64,000 nt of DNA, from positions 992,001 through 1,056,000 of the forward strand of contig NZ_JACHML010000001.1 of NCBI RefSeq assembly GCF_014208045.1, written 5' to 3'. This document shows positions 1-64,000 of this stretch, piece after piece; positions within the stretch are counted from its first letter, which is position 1; each line of letters opens with the position of its first letter. The notes beneath the pieces were generated by a model. The model had not been told where the DNA came from. It did not search any database and worked only from the letters and a program-made list of their open reading frames with translations. The translations under genes were made by a program, and so were the position numbers. The stretch is from Microbacterium thalassium (GTDB lineage: Bacteria; Actinomycetota; Actinomycetes; Actinomycetales; Microbacteriaceae).

Positions 1-844
<844 letters not shown>

Positions 845-863
845 CCGGCGGGACCGGCTGACG

Positions 864-896
864 CGAAGGGGGCGGATGCTGCATCCGCCCCCTTCG
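864..896 (+). terminator. Strong hairpin terminator after the first demethylase gene
   Basis: A perfect 15-bp inverted repeat (CGAAGGGGGCGGATG and its complement) with a 3-nt loop starts 20 nt after the stop codon of the upstream gene. It lacks a clear T-tract, as is common in high-GC actinobacteria. Confidence 0.75.
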
Positions 897-984
897 TCGT
901 GCGCGCGGAGTGCGCGCAGATCGGCCTCCTGCCCGCCGGAAGGACGCATTCCGAGCGGGGGTGCGGCGGGTCAGACTATGGGCC

Positions 985-2586
985 ATGCGTGCCCACTACG
1001 CCGATGTATGGCAGGCGGTCGCCCGAGCCGTGCCCGATCGCTTCGCGATCCGCACCCAGGACGACGCCTGGACCTATGAGCGCTTCGCGCGCGAGGCGGG
1101 GTCGCTCGCCGCGACCCTGCAGCGTCAGGGCATCCGCTCCGGCGACGCCGTCGCGATGCTGCTGCACAACCGCCCCGAGTTCCTGATCACGCTGTTCGCG
1201 TGCCTGGCGACCGGCATCACGCCGGTGCCCCTGAACTTCCGGCTGCGCGCCGGCGAGATCACGGCGCTCCTGGACGACTCCGGCGCCGAGGCGCTGCTGT
1301 ATCCGACCTCGCTCGCTTCGGTGGCGGGACCGGCGGCCGCGGAGGCCGCCGACGACATCCTGCTCATCTCGATCCCCGACGACGAGACCGAGCCGCTGCC
1401 GGGCACCGCATGGGCGGATGCCGTCGCCGGCGACGAGCCGCTGCCGGCGGCCGCGCCCGACGACGCCGAGCTGTGGATCTACACCGGCGGGACGACCGGG
1501 CGGCCCAAGGCGGTGCGCTGGGACGAGCGGGATCTGTTCGTGGCGCAGATGGTGCCCACCTATTCGCTGACCGACGTGCCCTGGCCGGAGACCGTCGACG
1601 ACGCCGCGCGGATCGCGGCGGATCCGTCGACGCCCCGGATCGTCAACCTGCCGCTCGCGCCCTTCATGCACGGCACGGCGCTGACGACCTCGATGAACAC
1701 GCTGACACTCGGCGGCACGGTGCTCGTGACCTCGTCCGCGCGCCTGGACGCCGAGGCGGCCGTACGGTTCGCGAACGACGAGGGTGCGACGCGCATCATC
1801 GTCGCCGGCGACGCCGTCGCGATCCCGCTGGTCGAGGCCGCGAACCGCCTGGGGGTCGGCCTGCCGACCGTGACGTCGGTCATGAGCTCGGGCATGCGGT
1901 TCAGCCCCGAGACGAAGCGGCGCCTGCACGAGCTGGGAGACCTGTCGATCTTCGACCTGCTCGCCTCGACCGAAGGAGGCGTGTTCGCGGCCACGACGAC
2001 GACGTGCGTCGAGGACCTTCCCGGGCGCCCCAAGCTGTTCCCCACGGCAGTGGTCCTCGACGACCAGCAGCGCGAGATCCAGGACCGCCCGGGAGCCCTC
2101 GGCGTGCTCGCGCAGCGCGGCGCCCTGCCGCTGGGCTACCACCGCGATCACGAGAAGACGCGGGCGACGTTCCCCGTCATCGGCGGCATCCGCCATGTCG
2201 TCCCCGGCGACTGGGTGCGCGTCGAGGACGACCGGCACATCGAGTTCCTCGGCCGCGGCAGCGGTGTCATCAACACCGGCGGCGAGAAGGTGTATCCGCT
2301 CGACGTCGAAGAGGCGCTGCTGACGCATCCGGCGGTGGCCGACGTCGTCGTGCTCGGGGTGCCCGATCCGCGCTTCGGCGAGATCGTGACCGCCGTCGTG
2401 CAGCGCGCGGCCGACGTCACCGCCGACGAGCTGATGGCGCACGTCGACACGATGCTCGCCGGCTACAAGCGCCCGCGGCACATCGTGTTCCGCGCGTCGC
2501 TCGACCGCACCCCGACCGGCAAGGTCGACATCGGGCGGATGCGCGAAGAGGTGGTCGCCGACCGCAGCGCGGGCGCCGTCCGCTGA
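985..2586 (+). CDS. AMP-dependent acyl/aryl-CoA synthetase
   Basis: This adenylate-forming enzyme (ANL superfamily, 533 aa) would activate a carboxylic acid to its CoA thioester through an acyl-AMP. The phosphate-binding loop TGGTTGRPK lies near residue 166. The GDWVRV and TGGEKVYP segments of the C-terminal hinge region follow near residue 410, and the catalytic Lys sits in PTGKVD near residue 510. ATG 985 is chosen because the adenylation domain starts directly after it. GTG 961 is in frame, but neither start has a clear ribosome binding site. A GACTAT -10-like hexamer ends 5 nt before 985, so the mRNA may be leaderless. The gene stands alone between a terminator and a gene remnant. The acid is unknown; a phenylpropanoid or fatty acid would fit the neighbourhood. 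Confidence 0.85.
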   Translation: MRAHYADVWQAVARAVPDRFAIRTQDDAWTYERFAREAGSLAATLQRQGIRSGDAVAMLLHNRPEFLITLFACLATGITPVPLNFRLRAGEITALLDDSGAEALLYPTSLASVAGPAAAEAADDILLISIPDDETEPLPGTAWADAVAGDEPLPAAAPDDAELWIYTGGTTGRPKAVRWDERDLFVAQMVPTYSLTDVPWPETVDDAARIAADPSTPRIVNLPLAPFMHGTALTTSMNTLTLGGTVLVTSSARLDAEAAVRFANDEGATRIIVAGDAVAIPLVEAANRLGVGLPTVTSVMSSGMRFSPETKRRLHELGDLSIFDLLASTEGGVFAATTTTCVEDLPGRPKLFPTAVVLDDQQREIQDRPGALGVLAQRGALPLGYHRDHEKTRATFPVIGGIRHVVPGDWVRVEDDRHIEFLGRGSGVINTGGEKVYPLDVEEALLTHPAVADVVVLGVPDPRFGEIVTAVVQRAADVTADELMAHVDTMLAGYKRPRHIVFRASLDRTPTGKVDIGRMREEVVADRSAGAVR

Positions 2587-2594
2587 CGGGCGGG

Positions 2595-2663
2595 TCAGCG
2601 GGGCGGGTCGAGCAGCACCTTGATGGCGCGACGCTCGTCCATCGCCTTGTACCCCTCGGCCTC
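2595..2663 (-). pseudogene. Remnant: C-terminal 22 residues of a Zn-dependent alcohol dehydrogenase
   Basis: Read on the minus strand this short stretch encodes EAEGYKAMDERRAIKVLLDP, ends in PPR and has a proper TGA stop. That is the usual C-terminus of medium-chain Zn alcohol or formaldehyde dehydrogenases (GYxAMDxRxAIKVLL). The frame breaks at a stop codon about eight codons further upstream and nothing else of the gene is present. I read it as the tail of a deleted dehydrogenase gene left between the acyl-CoA synthetase and the esterase. Confidence 0.6.
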
Positions 2664-2749
2664 TATTCCGCCGAGGCGGGGTCAGTACGAGGGGCGCTGA
2701 GCGGGCGAGCGGGCGCACCCGCCCAGAGGCCGCCAGACCGAGGCTGTCC

Positions 2750-3673
2750 TCAGCGCTCGCCCGGCTCCAGCGCGTCGCGGAGCCAGTCCCGGGCGCTCCG
2801 GAAGAGAGCGCGCGCCATCTCGCTGCCTGGTGCCCACGCCTCGAAGCCGTGGGGAGCGCCGCGGACGGTCTCGAACGTGACATCGACGCCCGCGGAGCGG
2901 AGCCGCTCGGCGTACCGGCGGTCCTCGTCGTAGAACAGCTCGATGTCGGAGGAGTAGAGCCACGTGCGCGGCAGGCCGGCGAGGTCGGTCCGCCGCGCGG
3001 CGGCGGCGTAGGGCGGCAGTTCGTCCGCCCCGACGCGGTCGCCGAGGTACGACGTCCAGCCGACCCGATTGGCGCGGTTGCTCCACACCAGGTGGTCCTC
3101 GGCATCGAGGTCGCGCCGGGCCGCGGTGCGGTCGTCGAGCATCGGGCAGAACAGCCACTGGGCCGAGACCTGTGTGCCCTCGTCGTGCAGGCGCTGCACG
3201 AGTGCGGCGGCGAGACCGCCGCCCGCGCTCTGCCCGCCGATCGCGATTCGCGCGGGGTCGACGCCGAGTTCGGACGCCGACGCCAGCAGCCACGCGAATG
3301 CCGCAGCCGCGTCATCGATCGCGGCCGGGAACGGATGCCGCGGCGCGAGGCGATAGTCGACCGAGACCACGACCGCTCCGGTGTCGCGCGCGGTCTTGCC
3401 GCACGGCACGTCGTCGATCGCCGCCGAGCCGATGACGAGTCCGCCGCCGTGGATCCACAGCAGCCCGGCTCCCGAAGTGGACGGCGGTGTGTAGACGCGC
3501 AGGCGGATGCCGTCGTGGCGCTCGATCCGTCGGCGGACTCCCTCGACGGTCCGACCTGGCGCGAGTCTCGTCAGCGTCGCCGCGGACCACAGCCCCAGTC
3601 TGCTCTCGAGGCGGAACGCGGGCGCGCGCCGCGCAGCCTCACGCAGGCTCGGGTCGACGACATCGATGTCCAC
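2750..3673 (-). CDS. Alpha/beta hydrolase of the hormone-sensitive-lipase (HSL) esterase family
   Basis: This 307-aa carboxylesterase carries the HSL-family oxyanion motif HGGG near residue 80, the nucleophile elbow GQSAGG near residue 155 and a late catalytic His in GAPHGFE near residue 275. Such enzymes hydrolyse short-chain or aryl esters in the cytoplasm. The GTG start is fixed by AAGGAGG 7 nt upstream. There is no signal peptide. It is followed on its 3' side by the dehydrogenase remnant. In this setting it could release a phenolic acid from an ester, but the family is broad and the substrate is open. Confidence 0.85.
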   Translation of the reverse strand: MDIDVVDPSLREAARRAPAFRLESRLGLWSAATLTRLAPGRTVEGVRRRIERHDGIRLRVYTPPSTSGAGLLWIHGGGLVIGSAAIDDVPCGKTARDTGAVVVSVDYRLAPRHPFPAAIDDAAAAFAWLLASASELGVDPARIAIGGQSAGGGLAAALVQRLHDEGTQVSAQWLFCPMLDDRTAARRDLDAEDHLVWSNRANRVGWTSYLGDRVGADELPPYAAAARRTDLAGLPRTWLYSSDIELFYDEDRRYAERLRSAGVDVTFETVRGAPHGFEAWAPGSEMARALFRSARDWLRDALEPGER

Positions 3674-3687
3674 GGACGGTCCTCCTT

Positions 3688-3789
3688 CGGCTCGCCGTCG
3701 TGGGCGAGTATGCCACCCGCTCGGAGCGCGACATGCACCTGTCCGAGAAGATGCTCGGCATGCTGCACGGCGGCAAGCACAAGGGCTGA
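3688..3789 (+). pseudogene. Possible 3' remnant of an unidentified gene
   Basis: This plus-strand frame encodes RLAVVGEYATRSERDMHLSE, continues to GGKHKG and ends in TGA. In 33 codons only one has A or T at the third position, which is the codon bias of real genes here. It has no start codon or ribosome binding site of its own. It begins abruptly beside the divergent esterase promoter. I cannot name the parent family. A second gene tail so close to the dehydrogenase remnant suggests a past deletion or rearrangement. Confidence 0.4.
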
Positions 3790-3795
3790 GCGGCC

Positions 3796-5007
3796 TCACT
3801 CCACGCCGATGGACGCGCGCACCAGGGTTCCGACTCGGGCGCGCGTCTCCGGCGCGCCGTCGAACCGCACCGTACGGCCCACGTCGACCACGACGGTGAG
3901 TCCCGCGTGGACGAGGAACCGCGCGGCGCTCGCCGACCGGTCGGGGCGCACGTCCTGCAGCAGGGCAACCCATTCGTCGACGTGGTCGCGCTGGATCGCC
4001 TGCAGTCGGGTCTGGTCGACCTTGTCGAGGGCGCCGACGTCCGAGAAGTAGACGCTGACCAGCTCGTGGTGCACGAAGCTGTAGTCCACGTACGAGTCGA
4101 CGAGACGGCTCAGCGCCTCGCCCGAGGACCCGGCCGACGCCAGGGCGCCGGCCGCGGTCGCGCTCAGCCGCTCGGCCGCGCGCACGCACGCCTCGAGGAG
4201 GATCTCGGACTTGCTGGCGAAGTGTCGGTAGAACCCCGAGGCGGTGATGCCGACGGCGGCGCTGATGTCCTCGACCGACGTCTCGTGATACCCGCGGTGA
4301 TAGAACAGCGAGATCGACTCGCGGATCATCGTCTCGCGCTTGGCCGAGCTGGTCAGTCCCGTCTCGGCGACGAACGGCGCGTCGGCCGGCGCCGGAAGGT
4401 CCGCCGCGAGGATCCGGTCGGCGCTCGCGATCAGGAGCTCGGTCATCGGCTTCTGGGCCATCGTCGTGCGGTGGGTCGTGATGCTCGCGACGACGCTCAG
4501 GGCGGCGGTCGCGAGCATGTCGGCATCCGCTTCGTCGAGTTCAGGGCGCAGCATCTCGAGGGGGCGGCGGATGCTGGCGCGCAGCCGCGCGAACTCGTCG
4601 CGCAGCCGGTCGCGCTCGGGGCGCTCGAGGTAGCGCCCCTCCCAGCGGTACAGCCCGCCGGTCCGTCGGTTCTCGATCGTCTTGGCGATGATGGCGTTCA
4701 GCAGCGCGTCCAGCCGTTCGCGCGCGGTGTCGGGTTCCTCGGGGACCTCGACGGCGTCGGTCGCCTCGATGAGCCCGTGGGCCAGGCGCTGGGCGGCGTC
4801 GACGAACAGGGCGTACTTGTTGGGGAAATGGCGGTATAGCGCCGGAGCCGAGATGCCGACGGCGTCGGCGACGTCGCTCAGGCTCACCTGGTGATAGCCG
4901 CGCTCCGAGAAGGCCAGCGCCGCCGCCATGGCGATGTGCTGGCGCCGGTCCTTCGGCCGCGTTCGGGGCGGCGCGGCCGGCGCGGACTTCGCGATTGTCG
5001 GTGCCAT
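3796..5007 (-). CDS. Tandem TetR-family regulator (two TetR modules in one chain)
   Basis: This 403-aa protein carries two complete TetR helix-turn-helix units. The first, about residues 20-68, includes VADAVGISAPALYRHFPNK. The second, about residues 222-270, includes ISAAVGITASGFYRHFASK. Each is followed by its own helical ligand-binding region, so one chain may mimic a TetR dimer. Single TetR proteins are near 200 aa. ATG 5007 is preferred; GTG 5028 would add seven residues and neither has a strong ribosome binding site. Two perfect palindromes lie 37-75 bp upstream, as expected for autoregulation. It diverges from the flavin hydroxylase at 5301, which it may also control. The ligand is unknown. 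Confidence 0.85.
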   Translation of the reverse strand: MAPTIAKSAPAAPPRTRPKDRRQHIAMAAALAFSERGYHQVSLSDVADAVGISAPALYRHFPNKYALFVDAAQRLAHGLIEATDAVEVPEEPDTARERLDALLNAIIAKTIENRRTGGLYRWEGRYLERPERDRLRDEFARLRASIRRPLEMLRPELDEADADMLATAALSVVASITTHRTTMAQKPMTELLIASADRILAADLPAPADAPFVAETGLTSSAKRETMIRESISLFYHRGYHETSVEDISAAVGITASGFYRHFASKSEILLEACVRAAERLSATAAGALASAGSSGEALSRLVDSYVDYSFVHHELVSVYFSDVGALDKVDQTRLQAIQRDHVDEWVALLQDVRPDRSASAARFLVHAGLTVVVDVGRTVRFDGAPETRARVGTLVRASIGVE

Positions 5008-5043
5008 TTCGTCAGCGTACTCCGCCACGAATGGAGGAATTGC

Positions 5044-5059
5044 GTGAATTGAAATTCAC
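5044..5059. promoter_or_regulatory. Perfect 7-2-7 palindrome, likely TetR operator
   Basis: GTGAATT-GA-AATTCAC is a perfect inverted repeat in an AT-rich patch 37 bp upstream of the tandem TetR start. Its size and place fit an autoregulatory TetR operator. Confidence 0.55.
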
Positions 5060-5060
5060 A

Positions 5061-5081
5061 AAGCTCGTGATATCCGAGCTT
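5061..5081. promoter_or_regulatory. Perfect 7-7-7 palindrome next to the first
   Basis: AAGCTCG-TGATATC-CGAGCTT is a second, different perfect inverted repeat one base after the first. Two unlike palindromes side by side could match the two unlike DNA-binding modules of the tandem TetR protein. That link is inference. Confidence 0.45.
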
Positions 5082-5227
5082 CCAGGGTCATGCTCGAACG
5101 ACTCCCGCGCACCGCTCGCCCGCTCGTGGGCGTGGATGCAGTTCACTTCCCGCATCCAGCGGGTGCTCGTTCTGGTCGAGAGCGCCGACGCGGGGCAGGA
5201 GGCAACAGAGGCGTCGGGAAGACGCAC

Positions 5228-5255
5228 TTGAAATCGTTGGGGTACTGAGTATATT
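5228..5255 (+). promoter_or_regulatory. Sigma70-type promoter of the flavin hydroxylase gene
   Basis: TTGAAA (5228-5233) and TATATT (5250-5255) are separated by 16 bp, 45 bp upstream of the ATG. A GCCGA-gag-TCGGC inverted repeat at 5266-5278 lies just downstream and could be a MarR or TetR site. Confidence 0.6.
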
Positions 5256-5300
5256 CTGTCTTCGTGCCGAGAGTCGGCGCGGATCGAGGGAGATTCAGCC

Positions 5301-7211
5301 ATGCAGTTCTACCGAGACGGCTACCGCCCGGGTGACCCGGACATCCACCCCGCAGCGCCCGAGGCGCTCGCCCGCCCCGCGGGGCTTCCCGACGAGCTCG
5401 ACGTGCTCATCGTCGGAACAGGGCCTGCCGGCACCGTGCTCGCCGCCCAGCTCGCGGCGTTCCCCGGCATCCGCACCGGCATCGTCGAGCGGCGCGAGAC
5501 ACCCTTGGAGCTCGGGCACGCGGACGGCGTCGCGGTGCGCACGGTCGAGATGTTCCAGACGTTCGGCCTCGCTGACGCGCTCGTGCGCGAGGCGTACTGG
5601 GTCAACGAGGTGCGGTTCTGGGGGCCGAGCGAGAAGGACCGCTCGAACATCGTCCGCACCGGGTGGGTGCAGGACACCCCCGACGGCCTGAGCGAGTTCC
5701 CGCACGTCATCGTCAACCAGGCGCGCATGCAGCAGTACCTCCTCGACCACGCGGCGAAGTCGGCGAGCCGGCTGACCGCCGACTACGGCATCGAGTTCGT
5801 GACCCTCACCGTCGGCGACGGCGAGCACCCCGTCGAGGTGACCCTGCGTCACGTCGCGGGCGAGCAGGCCGGTGAGAAGTTCACCGTGCGCGCGAAGTAC
5901 GTGGTGGGCTGCGACGGCGCGCGCAGCAACGTGCGCCGCGCGATCGGGCGCGAGCTGAAGGGGGACGCGGCGAACCACGCGTGGGGCGTCATGGACGTGC
6001 TCGCGAACACCGACTTCCCGGACTGGCGCACCAAGAACGTCATCCAGTCGGCGGGCAAGGGGAGCCTGCTGATGATCCCGCGCGAGGGCGGCAACATGGT
6101 GCGCCTGTACGTCGACCTCGGCGAGGTCCCCGCCGGCGACACCGAGATCCGCAAGACGACGGTCGAGCAGCTCACCGAGGTCGCCAACGCGATCCTGCAC
6201 CCGTACTCGATCGACGTTCGCTCGGTCGCCTGGTCGTCGGTCTACGAGGTCGGTCAGCGCGTGACGGACCGCTTCGACGACGTCCCCGACGAGCTCGTGG
6301 GCACCCGGCGTCCGCATGTCTTCATCGCGGGCGACGCGTGCCACACCCACTCCGCCAAGGCGGGTCAGGGCATGAACGTGTCGATGATGGACGCCTTCAA
6401 CCTCGGCTGGAAGCTCGTGGCCGTCCTCGAGGGCCGCTCGGACGAGTCGCTGCTGGACACCTACTCGGCAGAGCGCCAGTCGGTCGCCCAGGACCTCATC
6501 GACTTCGACCGGTTCTGGTCCGCCTTCATCGCGCAGCCCACCCTCGATCCGGCCCACCCCGAGCTCGGAGGTGTGACGACCGAGGAGATGCAGTCCGAGT
6601 TCGCGCGACAGGGTCGCTACACGGCGGGCCTGGCGACGAAGTACCGGCCGTCGACCCTCACGGGGGAGGACACCCACCAGGCGCTGGCCCAGGGCTTCGA
6701 GATCGGGACCCGCTTCCACTCGGCGCCGGTCGTGCGCGTGGCCGACGCGAGGCGGATGCAGCTCGGGCACGCGCACGTCGCGGACGCCCGGTGGCGGCTC
6801 TACGCGTTCGGTGACAAGGGCGGATCGGCGCTGCAGGACTTCGCCCGCTGGCTGAGCGACGACCCGGAGTCGCCGGTGTGGCGGTTCCGTGTCCGCGACG
6901 CCGACGTCGACAGCGTCTTCGACGTGCACGGCGTCTTCCGTGTCGGCCACCACAACGTCGACATCGCCGCGGTGCCCGAGATCCTGCGTCCGCACTCCGG
7001 GCCGTTCGGCCTGCAGGACTGGGAGAAGGTGTGGGCGATCGACCCGAGCGACGACATCTTCGACGCCCGGGGCATCGCCGAAGACGGCGCGATCGTGATC
7101 GTGCGCCCGGATCAGTACATCGCCCACGTGCTGCCGCTGACCGCGCGCGCCGAGCTGACGCAGTTCTTCGAGGGGGTCTTCGTCGAACGCCGCGCCGCGG
7201 CTCTGCGATGA
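5301..7211 (+). CDS. FAD-dependent aromatic hydroxylase, likely 3-hydroxybenzoate 4-monooxygenase (MobA-like)
   Basis: This group A flavoprotein monooxygenase (636 aa) has a PHBH-like FAD domain and a C-terminal thioredoxin-like domain as in phenol 2-monooxygenase. It shows the dinucleotide motif IVGTGPAG near residue 37, the DG motif CDGARSN near 203 and the GD motif GDACHTHSAKAGQGMN near 343. Length and architecture match 3-hydroxybenzoate 4-monooxygenase, which uses NADPH and O2 to make protocatechuate. The directly following MarR gene resembles the MobA-MobR arrangement. A good ribosome binding site (GAGGGAG) precedes the ATG. Phenol 2-monooxygenase or a related hydroxylase is the main alternative. 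Confidence 0.8.
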   Translation: MQFYRDGYRPGDPDIHPAAPEALARPAGLPDELDVLIVGTGPAGTVLAAQLAAFPGIRTGIVERRETPLELGHADGVAVRTVEMFQTFGLADALVREAYWVNEVRFWGPSEKDRSNIVRTGWVQDTPDGLSEFPHVIVNQARMQQYLLDHAAKSASRLTADYGIEFVTLTVGDGEHPVEVTLRHVAGEQAGEKFTVRAKYVVGCDGARSNVRRAIGRELKGDAANHAWGVMDVLANTDFPDWRTKNVIQSAGKGSLLMIPREGGNMVRLYVDLGEVPAGDTEIRKTTVEQLTEVANAILHPYSIDVRSVAWSSVYEVGQRVTDRFDDVPDELVGTRRPHVFIAGDACHTHSAKAGQGMNVSMMDAFNLGWKLVAVLEGRSDESLLDTYSAERQSVAQDLIDFDRFWSAFIAQPTLDPAHPELGGVTTEEMQSEFARQGRYTAGLATKYRPSTLTGEDTHQALAQGFEIGTRFHSAPVVRVADARRMQLGHAHVADARWRLYAFGDKGGSALQDFARWLSDDPESPVWRFRVRDADVDSVFDVHGVFRVGHHNVDIAAVPEILRPHSGPFGLQDWEKVWAIDPSDDIFDARGIAEDGAIVIVRPDQYIAHVLPLTARAELTQFFEGVFVERRAAALR

Positions 7212-7218
7212 TCGAGCC

Positions 7219-7641
7219 GTGTTCGATCCCGATCAGGAACCGCAGCGCCACACCGGCTATCTGATCCGCCGCGCCCAGCAGGCGCACGTCGCGACGTGGG
7301 CGCGCATGGTCTCGGCCGAGATCACGAGCGTGCAGTACTCCATCCTCGTGATCCTCGACCGGCTCGGCGAGGCGAGCCAGCGCGAGCTGTGCGACGAAGT
7401 CGACCTGGATCGCTCCACCATCGCCGACCTCGTGCGGCGCATGGAGCGGCGCGGACTCGTCGCCCGCAAGCGCGACCAGGACGACGCGCGCCGGAACACC
7501 GTGACCCTCACCGAGCTCGGGCTCGCGGAGCGGCGGCGACTGGGGCCGCTCGTCGCCGCCGCCGATCGCGAGCTGACGTCGCCGCTGACTCCGGAGCAGC
7601 TCGACGCCGTGCGCGACGGCCTGCGCGCGCTCCTGGGCTAG
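7219..7641 (+). CDS. MarR-family regulator of the adjacent hydroxylase
   Basis: This 140-aa winged-helix protein has a recognition region around LCDEVDLDRSTIADLVRRME (residues about 56-75) and the basic wing RKRDQDDARRN. It starts with GTG 7 nt after the hydroxylase stop and so is in the same operon. MarR proteins of this kind, such as MobR, usually repress their operon until an aromatic acid binds. A role as 3-hydroxybenzoate sensor is inferred from position only. Its TAG stop overlaps the TAG stop of the convergent dehydrogenase gene by 3 nt. Confidence 0.8.
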   Translation: MFDPDQEPQRHTGYLIRRAQQAHVATWARMVSAEITSVQYSILVILDRLGEASQRELCDEVDLDRSTIADLVRRMERRGLVARKRDQDDARRNTVTLTELGLAERRRLGPLVAAADRELTSPLTPEQLDAVRDGLRALLG

Positions 7642-8426
7642 GAGCGGTTCGGCTCGCCCTGCGCGGAGACGATGCGCTCCAGCCACGCGAGCGTGGCGCG
7701 CGTCATGTCCGTCGGCCGGCCGGTCTCTTCGAGGAGCGCGAGCGCGTCGCGCATCTCGTGCTCGCGGCGGACGGCGTGAAGGTAGGTCCCCTCGACGAGG
7801 CGGTCGACCAGGTCGGCGCCCGACGGCCCCAGTTCGGTGGAGATCTGCCCGCGCAGCCACTCCTCGGCGCCTTCGGCGCGGGCTGCGCTCGTGCCTTCGA
7901 TCACCAGCGCGGCGAGTCCCTTCATGAAGACGCTCCGCAGCAGCTTGAGACGCGCGGCCGCGCCGGGCGGTCCGTCGACGACCGTCACCGGAGCCCCCAG
8001 CGGACCGAGGATCTCGGCTGCGCGAACCGCGCCCGACCCGCTGGCGATGAGCGGCGTGCGGTGCCCGGCGCGCATCACCGGGGCGAGGATGGCGACATCC
8101 GCCATATCGACTCCGGCCTCCTCTGCCATGCCGGCGATCTCGCGCTTGAGGTCGGGGGCGGACGTGTTCATGTCGATGTAGACGACAGGGGCGGGCGCCG
8201 CCGCGAAGACGTCGGCCGCGGCCACCCGGCTCTCGGCGGCGGTGACCAGGCTCAGCACCGCCTCGGCGCCGACGAGGGCGTCGGCGACGGTCACGGCCTC
8301 GTGGACACCCGGAACGTCCACGCGCCGGTACGGGTCGTACGCGCGCACGTGCGCGCCGGCGCCGAGCAGGCCCTCGGCGTACGCGCGCCCGGCCTCGCCG
8401 TGGCCCATGATCGCGATCGTGGTCAT
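7638..8426 (-). CDS. NAD(P)-dependent dehydrogenase, 6-phosphogluconate dehydrogenase-like with DUF1932 C-terminus
   Basis: The 262-aa protein has an N-terminal Rossmann motif IMGHGEAG near residue 5 and a C-terminal helical domain of the DUF1932 type (segment RLKLLRSVFMKGLAALVIEG). It belongs to the beta-hydroxyacid dehydrogenase superfamily. Its substrate is not predictable. The start ATG overlaps the stop of the upstream IclR gene as ATGA, so the two genes are co-transcribed and translationally coupled. Relatives occur in aromatic catabolic clusters, but I cannot assign a step. Confidence 0.75.
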   Translation of the reverse strand: MTTIAIMGHGEAGRAYAEGLLGAGAHVRAYDPYRRVDVPGVHEAVTVADALVGAEAVLSLVTAAESRVAAADVFAAAPAPVVYIDMNTSAPDLKREIAGMAEEAGVDMADVAILAPVMRAGHRTPLIASGSGAVRAAEILGPLGAPVTVVDGPPGAAARLKLLRSVFMKGLAALVIEGTSAARAEGAEEWLRGQISTELGPSGADLVDRLVEGTYLHAVRREHEMRDALALLEETGRPTDMTRATLAWLERIVSAQGEPNRS

Positions 8427-9325
8427 ACGGCGCCGGCCCATTCGCCGTGACCGTGGTGCGCGGCGACGTCGGCCGGGTGGGCCTCGAAGTACTCCAACGA
8501 CCGGCGCGACATCGACAGCAGCGGCTGGAGGCCGTGCTCGGGCGTGGGCCCGTCGCGGCCGCTGTCGGGCAGATAGGCGGTCGCGAGGTCGCGCGTGATG
8601 CCCACCGCCGCCATGCGGAGCAGCTCGATCGACGGGAGCGGGGTGGAGCCGTCGTTGGGGATGACGACGCCCATCGCGGCGTACACGCCGCCGTGCGGTC
8701 CCATGACGGGAACGGCGATGCCCCGCGACTCGAGGTGGATCTGGCCCGCCGCGACGGCGAAGCCGTCGGCGCGCACGCGCGCGAGTCGTTCCCGCAATGC
8801 CGTCCCGCCGCGGATCGTCTCGGCGGTGTGGTGCGGCCAGCCATGCGCGATGACGTCGTCGACAAGGGCGGGATCGGCGTGCGCGAGGAGCACGAGCCCG
8901 CTCGAGCTCAGCGGGAGCGGGATCCGCCCCCCGATGAGGGTCGCGTTGACGACGGCATCCCGCGTCGACATGCGCTCGATGAACAGCACGTCGCGGCCCG
9001 CCAGCACCCCCAGCTGCGCGTGCTGGCGCACCCGCGCATGCACGGCGCTGAGCCAGGGGCGTGCGAGCTCGCGCAGCCCCAGGGCTCCGGGGGTGCGCGA
9101 CGCGAACTCCCACAGGCGGATGCCGAGCCGGTACGAACGGTCGGGCATGCGCTCCAGCAGGCCCTCGCGCTCGAGCTCACCGACGAGCCGGTGCGCGGTC
9201 GAGGGCGCGAGGCCGGCGGCATCCGCGATCTCGGACAGGTTCAGGAAGGGGCGCATCGAATCGAACGACTCGAGCACGCGCAGATGCTTGTGAAGCACCG
9301 ACTCACCGGCAGACCCTCGCGCCAT
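8423..9325 (-). CDS. IclR-family transcriptional regulator
   Basis: This 300-aa protein has an N-terminal winged helix (residues about 12-70, including EIADAAGLAPSTAHRLVGEL) and a C-terminal IclR effector-binding GAF-like domain. IclR members often control aromatic-acid catabolism, for example PcaR and PobR. A perfect palindrome containing GGTTCC-N7-GGAACC lies 24 bp upstream of its ATG. The same box recurs upstream of the LigM-type gene at 9398-10783 and of the metF operon near 47400. This protein is the best candidate for the factor that binds all three. It heads a two-gene operon with the DUF1932 dehydrogenase. Confidence 0.85.
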   Translation of the reverse strand: MARGSAGESVLHKHLRVLESFDSMRPFLNLSEIADAAGLAPSTAHRLVGELEREGLLERMPDRSYRLGIRLWEFASRTPGALGLRELARPWLSAVHARVRQHAQLGVLAGRDVLFIERMSTRDAVVNATLIGGRIPLPLSSSGLVLLAHADPALVDDVIAHGWPHHTAETIRGGTALRERLARVRADGFAVAAGQIHLESRGIAVPVMGPHGGVYAAMGVVIPNDGSTPLPSIELLRMAAVGITRDLATAYLPDSGRDGPTPEHGLQPLLSMSRRSLEYFEAHPADVAAHHGHGEWAGAV

Positions 9326-9348
9326 CGCGACCTCCCCGCGTCAGCGTA

Positions 9349-9379
9349 GCGCCCGGTTCCGATGAACGGAACCGGGCGC
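9349..9379. promoter_or_regulatory. 12-bp-arm palindrome: IclR box and possible terminator
   Basis: GCGCCCGGTTCC and its perfect complement flank a 7-nt spacer. The core (9355-9373) is GGTTCC-gatgaac-GGAACC, the IclR-type box shared with 10845-10863 and 47391-47409. It sits between the stop of the upstream demethylase gene and the IclR start. It may therefore end the demethylase transcript and also serve IclR autoregulation. Confidence 0.6.
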
Positions 9380-9397
9380 CACGGGAGCACTGCATCG

Positions 9398-10783
9398 TCA
9401 GCTCGAGGCGCCCACCGGCTCGTTCGTGCGGTACACCGTGCGGGCGAACTCGTGGAACGGCGCCGGCGCGACCGTCGCGCGGATGCGGACCTGCCGGTGG
9501 TTCTGGTCGACCGCGGCCTTGCGCGACACGGGGTCCTCGCCCCACACGACATCGACCTCGGAGCCGTCGGGGACGTCGACGTCGAGCGTCGCCAGCGACA
9601 TGTAGAGCTGGTCGAACGCGACGTAGCCGGCGTCGGTGGAGATGCCCACCTGCGCGCCGTCCTTCTCGATCGTGTCCATCTGGAACAGTCCGTACCGGGC
9701 CTTCGGGAAGTCGATGTACTTCGCGGGCGTGCCCGGCTCCATCTGCGAGCGCACGACGTCGGCGACGTCCTCGGCGTTCCAGAGCAGGGTCACCTTGCGG
9801 CGGCGCTGGTTCTCGGCGTGCTTCTCGAGCGCCTCGCGCCCGTGGAAGTCGTGGTCGAAGCGCACCGACCGGCCCAGGCCGATGTCGTACGGCGTCATGT
9901 AGTAGTCGTGCACGTCGGGGGAGTACAGCGACCCGCCGATCGACCCCGCGCGCGCGGCCGGCAGCCACTCGCGGTACTCGGCGAAGTCCTCGTCGAAGAT
10001 CGCGGGGAACGGCGTCGGAACCCAGCCGGATTCCAGGGGGGTCGCCGAGTAGGCCTTCGCGCCGACGCGGCGGATGCCGAACTCCTCGCCCGCCTCCATG
10101 AGGGCGTCGAGCACGACCTCGTTGTCCTCCCACGCTCCGTAGAACTCGAACCCGGGCTGGCCGGCCATGCCGTGGCGCAGCGCCTTGACGGGACGACCCG
10201 CGATCTCGACATCGCCGATGTGGAAGAACTTGATCTCGGGTGCGGGGCCGCCGAAGACCTTCTCCATGACCTTGTCGGCCTCAGGGCCCTGCAGCTCGTA
10301 GCGGTAGAACGTCGGCGGGCCCTGGCGCATGTGCGAGTTCGGCTCGAGCCGCAGGTGCACGTCCTTGCCGGCCGCGGCCGCCTTCTCGACGTTGAAGCGC
10401 ACCCAGTCGATGAGCAGGTGGTGGCCGATCAGCACCAGCCCCTCGGGGGCGTCCTCGTTCCAGAAGAGGATGCCGTCGCCGATGAGGTAGCCGTCCTTGT
10501 TGACCGAGATGAGCTGCTTGGCCACGCCCGGCCGGAACGTCTTGAACGTGTTGGGCGAGATCGTCGACAGCAGCTCGATCAGATCGGCGCCCCCGAGGAA
10601 CAGCTGGGTCATGTGGTGGGACTGGTCCATGAGCGCGACCGTGGTGTTCCACGCCCGCTGCTCGTCGCGCCAGTTGGTGAACTCGGGTGCCACGGGGAAC
10701 GTGAACGCGGGCCAGTCCTGATTGCGCAGGAGTTCCACGGGGCTGCCGGCGCGGGCGATGGCCGCGGAGAGTGATTCGGTCAT
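9398..10783 (-). CDS. LigM/DesA-type THF-dependent aromatic O-demethylase, divergent paralogue
   Basis: This 461-aa GcvT-fold methyltransferase has the family motif DQSHHM near residue 52, LRHGMAGQPG near 190, and the LESGWVPTPFPAIF and FDHDFHGREALEK segments. It would transfer an aryl methoxyl methyl group to tetrahydrofolate, giving the phenol and 5-methyl-THF. It is clearly more distant from the other two copies in the window than they are from each other, so it probably handles a different substrate, for example syringate versus vanillate or 3-O-methylgallate. The ATG has a good GAAAGGAAGG site upstream. An IclR box lies 62 bp upstream of the start, pointing to control by the neighbouring IclR protein. 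Confidence 0.85.
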   Translation of the reverse strand: MTESLSAAIARAGSPVELLRNQDWPAFTFPVAPEFTNWRDEQRAWNTTVALMDQSHHMTQLFLGGADLIELLSTISPNTFKTFRPGVAKQLISVNKDGYLIGDGILFWNEDAPEGLVLIGHHLLIDWVRFNVEKAAAAGKDVHLRLEPNSHMRQGPPTFYRYELQGPEADKVMEKVFGGPAPEIKFFHIGDVEIAGRPVKALRHGMAGQPGFEFYGAWEDNEVVLDALMEAGEEFGIRRVGAKAYSATPLESGWVPTPFPAIFDEDFAEYREWLPAARAGSIGGSLYSPDVHDYYMTPYDIGLGRSVRFDHDFHGREALEKHAENQRRRKVTLLWNAEDVADVVRSQMEPGTPAKYIDFPKARYGLFQMDTIEKDGAQVGISTDAGYVAFDQLYMSLATLDVDVPDGSEVDVVWGEDPVSRKAAVDQNHRQVRIRATVAPAPFHEFARTVYRTNEPVGASS

Positions 10784-10844
10784 CTTCGACCTTCCTTTCG
10801 ATCCGCTGGGAAGACTACGTTCGGCGCAGACGGCGGGAAGCCGT

Positions 10845-10863
10845 GATTCCATTGGACGGAATC
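10845..10863. promoter_or_regulatory. IclR-type box upstream of the second demethylase gene
   Basis: GATTCC-attggac-GGAATC is a perfect 6-7-6 palindrome with the same arm sequence and spacing as the boxes at 9355-9373 and 47391-47409. Confidence 0.6.
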
Positions 10864-10967
10864 GCGGTCGGAGGGCCGCCGAGGCACGGCCACGATGGTG
10901 TGTGAGAGGCGGAGTGACTCGTCCGGATGGCAACGAATGCATAAAGACTCGGCGACGTCACACCAAA

Positions 10968-11000
10968 ATCGTTGACAATCCACAGGGGGATACGTACGTT
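10968..11000 (+). promoter_or_regulatory. Promoter of the LIV importer with overlapping GntR-type box
   Basis: TTGACA (10972-10977) and TACGTT (10995-11000) are 17 bp apart, 67 bp before the livG start. The -35 element lies inside ATCGTTGACAAT (10968-10979). Read in reverse this is ATTGTCAACGAT, a close match to the GntR-type boxes at 26308 and 27124. A bound repressor would block RNA polymerase here. Confidence 0.6.
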
Positions 11001-11066
11001 CCCCAAGTGAGGGGATCACCCGGTCCCCTCGGTCGTAGCAACGACGCGACGACACGAAAGGTGAGC

Positions 11067-11849
11067 ATGGGCGCTCGACTGACCGTGAGAGACGTGAGCC
11101 TGCACTTCGGCGGCGTCACGGTGCTCGATGACGTTGGCTTCGACGTGGAGCCGGGCCAGATCCTGGGACTCGTCGGTCCGAACGGCGCGGGCAAGACCTC
11201 GCTGTTCAACTGCATCAGCGGGCACTACAAGCCCAGCGCCGGATCGATCCAGATCGACGGGACCGAGGTGCTCGGCGACCACCCCTCGACGCTCGCTCGG
11301 CACGGCCTCGCGCGCACGTTCCAGCACCCCGCCCTGCAGCTTCGCGAGACCGTCCTCGAGAACGTCATGCTCGGCGCCCACAAGCGGCTCCCGGGCGGAC
11401 CCATCGCGTGGTCGTTCCGGATGCCGTATCCCCGTCGCGCCGAGAAGGAGATGCGCGCCGAGGCGATGACGCTGCTGGAGCGCGCCGGGCTCGACTGGGC
11501 CGCCGGCGAACGCGCCGACGAGCTCTCGCACGGCCTGCACAAGGGCATCGAGCTGTGCCGGGCGCTGATGATGAAGCCCAAGCTGCTCCTGCTCGACGAG
11601 CCGGCGGCAGGGCTGCCGCACGCGGAGGTCGAGCACCTCGTCGAGACGGTTCTCCGCATCCGCGACGAGGACGACATCACGGTCATCGTCGTCGAGCACA
11701 ACATGGGGCTCATCTCGGCGCTGACCGACCACGTGGTGGTGCTGGACCACGGACGCAAGCTGATGGAGGGAACGGCCGCCGAGGCGCAGTCGGACCCGCG
11801 CGTCATCGAGGCGTATCTGGGCAAGGAGGATGCGGATGACGCTGCTTGA
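11067..11849 (+). CDS. livG: LIV-type ABC importer, ATP-binding subunit LivG
   Basis: This 260-aa ATPase of the branched-chain amino acid (HAAT) importer family has Walker A GPNGAGKTS near residue 37, the LivG-type signature LSHGLHKGIELCRALMM near 160 and Walker B LLLLDEPAAG. It energises uptake through LivH/LivM. It is first in a five-gene operon (ATPases, permeases, binding protein). It lies beside aromatic O-demethylase genes and shares a GntR-type box with the Tm-1 operon, so an aromatic or hydroxy-acid substrate is as likely as an amino acid. The ATG follows a GAAAGGTGAG site. Confidence 0.88.
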   Translation: MGARLTVRDVSLHFGGVTVLDDVGFDVEPGQILGLVGPNGAGKTSLFNCISGHYKPSAGSIQIDGTEVLGDHPSTLARHGLARTFQHPALQLRETVLENVMLGAHKRLPGGPIAWSFRMPYPRRAEKEMRAEAMTLLERAGLDWAAGERADELSHGLHKGIELCRALMMKPKLLLLDEPAAGLPHAEVEHLVETVLRIRDEDDITVIVVEHNMGLISALTDHVVVLDHGRKLMEGTAAEAQSDPRVIEAYLGKEDADDAA

Positions 11850-12546
11850 ACTCGTCGACGTGACGGCATCGTACGGCCGCGTGCAGGTGCTCGAGGGCGT
11901 GTCGCTCTCGGTGCCCGACGGCGGCGCCGTGGGCATCCTCGGCGCCAACGGCGCGGGCAAGACGACCACGCTGCGCGCCATCAGCGGCGTCGTCCGCACG
12001 GGCGGCACGATCCGGTTCCAGGACAAGGACATCCGCGGTCTCCGGCCCGAGCAGGTGGCGGCCCTCGGCATCGCCCACGTTCCCGAGGGTCGCGGGACGC
12101 TCGGGAACCTGACCGTCCGCGAGAACCTGATGGTCGGCGCCTACCTGCGCAAGGACAAGAAGAAGGTCACGCAGGACGTGGACTACCTCATCGAGCTGTT
12201 CCCGAACCTCAAGCGGCGCATCGGGCAGCCCGCCTCGGCGCTGTCCGGCGGCGAGCAGCAGATGCTCGCGGTCTCGCGCGCGTTCATGGCCTCGCCGACC
12301 CTGCTCATCCTCGACGAGCCGTCGCTCGGCCTCGCGCCGAGTACGGCACGGGATGTCTACGACGCGATCTCCCGACTGCGAGCCGAGTCGGGAATCTCGA
12401 TGCTCGTGGTCGAGCAGAATGCGACCCTCGCCTTCTCGGTCGTCGATTCGGCGGTCGTTCTGGAGACCGGCAGAAGCGTGCTGACGGGCACCACCGAAGA
12501 GCTGCGGGGCGACGACGCCATCCGCAAGGCGTATCTGGGGGCATGA
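11836..12546 (+). CDS. livF: LIV-type ABC importer, ATP-binding subunit LivF
   Basis: This 236-aa second ATPase of the importer shows Walker A GANGAGKTT near residue 35, signature LSGGEQQMLAVSRAFM near 137 and Walker B LLILDEPSLG. It pairs with LivG as an ATPase heterodimer. ATG 11836 is preferred over ATG 11830 because AAGGAGG ends 6 nt before it. The gene overlaps the end of livG by 14 nt, which suggests translational coupling. Confidence 0.88.
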   Translation: MTLLELVDVTASYGRVQVLEGVSLSVPDGGAVGILGANGAGKTTTLRAISGVVRTGGTIRFQDKDIRGLRPEQVAALGIAHVPEGRGTLGNLTVRENLMVGAYLRKDKKKVTQDVDYLIELFPNLKRRIGQPASALSGGEQQMLAVSRAFMASPTLLILDEPSLGLAPSTARDVYDAISRLRAESGISMLVVEQNATLAFSVVDSAVVLETGRSVLTGTTEELRGDDAIRKAYLGA

Positions 12547-12547
12547 G

Positions 12548-13462
12548 ATGAATCAACTGGCGACATTCATCCAGCTCATCATCGATGGGCTCGCGCAGGG
12601 ATCGCTCTACGCGGCCCTGGCGCTCGCGATCGTCCTGGTCAATCAGGCCACGGGCCTGGTCAACTTCGCGCAAGGCGGCATGGCGGTCCTCGGCGCGTAC
12701 ATCGGACTCACGGCGAGCAATCTCGTGACGCCCGTGGTCGGGCTGTTCGCGGGCATCACCATCGGCATCATCGTCGCCGTCGCGGCGTCGTTCGGCATCG
12801 GAGCGCTCATCGAGCGGTTCGTGATGCGCCGGTTCATGGGAGCCGAGGTCGACACCCAAGTGGTCGTGACCATCGGACTGTTCACGTTCATCGGCGGGTT
12901 CATCGGGATCGTGTGGGGCTTCAACTACATCCCGTACCCGTTCTACATCTCGGGCAACGAGAGCTTCACCGTCCTCGGGGTCTCGATCAGCGTGTGGTCG
13001 ATCACGACCTTCGTCACGATCATGGCGCTCATGATCGTCCTGCAGCTGCTGTTCCGCGGAACGAAGCTGGGACTGGGGCTCCGTGCGGTCTCCGACAACT
13101 CCGACTCCGCCGCGCTGTCGGGCATCCGGGTCGGCAGGATGCTCATGATCGGGTGGGGACTCGCTGCCGCCCTCGGAACGGTGGCGGGCGTCCTGCTCGC
13201 GGCCAAGGCTCAGCTCTACCCCGACAACTTCGACGGCATCCTCGTCTACGCGCTCGCGGCGGTCATCATCGGCGGCCTCGATTCGCCGATCGGCGCGGTG
13301 CTCGCCGCATGGGTGATCGCCATCGTCGAGAGCCTCGTCGGCGTGTACGTGCCGTTCATCGGCCATGACCTCAAGGTGATCGTGCCCTTCGTCTTCCTCT
13401 TCGCCGTGCTCATCATCAAACCCCAAGGTCTGTTCGGCCGACGACAGGTGGTGCGTGTCTGA
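12548..13462 (+). CDS. livH: LIV-type ABC importer, permease LivH
   Basis: This 304-aa integral membrane protein has about eight hydrophobic segments and the family start pattern GLAQGSLYAALALAIVL followed by ATGLVNFAQGGMAVLGAY. It forms half of the translocation channel. The stop codon shares one base with the livM start (TGATG). Confidence 0.88.
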   Translation: MNQLATFIQLIIDGLAQGSLYAALALAIVLVNQATGLVNFAQGGMAVLGAYIGLTASNLVTPVVGLFAGITIGIIVAVAASFGIGALIERFVMRRFMGAEVDTQVVVTIGLFTFIGGFIGIVWGFNYIPYPFYISGNESFTVLGVSISVWSITTFVTIMALMIVLQLLFRGTKLGLGLRAVSDNSDSAALSGIRVGRMLMIGWGLAAALGTVAGVLLAAKAQLYPDNFDGILVYALAAVIIGGLDSPIGAVLAAWVIAIVESLVGVYVPFIGHDLKVIVPFVFLFAVLIIKPQGLFGRRQVVRV

Positions 13463-14553
13463 TGTCGACGCAGCAGAGTCTCTACACCCGGGTCACCCAG
13501 AACCGCTGGACGGGCCTTGCCGTCGGCATCATCATCACCGTCATCCTGCTCGTCCTGCCGCTGGTCTCGGACCCCTTCACGAACCAGACGATCTCGCGGA
13601 TCCTCGTCTTCGCCGTCGCGGTCCTCGGGCTGAACATCGTCATGGGCTATGCCGGCCAGGTGTCGCTCGGTCAGGTGTTCTTCGTCGGGATCGGCGCCTA
13701 CGCCGCCGCGATCACCATCGAATCGGACTGGGCCGCCGCGCTCGGACCCGATCTGCTGCTTCTCGTGCTCGCCGTGGCCCTCGCGCTGGCGATCGTCCTT
13801 CCGGGCGTGGCCGGGGTCATCATCGGGATGGCCGCCCTGCGGCTGCGCGGTCTGGCCCTGGCGCTCGTGACGATCGCGCTCCCGATCATCGGCGTCCCGC
13901 TCCTCAAGCGCTTCGAGATCACCGGGGGCTCCGAGGGCATGTCGGCCCGCTTCATCCCACGGACCGACACCTTCCCGTACCAGGACCAGATCCAGTACTT
14001 CGCGATCCTGGCGATCTCGGCGGTCATGTTCGCACTCGCGTACTTCCTCGTGAGAGGAAAGTACGGCCGCGCCTTCGCCATCGTGAAGGAGAACGAGGCG
14101 ATCGCCGCCTCGATGGGCATCTCGCCGTACGGCTACAAGGTGCTCGCCTTCACGGTCGCCGCGATCTACGGCGGCGTCGCGGGCTTCCTCTACGTCGTCG
14201 CGATCCAATTCGTCTCCCCGGACGTCATGGGCTTCGGCCACTCGATCGAACTGGTCATCGCCACGATCGTCGGCGGCGCGGGCAGCATCGTCGGCTCGCT
14301 CCTCGGCGGTGCCTTCTACGTCCTCATCCCGCAGCTCACCAATGCCGTCGGGGCCACCGGGTACACCCCGATCGTCCAGGGCATCATCATCCTCCTCGTC
14401 CTGTTCCTTCTGCCGGGGGGCCTCGCCAGCCTGCCCCGCGTCATCCGCCGCCTCGTCAGGCGCCGTCGCCGGCAGGGCGACAGCGACGGTGAGGGCGACG
14501 GCGCATCGGCCTCAGCACCACCCAACCACCCAGAGAGAGAGGCAATCCAATGA
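13462..14553 (+). CDS. livM: LIV-type ABC importer, permease LivM
   Basis: This 363-aa membrane protein has about nine to ten hydrophobic segments, the GLNIVMGYAGQVSLGQVFFV motif near residue 53 and the cytoplasmic EAA-like loop GRAFAIVKENEAIAASMGI that contacts the ATPases. A basic, glycine-rich C-terminal tail (RRRRRQGDSDGEGDG) follows the last membrane segment. It overlaps the binding-protein gene by an ATGA junction. Confidence 0.88.
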   Translation: MSTQQSLYTRVTQNRWTGLAVGIIITVILLVLPLVSDPFTNQTISRILVFAVAVLGLNIVMGYAGQVSLGQVFFVGIGAYAAAITIESDWAAALGPDLLLLVLAVALALAIVLPGVAGVIIGMAALRLRGLALALVTIALPIIGVPLLKRFEITGGSEGMSARFIPRTDTFPYQDQIQYFAILAISAVMFALAYFLVRGKYGRAFAIVKENEAIAASMGISPYGYKVLAFTVAAIYGGVAGFLYVVAIQFVSPDVMGFGHSIELVIATIVGGAGSIVGSLLGGAFYVLIPQLTNAVGATGYTPIVQGIIILLVLFLLPGGLASLPRVIRRLVRRRRRQGDSDGEGDGASASAPPNHPEREAIQ

Positions 14554-15833
14554 TCACCACCGCAAGGGGGCGTCGTGTTCTCGGAGTCGCCGCCGCCATC
14601 GGCATCGCTGCCGTGGCGTTGGCCGGCTGTGCGCGAGGAGGCGACTCCGGCTCGACCGACGGAGAGACCGCGGCGTCGCCCGGAATCACCGATGACTCGC
14701 TGCTGTTCGGCATCAGCACACCGCTGACCGGAGCCACCGCCGGCCCCGGCAACTGCACCGCCGACGGCGCGTTGGCGTACTTCGGCATGCGCAACGCCGA
14801 GGGCGGCATCGAGTTCGGCGACGGCAAGACCCGCACGATCGAGATCAAGACCTACGACGACGAGTACAACCCCGAGAAGGCCGCGGCGAACTTCCAGCAG
14901 ATGGTCGCCGACGACGTCTTCGCCGCGGGCATCGGACTCGGCACCCCGACCAACCGGGCGTGGCGCGAGGCGGCCATCGAAGAGGGCATGCCGCAGGTGC
15001 TCATCATGACCGGCGACAAGATCTTCTCGACGCGCGAGGAGTCGCCGTGGCAGCTCGGCCTCGTGCCGACGTACCCGCAGGAGGGCGCCGCGTTCGGTGA
15101 GGCCCTCGTCGCCTCGGGCGAGGAGTACACGGTCGCCGCGCTCTACCAGAACGACGACTACGGCAAGGGCTACTGGGAGGGCTTCCAGGAGGCCGTCGCC
15201 GGGTCGGACAACATCACCATCGTCAAGGAGCTCAGCTACGAGCCCGGGCCGGCCGGCAACACGCCGAACTACCTGGAGCCGCAGATCACGGAGCTCGCCG
15301 CGACGAACGCCGACGTGCTGTTCCACGCGGTCTCGGTCGTGCCCCGCGCGATCGAGGATCTGACGAAGGCCGACGCGATCGGCTGGAACCCGGTGATCTT
15401 CCTTCCGTCGAACACCGCCTCGCCCGGCGGCGTGCTGACGCCCGCGGGCGTCGACGCCGACACCTACCCCGGTGTCTACGCGGCCGGCTTCGCGCAGGCT
15501 GCGGCGGCGCCGCCGTTCGCCGAGACGGAGTCGGGCATGGAGTACTTCGACGCGATCGCCGAGTACGCCGAGGGCCCCGACCAGGATGGCAAGTCGTTCC
15601 CGCACTGCCTGTGGTCGTGGATCGGAGCGCAGATCCTCGAGGAGGCGTTCACGAACATGACCGAGCCGACGCGGGAGTCGTTCTACGAGGCGCTCACGTC
15701 GATCGACAGCCTCGACCTGGAGTTCGCCTTCGGACCGATCAACACGACGACGGACGGCCTCCCGGCCATCCAGACCGTCGTGCTGCAGAAGTTCAACGGC
15801 GCCGGATACGCGAACGTCGAAGTCGTCGAGTGA
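14550..15833 (+). CDS. LIV-type ABC importer, substrate-binding lipoprotein
   Basis: This 427-aa periplasmic-binding-fold protein (type 1, Peripla_BP_6-like) has a lipoprotein signal peptide with lipobox LAGC and lipidation at Cys27. The mature part opens with SLLFGISTPLTGATAGPG, typical of LivK/AmiC-like receptors. It would capture the solute outside the membrane for LivHMGF. Such receptors bind amino acids, amides or aromatic acids. The gene context favours an aromatic or related acid, but that is inference. A strong terminator follows. Confidence 0.85.
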   Translation: MITTARGRRVLGVAAAIGIAAVALAGCARGGDSGSTDGETAASPGITDDSLLFGISTPLTGATAGPGNCTADGALAYFGMRNAEGGIEFGDGKTRTIEIKTYDDEYNPEKAAANFQQMVADDVFAAGIGLGTPTNRAWREAAIEEGMPQVLIMTGDKIFSTREESPWQLGLVPTYPQEGAAFGEALVASGEEYTVAALYQNDDYGKGYWEGFQEAVAGSDNITIVKELSYEPGPAGNTPNYLEPQITELAATNADVLFHAVSVVPRAIEDLTKADAIGWNPVIFLPSNTASPGGVLTPAGVDADTYPGVYAAGFAQAAAAPPFAETESGMEYFDAIAEYAEGPDQDGKSFPHCLWSWIGAQILEEAFTNMTEPTRESFYEALTSIDSLDLEFAFGPINTTTDGLPAIQTVVLQKFNGAGYANVEVVE

Positions 15834-15847
15834 CGCACTGAGACAGC

Positions 15848-15879
15848 GGGGGTGGGTCGAGGCTTCTCGGCCCACCCCC
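15848..15879 (+). terminator. Hairpin terminator after the LIV operon
   Basis: GGGGGTGGG and its perfect complement CCCACCCCC form a 9-bp stem starting 14 nt after the operon's last stop. An inner GAG/CTC pairing can extend it. No T-tract follows. Confidence 0.7.
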
Positions 15880-16030
15880 TCTGGTTTCCGCGCAGGGATC
15901 CCACGCCGGTCGTGTCGAGGGTTCTCGTTCGATCGAGCGGTCCCGGCAATCGGGACGGCGGCTTATCCCGCCGTGTGGCGGATGCCTACGCTCGAAGGGA
16001 CAATCCACCTCGATGATGAGAGAGACCTCG

Positions 16031-17077
16031 ATGCCCGAGACATTCAAGGTTGCCCTGACCCGCGACTTCCGCGCCGACGACGGTTCGATCGGCTGGGGAG
16101 ACATCGGGATCGATGCGCTCGAGCGCGAGCCCGGAGTCGAGTGGGAGTACCTCGAGGTCGACGAGACCCCCCTGTCGCCCGGAGCGCTCGCGGGGTACGA
16201 CGGTGTCATGGTCCTCGGAAACGCGCTGGATGCCGCCTCGCTCGAAGGGGCGGATCGCCTCAAGGTGGTCGCGCGCTTCGGCGTCGGCTACGACACCATC
16301 GACGTCGACGCGTGCACGCGTGCGGGCATTCCGGTCACGACCACGCCCGACGGAACGCGGGGGCCGATGGCGCTGGCGGCGGTGACGCTTCTGCTGGCGG
16401 TGGCCCACAACGTCCGCCAGAAGGACCGGATCGTGCGCGAGCGCCGCGACTGGAGCGAGCGCTACGCCTACAACGGCGTGGGTCTGCCCGGAAAGACCCT
16501 CGGCATCATCGGCTTCGGCAACATCGGCCGCGAGGTCGCCCGGCTCCTCGCGCCCCTCGGGATGCACGTGCTCGCCTACGATCCGTATCTCGACGCCGGC
16601 CGCGCGGCCGACGCGGGCGCCGAGCTCGTCGGCATCGACGAGCTCATGGCGAACGCCGACGCCGTCGTCGTGACGGCCGCCCTCACCCCCGAGACGCGGC
16701 ACATCGTGGACGCACGGCGGATCGACCTCATGAAGCCGGACGCGCTGCTGGTGAACGTCGCGCGCGGGCCTCTCGTCGATCAGGCCGCGCTGGCGGACGC
16801 ACTCACGCGGGGACGCATCCGCGGTGCGGGACTGGATGTGCTCGAGAAGGAGCCGGCCGACGACGACGATCCGATTCTGGACTGCGACAACGTCCTTCTC
16901 TCCCCGCACGCGACCGGATGGACCGAGCAGCTCGCGTACGGCAACGGGTCCGGCTGCGTGCGCTCGCTGCTCGAGGTCGCACGCGGTCAGCGCCCGTCGT
17001 ACCTGGTGATCAATCCCGCGGCGTTCGACCACGAGCGATGGCAGGGCGTTCCCGAAGCACCGGGAGCCGACGCATGA
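16031..17077 (+). CDS. D-isomer-specific 2-hydroxyacid dehydrogenase (phosphoglycerate dehydrogenase-like)
   Basis: This 348-aa NAD(P)-dependent enzyme would interconvert a 2-hydroxy acid and a 2-oxo acid. The Rossmann motif GIIGFGNIGREV is near residue 156. The catalytic Arg is in NVARGPLVD, Glu in LDVLEKEP and His in SPHATGWTEQ. ATG 16031 is chosen for the AGAGAGA site just upstream; ATG 16013 would add six residues. It is coupled by an ATGA overlap to the HpcH-type aldolase. The pair could act in sequence, with the aldolase releasing a 2-oxo acid that this enzyme reduces, or the reverse. The exact acid is unknown. Confidence 0.82.
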   Translation: MPETFKVALTRDFRADDGSIGWGDIGIDALEREPGVEWEYLEVDETPLSPGALAGYDGVMVLGNALDAASLEGADRLKVVARFGVGYDTIDVDACTRAGIPVTTTPDGTRGPMALAAVTLLLAVAHNVRQKDRIVRERRDWSERYAYNGVGLPGKTLGIIGFGNIGREVARLLAPLGMHVLAYDPYLDAGRAADAGAELVGIDELMANADAVVVTAALTPETRHIVDARRIDLMKPDALLVNVARGPLVDQAALADALTRGRIRGAGLDVLEKEPADDDDPILDCDNVLLSPHATGWTEQLAYGNGSGCVRSLLEVARGQRPSYLVINPAAFDHERWQGVPEAPGADA

Positions 17078-17856
17078 GCGCGGCGCCGATGAGGTTGAAG
17101 ACGCGGATCCAGGCCCAGGACCCGGTCGTCGGCACCTTCGTGCTCGCGTCTCCGCGTCCGGCTATCGCGCGGGCCGCCGTCCGGGCGGGAGCCGACTTCG
17201 TCCTCGTCGACGGGGAGCACACCGGCTTCGGGTGGGAGACGATCGGCACGTTCGTCTCGGCCGTGCGCACGGCGGGCGGAGTGCCGTTCGTGCGCGTTCC
17301 GGCGGCGCGGCGCGAGTACATCGGCATGGCCCTGGACATGGGCGCGGTGGGATTGATGGTGCCCATGGTGGGCTCGGCGGACGAGGCGCGTGAGATCGTC
17401 TCGTGGGCCAAGTACCCGCCGACCGGTGTGCGAGGGGCGATGTTCGGACTCGCCGGTCACGACTTCGACCTCGTCGAGCCCAACTCGGCGATGTGGAAGT
17501 CGAACGCCGACACGATCCTCATGCTGCAGATCGAGACGCAGGAGGGACTGGACAACGTCGAGGAGATCGCCGCCGTCGAGGGCGTCGACATCCTGTGGAT
17601 CGGTCACTGGGACCTGAGCATCAGCATGGGCATCCCGACCCAGTTCGAGCACGAGCGCTTCCAGGCCGCGGTCGACCGCATCGTGGCCGCCGCCGCTGCG
17701 AACGGCAAAGCGGCCGGGTTCCTGGCCGACGACGCCGAGCATGCCGCAGAGCTGGTTGCCCGCGGATTCCGCGTGCTCGCGTGGGGGAGCGACCTCGCGC
17801 TGTACCGCACGGCGCTGTCGACGGGGCTGAACGAGATCCGCGACGCCCTCGACTGA
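17074..17856 (+). CDS. HpcH/HpaI-family class II aldolase
   Basis: This 260-aa TIM-barrel aldolase is related to 4-hydroxy-2-oxoheptanedioate and 2-keto-3-deoxy-rhamnonate aldolases, which release pyruvate with a divalent metal. It shows FVLVDGEHTGFGW near residue 45 and the metal-binding QIETQEG near 150. The usual GPxDLSxSMG segment reads GHWDLSISMG here, so it is a divergent member. It overlaps the dehydrogenase gene by ATGA. Its stop is 8 bp from that of the convergent phosphatase gene. It may cleave a 4-hydroxy-2-oxo acid from sugar-acid or meta-cleavage catabolism. Confidence 0.8.
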   Translation: MSAAPMRLKTRIQAQDPVVGTFVLASPRPAIARAAVRAGADFVLVDGEHTGFGWETIGTFVSAVRTAGGVPFVRVPAARREYIGMALDMGAVGLMVPMVGSADEAREIVSWAKYPPTGVRGAMFGLAGHDFDLVEPNSAMWKSNADTILMLQIETQEGLDNVEEIAAVEGVDILWIGHWDLSISMGIPTQFEHERFQAAVDRIVAAAAANGKAAGFLADDAEHAAELVARGFRVLAWGSDLALYRTALSTGLNEIRDALD

Positions 17857-17864
17857 CGGACCGG

Positions 17865-18680
17865 TCAGAGCAGGGGGCCGGCGACCACCCGGACGCGCAG
17901 CGCCTCCCGTTCCGCGTCGTCGAAGCCGGCCGACCGCAACAGGGCGCGCGCGCCGCCGTGGCGAGCATCGAGGATGTCGAGCATCGCGTGCATCGCGTCG
18001 GCCTCGGCGCCCAGCAGGGGGCTGACCGGCCCGAGACCCGCGGCGGCAGCGCGGAAGTACTCATCGGACTCGCCCATGAGGTGCCCGATCGAGGCGCTGA
18101 CGCGCGCCATGATGCGCGGGACTGCTTCGGCGCTCGCGGCGTAGTCGGCGGCGATGTCGTCGGGGTCGGCGCCGAGAACGCCGAGGAGAACTCCCGCGAA
18201 GATCCCCGTGCGATCCTTGCCGGCCTGGCAGTGGAACAGCGTCGCGCCGTCGGAGGCGGTGATCACCCGCAGCCCCCGGGCGATCGTCTCGGCCTCGGCG
18301 GCCGCCGTCGCGGCGTAGTACTCGCCCACCGTCGTGGGGGTGGCCGTGCCCTCGCGAAGGTGGCGGAGGAACTCCTCGGGGTCCGCTGCACCGCCGACGA
18401 GCGGGAGGGACACGTACCGCACCTCATGGCGGCCGAGCGCGCCGCGGCCGGTGTGGTCGGACTCGGCGCGGGACCGCAGATCGATGACGGTCCGGATCCC
18501 GAGATCGAACAGGCGGGAAGCCTGGTCGGCCGGCACCGTCGAGACATCGTCGCTGCGGAACACCCGGTGCGGCGCCAGCACGCCTCCCTCGACGCGGATG
18601 CCGGCGAGATCACGGAGGTTGTTCAGCGGCGTCTCCTGCAGCGGCTCGGGCGGCCGCGATGCCTCAGCCCACTCGCTCAT
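17865..18680 (-). CDS. Tyrosine-protein-phosphatase-like protein (MptpB/SiwA-type)
   Basis: This 271-aa protein has the P-loop HCQAGKDRTG near residue 147, the Cys-x5-Arg signature of the actinobacterial tyrosine/lipid phosphatase family that includes MptpB. It begins with the family pattern NLRDLAGI and a FRSDDV segment. The extra Lys in the loop suggests activity on phosphoinositides or other small phospho-compounds as well as phosphotyrosine. It is the last gene of the Dpp-type importer operon and overlaps the preceding dehydrogenase gene by 17 bp. A catabolic role, for example dephosphorylating an imported compound, is possible but unproven. Confidence 0.8.
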   Translation of the reverse strand: MSEWAEASRPPEPLQETPLNNLRDLAGIRVEGGVLAPHRVFRSDDVSTVPADQASRLFDLGIRTVIDLRSRAESDHTGRGALGRHEVRYVSLPLVGGAADPEEFLRHLREGTATPTTVGEYYAATAAAEAETIARGLRVITASDGATLFHCQAGKDRTGIFAGVLLGVLGADPDDIAADYAASAEAVPRIMARVSASIGHLMGESDEYFRAAAAGLGPVSPLLGAEADAMHAMLDILDARHGGARALLRSAGFDDAEREALRVRVVAGPLL

Positions 18681-19776
18681 GCGCTGCCTCCTCGATGCGT
18701 CGCTGCAGGAGGGCATCCTGCCGGGCGGGGTCCACGGGCAGGGCGACCGCCGTTCCGATGTCGTGCGAGATCGCCGCGGCGGCGATGATCTCGACCGCGC
18801 CGCGGGCATCCGCCGCGGGCGTGACCGGCGCTCCGCCGTGCTCGCGGGCGGCGAAGAAGTCGGCGTACACGTCCCGGTGCGTGCCGTGACCCGGGGCGAC
18901 CCGCAGCTCCCACTCGCCGCGCGGGAACAGATCCAGATGGCCGCCCGGCGTGGCCGCGAAGGCGGCGAAGTCCTCGCCGTGGGGGCGGACCTCGAGCCCT
19001 CGGCCGGTGATGCGGATGTCGCCGGCGGAGCCGAAGATCTCGAGGCGATTCTCCTCGAGCGCCGCGGCGCTGGTCACGTGCACGCTCCCGGTCGCCCCGT
19101 CGGGCCATGTCAGCACGACGTCGGCCGTGTCCTCGGCCTCGATGGGGTGGAGCGCGGTGCCCTGGGTCGACCACACGCGCTCGGGCATGCCGAGCAGGTG
19201 CTGAAGGAGGTCGATGTCGTGAAGGCCCTGGTTCAGCAGCACGCCGCCGCCCTCGCCCGCCCACGTCCCGCGCCACGCGGTGTCGGTGTAGTAGTTCGAG
19301 CGCTTCGGGTACGAAGCGGTCAGCACGGCGCGATGGATGCGTCCGAGCTCCCCCGATGTCAGCATCGCCCGGGCGGCGACGACCTCATCTCGCAGACGAT
19401 GCTGCTGCAGGACCGCGACGAGGACGCCCGAGGCCTCCGCCGCGCGGATGATGTCGTCGATCTCGCCGAGCGTGCCCGCCAGCGGCTTCTCGACGAGCAC
19501 ATCGAGTCCCGCTGTCGCGCACGCGGTGACGAACCCTGCGTGCAGCGGATGCGGCACGCACACGACGGCGGCATCCGCTCCGGTCGCGAGCAGCGCGTCG
19601 AAATCCGCCGCCACCGGCCACCCGAATCTGCCGCCGACGGCGGCGGCGCGCGCCGGCGCGGCGTCGAACAGGCCCACGACCTCGGCGCCGAGATCGGCGA
19701 TCGCCGGGGCGTGGGCGGCTTCGAAGATCTGGGACCCGCCGCCGATCACGGCGAGCCGCACGCCGGGGGCGCTCAC
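18664..19776 (-). CDS. Gfo/Idh/MocA-family oxidoreductase
   Basis: This 370-aa NAD(P)-dependent dehydrogenase has an N-terminal Rossmann motif VIGGGSQ near residue 10 and the family signature VEKPLAG near residue 90. It also has an alpha/beta C-terminal domain with the segment GGVLLNQGLHDIDLLQHLLG. Members oxidise sugars, inositols or related polyols, and one branch (LigC) acts on an aromatic ring-cleavage semialdehyde. The GTG start overlaps the upstream ATPase gene stop as GTGA. Its place in the transporter operon suggests it acts on the imported compound. Confidence 0.8.
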   Translation of the reverse strand: MSAPGVRLAVIGGGSQIFEAAHAPAIADLGAEVVGLFDAAPARAAAVGGRFGWPVAADFDALLATGADAAVVCVPHPLHAGFVTACATAGLDVLVEKPLAGTLGEIDDIIRAAEASGVLVAVLQQHRLRDEVVAARAMLTSGELGRIHRAVLTASYPKRSNYYTDTAWRGTWAGEGGGVLLNQGLHDIDLLQHLLGMPERVWSTQGTALHPIEAEDTADVVLTWPDGATGSVHVTSAAALEENRLEIFGSAGDIRITGRGLEVRPHGEDFAAFAATPGGHLDLFPRGEWELRVAPGHGTHRDVYADFFAAREHGGAPVTPAADARGAVEIIAAAAISHDIGTAVALPVDPARQDALLQRRIEEAAHERVG

Positions 19777-20725
19777 GGCACATCCTCGCCGTCGTGGACG
19801 ATCTCGCCGAGAGCGGCATAGTGCCCGGGCCCGACCTCCACCATCGCGCGATCGACGGTCTCCCAGTCGTCCACGGTCACGGCGCGATCGCCCGCGTCGC
19901 GTCGCTCGGAGTCGTCGACGACGGGCACGGCGTCCAGGAGACGCTGGGTGTAGGGGTGCGCGGGAGAGTCGTAGACATCGGCGGCGTCGCCGATCTCGAC
20001 GATACGCCCGCGATTCATCACGGCGATCCGGTCGCTGATCACCTTCACCACGGCGAGGTCGTGCGAGACGAACACCAGTGAGAGGTCGTTGCGCGCGCGG
20101 ATGTCCTGCAGAACGTTGAGCACACGGGCCTGGACCGACACGTCCAGAGACGCGACCGGCTCGTCGCACACGATCAGCTCGGGGCCCGGCGCCAGCGCGC
20201 GCGCGATCGAGATGCGCTGGCACTGCCCGCCGGAGAACTCGTGCGGACGCCGGTCGCCGACCATCTCGGTGCTCATGCCGACCTGCTGCAGCACCTCGGC
20301 CACCCGCGCCCGACGCTCGCCGCGGGGGAACCGCTGGATCGCCAGGCCCTCCTCCACGATGTCCACGACCTTGCGCCGCGGATTGAACGACGACAGCGGG
20401 TCCTGGAAGATCATCTGCAGCTTGCGGCGTGCGCTGCGCAGATCGCCGTGCGACAGGCGCGACATGTCCGTGCCGCGGAACGTCACCGTGCCGGCCTGCC
20501 CGGCGGGAAGGCGCAGGATCGCGCGACCGGTCGTGGTCTTGCCGCAGCCCGACTCCCCGACGAGCCCGAGCGTCTCGCCCGGCCGCACGTCGAACGTCAC
20601 CCCTCGCACGGCGTGCACGCGGCCCGAGGCCGTCTTGAAAGCGCAGTGCAGACCCTCGACGGTCAGCAGCGCGTCGTCGCGCAGCCAGGGCGCGCGTGCG
20701 GGGGCCGTCGTCGTCTCGCTCGCGG

Positions 20726-20729
<4 letters not shown>
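19773..20729 (-). CDS. Dpp/Opp-type ABC importer, ATP-binding subunit (DppF-like)
   Basis: This 318-aa ATPase has Walker A GESGCGKTT near residue 58, signature FSGGQCQRISIARAL near 165 and Walker B LIVCDEPVASLD. The peptide-importer C-terminal extension contains HPYTQRLLDAVP. GQCQR replaces the usual GQRQR. It pairs with the DppD-like subunit encoded just upstream, with a GTGA overlap. Dpp/Opp-type importers carry peptides, but many soil actinobacteria use them for glycosides or aromatic conjugates. Confidence 0.85.
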
Positions 20730-21840
<1,111 letters not shown>

Positions 21841-21844
<4 letters not shown>

Positions 21845-22785
21845 AGCTTTCCCTCCCTCACGTCGGTGCGGCTCGAGAGGTAGTCGCCGATGGCGTTGAA
21901 GGACAGCACCGTCAGGAACAGGGTGATCACCGGCCCGGCGATCACGTAGGGGAACTGCCGCATGATGTCCGCGCCCGCGGCGATCATGCCGCCCCAGCTC
22001 GGGGTCGGGGCCGGAATGCCGTAGCCGAGGAAGCTCAGCGAACCCTCGACGACGATCATGATGGCCATCGCCATGGGGATGATCGACCCCAGCACGGGGA
22101 TGAGATTGGGAAGGATCTCGCGGGTCATGATGCGCACGTCCCCGGCGCCCAGGGCCCGCGCGGCCAGCACGTACTCCCGATTGGCATTGCCGATGACCGC
22201 GCCTTTCGTGACGCGGATGTAGAGGTCGGAGATGACGAACCCGAGGGCCAGCGTGATTCCCAGCAGCGACGTCCCGATCGCGGACACGAGCGCGAGCAGG
22301 AGAAGCAGGGGCGGCAGCGCCGACACCGTGTTCGCGATGATGTTCGCCGCCGACTCCCACACGCCGCGGTAGTAGCCGCCGATCATCCCGACGATCAGTC
22401 CGATCGCGAGACCGATGAGTGTGGAGGCGATCGCGATCGTGAGCGACACGCGCGCGCCGTAGATGATCCGCGAGAGATTGCTGCGGCCGACGCCGTCGGT
22501 TCCGAGAAGCCCGCCCAGGGTCAGATCCGGCGGCTGTGCGAACGAGCCGATCTTCTCGTCGTACGCGGGAAGCCCGGGAATGACGTCGGCGAACACCGCG
22601 GCGAGGATGAGGACGCTCAGCCAGACGACGGCGAACCAGAACAGCGCCGGGCGCACGCGCCGCTTGCGGCGCTGCTTGAGGCGGGGGATGAGCGGCAGCG
22701 AAGTTCCGCCGCCGCGACCGGGCTTGATGACGGCGTTGAACCCCTGGGTGCGCGGCCCCGAGGTGACAGGCGCGGTCCGGCTCAT
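21841..22785 (-). CDS. Dpp/Opp-type ABC importer, permease (DppC-like)
   Basis: This 314-aa membrane protein has a basic cytoplasmic N-terminus (LKQRRKRRVR), a first membrane helix near residue 45 and five further segments. It contains the family motif LLGTDGVGRSNLSRIIYGAR and the EAA-type loop EYVLAARALGAGDVRIMTRE that docks on the ATPases. It overlaps the DppB-like gene by ATGA. Confidence 0.85.
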
Positions 22786-23735
22786 CGCACACCCACTCTC
22801 GGGTCGATCCACGCATAGGCGAGGTCGACGAGGATGAAGATCGCGACGTACGCCACGACGAGCACCGTCACGATCGCCTGGATCATCGGCATGTCCTTGA
22901 TGCCGACGGCGCTGACGGCCTCGGCGCCGAGGCCCGGCACGGAGAAGAAGTACTCGACGATGACGGCGCCTCCCAGGAGACGGCCCAGTGACAGGCCGAT
23001 GACGGTGATCAGCGAGGTGGTGGACGGGCGCAGAGCGTGCCGCGTCAGGATGTAGCGGCGGGGCAGTCCCTTCGCGCGGGCGACGAGGATGAAGTCCTCG
23101 CGGAGAGTGCCCGTCAGGTCGGACCGCACTACCCGGTAGAAGAAGGCGCACTCGTAGATGGAGAGCGCCATCGCCGGCAGGAAGGCGTATCTGAGGTTGT
23201 CCGCGACGCTGTCGCTGAGCGGCACCCATCCCGTCGCGGGGAACCAGCCGAGCCAGACGACGAAGACCAGCGAGATCAGCACCACCGTGACGAAGCTCGG
23301 GATGCTCAGCAGCGCCGACGACACGATGTTGAGCGTGCGGTCGAGGAACTTGCCCGCCCGCATCGCCGCCAGCAGCGCGAGGGGGATCGAGATCACGAGG
23401 GCGAAGAACAGGGCGAGGCCCGCCAATTCGACCGTCACGGCCAGCCGGCGCATCAGAACGTCGGTGACGGGCTCCTGTGTGAACAGCGTCGTGCCGAAGT
23501 CGAGGTGGAGTGCGTTCCAGACCCACTCGAGGTAGCGCTGGATGAACGGCTGGTTGTACCCGAGACGCTCGTTGATCGCGTCCACCTGCTCGGCGGTCGC
23601 GGCATCACCGAGGATGGCCTGCCCGGGCGATCCGGGCATGAAGTCCATCAGGGCGGCCGCCCCCAGGGTCACCAGGATCAGCACGGGAATCCCGTACAGG
23701 AGGCGGGAGACCACTGCCCTCGCGGTCGCGTTCAC
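22782..23735 (-). CDS. Dpp/Opp-type ABC importer, permease (DppB-like)
   Basis: This 317-aa membrane protein has six predicted membrane helices, the N-terminal RLLYGIPVLILVTLGAAALM helix, the DFMPGSPG segment and the EAA loop EDFILVARAKGLPRRYILTRH. GTG 23735 is the likely start, with GAGGGG upstream; the longer open frame has no matching homology. It follows the binding-protein gene after an 82-bp gap with a strong stem-loop. Confidence 0.85.
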   Translation of the reverse strand: MNATARAVVSRLLYGIPVLILVTLGAAALMDFMPGSPGQAILGDAATAEQVDAINERLGYNQPFIQRYLEWVWNALHLDFGTTLFTQEPVTDVLMRRLAVTVELAGLALFFALVISIPLALLAAMRAGKFLDRTLNIVSSALLSIPSFVTVVLISLVFVVWLGWFPATGWVPLSDSVADNLRYAFLPAMALSIYECAFFYRVVRSDLTGTLREDFILVARAKGLPRRYILTRHALRPSTTSLITVIGLSLGRLLGGAVIVEYFFSVPGLGAEAVSAVGIKDMPMIQAIVTVLVVAYVAIFILVDLAYAWIDPRVGVR

Positions 23736-23774
23736 CGAATGTCCCCTCGTCGTTGCGGGTGGTGGATGAATGGC

Positions 23775-23809
23775 GAGGCGCCGGGGGTGACGGGCACCCC
23801 CGGCGCCTC
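23775..23809 (-). terminator. Stem-loop between binding-protein and permease genes (transcript tuning)
   Basis: A perfect 14-bp stem (GAGGCGCCGGGGGT and complement) with a 7-nt loop lies 8 nt after the binding-protein stop. Such elements usually stabilise the upstream message or partly terminate, so that more binding protein than permease is made. Confidence 0.65.
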
Positions 23810-23817
23810 GGGTGATG

Positions 23818-25410
23818 CTACTCGGCCTTGTAGCCGATGCGATCCGTGTAGAGCGCACCGCGACCCATGGACTGCAGTCCGGTCACGTCCGCGCCGATCA
23901 GGAAGGTGCGGTAGTCGATGCCGAAGACGCCGATGGGCATCTCGTCGACGTAGATCTGCTGCACCTGCGCCATCGCGGCTTCGCGGTCGGCGTCGGATGT
24001 GGCCGACTGCGCGTCCTGCAGAGCCTGCTCCATATCGGCGATGTCGATGTTGCCGAAGTTGTCGGAGCCGCCGACGCCGAACAGATTGGCCATGCCGACC
24101 CACGGGCTGTTCAGGTCGAACACACCGGGGTAGAACGTCACGTCGAAGTTGTCCTTGTCGAACGCCTCCGCGCGCCAGTCCTGGATCGGGATCTGGTTGA
24201 GCTCCACCGTGACGCCGTCGAGCTGCTCGAGGGTGAGCTGGAAGAGTTCACCGGCGCGGACGAGCTCGGGCACCGCCGCGATGAGCAGGTTGATGGTGAA
24301 GTCCGTGCCCTCGCCGGTGATCTCGTCGACGAGCGACTGCGCGGCGTCGAGGTCGGTCTCGGGCAGGCTCAGCGACGCGTCGTAGAACGGCGAGGTCGAC
24401 GGGAACAGCGCCGTGCTGCCCTCGGCACTCGGGTCCTGTGTGAGCGTCTGGACCATCTCCGTCGGGTCGATGGCGAGGACGACGGCCTCCCGGGCGCGCG
24501 GGTCGCTCATCAGATCGCTGGTGTTGTTGAACACGTAGTGGCGGATGCCACCGGACGCGACGTCGAACGTGGCGACGGCCGGGTTGTCGGCGTCCGCGAT
24601 GAACTGGAACCCGTAGCCGTTCATGATCTGGGCGCCGCCCTGGACGACCGTCGACACGCGCTGGGCCGGGTCGGCCACGATGCTGAACTTCAGCGTGTCG
24701 AGGTACGGCAGGCCGTCGTCGGCCCCCCAGTAGTCGGCGTTCTTGCTGAACTCCTCACCGACGGCGGTGTCCCAGCTCTCGAGCACGAAGGGGCCCGCGC
24801 CGACGGGGTCGCCGTACTCGGCGCCCGCCTCGGGCAGCGACGCGGGCGACGCGATGAAGGGGATGTTGTCGGCGATCAGGGTGTCGAGCACCGGGTTCGG
24901 GTCGAGCGGAACGATCTCCACCGTCATGTCGTCCACCGCCGAGACCGCGAACGAGCTGGCCACGCGGTAGGCGGCGAGGGCATTGGCCTCGTCTGCGAAC
25001 CGCTCGTAGTTGGCGACCACGGCGTTCGCATCGACCGGCTCGCCGTCGGTGAAGGCGACGCCGTCGCGCATGGTCATGGTCCACGTCGCGCCGCCGTCGT
25101 CCGTGCTGATGCTCTCGGCCAGACCGGGGACGATGTTGCCGTCGACGTCGGTGCTGATCACCGCGCCGTACACGGCGTACAGGCGATCCCAGTTCACGCC
25201 GGGGAAGCTTCCGAACGCGGAGCCCGGGTCCCATGTTGCGACGTTCCCGGCGGACAGGATCGTCAGTTCGCCGCCCGCGACCGGGGTGTCCTGCGACGGT
25301 GCTTGGGTCTCGCCGGTCTCACCGGTGTCGCCGCCGGTGCAGGCGGCGAGGGTCAGTGCCGCGGCGGCGACAACCGCCGCGCCGGCGACCCGGAGTCGTG
25401 ACATCTTCAT
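23818..25410 (-). CDS. Dpp/Opp-type solute-binding lipoprotein (SBP family 5)
   Basis: This 530-aa extracytoplasmic receptor has a lipoprotein signal peptide ending in LAAC with lipidation at Cys24. Typical family 5 features are WDPGSAFGSF near residue 60, GLAESISTDDGGATWTMTMR near 97 and DGVAFTDGEPVDA. It captures the solute for the permeases and ATPases encoded downstream. It is the first gene of a seven-gene minus-strand operon ending at 17865. ATG 25404 is an alternative start. The ligand is unknown and peptides are not assured. Confidence 0.87.
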   Translation of the reverse strand: MKMSRLRVAGAAVVAAAALTLAACTGGDTGETGETQAPSQDTPVAGGELTILSAGNVATWDPGSAFGSFPGVNWDRLYAVYGAVISTDVDGNIVPGLAESISTDDGGATWTMTMRDGVAFTDGEPVDANAVVANYERFADEANALAAYRVASSFAVSAVDDMTVEIVPLDPNPVLDTLIADNIPFIASPASLPEAGAEYGDPVGAGPFVLESWDTAVGEEFSKNADYWGADDGLPYLDTLKFSIVADPAQRVSTVVQGGAQIMNGYGFQFIADADNPAVATFDVASGGIRHYVFNNTSDLMSDPRAREAVVLAIDPTEMVQTLTQDPSAEGSTALFPSTSPFYDASLSLPETDLDAAQSLVDEITGEGTDFTINLLIAAVPELVRAGELFQLTLEQLDGVTVELNQIPIQDWRAEAFDKDNFDVTFYPGVFDLNSPWVGMANLFGVGGSDNFGNIDIADMEQALQDAQSATSDADREAAMAQVQQIYVDEMPIGVFGIDYRTFLIGADVTGLQSMGRGALYTDRIGYKAE

Positions 25411-25494
25411 TGACGTGCTCGCTTTCCATCGGGTGCGCGCACTGCGCGCGTCTGTGGGTGCAGGTGTTCACTTGTGTGCGATGTTCAGTTGTGC

Positions 25495-25521
25495 GGTGAC
25501 GCGTTGGCGCGCTGCGTCACC
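25495..25521 (-). terminator. Hairpin at the end of the first cupin gene
   Basis: GGTGACGC (25495-25502) and GCGTCACC (25514-25521) form an 8-bp stem. The stem overlaps the stop codon of the cupin gene and separates it from the downstream binding-protein operon. Confidence 0.5.
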
Positions 25522-26224
25522 GGGTCTCAACGGGGTCGCCGTGCACGGGGCGCCAGAGATGGCCGTCACGGCCCTGGCCCTCGAGCTGCGTCGCGAACCC
25601 GACGCCCTCGAACGTCTCGGCGGGGTCCACGACGCCGTGCTCCTCGCCCATCCCGGCCGCGAGGATCGCTCCCGGGGTCACCTCGTGGTCCTCGCCGCGG
25701 TAGTGGAGGGTGAAGTGGCCCCGGAAGACGAACCAGTACTCGTCCCCGTCGTGGTAGTGGTAGTCGCACGGACGGCCCGGACCGAAGGTGAAGATCGCGG
25801 TGCGGATGACCTCGCTCCAGTGGCCGGCGATGCGCACGATCTCGACCTGTCCGCGATGGCCCTCGGGGCCCGGGTTGAGTGCGTTGCGGACGACGGCGCC
25901 CGAGGGCGGCACGTCGATCCACTGCATCTTCTTCAGCGTCGCCCGCGCGTTCTCGGTCTCGACGTAGGCCTCGCCGGAGACGACCACGAGCCGCTCCTGC
26001 GGCGTCGTCGGGATGATACGCCGCGCGGCGGCGATGTCGTGCGTGGTGTGGAGGCTCGCCTCCGGATCCGTGATCGGGTCGGGCCACTCGTCGGGGAGCG
26101 GCTCCTCGCCCTGTGCCTCCCGGTCCGAGTTGCCGAGGGTGAAGAACTCCACGTCGTCGATGTCGACCCACGCGTCGCGGGCGGGACGGTTCTTCAGTTC
26201 TTCGCGGTTGGCATACAGCGGCAC
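25517..26224 (-). CDS. Bicupin-fold protein, first of two paralogues
   Basis: This 235-aa protein has two cupin-like halves. The C-terminal one holds a metal-site motif of the HxH-x4-E type in CDYHYHDGDEYWFVFRGHF near residue 150. It is paralogous to the protein at 30181-30912, which has the same motif and layout. Related cupins are dioxygenases, isomerases or ligand sensors. Nothing fixes the reaction here. GTG 26224 has an excellent AAGGAGG 7 nt upstream. It is divergent from the GntR gene and shares a promoter region with a GntR box, so it is probably part of that regulon. Confidence 0.75.
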   Translation of the reverse strand: MPLYANREELKNRPARDAWVDIDDVEFFTLGNSDREAQGEEPLPDEWPDPITDPEASLHTTHDIAAARRIIPTTPQERLVVVSGEAYVETENARATLKKMQWIDVPPSGAVVRNALNPGPEGHRGQVEIVRIAGHWSEVIRTAIFTFGPGRPCDYHYHDGDEYWFVFRGHFTLHYRGEDHEVTPGAILAAGMGEEHGVVDPAETFEGVGFATQLEGQGRDGHLWRPVHGDPVETR

Positions 26225-26274
26225 CGGGCAGCCTCCTTGATGCGGGCGGGGCCGAGACCCCGCGACTATGTGGG

Positions 26275-26352
26275 AGCATAAGTGTGGTCGACCAAGCCGT
26301 CAACCACATTGTCAACAATCCTGTGGTCAGGAATGTCGATGCCCACTACACT
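26275..26352. promoter_or_regulatory. Divergent cupin/GntR promoter region with central GntR-type box
   Basis: Leftward promoter: -35 TTGACG (complement of 26298-26303), 17-bp spacer, -10 TATGCT (complement of 26275-26280). The spacer contains the perfect palindrome TGGTCGACCA (26285-26294). Rightward promoter: TGGTCA (26324-26329), 17-bp spacer, TACACT (26347-26352). Between them lies the perfect palindrome ATTGT-CA-ACAAT (26308-26319). It is flanked by CCACA and TGTGG. This is the clearest copy of the GntR-type box and is placed to control both directions. Confidence 0.65.
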
Positions 26353-26441
26353 TGGCTCACCGAGGATGAGGATCCACACCCTGACCCGCTGTGCGGGACG
26401 TTGATGTCGCCGGCCCCGCCCGGCGTCGTGGGAGGAGGGCC

Positions 26442-27089
26442 ATGGAGCACACGGATGCGGCTCAGCAGCTCACCGATCGCCTGCGCGCCGATCTGACGCG
26501 GGGTGAGTACCATCCCCGCGAGCGCCTCGTGGAGAGCGATCTCGTCGAACGCTACGGCTTCCCGCGCGGCACCGTCCGGACCGCTCTCGTGCAGCTGCAG
26601 GCCGAAGGGCTGATCGATCGGATGCCGCACAAGGGCGCCATGGTGCGGAGCCTGTCGCTCGCCGAGGCGATCGAGCTCGCCGAGGTCCGCCGGGAGCTCG
26701 AGGTGCTGTGCGCCCGGGAGGCCGCCCGGCGGGGAGACTCCGCGGAGCGCGAGCAGCTCGCGCAGATGCTCGCGGCGCTCGAACGACTCGCCGACGCCGG
26801 CGACATGCACGGCTACCGGCAGGCGAGTCTGGGCTTCCACGAGGCGCTCATGGCGATGTCACGCCACACGGCGGCCGTCCACACCCTCGCGACGATCCGG
26901 AACTTCAACCTCCAGCAGCACTTCCCCACGGCCTTCCGCGCGGGGTCGTTCGCGCACTCCGCCGAAGACCACCGCAGAATCGGCGAGGCGGTCCTCGCCG
27001 GCGATGCGGAGCTCGCCGAGGAGGCGATGCGACGCCACCTCGATCGGGTCGTGCTGCTGCTGCGGGACTACGCAGACGTCTCGCAGTGA
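26442..27089 (+). CDS. GntR-family regulator with FCD domain
   Basis: This 215-aa regulator has an N-terminal winged helix (residues about 10-75, including FPRGTVRTALVQLQAEGLID) and a C-terminal all-helical FCD effector domain. FCD-type GntR proteins usually repress catabolic operons and release DNA when a carboxylate binds. The ATG follows GGAGGAGGG. A box with consensus ATTGTCAACAAT lies in its own promoter, at the Tm-1 operon promoter (27124) and at the LIV importer promoter (10968). It is therefore the probable master repressor for those units. The target assignment is inference. Confidence 0.85.
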   Translation: MEHTDAAQQLTDRLRADLTRGEYHPRERLVESDLVERYGFPRGTVRTALVQLQAEGLIDRMPHKGAMVRSLSLAEAIELAEVRRELEVLCAREAARRGDSAEREQLAQMLAALERLADAGDMHGYRQASLGFHEALMAMSRHTAAVHTLATIRNFNLQQHFPTAFRAGSFAHSAEDHRRIGEAVLAGDAELAEEAMRRHLDRVVLLLRDYADVSQ

Positions 27090-27123
27090 CGAGGTGCGGG
27101 CGCGATCCGCGGGTCCGACAAAA

Positions 27124-27166
27124 ATGTTGACAATCCAGTTGACAGGATGGCGGACAGCCGTTTAGC
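27124..27166 (+). promoter_or_regulatory. Promoter of the Tm-1 operon with GntR-type box
   Basis: ATGTTGACAAT (27124-27134) is a variant of the GntR box and is followed by a second TTGACA (27139-27144). TTTAGC at 27161-27166 is a possible -10 element, 16 bp from the second TTGACA. The stretch GTTGACAATCCA is identical to that at the LIV promoter near 10971. Confidence 0.5.
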
Positions 27167-27232
27167 GTGATGCCACCGCTTCCCCGGCCGCATCCGCCTC
27201 GCAGAGCGCGGAGAACGATGGAGTTCAGACCT

Positions 27233-28453
27233 ATGAGCGATGCCGCATCCTCGGCACCACGCGTGGCGCTGCTCGCGACCCTCGACACGAAGAGCGCCGA
27301 GGCGCAGTACGTCGCACAGCAGCTCGCGTCGCGCGGCGTCCGGCCCGTCATCGTCGACATGTCGCTGCGGGGCGAGTCGCCCGACATCGCCGACGTGCCG
27401 CGATCGGCACTCATGGCGCGCGGCGCGACGTCGGCGACCGGCGACGATCGGACCGGAGCGATGGAGACGACCGCGACCGCAGCGCGCGGACTGCTGAGCG
27501 AATGGCTCGCGGACGGCGCGGTCGACGGGGCACTCGGGATCGGCGGCGGAACCGGCGGATGGATGTCAAATCGCGCGTTCGAGTCGCTGCCGTTCGGATT
27601 CCCCAAGCTCGTCGTCACCACGGTCGTGAAGTCCACGGGCGAGGACGACATCCTGCTGCTCCCGAGCGTCGTCGACGTCGCCGGGACCAACGCGCTGCTG
27701 CGCACGGTGCTGCGAAACGCCGCCGGCGCCATGGCCGGCATGGTGCAGTCGGTGGCGGAGACCACCGAGCCTCGACCGGCGATCGCCATGACGATGTTCG
27801 GGGTCACGACCGCGGGCGGGGACGTCGCCCGCGCTGCACTGGAGGCGGCCGGCTACGATGTCGTCGTCTTCCACGCGACCGGAGCGGGCGGACGGACGAT
27901 GGAGCGGCTCACCCGGGAGGGCCGGTTCGCCGGCATCCTGGACTGGACCACCACAGAGCTCGTCCAGAACATCGCCGGAGGGCTGTGCGATGCCGGCGAG
28001 TCCCGTCTGAGCGCGGCCACGGAGGCGGGCATCCCGCAGGTCGTGGTGCCGGGCGCGATCGACGTGATCAACGTGATGCCGCCGATCCCCGATGCGTTCG
28101 CCGCGCGAGCGCACCACTGGCACCTGCCGACGGTGCCCCTCATCCGGTCCACCGCCGAGGAGAGCACGCGCGTCGGACGCTGGGTCGCCGAGCGCCTCGC
28201 CGCCTCACCCGCGCCGGCTGCGGTCATGATCCCCGCGAAGGGCTACTCGTCGCTCGACGTCGAGGGCGGGCCGTTCGCCGATCCCGACGCCGACACCGCC
28301 TTCGAGGAGGCCGTGCGCGAGCACGCGCCCGACGCGGTCTCCGTCACGACTGTGCCCGCGCACATCAACGACCCCGACTTCGCACGCGAGGCTGCCCAGC
28401 GCCTGCTCTCGCTCATCGACGCCGCGAACGCGGCACCCACACCGAAGGAGTGA
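27233..28453 (+). CDS. Tm-1-like ATP-binding protein (UPF0261 family)
   Basis: The protein (406 aa from ATG 27233) matches the UPF0261 family, which equals the N-terminal half of plant Tm-1. It opens with VALLATLDTKSAEAQYV, contains GIGGGTGGWMSNRAFESLPF near residue 105 and ends with a Gly/Asp-rich stretch around PAKGYSSLDVEGGPF. The plant N-terminal domain binds ATP, but the bacterial reaction is unknown. ATG 27218 would add five residues. In many organisms this domain is fused to the TIM barrel found here as the next two separate genes. It leads an eight-gene operon under a GntR-type box. Confidence 0.85.
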   Translation: MSDAASSAPRVALLATLDTKSAEAQYVAQQLASRGVRPVIVDMSLRGESPDIADVPRSALMARGATSATGDDRTGAMETTATAARGLLSEWLADGAVDGALGIGGGTGGWMSNRAFESLPFGFPKLVVTTVVKSTGEDDILLLPSVVDVAGTNALLRTVLRNAAGAMAGMVQSVAETTEPRPAIAMTMFGVTTAGGDVARAALEAAGYDVVVFHATGAGGRTMERLTREGRFAGILDWTTTELVQNIAGGLCDAGESRLSAATEAGIPQVVVPGAIDVINVMPPIPDAFAARAHHWHLPTVPLIRSTAEESTRVGRWVAERLAASPAPAAVMIPAKGYSSLDVEGGPFADPDADTAFEEAVREHAPDAVSVTTVPAHINDPDFAREAAQRLLSLIDAANAAPTPKE

Positions 28454-28454
28454 C

Positions 28455-29279
28455 ATGGCCCGATTCACACGGACCCAGATCCTGGATCGCCTGCGAGCGC
28501 AGCTCGCGGACGACCGTCCCATCGTGGGCGCGGGCAGCAGCTCGGGGCTCATCGCGAAGTCGGCGGCGGCCGGGGGCGCCGACCTCATCATCGTCTACAA
28601 CACCGGGCGCACGCGGCTGATGGGGCTGGCCACCAACCACCTGCTCAACCACGCGAACCCGACGACGCTGGCGATGTACCCCGAGATCGCCAACGCCGTG
28701 CGCGACACCCCGATCATCGGCGGCGCCGAGGCGCAGGACCCGACGTACTGGAACGACCTCGACCGCCTCATCGCCGACTATCAGGCTGCGGGCTACGACG
28801 GGCTCATCAACTTCCCGACGTCGTTCGCGCAGCCCGACCGCAACGATGTCGGCCTGGGCCTCCCGCTGGACTTCGAGATGGTCGCGAAGGCGCGCGAGAA
28901 CGACTTCTTCACGATCTGCTACGGGTACACCGAGCGGCAGATCCAGGGGCTGGCGGCCGCCGGGGCCGACGTCGTGGTCCCTCACGCGGGATGGACGACC
29001 GGCGGACTGACCGGCGCGGGCAAGTCGGCGATGGCCCTCGAGGACAGCTGCCGACACGTCCAGAAGCTGATCGACCTGGCGCGCGCCGAGAACCCCGACG
29101 TGATCTGCCTGTCGCACGGCGGACCGCTCTCGTCGCCCGACGACCTTCAGTACCTCTACGACACGACGGACGCGCAGGGCTTCCTCGGCGCCTCGAGCGC
29201 CGAGCGCATCCCGGTCGAGCGGGCCGTCATCGAGACCATCGACCAGTTCAAGTCCGTGACGCCTCGCGCGGTCGCCTGA
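28455..29279 (+). CDS. Tm-1-type TIM-barrel protein (PEP-hydrolase-like, PF09370), copy A
   Basis: This 274-aa protein has the TIM-barrel family start PIVGAGSSSGLIAKSAAAGG, the strand segment ADLIIVYNTGRTRLMG, the loop GLINFPTSF and SHGGPLSSPDDL near the end. The family corresponds to the C-terminal half of Tm-1 and was named after phosphoenolpyruvate/phosphonopyruvate hydrolase-like folds. The true reaction is not known to me. It starts one base after the Tm-1-like gene and is paralogous to copy B. Two copies beside one ATP-binding partner suggest a mixed complex or two related substrates. Confidence 0.85.
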   Translation: MARFTRTQILDRLRAQLADDRPIVGAGSSSGLIAKSAAAGGADLIIVYNTGRTRLMGLATNHLLNHANPTTLAMYPEIANAVRDTPIIGGAEAQDPTYWNDLDRLIADYQAAGYDGLINFPTSFAQPDRNDVGLGLPLDFEMVAKARENDFFTICYGYTERQIQGLAAAGADVVVPHAGWTTGGLTGAGKSAMALEDSCRHVQKLIDLARAENPDVICLSHGGPLSSPDDLQYLYDTTDAQGFLGASSAERIPVERAVIETIDQFKSVTPRAVA

Positions 29280-29290
29280 GAGGAGCAGCC

Positions 29291-30166
29291 ATGACAACCG
29301 CCTCCGTGCCTGAGCGCACCTTCACCCGGTCCGAGATCCTCGCCCGCCTCTCGGCGACGCTCGGCGAGCGCAAGCCCATCGTCGCGACGTCGGCGGGCGT
29401 GGGCATCATCGCCAAGTGCGCCGAAGTCGCCGGCGTCGATCTCGTCATGATCCACGCCAACAGCAGGTCGCGGAACCTCGGCGTGCCCACGTCGATCTAC
29501 ATCGGCAACCCGATCGACATGACGCTCGACATGTATCCCGAGATCGACAACGTCGTCGACCGTACGCCGGTGATCGCGGGGATCGACGCCACGGACGGCC
29601 AGCGTCGCCGTCTGGCGCGCGTGGTCGACGACTACGTCGCCCGCGGGATCAACGGCATCACGAACTTCCCGACGGCGCTCGCCTACACCGGCAACTGGGG
29701 CCGTGCGCGCAACGACGTGGGCATGGGCTCCGATCGCGAGCTCGAGCTCATGGCGCTGTGCCGCGAGCGCGACGTGTTCACCGTCGGCCAGGCGTACGAC
29801 GCCGGCTTCGCGGGCGACCTGGCGGCGGCGGGAGCCGACCTCATCGTTGCCCGCTGCGGGCTGACCCAGGGGGGCATGGTGGGTCCGTCGCCCGACGCCG
29901 AGAGCAGCCTGTCCATCGAGGCCGCGACCGATCACGTCCAGGCGGTCGTCGAGTCGGCTCGCGCGGCCAATCCCGGCGTCTTCGTGATCGCGCACGGCGG
30001 TCCGTTCGCCCGCCCTGCCGACACCGAGCACCTCTACGCCCACAGCGACGTGCAGGGAATCCTCGGAGAGTCCGCCATCGAGCGGATTCCGGTCGAGGAA
30101 TACGTCGCCGCGGAGATCGCATCGTTCAAGAGCCCCGTGCTGCGCCGCACCGCGCAGCCGGCCTGA
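29291..30166 (+). CDS. Tm-1-type TIM-barrel protein (PEP-hydrolase-like, PF09370), copy B
   Basis: This 291-aa protein aligns with copy A over its whole length (PIVATSAGVGIIAKCAEVAG, GINGITNFPTALAY, AHGGPFARPADTEHLYAHSD). The two are clearly diverged. Notably VYNTGRTR of copy A reads IHANSRSR here and PHAGWTTGG reads ARCGLTQGG, so the putative active-site loops differ. It has a good AGGAG site. Copy B may act on a different intermediate or form a heteromer with copy A. Confidence 0.83.
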   Translation: MTTASVPERTFTRSEILARLSATLGERKPIVATSAGVGIIAKCAEVAGVDLVMIHANSRSRNLGVPTSIYIGNPIDMTLDMYPEIDNVVDRTPVIAGIDATDGQRRRLARVVDDYVARGINGITNFPTALAYTGNWGRARNDVGMGSDRELELMALCRERDVFTVGQAYDAGFAGDLAAAGADLIVARCGLTQGGMVGPSPDAESSLSIEAATDHVQAVVESARAANPGVFVIAHGGPFARPADTEHLYAHSDVQGILGESAIERIPVEEYVAAEIASFKSPVLRRTAQPA

Positions 30167-30180
30167 CCCGGAGGAGCCCC

Positions 30181-30912
30181 ATGCCCATCTACACCCGCGA
30201 ATCGCTGCAGACCGACCGCCTGCCCTGGGTCGAGATCGAGGACTTCGAGTTCATCCATCTCGGCCGCGTCATGGTCATGAACAACCACTCCGTCCAGCCC
30301 GACGCCAGCGGCCACGTCGCGTACTGGGGCTACTACCAGGACAGCCCGCTGGCGTCGTCGATGCGCATCGAGCCCAAGCACGACAAGGACCGCATCACCG
30401 TCGTCAGCGGCCAGGTGCAGGTCGAGAGCGAGCACGGCCGCGTGACGCTGCACAAGCGCGACTACTACGACATCCCCGCCTCGGGCGCCACGATCACCAA
30501 CTCCGGCCAGTCGATGGCCGAGCTCGTGCGGGTCATGGGCCACTGGGACCACACCATCCGCAACGAGATCTGCATGTTCCGGCCCGGCAACCCGTGCGAT
30601 TACCACTACCACGACGGCGATGAGTACTGGGTGATCTTCCGCGGCCACTTCACGCTCGACTACAACGGCATGAAGATCCCGGTGGGTCCCGGCGAGCTCA
30701 TGGCGGCCGGCAAGGGGATCCCGCACGGGACGCTCGACACCGAAGAGGTCATGAACGGGATCGTGATGGCGATGCCGCTCGAGGATCGCAAGCGCGACGG
30801 CCATCTCAACCACAAGAACCAGGGCGAGCCGACGATCGGACGCGACGTGCCGCAGCAGGTCTGGGACGACCTCGCGGCTCGTTCGACCGGCGCGACCGTG
30901 ATCCCGGAGTGA
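30181..30912 (+). CDS. Bicupin-fold protein, second paralogue
   Basis: This 243-aa protein is related to the cupin at 25517-26224 along the whole chain. The strongest conservation is the metal-site segment CDYHYHDGDEYWVIFRGHF near residue 140. The N-terminal half lacks an HxH motif and may be structural. It lies inside the Tm-1 operon with a clear CCGGAGGAG ribosome binding site. Possible roles are a dioxygenase, an isomerase or lactonase step, or a sensor. The two copies bracket the GntR and Tm-1 genes, which suggests one pathway. Confidence 0.75.
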   Translation: MPIYTRESLQTDRLPWVEIEDFEFIHLGRVMVMNNHSVQPDASGHVAYWGYYQDSPLASSMRIEPKHDKDRITVVSGQVQVESEHGRVTLHKRDYYDIPASGATITNSGQSMAELVRVMGHWDHTIRNEICMFRPGNPCDYHYHDGDEYWVIFRGHFTLDYNGMKIPVGPGELMAAGKGIPHGTLDTEEVMNGIVMAMPLEDRKRDGHLNHKNQGEPTIGRDVPQQVWDDLAARSTGATVIPE

Positions 30913-30923
30913 GAGGACCGCAT

Positions 30924-31940
30924 ATGACCAGCGAACGCGTTCCCCGGGTCGAGATCGGCTCGACCGGCATCCGCACCTCTCAGCTGTCCCTCGGCACGTG
31001 GGGCATCGGCAAGGCAGCCGCCGCAGCCACGATCGGCGACGACGAGACGATCATCTCGGTTCTCGAAGCCGCCTTCGCGGCCGGCATCACCTATCTCGAC
31101 TCCGCCGACATGTACGAGAACGAGGAGCGGCTCGGCAAGCTCCTCACCGAGGTGCCGAACGTCCCGGACGACCTCCTCATCGCCACGAAGTACGGGCACG
31201 GCAAGCCGTTCACCGCAGACGGCGTCCGCCGCTCGGTCGAGCAGTCGCTCGCAGCGCTGTCGCTCGAGCGCATCCCGCTGATGATGCTCCACGATCCGCG
31301 CAACGACGAGGACATGGCGCAGGTCTACGGGGCGGGCGGCGCGCTCGCCGGGCTTCGCGCGCTGCAGGACGAAGGGCTCGTCGGGGCGATCGGCGTCGCG
31401 ACCGGGACGATGGCTCCGCTGCAGAGCGCGGTCGACTCCGGGGAGTTCGACGTGATCCAGTTCCCGCGCCTGTACACGCTCATCAACCGTGCCGCGAAGA
31501 CATCCGGCCTTCTCGAGCGCGCGCGGGAGAAGGGCATGGGCACGCAGCTGGCCGCTCCGTTCACCGGCAACATCCTCGCGACCGGTGTCCGCGGGGTGGA
31601 CAAGCCGCTGTACGCCTACTGGCCGGCGCAGCCCGAGGTCGTCGAGGCGGTCGGCCGCATGCAGGACCGCACCGACGAGCTCGGCGTGACGATCGCGCAG
31701 GCCGCCGTGGCGTACGTCGCCACCGAGCCGCTCATCGACGTCGCCGTGATCGGCGTCCGCACGCCCGGTGAGCTCGAGCAGAACGTGGCATCGCTGCACA
31801 CCGGGCTCCCGCGCGACCAGCTCGAGTCCATCGCGGATGCGGGCGCGGTCGATGAGCACCTGCTCGGCGGGCCCGAGTTCGTGTGGCCGTTCCCGGTCGA
31901 CCGTGCGCCCGAGGAGCTCAAGGATGTGGTGAAGGGATGA
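30924..31940 (+). CDS. Aldo/keto reductase, copy 1
   Basis: This 338-aa NADPH-dependent oxidoreductase has a TIM-barrel fold. The catalytic tetrad is visible: Asp and Tyr in YLDSADMYENE near residue 60, Lys in ATKYGHG near 92 and His in MMLHDPRN near 120. It resembles the galactose/pyridoxal dehydrogenase branch that acts on aldoses and lactones. It has GAGAGGA upstream of the ATG and an ATGA overlap with copy 2. Together with the GMC enzyme it indicates polyol, lactone or carbonyl chemistry in the Tm-1 pathway. Confidence 0.85.
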   Translation: MTSERVPRVEIGSTGIRTSQLSLGTWGIGKAAAAATIGDDETIISVLEAAFAAGITYLDSADMYENEERLGKLLTEVPNVPDDLLIATKYGHGKPFTADGVRRSVEQSLAALSLERIPLMMLHDPRNDEDMAQVYGAGGALAGLRALQDEGLVGAIGVATGTMAPLQSAVDSGEFDVIQFPRLYTLINRAAKTSGLLERAREKGMGTQLAAPFTGNILATGVRGVDKPLYAYWPAQPEVVEAVGRMQDRTDELGVTIAQAAVAYVATEPLIDVAVIGVRTPGELEQNVASLHTGLPRDQLESIADAGAVDEHLLGGPEFVWPFPVDRAPEELKDVVKG

Positions 31941-32947
31941 GCGGTATGACGACACTCGGGCGCACTGGCATCCGCACCTCGCGCATCGGGCTGGGGGCCT
32001 GGGGCCTCGGCAACACGGCATCCCACCCCGCCGTCCAGGTCCTCGACGAGGAGGCGATCGCGGCCCAGCTTCGGACGGCCTTCGACCTGGGCATCACGCT
32101 GCTGGATTCCGCGGAGGTCTACGAGAACGAACCGCAGCTGGGCCGCATCATCTCAGGGCTCGACAACGCGCCCGCCGACCTGGTCGTCTCGACGAAGTTC
32201 GGGCATGGGAAGGGCTTCTCGGCCGGGCAGATCCGCGACAGCGTCGAGCGCAGCCTCGCGGCCTTCGGCATCGAGCGGATCCCGCTGTTCATGGTGCACG
32301 ACCCTCGGGACGACGACGACCTCGCCGTGATCCGCGCCGCCGACGGTGCCCTGCCCGAGCTGCATCGCCTCCAGGACGAGGGGCTCGTCGAGAGCATCGG
32401 CATGGCCACGGGAACGCTCGCGCCGCTGCAGCGCGCCGTGGAGTCGGACGAGTTCGACGTCATCCAGTTCCCGCGGCTCTACACGCTCCTCAACGACGCC
32501 GCCACGTCGTCGGGCCTGCTCGAGAAGGCGAAGGCGAAGGACATCGGCACGATCCTCACATCTCCGTTCACCGGCAACATCCTCGGCACGGGCGTGCGGG
32601 GAGTCGATGCTCCGCTGTACAGCTTCTGGGACGCCCAGCCCGAGGTCGTCGAGGCGGTGGGGCGGATGCAGGACATCGCCGATGCCGCGGGGGTGTCGCT
32701 GCCGCGCGCGGCGATGTCGTACGCGCTCGCGGAGCCGCTCATCGACGTCGTCGTGATCGGGGTGACGAGCCCGGACGAGCTCCGCGAGGACGCCGCGGCG
32801 CTGTCGGATCCCGTGCCCGCCGCCGTCCTCGCGCGTCTGGCCGACGCCGGACGCGTGGACCCGTGGCTGATCGGCGGCCCGGAATTCGTGTGGCCCTTCC
32901 CGACCGAGCGGATGCCGGCGGTCATCAAAGAGAAGCTGGGGCTCTAG
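31937..32947 (+). CDS. Aldo/keto reductase, copy 2
   Basis: This 336-aa paralogue of copy 1 is roughly half identical by eye. The shared GEFVWPFP-like C-terminal motif reads GGPEFVWPFP in both. The tetrad appears in LLDSAEVYENE, STKFGHG and MVHDPRD. The tandem arrangement with an ATGA overlap points to a local duplication that kept both copies, perhaps for two carbonyl substrates or two directions of one redox step. Confidence 0.85.
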   Translation: MSGMTTLGRTGIRTSRIGLGAWGLGNTASHPAVQVLDEEAIAAQLRTAFDLGITLLDSAEVYENEPQLGRIISGLDNAPADLVVSTKFGHGKGFSAGQIRDSVERSLAAFGIERIPLFMVHDPRDDDDLAVIRAADGALPELHRLQDEGLVESIGMATGTLAPLQRAVESDEFDVIQFPRLYTLLNDAATSSGLLEKAKAKDIGTILTSPFTGNILGTGVRGVDAPLYSFWDAQPEVVEAVGRMQDIADAAGVSLPRAAMSYALAEPLIDVVVIGVTSPDELREDAAALSDPVPAAVLARLADAGRVDPWLIGGPEFVWPFPTERMPAVIKEKLGL

Positions 32948-32951
32948 CCGC

Positions 32952-34535
32952 ATGGCACGAGCGGTCGTCGTCGGAGCGGGGTCGGCGGGCTGTGCCGTGG
33001 CGGGACGCCTCGCCGAGCGCGGCGTCGACGTCGTGCTGGTGGACGCGGGACCGGACTGGCGCAGCGAGTCGTGCCCCGACGAGATCCGGCGCCCGCCCGA
33101 CGACGTGTTCGCGTGGCGCGTCGACGGCCGCTCGCCCAGCCGGTACGCCGCTCCCGAGGTGTCGGCACGGCGATTCGCCGGCGACCGGCCGGAGCCCTAC
33201 CTGCGCGGCTGGGGGATGGGGGGAACCTCCTCGATCAACGGACTCGTGGTCGTGCGTCCGCCGGACGACGAATGGGACCACTGGGTCGAGCTCGGCTGCG
33301 ACGGCTGGGGGCCGGCGGACGTGCTGCCGCACTTCGTCCGGCTCGAGGATGACGTCGACTACGGCTCCGCGGCGTACCACGGAAGGGGCGGGCCGACGCC
33401 CGTCGTGCGGCGCCTCGAGAGCGAGTGGGGGGACGGCGACCGGCTCCTGGCGGACGCCGCCTTCGCTGCGGGGCACGCATGGGAGCCCGACTACCATCGG
33501 CCGGGCGCGCTCGGCGTCTCGCGCACGGCGAGCAACATCCGCTACGGCGTCCGGGTGACCTCGTACGACGGCTACGTGGACGCCTTGCGGGCACAGGGGC
33601 GCATCGACGTGCGTGCCGGTGCCCTCGTCGACCGCGTGATCGTGACCGGCGGACGAGCGGCCGGCGTCCGGGTGGTCTCGGACAGCGGCGCGGAGATCAT
33701 CGAGGCCGACCATGTGGTCCTGTCCGCCGGCGCACACGCGTCTCCTGCGATCCTGCAGCGGTCGGGCATCGGCCCCGGGCCGCTCATCGCCCAGAAGGGC
33801 ATCCGGCCGGTCGCCGATCTGCCGGTGGGAGAGGGTGTGCAGGACCACGTCGGATTCTGGCTGTCGGTCGACCTGCCCGGTGCGCGACCGGCGGCGAACG
33901 GCGCGCGCGGGAACGCCATGCTGCGGTACTCGTCCGACATCGACGGCTCCCGTGAGGGCGACCTGCTGGTCGTCGCCGCGAACCCGGCGCCGGTCGGCGC
34001 CGACGAGGTCGCGTTCGGGGTCAAGCTGGGCCACTGTCGCAGCCGCGGCCGCTCGGCGATCGTGTCGGCGGACCCGGCCGCGCCTGCCGACATCGACCTG
34101 AATCTGCTGGCGGATGCCGCGGATCGGGCCCTGGCGCGCCACGCCGTCCGTTCCGCCGTCGCGCTGCTCGGCGCGGGCGGCCGCACCGTGCGCGATCGGT
34201 TCGGCGGCGAGATGCCCACGGGAGCCTCCGACGACGAGGTCGACGCGTGGCTGCGTCGCGCCGCGCGCGACACGTCGCACATCTCCGGCGGATGCCGCAT
34301 GGGGCCGGCCGACGCGGCGACGACCGTCGTCGACACGACACTCGGCGTCCTCGGCGTCGCCGGGCTCACCGTCGCCGACATGTCCGTCGCGCCGATCGTC
34401 CCGCGGGCGAACACCCACCTCGCGGCGATCATGATCGGCGAGCGCGCCGCCGGGTTCGTCGCGGGCGCGGTCGGTGCTCAGCCCGCCGGGAGCGCCACCG
34501 AATCGCGGATGCCGCGGAGCGCCGCGAGCACGTGA
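32952..34535 (+). CDS. GMC-family FAD-dependent oxidoreductase
   Basis: This 527-aa flavoprotein has the dinucleotide motif VVVGAGSAGCAVAGRLAE at the N-terminus, the GMC signature GWGMGGTSSINGLVVVR near residue 90 and the substrate-domain end SHISGGCRMGP near 440. The final NTHLAAIMIGERAA segment completes the FAD site. GMC enzymes oxidise primary alcohols or polyols such as choline, glucose or aryl alcohols. It is the last gene of the Tm-1 operon. Its 3' end overlaps the convergent GntR gene by 58 bp, so read-through could interfere with that gene. Confidence 0.85.
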   Translation: MARAVVVGAGSAGCAVAGRLAERGVDVVLVDAGPDWRSESCPDEIRRPPDDVFAWRVDGRSPSRYAAPEVSARRFAGDRPEPYLRGWGMGGTSSINGLVVVRPPDDEWDHWVELGCDGWGPADVLPHFVRLEDDVDYGSAAYHGRGGPTPVVRRLESEWGDGDRLLADAAFAAGHAWEPDYHRPGALGVSRTASNIRYGVRVTSYDGYVDALRAQGRIDVRAGALVDRVIVTGGRAAGVRVVSDSGAEIIEADHVVLSAGAHASPAILQRSGIGPGPLIAQKGIRPVADLPVGEGVQDHVGFWLSVDLPGARPAANGARGNAMLRYSSDIDGSREGDLLVVAANPAPVGADEVAFGVKLGHCRSRGRSAIVSADPAAPADIDLNLLADAADRALARHAVRSAVALLGAGGRTVRDRFGGEMPTGASDDEVDAWLRRAARDTSHISGGCRMGPADAATTVVDTTLGVLGVAGLTVADMSVAPIVPRANTHLAAIMIGERAAGFVAGAVGAQPAGSATESRMPRSAAST

Positions 34536-35149
34536 TCGCGGTGGACTTCGGCCGCTGCCTGTGCGGCATCCGCATCGCCTGACAGCACGGCGTGCACGAC
34601 GTCCTCGTACTCGTGCATGGACTCGACGCGACGGTCGGGGAGCAGATACGGGTAGGCGTTCAGGCGCACCTGGTCCTGGAGCGATTCGATGATGCGCGAC
34701 GCCGTGCCGTGCCCGCTGATGCGGCGGATGACGCGCGAGATCTCGGCGTTGGCCGCGGTGTTGGCGGCGATGTCGCCGCCGGCGACGGCCCGGCGCAAGC
34801 GATCGAGGAGACCCTCCAGCTCCTGCCTCCCGGCGTCGTCCATGCGCTCGGCGGCCAGGCGGGTGCACATCGCCTGCAGGGTCAAGCGCACTTCGGTGCT
34901 CTCGATCGCCTCGTCGATCGACACGGGCCGCACGCGCGCACCGCGGTTGGCCTCGCGTTCGACGAGGCCGAGCGCCGTCAGCTCGATGAGCGCCGAGCGG
35001 ACCGCATTGCGCGTCGCGCCGTACTGGGCCGCGAGCTCGACCTCGATCAGCCGCTCCCGGGGGTGGAACCGGCCCTCCCGGATGTCGTGGGCGATCTTGT
35101 CGACGAGCTCCGCGGATGTGGAGCGTCGTTCCGTGGCGTCGGCGACCAT
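34478..35149 (-). CDS. GntR-family regulator with FCD domain
   Basis: This 223-aa protein has a winged helix at residues about 12-80 (YGATRNAVRSALIELTALGL) and an FCD domain. ATG 35149 is chosen; GTG 35164 lies directly against its GGGAG and is less likely. A TACACT -10-like element is present on the minus strand at 35191-35196. The gene is convergent with the GMC gene. It follows the minus-strand unit ALDH - Fe alcohol dehydrogenase - Ldh2 in the same direction and is its likely local regulator. That link is inference. Confidence 0.82.
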   Translation of the reverse strand: MVADATERRSTSAELVDKIAHDIREGRFHPRERLIEVELAAQYGATRNAVRSALIELTALGLVEREANRGARVRPVSIDEAIESTEVRLTLQAMCTRLAAERMDDAGRQELEGLLDRLRRAVAGGDIAANTAANAEISRVIRRISGHGTASRIIESLQDQVRLNAYPYLLPDRRVESMHEYEDVVHAVLSGDADAAQAAAEVHRDHVLAALRGIRDSVALPAG

Positions 35150-35233
35150 AGCGGACCCGCTCACCTCCCGCCGCCTGCGTACTGCCAGTCAGTGTAGTGC
35201 GGCGTCGTCGGCGGCGAGGGTCGACCCGCGCGC

Positions 35234-36661
35234 TCACGGATTGAGCGCGACGTACTTCTCCTCCAGGAACTCGAGGATGCCCTCCGAGCCGCCCTCGCGA
35301 CCGAGCCCGCTCTGCTTCGTGCCGCCGAACGGCGCAGCGGGGTCGCTGAGCACGCCGCGGTTCACGGCGACCATGCCGGCGTCCACGCGCAGGGCGGTCC
35401 GGAGGGCGAGCTCCTCGGGGCCGAAGACGTAGGCGACCAGTCCGAACTCGGTGTCATTGGCCATGCGGACCGCCTCGTCGACCGACTCGTAGCGCACGAC
35501 GGCGGTGACCGGCCCGAAGATCTCGCGCCTGGTGATCGTGTCGCCGTGGGTGACGCCGTCGATGAGCGTCGGGTCGATGAAGGCGCCTTCGGCGTGACTG
35601 CCGCCGCCGCTGACGAGGCGGGCACCTTCACCGACGGCGGTTCGCACCAGTTCGGCGACCTTGTCGCGCTCGGCGACCGACACGAGCGCACCGAGCGTGT
35701 TGGCCTGGTCGAGCCCCGAGCCCGTCCGGACCTCGCCGAGCCGGGCCGACATCTCCGCCACGAAGGCGTCGTGGACGCTGTCGTGCACGTAGAAGCGATT
35801 CGCGGCCGTGCACGCGGATCCGCCGTTGCGCATCTTCGCGATCATGGCGCCGTCCACCGCCTGCGCGATGTCGGCGCCGGGGAGCACGATGACGGGTGCA
35901 TTGCCCCCGAGCTCCATCGATGCGCTCACGACGGTGTCGGCGCACTCCTTGAGCAGCTCGCGGCCGACCTCGGTCGATCCGGTGAACGACAGCTTCCGCA
36001 CGGCAGGGTGGGCGAGCATTCCCGCCACGAGGGGTCCGGTGGGAACCGGCGTGACGAGGTTGACCACGCCGCGCGGGACGCCCGCGCGCTCGAGGACGTC
36101 CACCATGTAGGCGGCCGTCAGAGGCGTCTCACGTGCGGGCTTCAGGATCGTCGTGCAGCCGGCCGCGAGGGCCGGGCCGAGCTTGCGCGTGGCCATGGCG
36201 GCAGGGAAGTTCCACGGTGTGATGAGGAGCGCGACGCCCATCGGCTGTCGGGCGACGACGATCCGCTTGTCGCCGGCGGGCGACAGGCGGAAGTCGCCCG
36301 GGACCCGGACCGCCTCCTCGGCGAACCAGCGGAAGAACTCGGTCGCGTAGGTCGCCTCGGCCAGCGCGTCGGGCCAGGCCTTGCCGTTCTCGCGCACCAT
36401 GATCTCCGCGAACCGCTCCCGCTCGGCCCGAAGGATCTCGAAGGCGCGGTACAGGATCTCGGACCGCGCGCGTGGGCTCGTGGACGACCAGGCGGGGAAG
36501 GCGGCCTCCGCCGCCTCGACCGCAGCCGCGCAGTCCTCCGCGGTGGCGGCCGCGAACTGCGCGATCGTCTCGCCGGCGGCCGGGTCGATCACCGGGAACG
36601 TGCCGCCGTCGGCGCCGTCGCGCCACGCGCCGTCGATGTACAGCTGGGTGAAGAGCGTCAT
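35234..36661 (-). CDS. Aldehyde dehydrogenase, succinate-semialdehyde-dehydrogenase-like
   Basis: This 475-aa NAD(P)-dependent enzyme oxidises an aldehyde to an acid. NAD-site WNFPAAMATRKLGPALAAG is near residue 150, the general base Glu is in MELGGNAP near 250 and the catalytic Cys is in GGSACTAANRF near 283. Ser-Ala replaces the usual Gly-Gln before the Cys. The length and the GGSACTAANRF pattern fit the GabD branch. It is the third gene of a three-gene operon with Ldh2-type and Fe-type dehydrogenases, so it may oxidise the aldehyde made by one of them. Confidence 0.85.
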   Translation of the reverse strand: MTLFTQLYIDGAWRDGADGGTFPVIDPAAGETIAQFAAATAEDCAAAVEAAEAAFPAWSSTSPRARSEILYRAFEILRAERERFAEIMVRENGKAWPDALAEATYATEFFRWFAEEAVRVPGDFRLSPAGDKRIVVARQPMGVALLITPWNFPAAMATRKLGPALAAGCTTILKPARETPLTAAYMVDVLERAGVPRGVVNLVTPVPTGPLVAGMLAHPAVRKLSFTGSTEVGRELLKECADTVVSASMELGGNAPVIVLPGADIAQAVDGAMIAKMRNGGSACTAANRFYVHDSVHDAFVAEMSARLGEVRTGSGLDQANTLGALVSVAERDKVAELVRTAVGEGARLVSGGGSHAEGAFIDPTLIDGVTHGDTITRREIFGPVTAVVRYESVDEAVRMANDTEFGLVAYVFGPEELALRTALRVDAGMVAVNRGVLSDPAAPFGGTKQSGLGREGGSEGILEFLEEKYVALNP

Positions 36662-36667
36662 GAGGTC

Positions 36668-37909
36668 CTATGCCTTCGTCGGGGGGTTGTCTGCGAGCGC
36701 GGCGCGGTCGCCCGCGATGGCCGCGTCGACGATGCGCCGCAGGAACGTCGCGTCGGCGGTGACCGGCGCGATCTGGACGAGCCGGCGCACCTGGAGCGTG
36801 AGGTCGACGATGCCCGGCGCGTCCTGCGGGCGGATGCCGAGATCGGCGAGGGATCCGGGCAGGTCCACGCGCGCGCACAGCGCCGCGATGGCGTCCACCG
36901 TGCCCTGCGCGCGCCGGGCGGGATCGTCCTCGGCGGGGAGGCCGAGGGCGTCGCCCAGCCGGGCCAGCCGGGGCACCGTCGCGGGCAGACACGCCTGCAG
37001 GACGTACGGGAGCAGCGTCCCCGTGCCCAGCCCGTGGGGGGTGTGCGTCATCGCGCCGACGGGGTACTGGATCGCATGGCTCAGATGCGTGCCCGCGGCG
37101 CCGAACGCCATACCCGCCAGCAGGCTGCCGTGGGCCATGTCGGCTCGGGCCCCGCGATCCCCCGGATCGGCGAGCGCCGCCGGGAGCGCGGAGTGGATGA
37201 GGCCCGCGGCCTCCAACGACAGCACGTCGGTCAGTGCATTGCGCCCCACGAAGACCGGGAGCGCCCCGCCGAGGTCGACCGGCAGCGCAGCGGCGGTGAA
37301 CGATTCGACGGCGTGGACGAAGGCGTCGATGCCCGCGTGTGCGGTGACGGAGGGTGGGGCGCCCAGCGTCAGCTCCGGATCCACGAAGGCGGCGCGCGGG
37401 ATCAGGTGCGGACTGGAGATTCCGACCTTGAGCTCCCGGTCCGGGTCCGAGACCACCGCCACGGGTGTGACCTCCGATCCGGTTCCCGCGGTGGTCGGCA
37501 CCGCGACCAGTGGCACGACCGGGCCGGGCACGGCGTTCTCGCCGTAATAGCCGTCCAGGTCGCCGCCGTGGCTGACCAGGAGGGCGACGAGCTTGGCCGC
37601 GTCGAGCGCGCTTCCACCGCCGTAGCCGATGACGACGTCGGGTCCGAAGCGGGCCGCCGCCCGCCCGGCGTCGTGGACGACGGGCACGGGCAACTCCGGC
37701 GGGACCTCGGTGTGGATGTGCGTCGCGACCCCGGCCGCTTCCAGAGCCTCGACCGTCTCGGCGAACGCGGGCGTGGTCGCCAGGAACGGATCGGCGACCA
37801 CGAAGGCGCGTCGCCCGATCGCGGCCGTCGCAGTGGCGATGCCCGCGCGCACGCCGTAGCCGAAGCGGACATCGGACGGGAGGCGCAGGATCCCCAGCGC
37901 GCCGGTCAT
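36668..37909 (-). CDS. Iron-containing alcohol dehydrogenase family protein
   Basis: This 413-aa protein has the NAD-binding GYGGGSALDAAKLVALL near residue 92, the segment PTTAGTGSEVTP near 135 and metal-ligand His residues in GIDAFVHAVES near 195 and THTPHGLG near 275. It belongs to the Fe-ADH superfamily, whose members reduce or oxidise short alcohols, lactaldehyde or maleylacetate. Maleylacetate reductases are shorter, so an alcohol dehydrogenase role is preferred. Its start overlaps the stop of the Ldh2 gene. Confidence 0.83.
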   Translation of the reverse strand: MTGALGILRLPSDVRFGYGVRAGIATATAAIGRRAFVVADPFLATTPAFAETVEALEAAGVATHIHTEVPPELPVPVVHDAGRAAARFGPDVVIGYGGGSALDAAKLVALLVSHGGDLDGYYGENAVPGPVVPLVAVPTTAGTGSEVTPVAVVSDPDRELKVGISSPHLIPRAAFVDPELTLGAPPSVTAHAGIDAFVHAVESFTAAALPVDLGGALPVFVGRNALTDVLSLEAAGLIHSALPAALADPGDRGARADMAHGSLLAGMAFGAAGTHLSHAIQYPVGAMTHTPHGLGTGTLLPYVLQACLPATVPRLARLGDALGLPAEDDPARRAQGTVDAIAALCARVDLPGSLADLGIRPQDAPGIVDLTLQVRRLVQIAPVTADATFLRRIVDAAIAGDRAALADNPPTKA

Positions 37910-38961
37910 GCCGCCGGCCCCTCGCTGCGGCTCCCGACCTGGGCGGCGAGCTCCTCGAGCGTGGCCCACACGTCCTCGCCGATGTCGAATCCGTCCCTCA
38001 GCGCAGCGGCTCTGGCCGCGCGGGCCCTGTCGCCCGGCACGGTCACCGCGGCGCCGTCGACGCCGCTCTCGCGCAGCTGCTCGACGTAGTCGCCGAGCGC
38101 GGTCGACGGCGGCGCCTCCCCGAAGACGCTCGGATCGATCAGCATGAGGATGTCGCCTTTCGTCGTGCTCGACGTCGTGTCGAGGGTGCCGTGGACGTCG
38201 CGGCCGTAGGCGGTGCCCGTGAGGGCGCCGACCAGCGCGCCGAGCGTGACGCCGAGGGCGTAGCCCTTGGCGCCGCCGAACGGCGAGATCGCCCCGTGCG
38301 CGGCGGCCGCGGCGTCCGTCGTGGGGCGGCCGGCGGAGTCGACGGCCCACCCGTCGGGGAGCGCCTCGCCGCGCGCCGCGTAGTCGAGGATCTTCCCCGC
38401 CGACACCGACGCGGTCGACATGTCCAGGATGATGTCGCCGTCCGGCGCCGGGATCCCCGCGCCGAGGGGGTTCGTGCCGACCAGCGCGCCGGCGCCGCCC
38501 CACGGGTGCACCAGACCCTCGGTGGACGTCAGGACGATCGCGATGAGCCCCTCGCCCGCCGCCTTCTCCACGTACGGCGAGAGCATTCCGAGGTGATGGG
38601 TCCGGTGCATCGCGGCGATGGCGACGCCCGTCTCGGCGGCGCGGGCGGCGAGCAGGTCCATCGCGCGGTAGGCGATCACCGGCCCGAGGCCGTTCCTGCC
38701 GTCGACGACGAGCGCGCCCGAGGCGGCCCAGGTGAACTCCGGCTCGGCGGCGGGGGAGATCAGCCCGACCCGGATGCGCTCGGCGAGCACCGTCATGCGG
38801 CGCAGGCCGTGAGAGGCATGACCGCGCATGTCCGCCTCGACGAGGTGCCGTGCCTGGACCGTCGCGTCCGCCTCGGGGACCCCCAGCCCCGCGAGCACGA
38901 GCGCCGCCAGGCGCGTGGCCTCGTCGGCGTCCGTGCGACGCCTCCCGCCATGACCGTCCAT
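37906..38961 (-). CDS. Ldh2/malate-type NAD(P)-dependent dehydrogenase
   Basis: This 351-aa enzyme of the L-sulfolactate/malate (Ldh2) family has LVEADMRGHASHGLRRM near residue 42, the active-site His in RTHHLGMLSPYVEKA near 120 and the NAD-site segment VGTNPLGAGIPAP near 162. These enzymes oxidise 2-hydroxy acids such as malate, ureidoglycolate or sulfolactate, or reduce cyclic imino acids. ATG 38961 has AGGAGGTG just upstream. It heads a three-gene operon and is divergent from the IclR gene, only 57 bp away, so shared control is likely. Confidence 0.82.
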   Translation of the reverse strand: MDGHGGRRRTDADEATRLAALVLAGLGVPEADATVQARHLVEADMRGHASHGLRRMTVLAERIRVGLISPAAEPEFTWAASGALVVDGRNGLGPVIAYRAMDLLAARAAETGVAIAAMHRTHHLGMLSPYVEKAAGEGLIAIVLTSTEGLVHPWGGAGALVGTNPLGAGIPAPDGDIILDMSTASVSAGKILDYAARGEALPDGWAVDSAGRPTTDAAAAAHGAISPFGGAKGYALGVTLGALVGALTGTAYGRDVHGTLDTTSSTTKGDILMLIDPSVFGEAPPSTALGDYVEQLRESGVDGAAVTVPGDRARAARAAALRDGFDIGEDVWATLEELAAQVGSRSEGPAA

Positions 38962-39003
38962 CGCCACCTCCTCGTGTTCGTCCACCCACATTCTCGGCAC
39001 CCG

Positions 39004-39009
39004 TATGAT
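39004..39009 (+). promoter_or_regulatory. -10 element of a leaderless IclR transcript
   Basis: TATGAT ends 9 nt before the IclR start codon and the only GGAG-like sequence touches the ATG. Transcription starting 7-10 nt after this hexamer would begin at or next to the A of ATG. That is the usual geometry of leaderless actinobacterial genes. Confidence 0.5.
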
Positions 39010-39018
39010 CGTCGGGAG

Positions 39019-39792
39019 ATGTCCGGTCCCGACCAGCAGGACGCCACCAGCTCGCTGCGCCGAGCCCTCGCGCTCCTCGATGCCTTCAGCGCCGACCATC
39101 CCGAGATGTCGATCCGGGAGCTGTCGGCGCGTTCGGGCGTGTCCCGGTCGACGGCGCACCGGCTGTCGGTCGAGCTCGTCGAGTGGGGTGCTCTCGAGCG
39201 CTCGCCCCGCGGGCTGCGCCTCGGCACCAAGCTGTTCGAGCTCGGCACCCTCGCCCCGACGCACGCGACGCTGCGCGACGTCTCGGGTCCCTACCTGCAC
39301 ACGCTCCACGAGGTGACGCAGCTCACCGCGAACCTCGCCGTCCGCGACGGCGACGAGATCGTGTATCTCGAGAAGATCAACACGCGAGGGCTCACCGTGC
39401 CGCACACGCGGCTCGGCGGCCGCGGAACGCTGCATGCGACGGCCCTGGGCAAGGCGATCCTCGCGTTCGCCGGCACGGGCGACGACGACGTCGACGCACT
39501 GGAGCCCACGATGCGCGCGCTGACGTCGAAGACGCTCACCGACGTCGAGTCGCTGCGACGCGAGCTGCGACAGGCGCGCGGGGAGAAGGTCGCCTACGAC
39601 GTGGAGGAGTCGCAGCTCGGCCTGTTCTGCGTCGCCGCGCCGGTGCTCGACCGCCAGGGCCGGGCGATCGCGGCGGTCTCGGTCACCGGGGCGACCGCGC
39701 TGTCGCAGGCGCAGCGCTTCGCGCCGACCGTCATCGCGACCGCCTTCGCGATCTCACGGCAGCTGAACGCACCTCGCACGCGGGCACGCTGA
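39019..39792 (+). CDS. IclR-family transcriptional regulator
   Basis: This 257-aa protein has an N-terminal winged helix (residues about 10-70, including RELSARSGVSRSTAHRLSVE) and an effector domain with the conserved GRGTLHATALGKAILAF near residue 135. The local divergent promoter with the Ldh2 gene suggests control of the Ldh2-FeADH-ALDH operon. It is shorter than the IclR protein at 8423-9325 and not close to it. The stop is 11 bp from the convergent metallo-beta-lactamase-fold gene. Confidence 0.83.
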   Translation: MSGPDQQDATSSLRRALALLDAFSADHPEMSIRELSARSGVSRSTAHRLSVELVEWGALERSPRGLRLGTKLFELGTLAPTHATLRDVSGPYLHTLHEVTQLTANLAVRDGDEIVYLEKINTRGLTVPHTRLGGRGTLHATALGKAILAFAGTGDDDVDALEPTMRALTSKTLTDVESLRRELRQARGEKVAYDVEESQLGLFCVAAPVLDRQGRAIAAVSVTGATALSQAQRFAPTVIATAFAISRQLNAPRTRAR

Positions 39793-39803
39793 CCGCGCGT
39801 CGG

Positions 39804-40802
39804 TCACCCGACCTCGACGATGTCGAGATCCTCCGGGACGACGACGTCGATCGACGTGGCCGGGATGAGCCCCTTCCAGTGGGTGCGGGACAGACGCGAG
39901 GGCGCGAGATGATTCAGCACGAGCCGCCGCACGCCCGCCTCCTCGGCGATGCGGACGGCGTCCTCTGGCGATGTGTGGGCACGACGGTGGTGGCCCACGA
40001 TGGATCGCACCTCCGGGGTCCAGCCCTCCTCGGGGCCGTAGGCCCGTTCGAGCGAGCCGAAGTCAAGGGCCTCGTGCACGAGCACGTCCGCGCCGCGGGC
40101 GAGTCGCACGAGGTTGGAGCTGGGGCCGGTGTCGCCGGACACGACCGCGGAGCCGTACGCGCTGTCGATGCGGAAGGCGAACGCGGGCGCGGTGGGGAAG
40201 TGGTCGACGAGGGTCGCCGAGATCGTCACGTCGTCGCCGCGGTGGACGACGACGGGGTCCATCGACGGGTGACTGGCGGTCACTGCGTCGAAGCCGACCT
40301 CGTCGGGAACGGGGATCTCGCGGGGCTCGAACCAGGTCAGCGGCGATGGTCGGAGGGTGTCGAACGCGCGGTCGTTCAGATCGTTCGCGAACGCCGACAC
40401 CAGGCGTCGCATCGTCTCGTCGATCCCCGGCATGGGAGCGTGCGGCGTGATGACCGTCGGCTCCTCGCGGGCGAGCTCCCACAGCCGGGGCAGCACACCG
40501 GTCGCCGGGCCGATGACGGGGATCGTGCGCGCGGGCGGCAGCGGGAGACGCCACATCGAGAAGAGCATGATCCCGGGCAGGTCCACGAGGTGGTCCGAGT
40601 GCATGTGCGTGATCAGAACCGTCTCGAGGGCGTCCGCCGGGAAACCGGCGAGTACCAGCTGGCGGCCGGCTCCGTAGCCCGCGTCGACGAGGTGGACGCG
40701 GCCGTCGACCTCGATGGCCGTCGCGACGCCCGAGCGCACGGTGCCGTCCTCACGGCGGCCCCACCCGGGACCCCCTGCCGTTCCGAGCGTGATGACGCGC
40801 AT
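39804..40802 (-). CDS. Metallo-beta-lactamase-fold hydrolase (RNase Z/arylsulfatase-like branch)
   Basis: This 332-aa protein has the zinc-binding motif THMHSDHLVDLPG near residue 65, SGDTGPSSN near 222 with a metal-bridging Asp, and late His residues in GHHRRAHTSPEDAVRIAEEA. The pattern fits the RNase Z-like branch, whose bacterial members also include lactonases and phosphodiesterases. The ATG at 40802 lies 7 nt after GGAGG; two upstream in-frame ATGs are less well placed. It is downstream of a GntR gene on the same strand and may hydrolyse a lactone in the pathway. Confidence 0.78.
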   Translation of the reverse strand: MRVITLGTAGGPGWGRREDGTVRSGVATAIEVDGRVHLVDAGYGAGRQLVLAGFPADALETVLITHMHSDHLVDLPGIMLFSMWRLPLPPARTIPVIGPATGVLPRLWELAREEPTVITPHAPMPGIDETMRRLVSAFANDLNDRAFDTLRPSPLTWFEPREIPVPDEVGFDAVTASHPSMDPVVVHRGDDVTISATLVDHFPTAPAFAFRIDSAYGSAVVSGDTGPSSNLVRLARGADVLVHEALDFGSLERAYGPEEGWTPEVRSIVGHHRRAHTSPEDAVRIAEEAGVRRLVLNHLAPSRLSRTHWKGLIPATSIDVVVPEDLDIVEVG

Positions 40803-40898
40803 GCCCATGCCTCCCATGGAGCCACACGACCTCGTGACGGGTCAGCCGGCATCCCGAAGGGCGGGACGCCGAAGCAGACGCAAGGGGAGCGGCGCCGG

Positions 40899-41549
40899 CT
40901 ACTCGAGTTGGTGGAGCACCGCGATGATGCCCTCGAGGTGATGGCGCGTAGCGGCCTCGGCGCCGTCGGGATCGTGCGCGACCACGGCGTCGATGATCGC
41001 CGCGTGTTCCGGGGCGGAGACAGCGGCGCGACCGGGGTGCAGGGCGAGCCGGAACTGATGCCGCGCCGACTGGGCGCGGAGCCGTTCGAGCAGCTGGACG
41101 GCCGTCGCATGCGCACTGATCTCGCGAAGCCGCTCGTCGAGCTGGTGGTTCAGGCGCGAGTACTGGAGGAGCTGCCCGGTCTCGACCGACTCGATGATCT
41201 CGGCACGCAGCTGCCGCAGCTCGTCGGCCTCCGCGTCCGTGATGAGCTCGGCGGCCTTCCGGGCGCACAGCGACTCGAGCCCGATGCGCACCTCGACGAT
41301 CTCGACCGCCTCGGCGACCGAGATGGATCGCACGCGCGCGCCCTTGTTGGGGAGCCGCTCCACAAGGCCTTCCCCCGACAGATGGAGGAGTGCCGTGCGC
41401 ACGGCTGCGCGCGAGACGCCGTACTCATCGCTGATGTCGGCTTCGATGAGCCGCTGATTCGGCGCATACTTCCCACCCAGGATCGCTTCACGGATCTGCT
41501 GGGTGAGATCGGCCCGGACGTCTTCGTCCGGGGCGGGTGAGGCACTCAC
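40899..41549 (-). CDS. GntR-family regulator with FCD domain
   Basis: This 216-aa protein has a winged helix (EYGVSRAAVRTALLHLSGEG near residue 43) and an FCD domain. GTG 41549 has AAAGGGGG 5 nt upstream. It resembles the other two GntR proteins in the window but is no closer to either by eye. It is divergent from the aldehyde dehydrogenase at 41774, with a 224-bp spacer holding TTTGTCGACGAT. It probably controls that gene and itself. Confidence 0.83.
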   Translation of the reverse strand: MSASPAPDEDVRADLTQQIREAILGGKYAPNQRLIEADISDEYGVSRAAVRTALLHLSGEGLVERLPNKGARVRSISVAEAVEIVEVRIGLESLCARKAAELITDAEADELRQLRAEIIESVETGQLLQYSRLNHQLDERLREISAHATAVQLLERLRAQSARHQFRLALHPGRAAVSAPEHAAIIDAVVAHDPDGAEAATRHHLEGIIAVLHQLE

Positions 41550-41590
41550 GCTGGCCCCCTTTCGTTCCCGAGGATAGCGCGATCGCACAT

Positions 41591-41602
41591 TTTGTCGACG
41601 AT
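41591..41602. promoter_or_regulatory. GntR-type operator candidate between GntR and aldehyde dehydrogenase genes
   Basis: TTTGTCGACGAT contains the near-palindrome TTGTCGACGA around a GTCGAC core and differs from the ATTGTCAACAAT box at three positions. It lies 42 bp upstream of the GntR start. The rest of the 224-bp spacer shows no convincing promoter. Confidence 0.45.
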
Positions 41603-41773
41603 TCTCGCGAGCATTCTGGCGATCATCTGTGCGCCGCCGGTGATGATGTCAGTCGTCCCGGAGCGTCCCGGACGCCGGGATGCGGGCTCGCCAGAACCAG
41701 GATCATCTGGCGGGATGGAGACAGCGACGGGTCGCATCGCTTTCGATGCGCCCCCACAGAGAGGTGGTATCGG

Positions 41774-43267
41774 ATGGCTCGCACAGTCACGGCCGCGGGA
41801 GTGCGGACAGGGTTGTTCATCGGCGGGGAGGAGCGGCTCACGGCCGACACCCTGAGGATCGCGGATCCCGGCAAGCCCGGCGTCATCGTCGGCGAGGCCG
41901 CGGCGGCTTCCGCTGAGGACGTCGCCGATGCGGTGGCGGCGGCGAACGCGGCGTTCCCGGCCTGGTCGGCGCTGTCGGCGCAGGAGCGCGCGGCGAAGAT
42001 GGCCGAGGCGATCGCCGGCATCGCGGACGACCGCGACGAGGACGCGGCGATCCTGTCGCAGGAGAACGGCAAGATCCGGATGGAGGGCTGGATCGACGCC
42101 CTCGTGTTCGAGATCCGCTGGAACCTGGCGCTCATGCTCGCCGACGAGGTCGACAAGGGGAAGGTGCTCGACCCCGCGCCGGGGATTCCGGTGTCCACCG
42201 AGGTGGCGTACCAGCCGCTGGGCGTGGTGACGGTGATCGTGCCGTTCAACTGGCCGATCGCGATCCTGGGCGCGGCTCTTCCGCACGCGCTGCTGGCGGG
42301 GAACACCGCGATCGTGAAGCCGCCGCCCTCGGCGCCGCTGGCCACCACCCGCGTCGTGCAGCGCGTGGCCGAGAAGCTGCCGCCGGGCGTGCTGAACGTC
42401 GTGACCGGCAAGGACGAGAACATGTCGGGTCTGATCCAGAACACCGACATCGCCAAGGTCTGCTTCACCGGATCGGTAGGCGGCGGCAAGCGCATGATGG
42501 AGATGGCCTCCAAGACCCTCACCCGCGTGACGCTGGAGCTGGGCGGCAACGACGCGGCGGTCTTCCTCGAAGACGCCGTCATCGACGACACCCACCTCGA
42601 CCGCCTGTACGCGGCGATCTTCGACACCACCGGCCAGATCTGCATGAACGCCAAGCGCGTCTTCGTCCATCGGTCGCGGATCGACGAGCTGGTGGACGGC
42701 CTCGACGCTCGACTGAAGAAGGTGGTCCTCGGGTACGGGCTGGACGAGGGAACCACGATGGGCCCGCTGCACCAGCCGGCGCAGAAGGCGTTCGTGGACG
42801 AGATCATCCAGGAGGCCAAGGACGCCGGCGCCGACGTGCGCGAATACGGCAGGCTCCCCCGCGGCGAGCTCAAGAAGGGCAACTTCGTCCGCCCCGCGCT
42901 GGTGATCGACCCCGACCTGGATCTGCGGGTCGTCACGCAGGAGCAGTTCGGTCCCGTGATCCCGATCATTCCGTTCGACACCGAAGGCGAAGCCGTCGCG
43001 CTGGCCAACGACACCTGGGGCGGCCTGTGCGGCAGCGTCTGGACCGGCGACCCGGGGGCCGCCCACCGTGTCGGATCGCAGCTGGTCTGCGGGTACGTCT
43101 GGGTCAACGACCACGGCGCCACCCGCCTGGACCTGCGCGCACCGTTCGGCGGCATGAAGCAGTCCGGCATCGGCCGCGAGCAGGGCATCGAGGGCGTCCG
43201 CGCCTTCCAGGACACCCGCGCCATCGCGACCATCGACCCCGAGGCGCTCGCCGCCCTGGCGCACTGA
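41774..43267 (+). CDS. Aldehyde dehydrogenase, probably aromatic-aldehyde oxidising (copy 1 of inverted pair)
   Basis: This 497-aa enzyme shows the NAD-site VIVPFNWPIAILGAALPHAL near residue 152, the base Glu in TLELGGND near 256 and the catalytic Cys in TTGQICMNAKRV near 290. It would oxidise an aldehyde such as vanillin or syringaldehyde to the acid used by the LigM-type enzymes. That substrate is inferred from context. It is over 90% identical by eye to the gene at 51868-53367 in opposite orientation, with long nucleotide stretches almost unchanged. Differences cluster near residues 130-138 and in the last 200 residues. A GAGAGGTGG site precedes the ATG. Confidence 0.85.
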   Translation: MARTVTAAGVRTGLFIGGEERLTADTLRIADPGKPGVIVGEAAAASAEDVADAVAAANAAFPAWSALSAQERAAKMAEAIAGIADDRDEDAAILSQENGKIRMEGWIDALVFEIRWNLALMLADEVDKGKVLDPAPGIPVSTEVAYQPLGVVTVIVPFNWPIAILGAALPHALLAGNTAIVKPPPSAPLATTRVVQRVAEKLPPGVLNVVTGKDENMSGLIQNTDIAKVCFTGSVGGGKRMMEMASKTLTRVTLELGGNDAAVFLEDAVIDDTHLDRLYAAIFDTTGQICMNAKRVFVHRSRIDELVDGLDARLKKVVLGYGLDEGTTMGPLHQPAQKAFVDEIIQEAKDAGADVREYGRLPRGELKKGNFVRPALVIDPDLDLRVVTQEQFGPVIPIIPFDTEGEAVALANDTWGGLCGSVWTGDPGAAHRVGSQLVCGYVWVNDHGATRLDLRAPFGGMKQSGIGREQGIEGVRAFQDTRAIATIDPEALAALAH

Positions 43268-43301
43268 CCCGGCGCTCCGGGCGCGGACGCGCGAAGCGGC
43301 C

Positions 43302-43922
43302 TCAGGAGGCTTCGGCGTCCGCGTCCGCGTTCGCGTCTACGTCCGGATACAGCCGGTCCACGAGCTCGAGGCCGCGGCGGGCCCAGCCGATCTCGCCCTT
43401 GGCGCGCTCGACCAGACCCTCGTACGCGAAGCGCTTGTACTCGATGGTGCGCTCCCGCTCGGCATCCGGGGTCACGGCGAGGCGGCGGACGAGCATGGGG
43501 TTCGAGAGCGCGTCGATGTGGTGCAGCTCGCCTTCGAACTGCTCCAGCTCGCTCTCCCACTCGGCGATGTGAGCCTCGAAGAAGCGGCGGGCATCGGCCG
43601 GTTCGGCCGCCTCGAGGTAGGCGGCCCGCAGATGGGCGGGGTCGCGCACCCGCTGGTAGGACAGCGGGCTGCGCATCCACGCGAGGAAGGCCTGCTCGCC
43701 GGCATCCGTCACGTGGTAGACGATGCGGGTGCCGCGCTCGCCGCGCGTCTGCTCCTCGGGCTCGATGAGCCCGTCGGCGTTCATCTTGCGCAGCTCGGGG
43801 TAGATCTGCGAGTCGGGGGCGTACCAGACGTGCCCGACCGACTGCGAGAACTGCTTCTGCAGGTCGTAGCCCGACAGCGGCCCCACGCGCAGGATCGCCA
43901 GGAGTGCGTAGCGCAGGCTCAT
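43302..43922 (-). CDS. PadR-family regulator
   Basis: This 206-aa protein has the N-terminal PadR winged helix (LRYALLAILRVGPLSGYDLQ, then SQIYPELRKMNADGLI) and a long C-terminal helical dimerisation region (Vir_Reg-type). It ends in an acidic tail of alternating Asp and Ala residues. PadR proteins classically sense phenolic acids and repress their detoxification genes. It lies between the aldehyde dehydrogenase gene and the demethylase operon. The perfect palindrome GTGACGTCAC sits 15 bp upstream of its start and is a likely autoregulatory site. Confidence 0.83.
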   Translation of the reverse strand: MSLRYALLAILRVGPLSGYDLQKQFSQSVGHVWYAPDSQIYPELRKMNADGLIEPEEQTRGERGTRIVYHVTDAGEQAFLAWMRSPLSYQRVRDPAHLRAAYLEAAEPADARRFFEAHIAEWESELEQFEGELHHIDALSNPMLVRRLAVTPDAERERTIEYKRFAYEGLVERAKGEIGWARRGLELVDRLYPDVDANADADAEAS

Positions 43923-43937
43923 CGGCGTCCCCCTTTC

Positions 43938-43947
43938 GTGACGTCAC
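43938..43947. promoter_or_regulatory. Perfect palindrome GTGACGTCAC upstream of padR-like gene
   Basis: A 10-bp perfect palindrome just before the PadR gene start, between it and the terminator of the upstream demethylase operon. It is a plausible operator. Confidence 0.45.
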
Positions 43948-43973
43948 ACGTTATCAACTGGCGGAAATGGTGC

Positions 43974-44009
43974 GGGGGAGGACGGACGCGCGCGCGTCCG
44001 CCCTCCCCC
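43974..44009 (-). terminator. Terminator of the metF-purU-demethylase operon
   Basis: GGGGGAGG/CCTCCCCC and CGGACGCG/CGCGTCCG form a 17-position stem with one mismatch and a 2-nt loop. It starts 11 nt after the demethylase stop codon. Confidence 0.8.
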
Positions 44010-44020
44010 GGGTCGGTGGG

Positions 44021-46367
<2,347 letters not shown>

Positions 46368-46370
46368 GGG

Positions 46371-47243
46371 TCACTCTCCGGTGGTGAACGCGCGCGCCCA
46401 GTCGGCGGTGGCGAGCAGTCCGCCGAACGTGTACATGTGCAGCTTGACCGAGCCGGAGGCCTCGTCGGCCTCGAGCAGCGCGGCGAGGTCGCTCACGAAC
46501 CGGTCGGGGCCCGCGGTCCCCATCAGGTTGGTCAGCGAGAAGCCGTACTTCTTCACGATCATCGCGTTCGCTCCGACGCCGAACCGGCGGGCGAAGTTGA
46601 TCAGCCGCTTGATGCCGGCGGGGCCGGGCGTGCCGATGCGGATGGTCGCGTCGATGTCGCGGGCGCGGACGGCGTCGATCCACGACATGACCGGGTCGGT
46701 GTCGAACGCGAACTGCGTCAGGATCGTGCAGTCGAGGTTCTGCTCCTTGAGCGAGGCGACCTTGTCGTCGAGATGGCGCCACAGCACGTCGGTCTCGATG
46801 TCGGGGTGCCCCTCGGGGTAGCCGGCGATCGAGACCTCCTTGACCCCGTACTGCTGCAGGATCCCGGTCTGGATGACGCTCAGCGAGTCCGGGTAGGGAC
46901 CCTCGGGCTCTGCGGGGTCGCCGCCGACGGCGAAGACGTGCTCGGTGGCCCCGACCTCCTGCAGGCGGCCGAGGAACTCCTCGAGCTGGGCCTGGCTGCC
47001 GATGCGGCGCGCGGAGATGTGCGGGACGGGGGTGAACCCGAGATCCTTCACGGCCTTGGATGCGGCCACGCGCATGTCGAGATCCTCGTTCCCGAGGAAC
47101 GTCACGTTGATCTTCGTCCCGGCGGGGATCGCGTGCGCGGCCTCCTGCAGGCCGGGGACGTCCTTGCCTGTCATCTCGAGCGAGAAGCCTTCGACGAGCT
47201 CGATGGCGGCGGCGGTGTGCGGGACGTGAGCGGTGCTGGTCAC
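46371..47243 (-). CDS. metF: Methylenetetrahydrofolate reductase (MetF-type)
   Basis: This 290-aa TIM-barrel flavoprotein of the MetF family shows SLEMTGKDVPGLQ near residue 22, the conserved PHISAR near 75, AVGGDPAEPEGPYPDSLSVI near 107 and TQFAFDTDPVMSWID near 183. In biosynthesis it makes 5-methyl-THF. Here, in an operon with an O-demethylase, the likely direction is oxidation of 5-methyl-THF to 5,10-methylene-THF, as proposed for the metF beside ligM in Sphingobium. GTG 47243 has GAAGGGG 8 nt upstream. It is the first gene of the metF-purU-demethylase operon and has a clear promoter. A FolD-type enzyme for the middle step is not in the window. Confidence 0.88.
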   Translation of the reverse strand: MTSTAHVPHTAAAIELVEGFSLEMTGKDVPGLQEAAHAIPAGTKINVTFLGNEDLDMRVAASKAVKDLGFTPVPHISARRIGSQAQLEEFLGRLQEVGATEHVFAVGGDPAEPEGPYPDSLSVIQTGILQQYGVKEVSIAGYPEGHPDIETDVLWRHLDDKVASLKEQNLDCTILTQFAFDTDPVMSWIDAVRARDIDATIRIGTPGPAGIKRLINFARRFGVGANAMIVKKYGFSLTNLMGTAGPDRFVSDLAALLEADEASGSVKLHMYTFGGLLATADWARAFTTGE

Positions 47244-47295
47244 TGGTGGGACCCCTTCGTTCTCAGCCGGAGCGCCTCGTTGCGCTTCCGAGATC

Positions 47296-47324
47296 AGAAT
47301 ACCTATGCACATAGGGAATGTCCA
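47296..47324 (-). promoter_or_regulatory. Promoter of the metF operon with palindromic spacer
   Basis: On the minus strand TGGACA (47319-47324) and TATTCT (47296-47301) are exactly 17 bp apart, 53 bp upstream of the metF start. The spacer contains the perfect palindrome CCTATG-CA-CATAGG (47302-47315). CATAGGGAA is repeated 13 bp apart. A regulator bound here would lie between the -10 and -35 elements. Confidence 0.65.
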
Positions 47325-47390
47325 TAGGGAAACCCGACTCGGTTCGGTCTGCCGTCAGTATCGGCTCCGGCGGTCGGTCGCCGCGGCTCC

Positions 47391-47409
47391 GATTCCGCTG
47401 ATCGGAACC
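47391..47409. promoter_or_regulatory. IclR-type box upstream of the metF operon
   Basis: GATTCC-gctgatc-GGAACC has the same arms and 7-nt spacer as the boxes at 9355-9373 and 10845-10863, with one mismatch between its arms. It lies about 67 bp upstream of the metF -35 element, a place that suits activation, and 6 bp before the end of the neighbouring monooxygenase gene. Confidence 0.55.
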
Positions 47410-47414
47410 GCCGG

Positions 47415-48716
47415 TCAGGGATGCAGCTCCGCCCCGATGCGCTCGCGCAGGGTGTCGCCGCGGTAGTCGTCCTGGAAGTAGCCCCGCTCCTGCAGTTCAG
47501 GCACGAGCAGCGTGAGCATCGCGTCCATGCCGTGCGGAACGCTCGGCGGATTGAGGTTGAACCCGTCCGCGGCGCGAGCCTCGAACCACTCGATGAGCGA
47601 GTCGGCGACGGTCGCCGGCGTTCCGACGATCCAGCGGTGGCCGTGCCCGCGCGACAGCGCCACCATGAACTCGCGCACCGTCATCTCGGCGGCCATCCTG
47701 CTGTAGAGGGTCTTGAAGCGCGCGTCGCGGTGCGGGCCGTCGACGATGCGGTCGGCCGGGATGCGGTCGTCGAGGTCGAGGTCGTCGACGGATGCGCCGA
47801 GGACGCGGGCGACGGTGGCGCGGCCGCTGACCTCGTCGACGCAGCGGGCGAGTTCGTCGGCGTGCTCCCGGGCCTCGGCGAGCGTCGGGGCGACAACCGG
47901 CATGACGCCCGGCAGGATCTTGACCTTCTCGGGGTCGCGCCCGTTCGCGGCCACCCGGCGCTTGAAGTCGGCGTAGAACTCGATCGACTTCTCCCTGTCG
48001 GGCTGCGCGGTGTAGATCGCGTCGGCGAAGCGCGCCCCGAGCGTCTTGCCCGCCTCGGACTGCCCCGCCTGCACCAGCAGGGGCCGGCCCTGCGGCGGGC
48101 GGGGCATGTTCAGCGCCCCCTGCACCTGGAAGAACTCGCCGACGTGATCGATGTCGCGGATGCGGTCGCTCTCGACCCACCTTCCGCCCGCGCGGTCGTT
48201 GATGATCGCGTCCGGTGCCCAGCTGTCCCAGAGCTTGAGCACCACTTCGGTGAACTCGGTGGCGCGCCGGTAGCGGGTCTCGGGGTCGGGCAGCTGCTCC
48301 ATGCCGAAGTTGCGCTGGCCCATCACGGAGGTGACGATGTTCCATCCGGCCCGGCCGTCGCTGAGCAGGTCGAGCCCCGCGAACTGCCGTGCGGCGTTGT
48401 ACGGCTCGGAGAACGTGGTCGACATCGTGCCCATGAGGCCGATCTTCTCGGTGTGGCCGCTCAGGGCGCTCATCACCGAGATCGGCTCGTGCACGGCGGT
48501 GCCCAGGTTCGCGTTCGCCCGCACGGGGCCGGCATCCTGGCTGTCGGCGAAGAACACCGCGTGGAGCTTGGCCGCCTCGGCCGCCTTCGCCATGTCGCGG
48601 ATGAGGCCGAGTCGTCCGATCTCCTCGGAGCGGCTGTCCGGCAGTCGCCATGCCCCGCTGTGATAGCCGAAGCTCAGCATGAACATGGTCAGGACCATCT
48701 GGCGTGTGCCGCTCAT
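47415..48716 (-). CDS. FMN-dependent monooxygenase, NtaA/SnaA/DszA family (luciferase-like), copy 1
   Basis: This 433-aa two-component flavin monooxygenase opens with the family pattern MVLTMFMLSFGYHSGAWR and has AAEAAKLHAVFFADSQ near residue 48 and GRAGWNIVTSVMG near 125. The C-terminal SVPHGMDAMLTLLVPELQ motif is also present. These enzymes use FMNH2 from a partner reductase to open C-N, C-S or ring bonds (nitrilotriacetate, dibenzothiophene sulfone, pristinamycin). The reductase gene follows upstream in the same operon. A paralogue lies at 49280-50635. The substrate is unknown; no sulfur or nitrogen assimilation genes flank it. Confidence 0.85.
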   Translation of the reverse strand: MSGTRQMVLTMFMLSFGYHSGAWRLPDSRSEEIGRLGLIRDMAKAAEAAKLHAVFFADSQDAGPVRANANLGTAVHEPISVMSALSGHTEKIGLMGTMSTTFSEPYNAARQFAGLDLLSDGRAGWNIVTSVMGQRNFGMEQLPDPETRYRRATEFTEVVLKLWDSWAPDAIINDRAGGRWVESDRIRDIDHVGEFFQVQGALNMPRPPQGRPLLVQAGQSEAGKTLGARFADAIYTAQPDREKSIEFYADFKRRVAANGRDPEKVKILPGVMPVVAPTLAEAREHADELARCVDEVSGRATVARVLGASVDDLDLDDRIPADRIVDGPHRDARFKTLYSRMAAEMTVREFMVALSRGHGHRWIVGTPATVADSLIEWFEARAADGFNLNPPSVPHGMDAMLTLLVPELQERGYFQDDYRGDTLRERIGAELHP

Positions 48717-48728
48717 GCGCGGCTCCTC

Positions 48729-49223
48729 TCACTCGTCGGCATCGGCGTCGATGCTCCGGTATCCGCCCCGGTAGTAGAGGAGGGGCCGCAGGCCCTCCGC
48801 CCGGTCGAGCCTCGTGACGCGGCCGATCACGATGACGTGGTCGCCGGCTTCGTGCTCGGCCCACAGCTCGCAGTCGACCCACATCAGCGCGTCGTCCAGC
48901 AGCGGGTTCCCGACCGAGCTCGGCGTCCAGTCGATCCCCGCCCACTTGTCGGCTCCGCGACGCGCGAACTGCGCCGAGACGTGGCGCTGCCCCTCCGACA
49001 GGACGTTGACGGCGAATCCGCCGGTCTCGCGGATGCGGGGGTACGAGGTGGAGGACGCCATGACGCTGAAGGACACCAGCGGGGGATCGAGCGACACGCT
49101 GGAGAACGACTGGCACGTGAAGCCGACGGGACCGGCGCCGTCGGTCGCCGTCACGATCGTGATGCCGGAGGCGAAGCGCCCGAGCGTGTCGCGGAAGTGC
49201 GCCTCATCGACCTGCGTCGTCAT
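48729..49223 (-). CDS. Flavin reductase (HpaC/NtaB-like) for the two monooxygenases
   Basis: This 164-aa short flavin reductase has the pattern LGRFASGITIVTATDGAGPV near residue 14, FTCQSFSSVSLDPPLVSFSV near 35 and NVLSEGQ near 72. It would reduce FMN or FAD with NAD(P)H and supply the luciferase-like monooxygenases on either side of it. ATG 49223 has GGGAGG 6 nt upstream. Its position between copy 1 and copy 2 suggests that one reductase serves both. Confidence 0.85.
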   Translation of the reverse strand: MTTQVDEAHFRDTLGRFASGITIVTATDGAGPVGFTCQSFSSVSLDPPLVSFSVMASSTSYPRIRETGGFAVNVLSEGQRHVSAQFARRGADKWAGIDWTPSSVGNPLLDDALMWVDCELWAEHEAGDHVIVIGRVTRLDRAEGLRPLLYYRGGYRSIDADADE

Positions 49224-49279
49224 CGCGTCCTCCCAGGCGGCGGGGAAGCCGGTCTCGGCGAGGCCGGGTGCGCAGGGGA

Positions 49280-50635
49280 TCATCCCGCGTCCCCCGCGAG
49301 GGCCGGAACCTGCAGCCGCCTGCCCGTGGGCCGCGGCAGCCCCATCCGCTCCCGGAGCGTGTCTCCGGAGTACTCCGTCTGGAAGTAGCCCCGCTCCTGC
49401 AGCTCCGGCACCAGCAGGTCGAGCATGTTGCGCATCCCGACGGGGATGCTGGGCGGGTCGAGGTTGAACCCGTCGCACGCTCCGTCCTCGAACCAGTCGA
49501 TCATGCTGTCGGCGACCTCGCCGGGCGACCCGATGAGGATGCGGTGGCCGCCCGCCCGCGCGAAGTCGACGATCATCTCGCGCACGGTCCGCTTCTCGTC
49601 GACCGCCATGCGCCGCCACGTCTCCCAGCGGGAGTTGTTCCCGGGGTTCACCGCGAACCGCTCGGCCGGGATCGCCTCGTCGGCGTCGAGGTCGGCGACC
49701 GAGAACCCGACGGCCGCGCCGAGGCGGCGACGGCCGGCGTCCAGGTCGATGTAGCCGGCCAGCTCGCGCGAGAGCTCCTCGGCCTCGCTCGCGGTCTCGG
49801 CGACGATCGGCACGACGCCGGGGAGCACCTTCAGATCGTGCGGATCTCGCCCCGCCGCAGCCGCGATCTCGCGCACGCCGTCGGCGTACGCGCGCGCCGC
49901 GCGCTTGTCGGACTGCGCGGTGTAGATCGCGTCGGCGACCGTGCCGCCCAGACGCATCCCCGGCGCCGACTGCCCCGCCTGGAAGAGCACCGGATGCCCC
50001 TGCGGGGGACGCATCATGTTGAGGGCCCCCGCGACGCGGAAGTGCGCGCCGCTGTGATCGATGTCGACGATGCCCTCGGTGCGCGCCCACTGCCCGGACA
50101 CGCGATCGGCGATGACGGTGTCGTCGGTCCAGCTGTCCCACAGGGCGCCCACGACATCGACGAACTCCGCGGCCTTGTCGTACCGCGCCTCGGGGGAGGG
50201 CATGGCGTCGAGGCCGAAGTTCTGCGCCCCGCCGAACAGCGATGTGACGATGTTCCACCCGACCCGGCCGCCCGAGAGCCGGTCGAGCCCCGCGAACTGC
50301 CGCGCGGCGTTGTACGGCTCGAAGAAGCTGGTCGACAGCGATCCGACGAGGCCGATCTTGTCGGTGACCCCGATGAGCGCCCCGATCGACGAGATCGGCT
50401 CGTACAGGCCGGTGTTGCGGATGTTGTTGTCACGGATCGTGCCGACGTCGACGCCGTCGCCGAAGAAGACGGCGTGCAGCTTCGCCGCCTCGGCGGCGCG
50501 CGCCATGTCGGCGATCAGGTCGAGCGAGCCGACGTCCTCGATGCGGCTGCGCGGGTCGCGCCAGCTGTCGATCTGGAATCCCGTCGTGAGCATGAACATC
50601 GTGAGGATCATGCGTCGATCCGGTCGCGTGGCCAT
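49280..50635 (-). CDS. FMN-dependent monooxygenase, NtaA/SnaA/DszA family, copy 2
   Basis: This 451-aa paralogue of copy 1 has MILTMFMLTTGFQIDSWR at the start, AAEAAKLHAVFFGDG near residue 50, GRVGWNIVTSLFGG near 125 and SIPVGMRNMLDLLVPELQ near the end. The two copies clearly share ancestry but are diverged along their length. ATG 50635 is chosen because GGAGGC lies just upstream; ATG 50647 would add four residues. A perfect MarR-type palindrome 37 bp upstream suggests control by the adjacent MarR protein. Confidence 0.85.
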   Translation of the reverse strand: MATRPDRRMILTMFMLTTGFQIDSWRDPRSRIEDVGSLDLIADMARAAEAAKLHAVFFGDGVDVGTIRDNNIRNTGLYEPISSIGALIGVTDKIGLVGSLSTSFFEPYNAARQFAGLDRLSGGRVGWNIVTSLFGGAQNFGLDAMPSPEARYDKAAEFVDVVGALWDSWTDDTVIADRVSGQWARTEGIVDIDHSGAHFRVAGALNMMRPPQGHPVLFQAGQSAPGMRLGGTVADAIYTAQSDKRAARAYADGVREIAAAAGRDPHDLKVLPGVVPIVAETASEAEELSRELAGYIDLDAGRRRLGAAVGFSVADLDADEAIPAERFAVNPGNNSRWETWRRMAVDEKRTVREMIVDFARAGGHRILIGSPGEVADSMIDWFEDGACDGFNLDPPSIPVGMRNMLDLLVPELQERGYFQTEYSGDTLRERMGLPRPTGRRLQVPALAGDAG

Positions 50636-50671
50636 CGCCGCCTCCATCGTGTCGCCGTCGAACGCGAAAAC

Positions 50672-50687
50672 AGTAACATTTGTTACT
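50672..50687. promoter_or_regulatory. MarR-type operator AGTAACA-TT-TGTTACT
   Basis: A perfect 7-2-7 palindrome in an AT-rich patch between the MarR gene stop and the start of monooxygenase copy 2. It is the most likely binding site of the MarR protein at 50730-51188. Confidence 0.6.
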
Positions 50688-50729
50688 AAATACGGCGAGC
50701 GCCTCTTCCAGGTCGCGGAAGCGGTCGTC

Positions 50730-51188
50730 TCAGAGCCGCTGCTGGGCGCTCTCGACCACCCGGTCGAGATACCCGACGAAGGCCTCGAACTCGGATGCCG
50801 TGAGCGTCGACATGACCGATCGCACATCGTGCCGGGCGTACGGGACGAGCGACGCGAACGTCCCCGCTCCGCTCTCGGTGGCCTCGAGCAGCTGGCGGCG
50901 CGAATCGGCCGGATCCGCCCTCGAGGCGATGAACCCCTTCGACCGCAGCACCTGCACCGCGCGGCTGACGTGCATGGGCGTGAAGGCGGTCGCCACGCTG
51001 ATCTCGGCCGCGGTGGTCCCCGGCTCCTGCACGATCTGGGCGAGCACCCGCCACTCGGCGTGAGAGAGCCCGACCTTCGCGGCGTGCTCCTGGACGAAGG
51101 GGCGGCTCAGCAGCTGGCTGAGCCGGTGCACCTGCGCCGCGAGCCGCAGCTCGGCCGCCCCGCGTGCATCCTCTGCGTCATCGGGCAT
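50730..51188 (-). CDS. MarR-family regulator of the monooxygenase operon
   Basis: This 152-aa winged-helix protein has the recognition helix region SVATAFTPMHVSRAVQVLRS near residue 66 and the wing RADPADSRRQLL. It lies 94 bp upstream of monooxygenase copy 2 on the same strand, with a perfect palindrome in between. Repression of the monooxygenase-reductase operon is the likely role. The overlapping plus-strand frames in this region lack a start signal and are shadows. Confidence 0.8.
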   Translation of the reverse strand: MPDDAEDARGAAELRLAAQVHRLSQLLSRPFVQEHAAKVGLSHAEWRVLAQIVQEPGTTAAEISVATAFTPMHVSRAVQVLRSKGFIASRADPADSRRQLLEATESGAGTFASLVPYARHDVRSVMSTLTASEFEAFVGYLDRVVESAQQRL

Positions 51189-51221
51189 GCGTCGATCCTG
51201 GCACGAGGCCGACGTCGGGGC

Positions 51222-51776
51222 TCAGCCGTCGTGGTCGTGGTCGTGGATCGGGGACTGCGCGAGCGCGCGCTCGACGATCTGGATGTCGCGCAGCTCTTCG
51301 AGCATGCGGTGCAGCAGGGCGTTGAGCTGCTCGACATCGCTCTCGCTCACGTGCGAGAGGATCAGCTCCTGGCCGCGCATCGACACCGGCAGCATCTCGC
51401 TGTGGAGGTCGGCACCGCCTGCCGACAGGTACAGCGGCCGGGAGCCGCGGGGGCCGTCCGACAGGACGAGGAGACCGCGCTCGACCAGCACGCTCACGCT
51501 CTTGGAGACGATCGCCTTGTTGACGACGAGGAACTCCGAGATCTCGGTCGCCGATGCGCCGGGACGGCTGGCGAGGGCAGAGATCACGCGCCACTCGTTC
51601 GTGCCGAGCCCGAACCGACGGCGCAGCTCATGGGATTCGCGCCAGACCAGAGCGTTGGACAGGAGCGCGAGGAGGCGCGGCGTGAACGCGTCCGGGTCGA
51701 GGGCGTTGTGGAGCGGCTCGACGACCGTTCCGTGGGGAAGGGGTGGTCGAGCGGTCCCGTCGGCGTCGATGGCCAT
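51222..51776 (-). CDS. MarR-family regulator with His/Asp-rich C-terminal tail
   Basis: This 184-aa protein has a MarR winged helix (EFLVVNKAIVSKSVSVLVER near residue 80) and extra residues at both ends compared with the usual 140-150. The C-terminus reads IHDHDHDG, a possible metal-binding tail. The ATG has AAAGGAGC upstream. It precedes the MarR gene at 50730 by 33 bp and follows the aldehyde dehydrogenase gene by 91 bp on the same strand. Its target could be the divergent 53.4-kb promoter or the aldehyde dehydrogenase gene. Confidence 0.8.
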   Translation of the reverse strand: MAIDADGTARPPLPHGTVVEPLHNALDPDAFTPRLLALLSNALVWRESHELRRRFGLGTNEWRVISALASRPGASATEISEFLVVNKAIVSKSVSVLVERGLLVLSDGPRGSRPLYLSAGGADLHSEMLPVSMRGQELILSHVSESDVEQLNALLHRMLEELRDIQIVERALAQSPIHDHDHDG

Positions 51777-51867
51777 GCCGCTCCTTTCGGTGGGACGAGT
51801 CTGTCAGACGCGAACGGGGCCCCATGCTCGCGCGGGCGAGCACAGGACCCCGTCGGGTGACAGGGCG

Positions 51868-53367
51868 TCAGTGGGCCATGCCCGCCAGCGCCTCGGGGTC
51901 GATGGTCGCGATCGAGCGGGTGTCCTGGAAGGCGCGGACGCCCTCGATGCCCTGCTCGCGGCCGATGCCGGACTGCTTCATGCCGCCGAACGGTGCGCGC
52001 AGGTCCAGTCGGGTGGCGCCGTGGTCGTTGACCCAGACGTACCCGCAGACCAGCTGCGATCCGACGCGGTTGGCCGCCTCGGGCGAGTCGGTCCACACCG
52101 ATCCGCACAGCCCGCCCCACGTGTCGTTGGCCAGTCGCACGGCTTCCTCTTCGGTGTCGAAGGGGATGACAGGGATGACCGGGCCGAACTGCTCCTGGGT
52201 GACCACGCGCAGGTTCACGTCGGGGTCGACCACGATCGCCGGCCGCAGGAAGTTGCCGCCCGCCAGCTCGCCCCCCGGGAGCTGGCCGTACTCGCGCACG
52301 TCGGCGCCGGCGTCCTTGGCCTCCTGGATGATCTCCTCCACGAACGCCTTCTGCGCCGGCTGGTGCAGCGGCCCCATCGTGGTTCCCTCGTCCAGCCCGT
52401 ACCCGATCACGGCCTTGTCCAGACGCGCCGCGAGCCCGTCGACGACCTCGTCCATGCGCGACCGGTGCACGTAGACGCGCTTGGCGTTCATGCAGATCTG
52501 GCCGGTGGTGTCGAAGATCGCGGCGTACAGACGGTCCAGGTGGGTGTCGTCGATGACGGCGTCTTCGAGGAAGACCGCCGCGTCGTTGCCGCCCAGCTCC
52601 AGCGTCACGCGGGTGAGGGTCTTGGAGGCCATCTCCATCATGCGCTTGCCGCCGTTGACGGATCCGGTGAAGCAGACCTTGGCGATGTCGGTGTTCTGGA
52701 TCAGACCCGACATGTTCTCGTCCTTGCCGGTCACGACGTTCAGCACGCCCGGCGGCAGCTTCTCGGCCACGCGCTGCACGACGCGGGTGGTGGCCAGCGG
52801 CGCCGAGGGCGGCGGCTTCACGATCGCGGTGTTGCCCGCCAGCAGCGCGTGCGGAAGAGCCGCGCCCAGGATCGCGATCGGCCAGTTGAACGGCACGATC
52901 ACCGTCACCACGCCCAGCGGCTGGTACGCCACCTCGGTCGAGACGGGGATGGCTCCCGGGATGACCGGAAGCGTGTGGCCCTTGTCGACCTCGTCGGCGA
53001 GCATGAGCGCCAGGTTCCAGCGGATCTCGAACACGAGGGCGTCGATCCAGCCCTCCATCCGGATCTTGCCGTTCTCCTGCGACAGGATCGCCGCGTCCTC
53101 GTCGCGGTCGTCCGCGATGCCGGCGATCGCCTCGGCCATCTTCGCCGCGCGCTCCTGCGCCGACAGCGCCGACCACGCCGGGAACGCCGCGTTCGCCGCC
53201 GCCACCGCGTCGGCGACGTCCTCGGCGGAAGCCGCCGCGGCCTCGCCGACGATGACGCCGGGCTTGCCGGGGTCCGCGATCTTCAGGGTGTCGGCGGTGA
53301 ATCGCTCCTCCCCGCCGATGAACAAGCCGGTCCGCACTCCCGCGGCCGTGCTCAGGGTGTCCGTCAT
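51868..53367 (-). CDS. Aldehyde dehydrogenase, probably aromatic-aldehyde oxidising (copy 2 of inverted pair)
   Basis: This 499-aa near-twin of the enzyme at 41774-43267 has the same NAD-site VIVPFNWPIAILG, base Glu in TLELGGND and catalytic Cys in TTGQICMNAKRV. The sequence identity extends to synonymous sites over long blocks, so the duplication is recent or kept uniform by gene conversion. ATG 53367 has AGAGGTG 8 nt upstream. The promoter region is shared with the split-transketolase operon on the other strand. That context suggests it oxidises the aldehyde that operon releases. Confidence 0.86.
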   Translation of the reverse strand: MTDTLSTAAGVRTGLFIGGEERFTADTLKIADPGKPGVIVGEAAAASAEDVADAVAAANAAFPAWSALSAQERAAKMAEAIAGIADDRDEDAAILSQENGKIRMEGWIDALVFEIRWNLALMLADEVDKGHTLPVIPGAIPVSTEVAYQPLGVVTVIVPFNWPIAILGAALPHALLAGNTAIVKPPPSAPLATTRVVQRVAEKLPPGVLNVVTGKDENMSGLIQNTDIAKVCFTGSVNGGKRMMEMASKTLTRVTLELGGNDAAVFLEDAVIDDTHLDRLYAAIFDTTGQICMNAKRVYVHRSRMDEVVDGLAARLDKAVIGYGLDEGTTMGPLHQPAQKAFVEEIIQEAKDAGADVREYGQLPGGELAGGNFLRPAIVVDPDVNLRVVTQEQFGPVIPVIPFDTEEEAVRLANDTWGGLCGSVWTDSPEAANRVGSQLVCGYVWVNDHGATRLDLRAPFGGMKQSGIGREQGIEGVRAFQDTRSIATIDPEALAGMAH

Positions 53368-53445
53368 CGAAATCGCACCTCTCTGTGTCTCTCGCGTCGA
53401 CTGCACCGTCGCCGCTTCTTCGAGCATCCCTCCGGTTGGGAGGTA

Positions 53446-53500
53446 TGTCAACAGGTTTAGAACTATTCCTGTTTACGGGTAAATCAGATTGTGCTAGCGT
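53446..53500. promoter_or_regulatory. Divergent promoter region of aldehyde dehydrogenase and transketolase operon
   Basis: Leftward -35 TTGACA is the complement of 53446-53451, with only a weak -10 (GATGCT). Rightward: TTTACG (53472-53477), 17-bp spacer, TAGCGT (53495-53500). Two inverted repeats overlap them: AACAGG-N12-CCTGTT (53450-53473) and TTTAC-GG-GTAAA (53472-53483). The second resembles a MarR-type operator. The rest of the 244-bp spacer shows no other structure. Confidence 0.55.
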
Positions 53501-53611
53501 CACTCCCGTCGCTCCGGTGCAGCAGCCGGGGCAGGACGAGCAAGTGTCGACGGAGACCTGCCCCTCGCAGCATCCGATCGGCCCTTCGTGAACTCAACGA
53601 GGAGGCAAGGG

Positions 53612-54487
53612 ATGGCAACGCACACCCTGGAGACGGCAGAGCGTCCGAGCGTCGAAGAGCTCGAGGACCTCGCGTTCGAACTGCGCACGAAGCTCCTGCA
53701 CCTGTGCGGGACGTACGAGGGAGCGGTGCACATCGGCGGAGACCTCTCCGCGGCCGACATCTTCACGGCCCTCTACCACTACGGACTGCGCGTCGACCCG
53801 GACGACATCGCCAACCCGGCCCGCGACCGGTTCGTGCTCAGCAAGGGCCACGCCGCCGTCTGCATGTACATCGCGATGGCGATGCGCGGGTTCTTCTCGT
53901 ACGACGGCATCGTCGAGACCTACGGCCAGCTCGACAGCGCCTACGGCATGCACCCGTGCAAGGTGCAGCTGCCCGGCGTCGAGTGCTCGACCGGCTCGCT
54001 CGGCCACGGTCTGCCCCTCGCAGTGGGCATGGCGCTCAGCGCCCGCCACCGTCGCGAGGACCACCGCGTCGTGTGCCTCCTCGGCGACGGCGAGACCGGT
54101 GAGGGGAGCGTCTGGGAGGCGGCGATGGCCGCCCGCAGCAACGAGCTCGGCAACCTGGTCGCCTTCATCGACCGCAACCGCCAGCTCATGACGAGCTTCG
54201 CCGAGGAGCGCGTCGTGTTCGAGCCCTACCCCGACAAGTGGCGCGCGTTCGGCTGGAACGTCGTCGAGGTCGACGGGCACGACATGGGGGCGCTCGTCGC
54301 GGCGATCGACGCGCTGCCGGCCACCGACAGCGACCGGCCCACGGTCGTCATCGCCGAGACCGTCAAGGGCAAGGGCGTCGACTTCATGGAGCACAACCTC
54401 GCGTGGCACGCGGGCTCTCTCGGCGCCGCCGACCTGGAGCGGGCCCTCGCCGCCCTCGAGTCCACCCGCAACAAGGAGAGCGTCTGA
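53612..54487 (+). CDS. Split transketolase, N-terminal (TPP-binding) subunit
   Basis: This 291-aa protein corresponds to the first domain of transketolase. It shows SKGHAAVCMYIAMAMRG near residue 75, GSLGHGLPLAVGMAL near 131 and the thiamine diphosphate motif GDGETGEGSVWEAAM, with the closing Asn in FIDRN near 188. With the subunit encoded next it would move a two-carbon ketol unit from a ketose to an aldehyde. Split transketolases often serve special catabolic routes rather than the pentose phosphate pathway. ATG 53612 has GAGGAGG upstream. It is the first gene of the operon. Confidence 0.88.
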   Translation: MATHTLETAERPSVEELEDLAFELRTKLLHLCGTYEGAVHIGGDLSAADIFTALYHYGLRVDPDDIANPARDRFVLSKGHAAVCMYIAMAMRGFFSYDGIVETYGQLDSAYGMHPCKVQLPGVECSTGSLGHGLPLAVGMALSARHRREDHRVVCLLGDGETGEGSVWEAAMAARSNELGNLVAFIDRNRQLMTSFAEERVVFEPYPDKWRAFGWNVVEVDGHDMGALVAAIDALPATDSDRPTVVIAETVKGKGVDFMEHNLAWHAGSLGAADLERALAALESTRNKESV

Positions 54488-55449
54488 TGCCTGTCACCTT
54501 CACCTTCGGCGAGTTCCTCGGTGCCCGCTCGGTCATCGGGTCGACCCTCGCCGAGCTCGGCGAGACCCACGAGAACCTGTGGGTCATCACCCCCGACATC
54601 GGGGCCACCCTCGTGGAGTTCCGCGACAAGTACCCCGACCGCTTCCTCGACGTCGGCCTCGCCGAGCAGGTCAGCGTCGGCATCGCGGCCGGCCTCGCCT
54701 ACGACGGCAACATCCCCGTCGTCTCGGGCATGCTGCCCTTCCTCAGCATGCGCGCGCTCGAGCAGATCCGCACCGACGTCTGCTACCCGAACCTGCCCGT
54801 CAAGATCATCGGCACGCACGGCGGGCTCGTCGGCAACGGCGGATCGACCCACTACGCGGTCGAGGATCTGTCGCTCATGTGCTCGCTGACGAACATGACC
54901 GTCACCTCCATCGGCGACCCGCTCATGGTCGGCGAGATCATCCGGCAGTCGATGACGATGCAGGGGCCCCTCTACATCCGCCTCGCCGTCGGCAAGAAGG
55001 ACAAGGTCCTCTACGAGCCCGGCGAGCACGAGGTCCGCATCGGGAAGGGAATCGTGGCGCGGCAGGGCACGGACGCGACGATCTTCACGCACGGCACGAC
55101 CGTCGCGCAGGCGCTCGAGGCGGCCGAGAAGCTCGCCGAGGACGGCCGGTCGATCCGCGTCGTCGACATGTTCACGCTCAAGCCCATCGACGAGGACCTC
55201 ATCCTCCAGTGCGCCGACGAGACCGGCGGCCGGTTCGTCGTCCTCGAGGACCACCTCGCCTACGGCGGGCTCGCCACCCGCATCGCCGACGTCATCGCCG
55301 ACCGCGGTCTGTGCCTGAAGGGATTCGAGCGCCTCGGCATCCCGCAGGTCTACGCCGGCTTCGGCGAGGACGAGCAGCTGCGCGACAAGTACGGCTACGG
55401 GCTCGAGGCGACCATCGCCGCGACCCGCCGCGTGCTGGCCGCGTCCTGA
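54487..55449 (+). CDS. Split transketolase, C-terminal (pyrimidine-binding) subunit
   Basis: This 320-aa protein has the Pyr domain and transketolase C-terminal domain. The catalytic Glu that activates the cofactor is in DVGLAEQVSVGIAAGLA near residue 60. THGGLVGNGGSTHYAVEDLS near 115 carries the His residues that bind the donor substrate. It forms the active site at its interface with the N-terminal subunit. The start shares one base with the preceding stop (TGATG), so the two are made in equal amounts. Confidence 0.88.
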   Translation: MPVTFTFGEFLGARSVIGSTLAELGETHENLWVITPDIGATLVEFRDKYPDRFLDVGLAEQVSVGIAAGLAYDGNIPVVSGMLPFLSMRALEQIRTDVCYPNLPVKIIGTHGGLVGNGGSTHYAVEDLSLMCSLTNMTVTSIGDPLMVGEIIRQSMTMQGPLYIRLAVGKKDKVLYEPGEHEVRIGKGIVARQGTDATIFTHGTTVAQALEAAEKLAEDGRSIRVVDMFTLKPIDEDLILQCADETGGRFVVLEDHLAYGGLATRIADVIADRGLCLKGFERLGIPQVYAGFGEDEQLRDKYGYGLEATIAATRRVLAAS

Positions 55450-55477
55450 ACACCCGCCATTCTCAACGGAGAGATCG

Positions 55478-56548
55478 ATGAAGACAGTCGCCGTCACCAA
55501 GATCGGCAGCCTGCGCGACCCCGACGAGTCGACTCGGGGGCGGGTCGGCCTGGTCGACTTCCCCGACCAGCCGCTCGGGCCCGAGGACGTCCGCATCCGC
55601 GTCGCCTACGCCGCGATCTGCGGATCGGACCCGCACCTCGCCGAAGGTTTCTTCGGCACCGACGTGCCCATCGGGCTCGGCCACGAGATCTCGGGGGTCA
55701 TCGAGGAGCTCGGCGAGCGCGCGAACCGCAACGGCCTGCAGGTCGGCGACCGCGTCGCCGGCAACTTCCTGAAGTTCTGCGGCACGTGCCGTCCATGTCA
55801 GGCGGGCGCGCAGCAGTTCTGCGAGCACATCCAGGACTACAACCGTCCCGGCATGGCCGAGACGATCGTTTGGCACGAGTCCCAGGTCTACAAGCTGCCC
55901 GACGACGTGTCGCTGCTGAAGGGGTGCCTTCTGGAGCCGACGTCGGTCGCCGTGCGCATCGCCGACAAGACGCGCGTTCGCGTCGGCGATCGCGTGGCGG
56001 TGTGCGGCGGCGGGCCGATCGGCCAGCTCGCGCTCCAGGTCATGAAGATGTACGGGGCGACCTCGCTGACGATGATCGAGCCGATCGCCGACCGTCGTGA
56101 CATGGCGCTGCGCCACGGCGCCGAGCATGTGATCGACCCCGTGGCCGAGAACCAGTTCGAGCGCACCGACGAGATCACCGGCGGAGCGGGCTTCGACGTC
56201 GTCATCGACGCCTCGGGCTCGACGCGCGCGGTGAAGGGGCTGCTCGACATCGCGGCCAAGGGCGGCATGGTCGTCTACGGCGCGATGTACCCGCACGACT
56301 TCGAGATGCCGCTGAACCTGTCGGACTACCTGTACCTCAAGGAGCTCACCCTCACGGGCGTGTTCGTCTCGCCCTACGCGTTCCCGCGGGCGCTCCAGGT
56401 GCTGCCCCACCTCGACGTCGACGAGCTCACCGAGGCCGTGTTCCCGCTCGACCGCGCCGAGAAGGCATTCGAGGTCCACGTCAGCGGCGCGTACCCCAAG
56501 GTCGTCATCCGCTGCAACGAGATCCCGGAAGAGACGGTGACGTCATGA
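55478..56548 (+). CDS. Zn-dependent medium-chain alcohol/polyol dehydrogenase
   Basis: This 356-aa enzyme has catalytic-zinc residues in AAICGSDPH near residue 46 and GLGHEISG near 66, the structural-zinc Cys cluster CGTCRPCQAGAQQFC near 98-112 and the cofactor motif CGGGPIGQLALQ near 173. It belongs to the sorbitol/threonine dehydrogenase branch and would oxidise a secondary alcohol to a ketone. In this operon it could make the ketol that the transketolase cleaves. It overlaps the following ATPase gene by ATGA. Confidence 0.85.
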   Translation: MKTVAVTKIGSLRDPDESTRGRVGLVDFPDQPLGPEDVRIRVAYAAICGSDPHLAEGFFGTDVPIGLGHEISGVIEELGERANRNGLQVGDRVAGNFLKFCGTCRPCQAGAQQFCEHIQDYNRPGMAETIVWHESQVYKLPDDVSLLKGCLLEPTSVAVRIADKTRVRVGDRVAVCGGGPIGQLALQVMKMYGATSLTMIEPIADRRDMALRHGAEHVIDPVAENQFERTDEITGGAGFDVVIDASGSTRAVKGLLDIAAKGGMVVYGAMYPHDFEMPLNLSDYLYLKELTLTGVFVSPYAFPRALQVLPHLDVDELTEAVFPLDRAEKAFEVHVSGAYPKVVIRCNEIPEETVTS

Positions 56549-58062
56549 GCGACGAGGCTGCGGAATCCGCCCCCCTCGCCCTCGAGGCGAGCGGCATCGT
56601 CAAGCGCTTCGAGGGCGTCCACGCCCTCGAGAACGCCCGGCTGGACGTGCGCCCGGGCGAGATCCACGCGCTGCTCGGAGAGAACGGGGCCGGCAAGTCC
56701 ACGCTCATCAAGGTGATCACCGGGCTGTACGACGCGGACGCCGGCGAGATCCGGGTGCGGGGCGAGAAGGTCGAATTCGACAACGTGCGCGAGGCCAACG
56801 CCGCGGGCATCGTGGCGCTCTACCAGGAGCTGTCGATCATCCCGACCATCAGCGTCGCCGAGAACATCCTGCTGGGGGAGCAGACCCCCTCCAGCGGCGG
56901 CGTCGTGCAGTGGGGGAAGCTCCGCAAGCGCGCCCAGGAGCAGCTCGACAAGATCAACAAGAAGATCCCCCTCGGCAAGCTCGGCTTCGAGCTGTCGCCG
57001 GTGCAGCAGACGATGGTGGCCTTCGCGCGGGCGCTCGCCACCGACGCGAAGATCCTCATCCTCGACGAGCCGACCGCGTCGCTGACCGACACCGAGATCG
57101 TCGACCTGTTCACGGTGCTGCGGGGGCTGCGCGACCAGGGCGTGGCGATCCTGTACGTCTCGCACCGCCTCGAGGAGGTCTTCGAGCTGTGCGACCGCCT
57201 CACGATCATGCGCAACGGTCAGACGATCGTCACCAAGGACGTCGCCGACTCCCACGTCGACGAGGTCATCTCGACCATGGTCGGCCGCGCCGCCGATGAG
57301 CTGTTCCCGGCGCGGGCGACCTCGATCGGCGAGCCGGTCATGACCGTCGAGGGGCTCACCGGACGTCGCGTGCAGGACGTCTCGCTCCAGGTGCACGCCG
57401 GTGAGGTCCTCGGCGTCGGCGGACTCGCCGGGGCCGGACGCAGCGAGCTGCTGCGCATCCTCTCGGGCGCCCAGAAGCACGTGCACGGCACCATCGCCGT
57501 CGGCGACGAGATGCTGCCGCATTCGCCGGGCGTCGCCCGCGCGCTCGAGGCGGGCGTCGCGCTCGTCCCCGAGGAGCGGCGCAGCCAGGGCGTGATGCTC
57601 AAGGCGTCGATCCAGGACAACATCGCCATCGCCAACCTCCCGTCGGTGAGCACGTCGGGGGTCGTCGCGGGCGGCCGCATCATCGACATCGCCAAGCGCG
57701 GCATGCAGGACCTGCAGATCAAGGCGCGCAGCCCGCGCCAGCACGTCGGCGAACTGTCGGGCGGCAATCAGCAGAAGGTCGTGCTCGCCAAGATGCTCGC
57801 GCGAAAGCCGCGCGTGCTGCTCATGGACGAGCCCACACGCGGGATCGACGTCGGCACGAAGGCCGAGATCTACCGGCTCATCCGGCGATTGGCAGAGGAC
57901 GGAACGGCGATCATCGTCGTCAGCTCCGAGCTGCCCGAGCTCATCGGGATGAGCGACCGGATCATCATCATGCACGAGGGGCGGATATCGGGCGAGGTCC
58001 CCGCCGAGGATGCGGACGAAGAGGTCCTTCTCGCCTACTGCTACGGAAAGACCGGAAAGTGA
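56545..58062 (+). CDS. Ribose-type ABC importer, double ATP-binding subunit (RbsA-like)
   Basis: This 505-aa protein has two ABC modules. The first has Walker A GENGAGKST near residue 45 and Walker B ILILDEPTAS near 172. The second has a degenerate P-loop (GLAGAGRSE), the signature LSGGNQQKVVLAKML near 402 and Walker B VLLMDEPTRG. This one-degenerate-site layout is typical of the CUT2 family for pentoses, polyols and related compounds. The two ATG/GTG junctions couple it to neighbours on both sides. Confidence 0.87.
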   Translation: MSDEAAESAPLALEASGIVKRFEGVHALENARLDVRPGEIHALLGENGAGKSTLIKVITGLYDADAGEIRVRGEKVEFDNVREANAAGIVALYQELSIIPTISVAENILLGEQTPSSGGVVQWGKLRKRAQEQLDKINKKIPLGKLGFELSPVQQTMVAFARALATDAKILILDEPTASLTDTEIVDLFTVLRGLRDQGVAILYVSHRLEEVFELCDRLTIMRNGQTIVTKDVADSHVDEVISTMVGRAADELFPARATSIGEPVMTVEGLTGRRVQDVSLQVHAGEVLGVGGLAGAGRSELLRILSGAQKHVHGTIAVGDEMLPHSPGVARALEAGVALVPEERRSQGVMLKASIQDNIAIANLPSVSTSGVVAGGRIIDIAKRGMQDLQIKARSPRQHVGELSGGNQQKVVLAKMLARKPRVLLMDEPTRGIDVGTKAEIYRLIRRLAEDGTAIIVVSSELPELIGMSDRIIIMHEGRISGEVPAEDADEEVLLAYCYGKTGK

Positions 58063-58064
58063 CC

Positions 58065-59054
58065 ATGACGAACAACGACAAGGCTCCGACGACCAGCACC
58101 GTCGTCATGGGCCACGCATCGAACGCCGGGAAGTGGATGCTGCAGGGCGGGACGCTGGTCGCCCTGATCGCGCTGATCCTGTTCTTCTTCCTGATGCGAC
58201 CGGACGTGTTCCTGGGATTCACCAACGTCCGGAACATCCTCTACCAGGTCTCGATCCTCGCGATCATCGCGGCGGCGCAGACGATGGTCATGGTCGTGGG
58301 CGACTTCGACCTGTCGGTCGGCGCGAACTCCTCCCTGGCGGGGGCCACCGCCGCCGCGCTCATGCTCGGGGGGACGCCGATCCCGATCGCGATCCTCGCG
58401 GCTCTCGTCGTCGGCACCCTCATCGGCCTCTTCAACGGCTATCTCGTGGCGTATCTGAAAGTGTCGGCGTTCGTCGCGACGCTCGCCTCGATGACCTCCG
58501 TCATCGGCATCAGCTACCTCGTGACCGGGGGGACGACGCTGTTCAACTTCCCGCCGGAGTTCAACGCGCTCGGGCAGGGACGGCTGTTCGAGATCCCGCT
58601 GCCGGTGTACTTCGCGGTCGTCGTCGCGCTCGCCACGTGGTTCGTCCTGCGCTACACGACCATCGGCCGGCGCTGGTACGCCGTCGGCGGCAACCACGAG
58701 GTGTCGCGCCTGTCGGGCGTGAACGTGCGGCGCGTGCGCCTCATCGCCTTCGTGCTCGCCGGCACCGTCTCGGCCCTGGGCGGCATCCTGCTCGCCGCGC
58801 GGCTCGGCAGCGCCAGCGCCACCCAGGACGGCAACAACATGATGTTCGCGGTCGCCGCGGTGTTCCTCGGCATGACGATCGCCCGGTCCGGGGCCGCGAA
58901 CCTCGTCGGCACGATGATCGGCGTCATGATCATCGGCGTCCTGGCCAACGGCCTCAACATCCTGGGCGTCAACGCCTACATCCAGCAGGTCATCACCGGC
59001 CTGATCATCGTGGCCGCGGTCACGCTCTCGGGGCTGAGGAGCCGAGAACGCTAG
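58065..59054 (+). CDS. Ribose-type ABC importer, permease (RbsC-like)
   Basis: This 329-aa membrane protein has about ten hydrophobic segments and the CUT2 permease motifs GDFDLSVGANSSLAGATAA near residue 82 and AVGGNHEVSRLSGVNVRRVR near 207. A single permease gene implies a homodimeric channel. ATG 58065 has GGAAAG 5 nt upstream; GTG 58059 overlaps the ATPase stop and is a possible alternative. Confidence 0.86.
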   Translation: MTNNDKAPTTSTVVMGHASNAGKWMLQGGTLVALIALILFFFLMRPDVFLGFTNVRNILYQVSILAIIAAAQTMVMVVGDFDLSVGANSSLAGATAAALMLGGTPIPIAILAALVVGTLIGLFNGYLVAYLKVSAFVATLASMTSVIGISYLVTGGTTLFNFPPEFNALGQGRLFEIPLPVYFAVVVALATWFVLRYTTIGRRWYAVGGNHEVSRLSGVNVRRVRLIAFVLAGTVSALGGILLAARLGSASATQDGNNMMFAVAAVFLGMTIARSGAANLVGTMIGVMIIGVLANGLNILGVNAYIQQVITGLIIVAAVTLSGLRSRER

Positions 59055-59064
59055 CGACCCACAC

Positions 59065-59082
59065 GAGCGGGCCCGCCCGCTC
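59065..59082. promoter_or_regulatory. Hairpin before the binding-protein gene
   Basis: GAGCGGGC-cc-GCCCGCTC is a perfect 8-bp palindrome in the 70-bp gap between permease and binding-protein genes. It probably marks an RNA processing or stability element. Confidence 0.45.
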
Positions 59083-59124
59083 ACGCACCGAAGAGAAAAC
59101 GCATCACTGACAAAGGAGTGCAAC

Positions 59125-60117
59125 ATGCGTAGCTCACTGAAGACGCTCGCGGCGGTCGCCGCCGTGGCGACCCTCGCCCTCACCGGCTGCTCGTCCGGCG
59201 ACTCGGGCGGTTCGACCGATGGCGGCGGCGGAGACGAGCCGTTCCGCGTCGTGGCCTTCACCTCCGGCAACCAGACGCCCATCGGCGCGTGGTGGGTCAA
59301 GGAGGTCGAGGCGCAGGCCGAGGAGCTCGGCTGGGAACTGACGATGATCCAGGGTGACTTCGACTTCCAGAAGATGAACCCCGCGGTCGAGAGCGCGATC
59401 GGCCAGGGCGCCGACGCGGTGTTCGACGGCTACACCGACTACGCGTCGATCGGGTCGATCATCACCGCCGCGAACGATGCGGACATCCCGATCTTCGCGA
59501 TCGACTCCGGCACCGAGGCCACCGACGCGTTCGTGCTCAACATCACGACCAACCAGCAGGGCATCGTCGACCAGACGCTCGGCGCGATCGACGAGGCGCT
59601 CGGCGGTATCGAGGGCAAGAACATCATGGTCATCGGGCACGACCCGCACCCCGGCATCCGGATGCGGTCCAACCTCGCCGCCGACGACCTCGTCGCCGCG
59701 GGCGCCGTGCTCGCCGGTGGCGAGATCCAGCAGGTGAAGTCGCCCGCGAGCGGCCGCACCGAGGCGCTCGCGCTCGTCGCGGACTACCTCGCAGCCAACC
59801 CCGACGGCCTCGACGCCGTGTGGGTCGGCTGGGACGACGCCGCCCTCGGCGCGTCGCAGGCCGTCCAGGAGGCCGGTTCGTCGGCGTTCGTGACGGGCGT
59901 CGACGCGGTGGCCGAGGCCATCGCCGCCATCGAGGCCGGCACGATGCTCGCCACGATCGAGCAGCCCTGGCCGTCGATCAACGACGACGTCATCGCGTCG
60001 ATGGTCGAGTACCAGAACAGCGGCACCCTCCCCTCGAGCAACTTCGAGACGGTGGACACCACTCTGGTGAACGAGTCCAACGCTGCCGACATCACCCCGT
60101 CGGACCAGCTGGGCTGA
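59125..60117 (+). CDS. Ribose-type substrate-binding lipoprotein
   Basis: This 330-aa receptor (periplasmic binding fold type 1, RbsB-like) has a lipoprotein signal ending in LTGC with lipidation at Cys22 and a Ser/Gly-rich linker. The receptor core starts at RVVAFTSGNQTPIGAWW. NPAVESAIGQGADAVF near residue 88 and IDSGTEATDAFV near 127 follow the sugar-receptor layout. An unusual Trp-rich patch (TPIGAWWVKE) and VWVGWDDAALGAS could face the ligand and would suit an aromatic ring, but this is speculation. Hairpins flank the gene on both sides. Confidence 0.85.
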   Translation: MRSSLKTLAAVAAVATLALTGCSSGDSGGSTDGGGGDEPFRVVAFTSGNQTPIGAWWVKEVEAQAEELGWELTMIQGDFDFQKMNPAVESAIGQGADAVFDGYTDYASIGSIITAANDADIPIFAIDSGTEATDAFVLNITTNQQGIVDQTLGAIDEALGGIEGKNIMVIGHDPHPGIRMRSNLAADDLVAAGAVLAGGEIQQVKSPASGRTEALALVADYLAANPDGLDAVWVGWDDAALGASQAVQEAGSSAFVTGVDAVAEAIAAIEAGTMLATIEQPWPSINDDVIASMVEYQNSGTLPSSNFETVDTTLVNESNAADITPSDQLG

Positions 60118-60125
60118 CACAGGCC

Positions 60126-60153
60126 GGCGGGGACGCCCGAGGGCGTCCCCGCC
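60126..60153 (+). terminator. Strong stem-loop after the binding-protein gene
   Basis: GGCGGGGACGCC and its perfect complement form a 12-bp stem with a 4-nt loop, 8 nt after the stop codon. It probably raises binding-protein output relative to the catabolic genes that follow. Confidence 0.65.
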
Positions 60154-60200
60154 GCTTCCCCCGACATCCACCTGCAGCGAGGCAGAGAAGAGGAACGCGC

Positions 60201-60971
60201 ATGCGTTTGAAGGACAAGGTCGCCCTCATCACGGGCGGCGCGAGCGGAATCGGACTGGCGACGGTGAAGAAGTTCATCGCCGAGGGCGCGAAGGTCGCCA
60301 TCGCCGACATCAACGTCGAGCAGGCCCAGCAGGTCGTCGACCAGCTCGAACCCGGCAGTGCCGTCGCCGTCGGCGTGGACGTGTCGAAGCTGGCCGAAGT
60401 GGAGGCCGCGGTCCAGAGCGCCGTCGACGCGTTCGGAAAGCTCGACGTGATCTTCAACAACGCCGGGATCGCCGGCGGCAAGCCTCTGCTCGATCAGGAC
60501 CCGGCCGTCGACTACGAGCCGATGATCCGCGTCGACCAGGACGGCGTCTACTACGGCATCCTCGCCGCGGGGCGCCAGTTCAAGAAGCAGGGGACCGGCG
60601 GCGTCATCATCTCGACCTCGTCGATCTACGGCGAGCAGGCGGCCGAGCTGTCGTTCTCGTACAGCGCGGCCAAGGCCGCCGTCATCTCCTTCACCCGATC
60701 GGCCGCCTACGAGCTGGCGGAGTACGGCGTGCGGGCCGTCGCCATCACGCCGGGCCGCGTCGCCACGCCGATCATCAACCAGTTCTCCGACGAACTGAAG
60801 GCGACCTTCGCCTCGGAGCAGCTGCGCAACAAGATGACCGCGCCCGAGGAGATCGCGAACGTCGTGGCGTTCCTCGCCTCGGACGAGGCGAACGTCATCA
60901 ACGGCACCGTCGTGCACGTCGACGACGGCTACTCGGTGTTCAAGCAGCGCCTGGATCTGCCGGTCTTCTAG
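60201..60971 (+). CDS. Short-chain dehydrogenase/reductase (SDR)
   Basis: This 256-aa classical SDR has the cofactor motif TGGASGIG near residue 11, NNAGIAGG near 87, the catalytic Ser in ISTSSIYGEQ near 139 and YSAAK near 152. Asp near residue 37 (IADINVEQ) suggests NAD rather than NADP. It ends with a family-type VDDGYSVF segment. It would oxidise a secondary hydroxyl of the imported compound or a product of it. The ATG has an AGAAGAGGA site. Confidence 0.87.
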   Translation: MRLKDKVALITGGASGIGLATVKKFIAEGAKVAIADINVEQAQQVVDQLEPGSAVAVGVDVSKLAEVEAAVQSAVDAFGKLDVIFNNAGIAGGKPLLDQDPAVDYEPMIRVDQDGVYYGILAAGRQFKKQGTGGVIISTSSIYGEQAAELSFSYSAAKAAVISFTRSAAYELAEYGVRAVAITPGRVATPIINQFSDELKATFASEQLRNKMTAPEEIANVVAFLASDEANVINGTVVHVDDGYSVFKQRLDLPVF

Positions 60972-60983
60972 CAGGACGTGGCC

Positions 60984-61907
60984 ATGACCTTCGAACTGGA
61001 CATCGCCTGCCACCTCAGCGCCCTCGTGCCGGATCCGTCCGGCGACGCGGTGCCGGCGGCGCTCGACGCCGTCGCGGCGGCCGGCTACCGCCGGGTCGTG
61101 CTGCCGCCCATGCCGCTCGACCTCGCGGAGGCCGAACGCCTGCGGGTGCTCATCACCGACCGGGGGCTCGAACCCATCGCGATGTGCGGGCAGACCCCCG
61201 ACGCCGACGTGTCGTCGCCGGATGCGGCGGTGCGCGAGGCCGGGCTCCGGTCGCTGCGCGAAGCGCTCGCATTCACCCTGGCGCTCGGTGCCGACCAGCT
61301 CAACGGCGTGCCCTACGCCCCGTTCGGCGCGAGCGCGCCGACCGGCGCGGACGCCATCGAGCGGTCTGCCAAGGACGTGGGGCTCCTGGCCGATGAGGCG
61401 CATGACAGCGGCGTGACGCTCACCTTCGAGGTCCTCAACCGCTACGAGACCTCGTTCGTGAACACCGCCGACCAGGCGATGCGCTACGTCGAGCTCAGCG
61501 GCTCGGATCATCTGCGCATCCACCTCGACACCTTCCACATGGCCGTCGAGGAGGCCGACATGAGCGCGGCGATCCGCACCGCTCTGCCTCGGCTGGCGTT
61601 CCTCGAACTCGGCCAGTCCGGGCGCGGGCTGCTGAGCCAGGGCACGGTGCCCGTCGCCGACGTCGTCCGGCAGGCGCTGGACGACGGCTACGAGGGACGG
61701 TTCGGGCTCGAGGCGTTCTCGCGCCCCCTCATGGCCGAGCCGGTCGCCGACATGCTGGCGATCTGGCGCGACACCTACGACGACGGCACCGTCATCGCCC
61801 GCGACGCGATGGACGTCATCCGTCAGGGCTGGGCCGCGAGCACGGTGGGCCGGCGCGCCCAGCGGCTGGCGCGGGGCGCCACCGGCCCCATCCCGCAGAC
61901 GGCGTGA
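60984..61907 (+). CDS. Sugar phosphate isomerase/epimerase-like TIM-barrel protein
   Basis: This 307-aa protein of the xylose-isomerase-like TIM-barrel (AP_endonuc_2) family has Glu in LTFEVLNRYETSFVNT near residue 150, Asp/His in HLRIHLDTFHMAVEEAD near 177 and a late Glu in FGLEAFSRPL near 236. These match the metal ligands of tagatose 3-epimerase-type enzymes, which interconvert ketoses or aldose and ketose. It could move a carbonyl along a C3 side chain or sugar before transketolase cleavage. ATG 60984 is chosen; GTG 60978 lies too close to the AGGA. Confidence 0.83.
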   Translation: MTFELDIACHLSALVPDPSGDAVPAALDAVAAAGYRRVVLPPMPLDLAEAERLRVLITDRGLEPIAMCGQTPDADVSSPDAAVREAGLRSLREALAFTLALGADQLNGVPYAPFGASAPTGADAIERSAKDVGLLADEAHDSGVTLTFEVLNRYETSFVNTADQAMRYVELSGSDHLRIHLDTFHMAVEEADMSAAIRTALPRLAFLELGQSGRGLLSQGTVPVADVVRQALDDGYEGRFGLEAFSRPLMAEPVADMLAIWRDTYDDGTVIARDAMDVIRQGWAASTVGRRAQRLARGATGPIPQTA

Positions 61908-61938
61908 GATCCGCGCCCCGAGATCCACAGGGAGAATC

Positions 61939-63423
61939 ATGACGATCATCCAGGACACCGACGTCCTCCTCGACCCGGCGGCCTTCGGCGGCCGGATCTT
62001 CATCGACGGCGAATGGGTGCCCGGCGCGGGCGGCACGGTCGACTCCGTCGCACCCGCCACCGGCGAGACGGTCGCCACCGTCGGCCTCGCCGGGCCCGAG
62101 GACGTCACGCGGGCCGCCCGCAGTGCGGCCGTGGCGCAGAAGGAATGGGCGGCGCTGCCGCACCCGGCACGTGCGGCGGTGCTGCGCAAGGCCGGGATGC
62201 TGTGGGAGCAGTACGCCGACGAGATCTCGGGCTGGAACATCCGCGAGGTCGGGGCCATCCCGCCGCTGGCCGGATTCGCCCTGCACGTGACGGCGGCGGA
62301 GTGCTACGAGGCCTCCGCCCTCCCCTCGGCGCCGCTGGGCTCGATGCTCTCGAGCGAAGAGCCGCGCCTGTCGCTGACGCAGCAGATCCCGGTCGGGGTC
62401 GTCGGCGTCATCTCGCCGTTCAACGTCCCGCTCATCCTCGGGATCCGGGCCGTCGCTCCCGCGCTCGCGCTCGGCAACGCGGTCCTCCTCAAGCCCGACC
62501 CGCGCACCATCGTGACCGGGGGTGTGGCCTTCGTCCGCATCTTCGAGGAGGCCGGCCTGCCGCCGGGGCTGCTCCAGCTCGTCCCCGGGGGCGCCGATGT
62601 CGGCCAGGCGATGATCGAGGACCCGCACGTGCGCGTCATCGCCTTCACCGGCTCCACGCGCGCCGGCCGCAGCGTCGGCGAGCAGGCCGGCAAGCACCTC
62701 AAGCGCGCGCACCTCGAGCTGGGCGGCAACTCCGCCTTCATCATCCGTGAGGACGCCGACGTCGACCAGGCGGTCAATCTCGCCACGTGGGGCTCGTTCC
62801 TGCACCAGGGGCAGATCTGCATGACGGTCGGCCGCCACATCGTCCACGAGTCGGTGTTCGACTCCTACGTCGAGAAGCTCGCGGCGAAGGCGGACTCGAT
62901 GGCGGTGGGCGATCCCGCGGCCGGCCCCGTGCACCTCGGCCCGCTCATCGACGAGGTCCAGCGCGATCGCGTCCATTCGCTCGTGATGGATGCCGTCGCC
63001 CACGGCGCCGAGCTGCGCGCCGGAGGCAGCTACGAGGACCTGTTCTACCGGCCGACGGTGCTCGCGAACATCCCCGCCGATGCTCCGGCGTACTGCGAGG
63101 AGGTCTTCGGGCCGGTCGCCTCGGTCGTGTCGTACTCGACCGACGATGAGGCGGTGGAACTGGCATCCGCCACCGACTACGGACTGTCCCTCGGGATCGT
63201 CACGAAGGACGCGCTCGCCGGATGGGAGCTCGCGCAGCGGATCCCGACGGGCATCGTCCACATCAACGACCAGACGGTCAACGACGAGGCGAACACGCCG
63301 TTCGGCGGCACCGGCTCCTCGGGCACCGGGTCGCGCCACGGGGGCGTGCAGGCCAACATCGACGCCTTCACCGAGACGCGCTGGATCACCATGCGCCGTG
63401 AGCCGGGGCAGTTCCCGCTGTAG
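61939..63423 (+). CDS. Aldehyde dehydrogenase, benzaldehyde-dehydrogenase (XylC)-like
   Basis: This 494-aa enzyme has NAD-site GVISPFNVPLILGIRAVAPA near residue 155, NAVLLKPDPRTIVTGG near 178, base Glu in HLELGGNS near 258 and the catalytic Cys in HQGQICMTVGRH near 294. The C-terminal half pattern NDQTVNDEANTPFGG is typical of aryl-aldehyde dehydrogenases (XylC, salicylaldehyde and vanillin dehydrogenases). Its placement after transketolase, polyol dehydrogenases and isomerase suggests it oxidises an aromatic aldehyde product of the operon. It is unrelated at close range to the twin aldehyde dehydrogenases. Confidence 0.85.
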   Translation: MTIIQDTDVLLDPAAFGGRIFIDGEWVPGAGGTVDSVAPATGETVATVGLAGPEDVTRAARSAAVAQKEWAALPHPARAAVLRKAGMLWEQYADEISGWNIREVGAIPPLAGFALHVTAAECYEASALPSAPLGSMLSSEEPRLSLTQQIPVGVVGVISPFNVPLILGIRAVAPALALGNAVLLKPDPRTIVTGGVAFVRIFEEAGLPPGLLQLVPGGADVGQAMIEDPHVRVIAFTGSTRAGRSVGEQAGKHLKRAHLELGGNSAFIIREDADVDQAVNLATWGSFLHQGQICMTVGRHIVHESVFDSYVEKLAAKADSMAVGDPAAGPVHLGPLIDEVQRDRVHSLVMDAVAHGAELRAGGSYEDLFYRPTVLANIPADAPAYCEEVFGPVASVVSYSTDDEAVELASATDYGLSLGIVTKDALAGWELAQRIPTGIVHINDQTVNDEANTPFGGTGSSGTGSRHGGVQANIDAFTETRWITMRREPGQFPL

Positions 63424-63443
63424 CGGTCCGCTCTCCTTCGACG

Positions 63444-63544
63444 ACACGGGGTCTTCCGCTCGAGCCCGTGTTCCACTTCCGGTCGCCTGCCGCTGTCGCG
63501 GCCGACAGGAAGTGGGACACGACGCGCTGACGGGGACCCCGTGT
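63444..63544. repeat. Large nested imperfect palindrome in the gap before the last SDR
   Basis: Two inverted-repeat pairs share one centre at 63494. ACACGGGGTC (63444-63453) pairs with GACCCCGTGT (63535-63544). CGTGTTCCACTTCC (63467-63480) pairs with GGAAGTGGGACACG (63508-63521) with one mismatch. CCGTGTTCC-like words recur again at 63539 and 63592. It resembles an extragenic palindromic (REP-like) element more than a simple terminator. It fills most of the 223-bp gap. Confidence 0.55.
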
Positions 63545-63646
63545 TCCGTGCGGCGAAAGTGGCGTTGAGCAGCGGCATCCGCCCCTCCACAGTGGAACGG
63601 ACGCGTCGTGGGCCCGCCCGACGGACGGCTTCGGAGGAGAACCAGG

Positions 63647-64000
63647 ATGCTCGATCGCCGCGTGGCGCTGATCACCGGATGCGGGAAGCCCGACGGTGCG
63701 GGGCGGGCGATCGCCGCCCGGCTCGTCGAGGACGGCTTCGCGGTGGTCGTCACCGACCGCGCCCCGCAGGGCGTGCCGAACGCCGGCGAGCAGGCGCGTG
63801 ACGGCGGGGACGGCATCGCGGACTTCGCGGCCGAGGTCGAGGCATCCGGCGGCACGGCGCTGGCGCTGACCGGCGACATCGGCGACCCCGTCGACGTCGA
63901 GCGGATGGTCGGCGACGTCCTCGCGCGCTTCGGACGCATCGACGTGCTCGTCAACAACGCCGCCGCGCCCCAGGGCCCCGACCGCGTCGACATCGCGGAC
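63647..64000 (+). CDS. Short-chain dehydrogenase/reductase, 5' part only (cut by window edge)
   Basis: The ATG at 63647 follows GGAGGAGA. The visible 118 residues begin MLDRRVALITGCGKPDGAGR, a variant SDR cofactor motif (GCGKPDGAGR for TGxxxGxG). They include the Asp of VVVTDRAP near residue 37 and VLVNNAAAPQGP near 104. The catalytic Ser-Tyr-Lys part lies beyond 64000. It is on the same strand as the transketolase operon but separated by the palindromic element. Confidence 0.8.
   Translation, partial: MLDRRVALITGCGKPDGAGRAIAARLVEDGFAVVVTDRAPQGVPNAGEQARDGGDGIADFAAEVEASGGTALALTGDIGDPVDVERMVGDVLARFGRIDVLVNNAAAPQGPDRVDIAD

Follow-up and report, generated by a model that had tools for sequence, protein, structure and literature searches.

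The 64,000 nt stretch of Microbacterium thalassium DNA analysed here (the window) ends in an operon headed by a transketolase that is encoded as two chains. The N-terminal, ThDP-binding subunit (TKN; 53612..54487, +, with AGGAGG at 53600-53605) and the subunit comprising the pyrimidine-binding and C-terminal parts (TKC; 54490..55449, +) are adjacent, separate polypeptides, the arrangement of a split-gene transketolase. Downstream lie a Zn polyol 2-dehydrogenase-like gene (55478..56548, +), the nearest solved relative of which is L-iditol 2-dehydrogenase (4oh1); the ATPase (56545..58062, +) and permease (58059..59054, +) of a sugar-type ABC importer; a Peripla_BP_4 substrate-binding protein with remodelled pocket positions (59125..60117, +); a short-chain dehydrogenase (SDR; 60201..60971, +); a TIM barrel resembling ketose 3-epimerases, in which Glu replaces a metal-ligand His (60984..61907, +); a second aldehyde dehydrogenase (ALDH2; 61939..63423, +); and the 5' part of a second SDR (63647..64000, +), which is the last gene of the operon and ends beyond the window, at 64501. 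The importer belongs to a sugar family, an observation that counts against the arylglycerol reading developed below. This series agrees with the initial annotation in gene content, strand, order and coordinates. That annotation had also seen no sugar kinase, and there is none in the operon, which thus differs from kinase-dependent split-transketolase operons. Nor was a kinase, which would have pointed to a sugar pathway, found just beyond the window among the downstream genes scanned to approximately 82.8 kb (ten proteins between 63647 and 82832, and one at 67970-69163, were searched with Pfam, and the remaining open reading frames were judged by reading their translations). The split transketolase defines a clade of 57 further loci, in which the gene order recurs in whole or in part; hence this order is not due to chance. 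The same genome holds a second copy of the core, lacking the transporter, at around 150.3-157.1 kb (locus L010).

Divergent from TKN is an ALDH gene (51868..53367, -, start codon read) with ELGG and GQIC motifs, proposed to encode an aryl aldehyde dehydrogenase. A copy 93% identical to it, at 41786..43264 (+), neighbours the PadR and LigM genes described below, and ranked second among the matches to the divergent ALDH, those listed (120 of 1948) bearing generic names only. The initial annotation was correct as to the divergent position; its labels 'aromatic-type' and 'XylC-like' found no support from HMMs, as both ALDHs score far below all the listed NCBIfam cut-offs (ALDH2 reaches 227.5 against the sulfoacetaldehyde dehydrogenase model SafD, cut-off 700). 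NCBIfam and PDB comparison did not decide whether the substrate is aromatic; that the HMMs do not mark the ALDHs as specific for aromatics counts against the arylglycerol reading.

Between the divergent genes lies an operator-like palindrome, TGTTTACGGGTAAATC (53470..53485, no strand; clade consensus TGTTTACNNGTAAACA), which is the sole match in the genome at up to two mismatches. In 43 of the 57 related loci the motif's only occurrence in the locus DNA examined is 5' of TKN; the paralogous cluster L010 lacks it. This rare putative operator ties the divergent ALDH to the transketolase. No occurrence at LigM was detected in the genome-wide search at up to two mismatches, and therefore LigM is not shown to be part of the transketolase regulon, a point against the arylglycerol reading. 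A MarR-family regulator (51222..51776, -), present in 46/57 related loci, is likely to act on the divergent promoter. It also matches TrmB marginally (25.8, cut-off 25.6), a sugar regulator family, which counts against the arylglycerol reading.

The LigM-type vanillate/3-O-methylgallate O-demethylase reported in the initial annotation (44021..45427, -) was confirmed by a score of 867.7 bits against NF047885, for which the curated cut-off is 580. Beside it are a PadR-family regulator (43302..43922, -) and two genes for C1 handling, encoding a PurU-type formyltetrahydrofolate deformylase (45483..46367, -) and an MTHFR-like protein (46371..47312, -; PF02219 at 33.2 bits, cut-off 24, with no NCBIfam match). 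It had been suggested that the transketolase might co-occur with ligM. An even sampling of 149 genomes of the family, including that of the window, contained the transketolase in just three, in one case at only 40% identity; as this was too sparse, a sample of 149 genomes from the genus was used, 20 of which have the transketolase. LigM is present in 20/20 of these and in 19/129 of those lacking the transketolase (one genus; Fisher p ~2e-14). The two genes are within 25 kb of one another in 13/15 genomes, whereas this holds for 2/110 other Peripla_BP_4 sugar-binding-protein genes in the same genus. Across the clade, LigM exceeds the cut-off in 32/44 genomes, compared to a presence in 9/149 of the family sample (seven over the cut-off). 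Co-occurrence with VanA (VanA_C) is weaker, at 8/44 versus 6/149.

Demethylase, C1 or aromatic-ring genes are found in the flanks of 25/57 clade loci and of 0/23 outgroup loci; the other 32/57 have none of the chosen markers, which counts against the arylglycerol reading. In some small genomes (1.3-1.8 Mb), the transketolase adjoins vanillate demethylase or hydroxyquinol-type genes, and these loci place transketolase and TIM barrel amid aromatic genes, neither an importer nor a Zn dehydrogenase being observed. At an Aurantimicrobium locus (L055), 4-hydroxybenzoate hydroxylase and LigB-type genes accompany VanA and a VanB-like reductase; VanA and VanB-like genes are also present at L062; and phenol-hydroxylase-like genes, intradiol dioxygenase genes or both occur at L048, L049, L059, L064 and L067.

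Alignment of 58 N chains and 59 C chains (E. coli numbering) revealed that the catalytic residues are those of a split transketolase: H66, H100 and H261 are found in 58/58 N chains and H26 in 57/58 (one gap), with E411 and H473 in 59/59 C chains. Among the phosphate-site columns, R358 and H461 are retained in 59/59, and S385 is Thr in 57/59 and Ser in 2/59. The R520 column has no basic residue, being Gly in 59/59 (Val in a smaller alignment); a Lys one column later could stand in for R520. The change at D469 was given less weight as a diagnostic of the clade because most comparators also lack this residue, 19/23 having Leu. In 43/43 binding proteins, Trp occupies position N190 and the Arg of R90 is missing. 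Despite strong overall similarity to the D-tagatose (ketose) 3-epimerase family, the TIM barrel does not have the complete set of Glu, Asp, His and Glu that serve as metal ligands in that family: the first Glu and the Asp are present in 48/48 and the last Glu in 47/48, and the His position is Glu in 48/48. The altered positions in the binding protein and epimerase are presumably known sugar contacts. Predicted substrate-site positions of all three proteins are therefore altered clade-wide relative to the sugar-using relatives compared.

Taken together, the gene content, divergent-promoter operator, O-demethylase link and altered substrate-site positions suggest, with a probability of about 0.6, that the operon imports and cleaves an aromatic compound whose side chain resembles glycerol, most probably an arylglycerol of the guaiacyl- or syringylglycerol type. 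Uptake of the arylglycerol would fall to the ABC importer; C2 of different stereoisomers would be oxidised to give Ar-CHOH-CO-CH2OH by the Zn dehydrogenase and by the SDR, the latter proposed for the other stereoisomer, and the epimerase-like enzyme would set the benzylic carbon through C3 epimerisation. The split transketolase would then cut between C2 and C3: ArCHO would leave, and the C2 ketol would be transferred onto an aldose phosphate from the pentose phosphate pathway. As this acceptor is already phosphorylated, no kinase would be needed. The vanillin- or syringaldehyde-type products would be converted to the aryl acid by the ALDHs, with LigM, VanAB or PobA, followed by ring cleavage, completing degradation. 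The conserved gene set probably removes the three-carbon tail of lignin fragments, releasing vanillin-type aldehydes. The arylglycerol reading had been put forward in the initial annotation, and is strengthened in part, by the ligM co-occurrence, the lack of a kinase among the downstream genes scanned and the altered sites; the substrate and the release of an aryl aldehyde are what we infer.

Alternatively, the operon might serve the breakdown of a sugar or polyol (a branched sugar such as apiose, or a deoxy or methylated one) and sit within a plant-matter catabolic island, the transketolase cleaving a sugar ketose and the ALDHs oxidising a small aldehyde. This appears unlikely, despite the sugar families to which importer and enzymes belong and the annotation as ribose binders of 4ry0 and 5ibq, the two nearest binding proteins of known structure, the second of which is reported to have been solved with apiose. 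Three clade loci have LacI-type regulators (L018 and L068 by Pfam, L036 by reading of the translation) and no ALDH of the operon's types, L068 also having an MFS_2 sugar-type transporter; their transketolase site is the same as in the rest of the clade, and they therefore keep the alternative alive. The operon of Rhizobium plasmid pT136c (L103), which is of a sugar type and possibly of the apiose type, shares the split transketolase, sugar ABC importer and SDR with that of the window. However, it has its own FGGY kinase and sugar-binding regulator, and its TKC is around 36% identical, with the R520 column occupied by Arg and that of D469 by Leu. A sugar pathway also sits poorly with the absence of a kinase among the genes scanned, the rarity with which other sugar-binding-protein genes adjoin LigM, the changes at presumed sugar-contact positions and the small-genome loci, where transketolase and TIM barrel occur amid aromatic genes.

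The aromatic context would fit equally well with cleavage of a different aryl ketol, whose source might for instance be a longer polyol bearing an aryl group, a compound resembling a C-glycoside, or an arylpropanediol that contains nitrogen, as the sequence does not fix the length of the side chain; we consider this quite improbable, since a polyol 2-dehydrogenase, a ketose 3-epimerase and a transketolase would suit a three-carbon triol chain with no extra enzymes. A role in C1 metabolism, in which the transketolase would work as a dihydroxyacetone synthase and assimilate formaldehyde released by O-demethylation, would account for the association with VanAB and with folate genes, including the PurU and MTHFR neighbours and the VanA and VanB-like genes of L055 and L062. 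Yet LigM transfers the methyl group to folate and formaldehyde is not formed, VanA_C is limited to the minority of clade genomes given above, and the importer, epimerase and dehydrogenases would be left without a role, making this explanation very improbable.

Returning to the arylglycerol reading, such compounds are described as products of fungal lignin peroxidase acting on lignin models and synthetic lignin, in the part of PMC8157907 available. A literature search retrieved no paper joining transketolase to arylglycerol, although two mention transketolase and guaiacylglycerol, and none joining it to syringate and O-demethylase or to apulose; no description of a transketolase-based route of arylglycerol breakdown was found. 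We would put at even odds the broader proposal of a pathway, widespread in Actinobacteria, that strips the side chain of lignin arylglycerols by thiamine-dependent C2 transfer rather than by oxidative or glutathione chemistry: the stereoisomers would converge on a single ketol through two dehydrogenases and an epimerase, and from this ketol a specialised split transketolase would send two side-chain carbons to the pentose phosphate pathway, freeing vanillin- or syringaldehyde-type products. If true, the transketolase route would directly connect aromatic and central sugar metabolism, offer a naturally occurring catalyst for a reaction pursued by protein engineering in the synthetic direction, and assign a function to an operon of many Actinobacteria so far without one.

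Several known systems share features with this proposal. In the sulfo-transketolase pathway for sulfoquinovose (SqwGH), as outlined in the available part of PMC11659671, a split-gene transketolase moves a C2 ketol to glyceraldehyde 3-phosphate, and the aldehyde left behind, which is not a sugar, subsequently undergoes oxidation or reduction. The proposed C2 ketol transfer by a split enzyme would resemble this, except that an aryl group would take the place of the sulfo tail; the differences lie in the proposed aromatic leaving aldehyde, the O-demethylase link and, probably, a single cleavage. No sulfosugar isomerase label was obtained in this comparison by HMM labels. In the GGE pathway of Sphingobium and Novosphingobium, several SDRs likewise act on the lignin side chain en route to vanillate, but the route runs through beta-etherases and the oxidation of HPV; the main texts, as available, of PMC11837543 and PMC12997858 do not contain the word transketolase. 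The split-gene transketolase of Carboxydothermus hydrogenoformans (6yaj/6yak) has the same two-chain architecture and is the best-scoring solved structure for both subunits. The available portion of PMC7661550 reports that it accepts phenylacetaldehyde and mentions no aromatic operon; in our alignment, both R520 and D469 are retained in this enzyme, unlike in the window clade. The same two columns are changed in the laboratory-evolved E. coli transketolase S385Y/D469T/R520Q for benzaldehydes, which is used with aldehyde acceptors in synthesis (PMC5073344, in the part available), although the replacement residues differ and the S385 column, Tyr in the evolved enzyme, is mostly Thr in the clade.

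In the 3.70 Mb single-contig genome (70% GC) of which the window forms positions 992001-1056000, a split transketolase (TK) is encoded by TKN (53612-54487) and TKC (54490-55449). The gene order proposed in the initial annotation, from TKN to a second SDR and with a divergent ALDH, is correct: TKC is followed by a Zn dehydrogenase, an importer ATPase, a permease, a binding protein, an SDR, a TIM barrel, an ALDH and the second SDR, which ends at 64501, outside the window. The divergent ALDH lies at 51868-53367 and a MarR gene at 51222-51776. Beyond 64501, Pfam identifies two MFS genes, a FAD_binding_3 hydroxylase that reads as PobA-like, IclR, an alpha/beta hydrolase, a thioesterase, a Zn alcohol dehydrogenase, LysR, an FAA hydrolase and a glyoxalase-fold protein. 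No kinase that could complete a sugar pathway just beyond 64000 is among the 11 Pfam-scanned downstream proteins, the remaining ORFs of that stretch being judged from translations only.

The TK retains its catalytic histidines, the Zn dehydrogenase its metal motifs, the SDR a YxxxK motif and both ALDHs ELGG and GQIC. The closest solved relative of the Zn dehydrogenase is L-iditol 2-dehydrogenase; those of the TIM barrel are ketose 3-epimerases. Judged by family, the Zn dehydrogenase would catalyse 2-dehydrogenation of a polyol, the TIM barrel epimerisation at the carbon adjoining the ketone, the TK cleavage between C2 and C3, and the ALDH oxidation of the aldehyde. If the group R borne by the substrate is aryl, as we infer, these steps would lead all the way from an arylglycerol to an aryl acid. 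The sulfo-TK pathway, as described in PMC11659671, works similarly; however, annotation labels identified neither its isomerase nor its sulfoacetaldehyde enzymes here. A literature search, mainly of open-access journal papers, returned nothing joining transketolase with arylglycerol, or with syringate and an O-demethylase, and an earlier report may exist.

Among the best 80 of 219 loci in a scan for TKC homologues, 57 (L012-L068) share 66-96% identity, the next locus standing at 40%; by title, 56 are actinobacterial and one (L047) is a MAG labelled Gammaproteobacteria. Several are cut by contig ends, and as found the 57 include MarR in 46, the divergent-type ALDH in 39, the Zn dehydrogenase in 48, the SDR in 40, the TIM barrel in 48 and the importer ATPase in 47. 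Three LacI-linked loci (L018, L036 and L068) fall inside the MarR/ALDH-bearing clade in a TKN-TKC tree, several inner nodes of which are weakly supported. L018 and L036 form a variant of LacI type: downstream they carry an additional Zn dehydrogenase, a FAD_binding_2 protein and an ETF gene (Pfam on L018 only), and ALDH, SDR and epimerase of the operon's types were not found in them. The window's own genome has a second core copy lacking the transporter (L010, G000:C1 146001-162000, at approximately 4264-11145), with identities of 49% for MarR, 64% for ALDH, 75% for TKN, 69% for TKC, 75% for the Zn dehydrogenase, 64% for the SDR and 56% for the TIM barrel.

At 43 of the 57 loci, the interval that separates TKN from ALDH or MarR contains the palindrome TGTTTACNNGTAAACA with up to two mismatches, and no further match was seen in those loci; it was not found in the other 14, including L018, L036 and L068. 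The window's copy (53470-53485, two mismatches) is the sole such site genome-wide, hence the divergent ALDH and the TK look co-regulated. No operator was found at LigM or at the second core copy. PadR and LigM have another ALDH as their neighbour (41786-43264), which shares 93% identity with the divergent ALDH.

Flanks of up to 10 kb contained LigM, VanA or VanB at 18 of the 57 loci, MTHFR or PurU at 10 and aromatic-ring genes at seven; at least one such marker was present at 25 and none at 32, against 0/23 for the outgroup loci L069-L091, which come from other phyla where the queries are less sensitive. The co-occurrence of TK and ligM suggested for checking in the initial annotation is borne out in one genus, that of Microbacterium rhizomatis (L013). 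TK and LigM scans with agreeing genome handles were treated as one sample of 149 genomes, with a LigM threshold of E <= 1e-180: TK is present in 20 and LigM in 39, the latter in 20/20 genomes with TK and 19/129 without (Fisher p ~2e-14, uncorrected for kinship). Gene distances were compared in 15 of the TK genomes: no more than 25 kb separates TK from LigM in 13, and the same holds for 2/110 other Peripla_BP_4 genes. The five omitted genomes are more fragmented; LigM is within 25 kb in G165 and G167, approximately 45 kb away in G184, and on other contigs only in G155 and G216, giving 15/20 overall. Of 44 TK-clade genomes, 32 carry LigM, always above the cut-off, and 36 carry LigM and/or VanA, whilst a family sample including the window's genome has LigM in 9/149 (seven above cut-off) and VanA_C in 6/149; with that genome removed (8/148), Fisher p is ~3e-19. 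These two samples are not matched for genus, so more weight falls on the comparison within one genus.

Aligned with 23 comparators, 59 TK C chains, including those of the window and L010, retain R358, E411, H461 and H473 (E. coli numbering), whilst F434 is Met and the H461-H473 loop is one residue shorter, with Gly in the D469 column. The R520 column is Gly in these chains (Val in a smaller alignment) and Lys (17) or Arg (6) in the comparators. Three points qualify these differences: the D469 column is Leu in 19/23 comparators, a Lys immediately follows the R520 column, and the S385 column is still Thr/Ser. An E. coli TK that was evolved towards benzaldehydes carries three changes, D469T and R520Q among them (PMC5073344). 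The epimerase-like protein has Glu for a metal His in 48/48 sequences, and GESHRG reads GQSGRG-like. Binding proteins from the window and 42 of the 57 loci (L050 partly out of frame) were compared at positions we take to be ribose contacts: R90 is Ser/Ala/Gly, N190 is Trp and both F15 and F16 are replaced by small or aliphatic residues in 43/43, with D89 and R141 conserved in 43/43 and D215 and Q235 in 42/43. Those of L018 and L036 share this pocket type. By sequence, the three pockets differ from those of the sugar relatives, which alone does not show an aryl ligand.

The best-supported reading, to which we assign a probability of roughly 0.6, is that this specialised split TK cleaves an aryl ketol, most likely derived from an arylglycerol. 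The main rival, a sugar route, is unlikely; it accords with the LacI-linked loci and the family names of the proteins, but leaves the specific proximity to LigM unexplained. Another aryl ketol as the substrate is less probable still, and a formaldehyde-fixing role very improbable.

Genomes of 1.3-1.8 Mb carry L048, L049, L055, L059, L062 and L067. In Aurantimicrobium minutum (L055), 4-hydroxybenzoate hydroxylase, VanA and a VanB-like reductase lie upstream of the whole operon and a LigB-type gene downstream. The TIM barrel directly follows TKC in L048, L049, L060, L062, L064 and L067, in the examined DNA of which no importer or Zn dehydrogenase was found; contigs end after TKC in L059 and soon after the TIM barrel in L060 and L062. 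Two flavin aromatic hydroxylases and a catechol-type intradiol dioxygenase are encoded at L049, along with an amidohydrolase and an Fe-type alcohol dehydrogenase family protein that reads as maleylacetate reductase. An Amidohydro_3-type protein of ~590 aa recurs beside TK in L048, L049, L059, L060 and L067.

Other split transketolases include L075-L091, mostly from Bradyrhizobium and other Alphaproteobacteria, with L080 amid nucleotide-sugar and epimerase-like genes as read from translations, and L104 (Streptomyces plasmid NZ_CP108363), within a LysW/LysX-type cluster and possibly serving biosynthetic C2 transfer. Between the LigM and TK clusters of the window, 47415-50827 (-) holds a luciferase-like monooxygenase (47418-48716), a second similar ORF and, by reading, a possible flavin reductase, with a further MarR at 50730-51188. 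A UPF0261 protein and then a PEP_hydrolase-like protein (27167-29279, +) lie upstream of a GMC oxidoreductase, and a second LigM/DesA-like protein (9401-10783, -) scores under both curated cut-offs (DesA 486 against 800; LigM 447 against 580).
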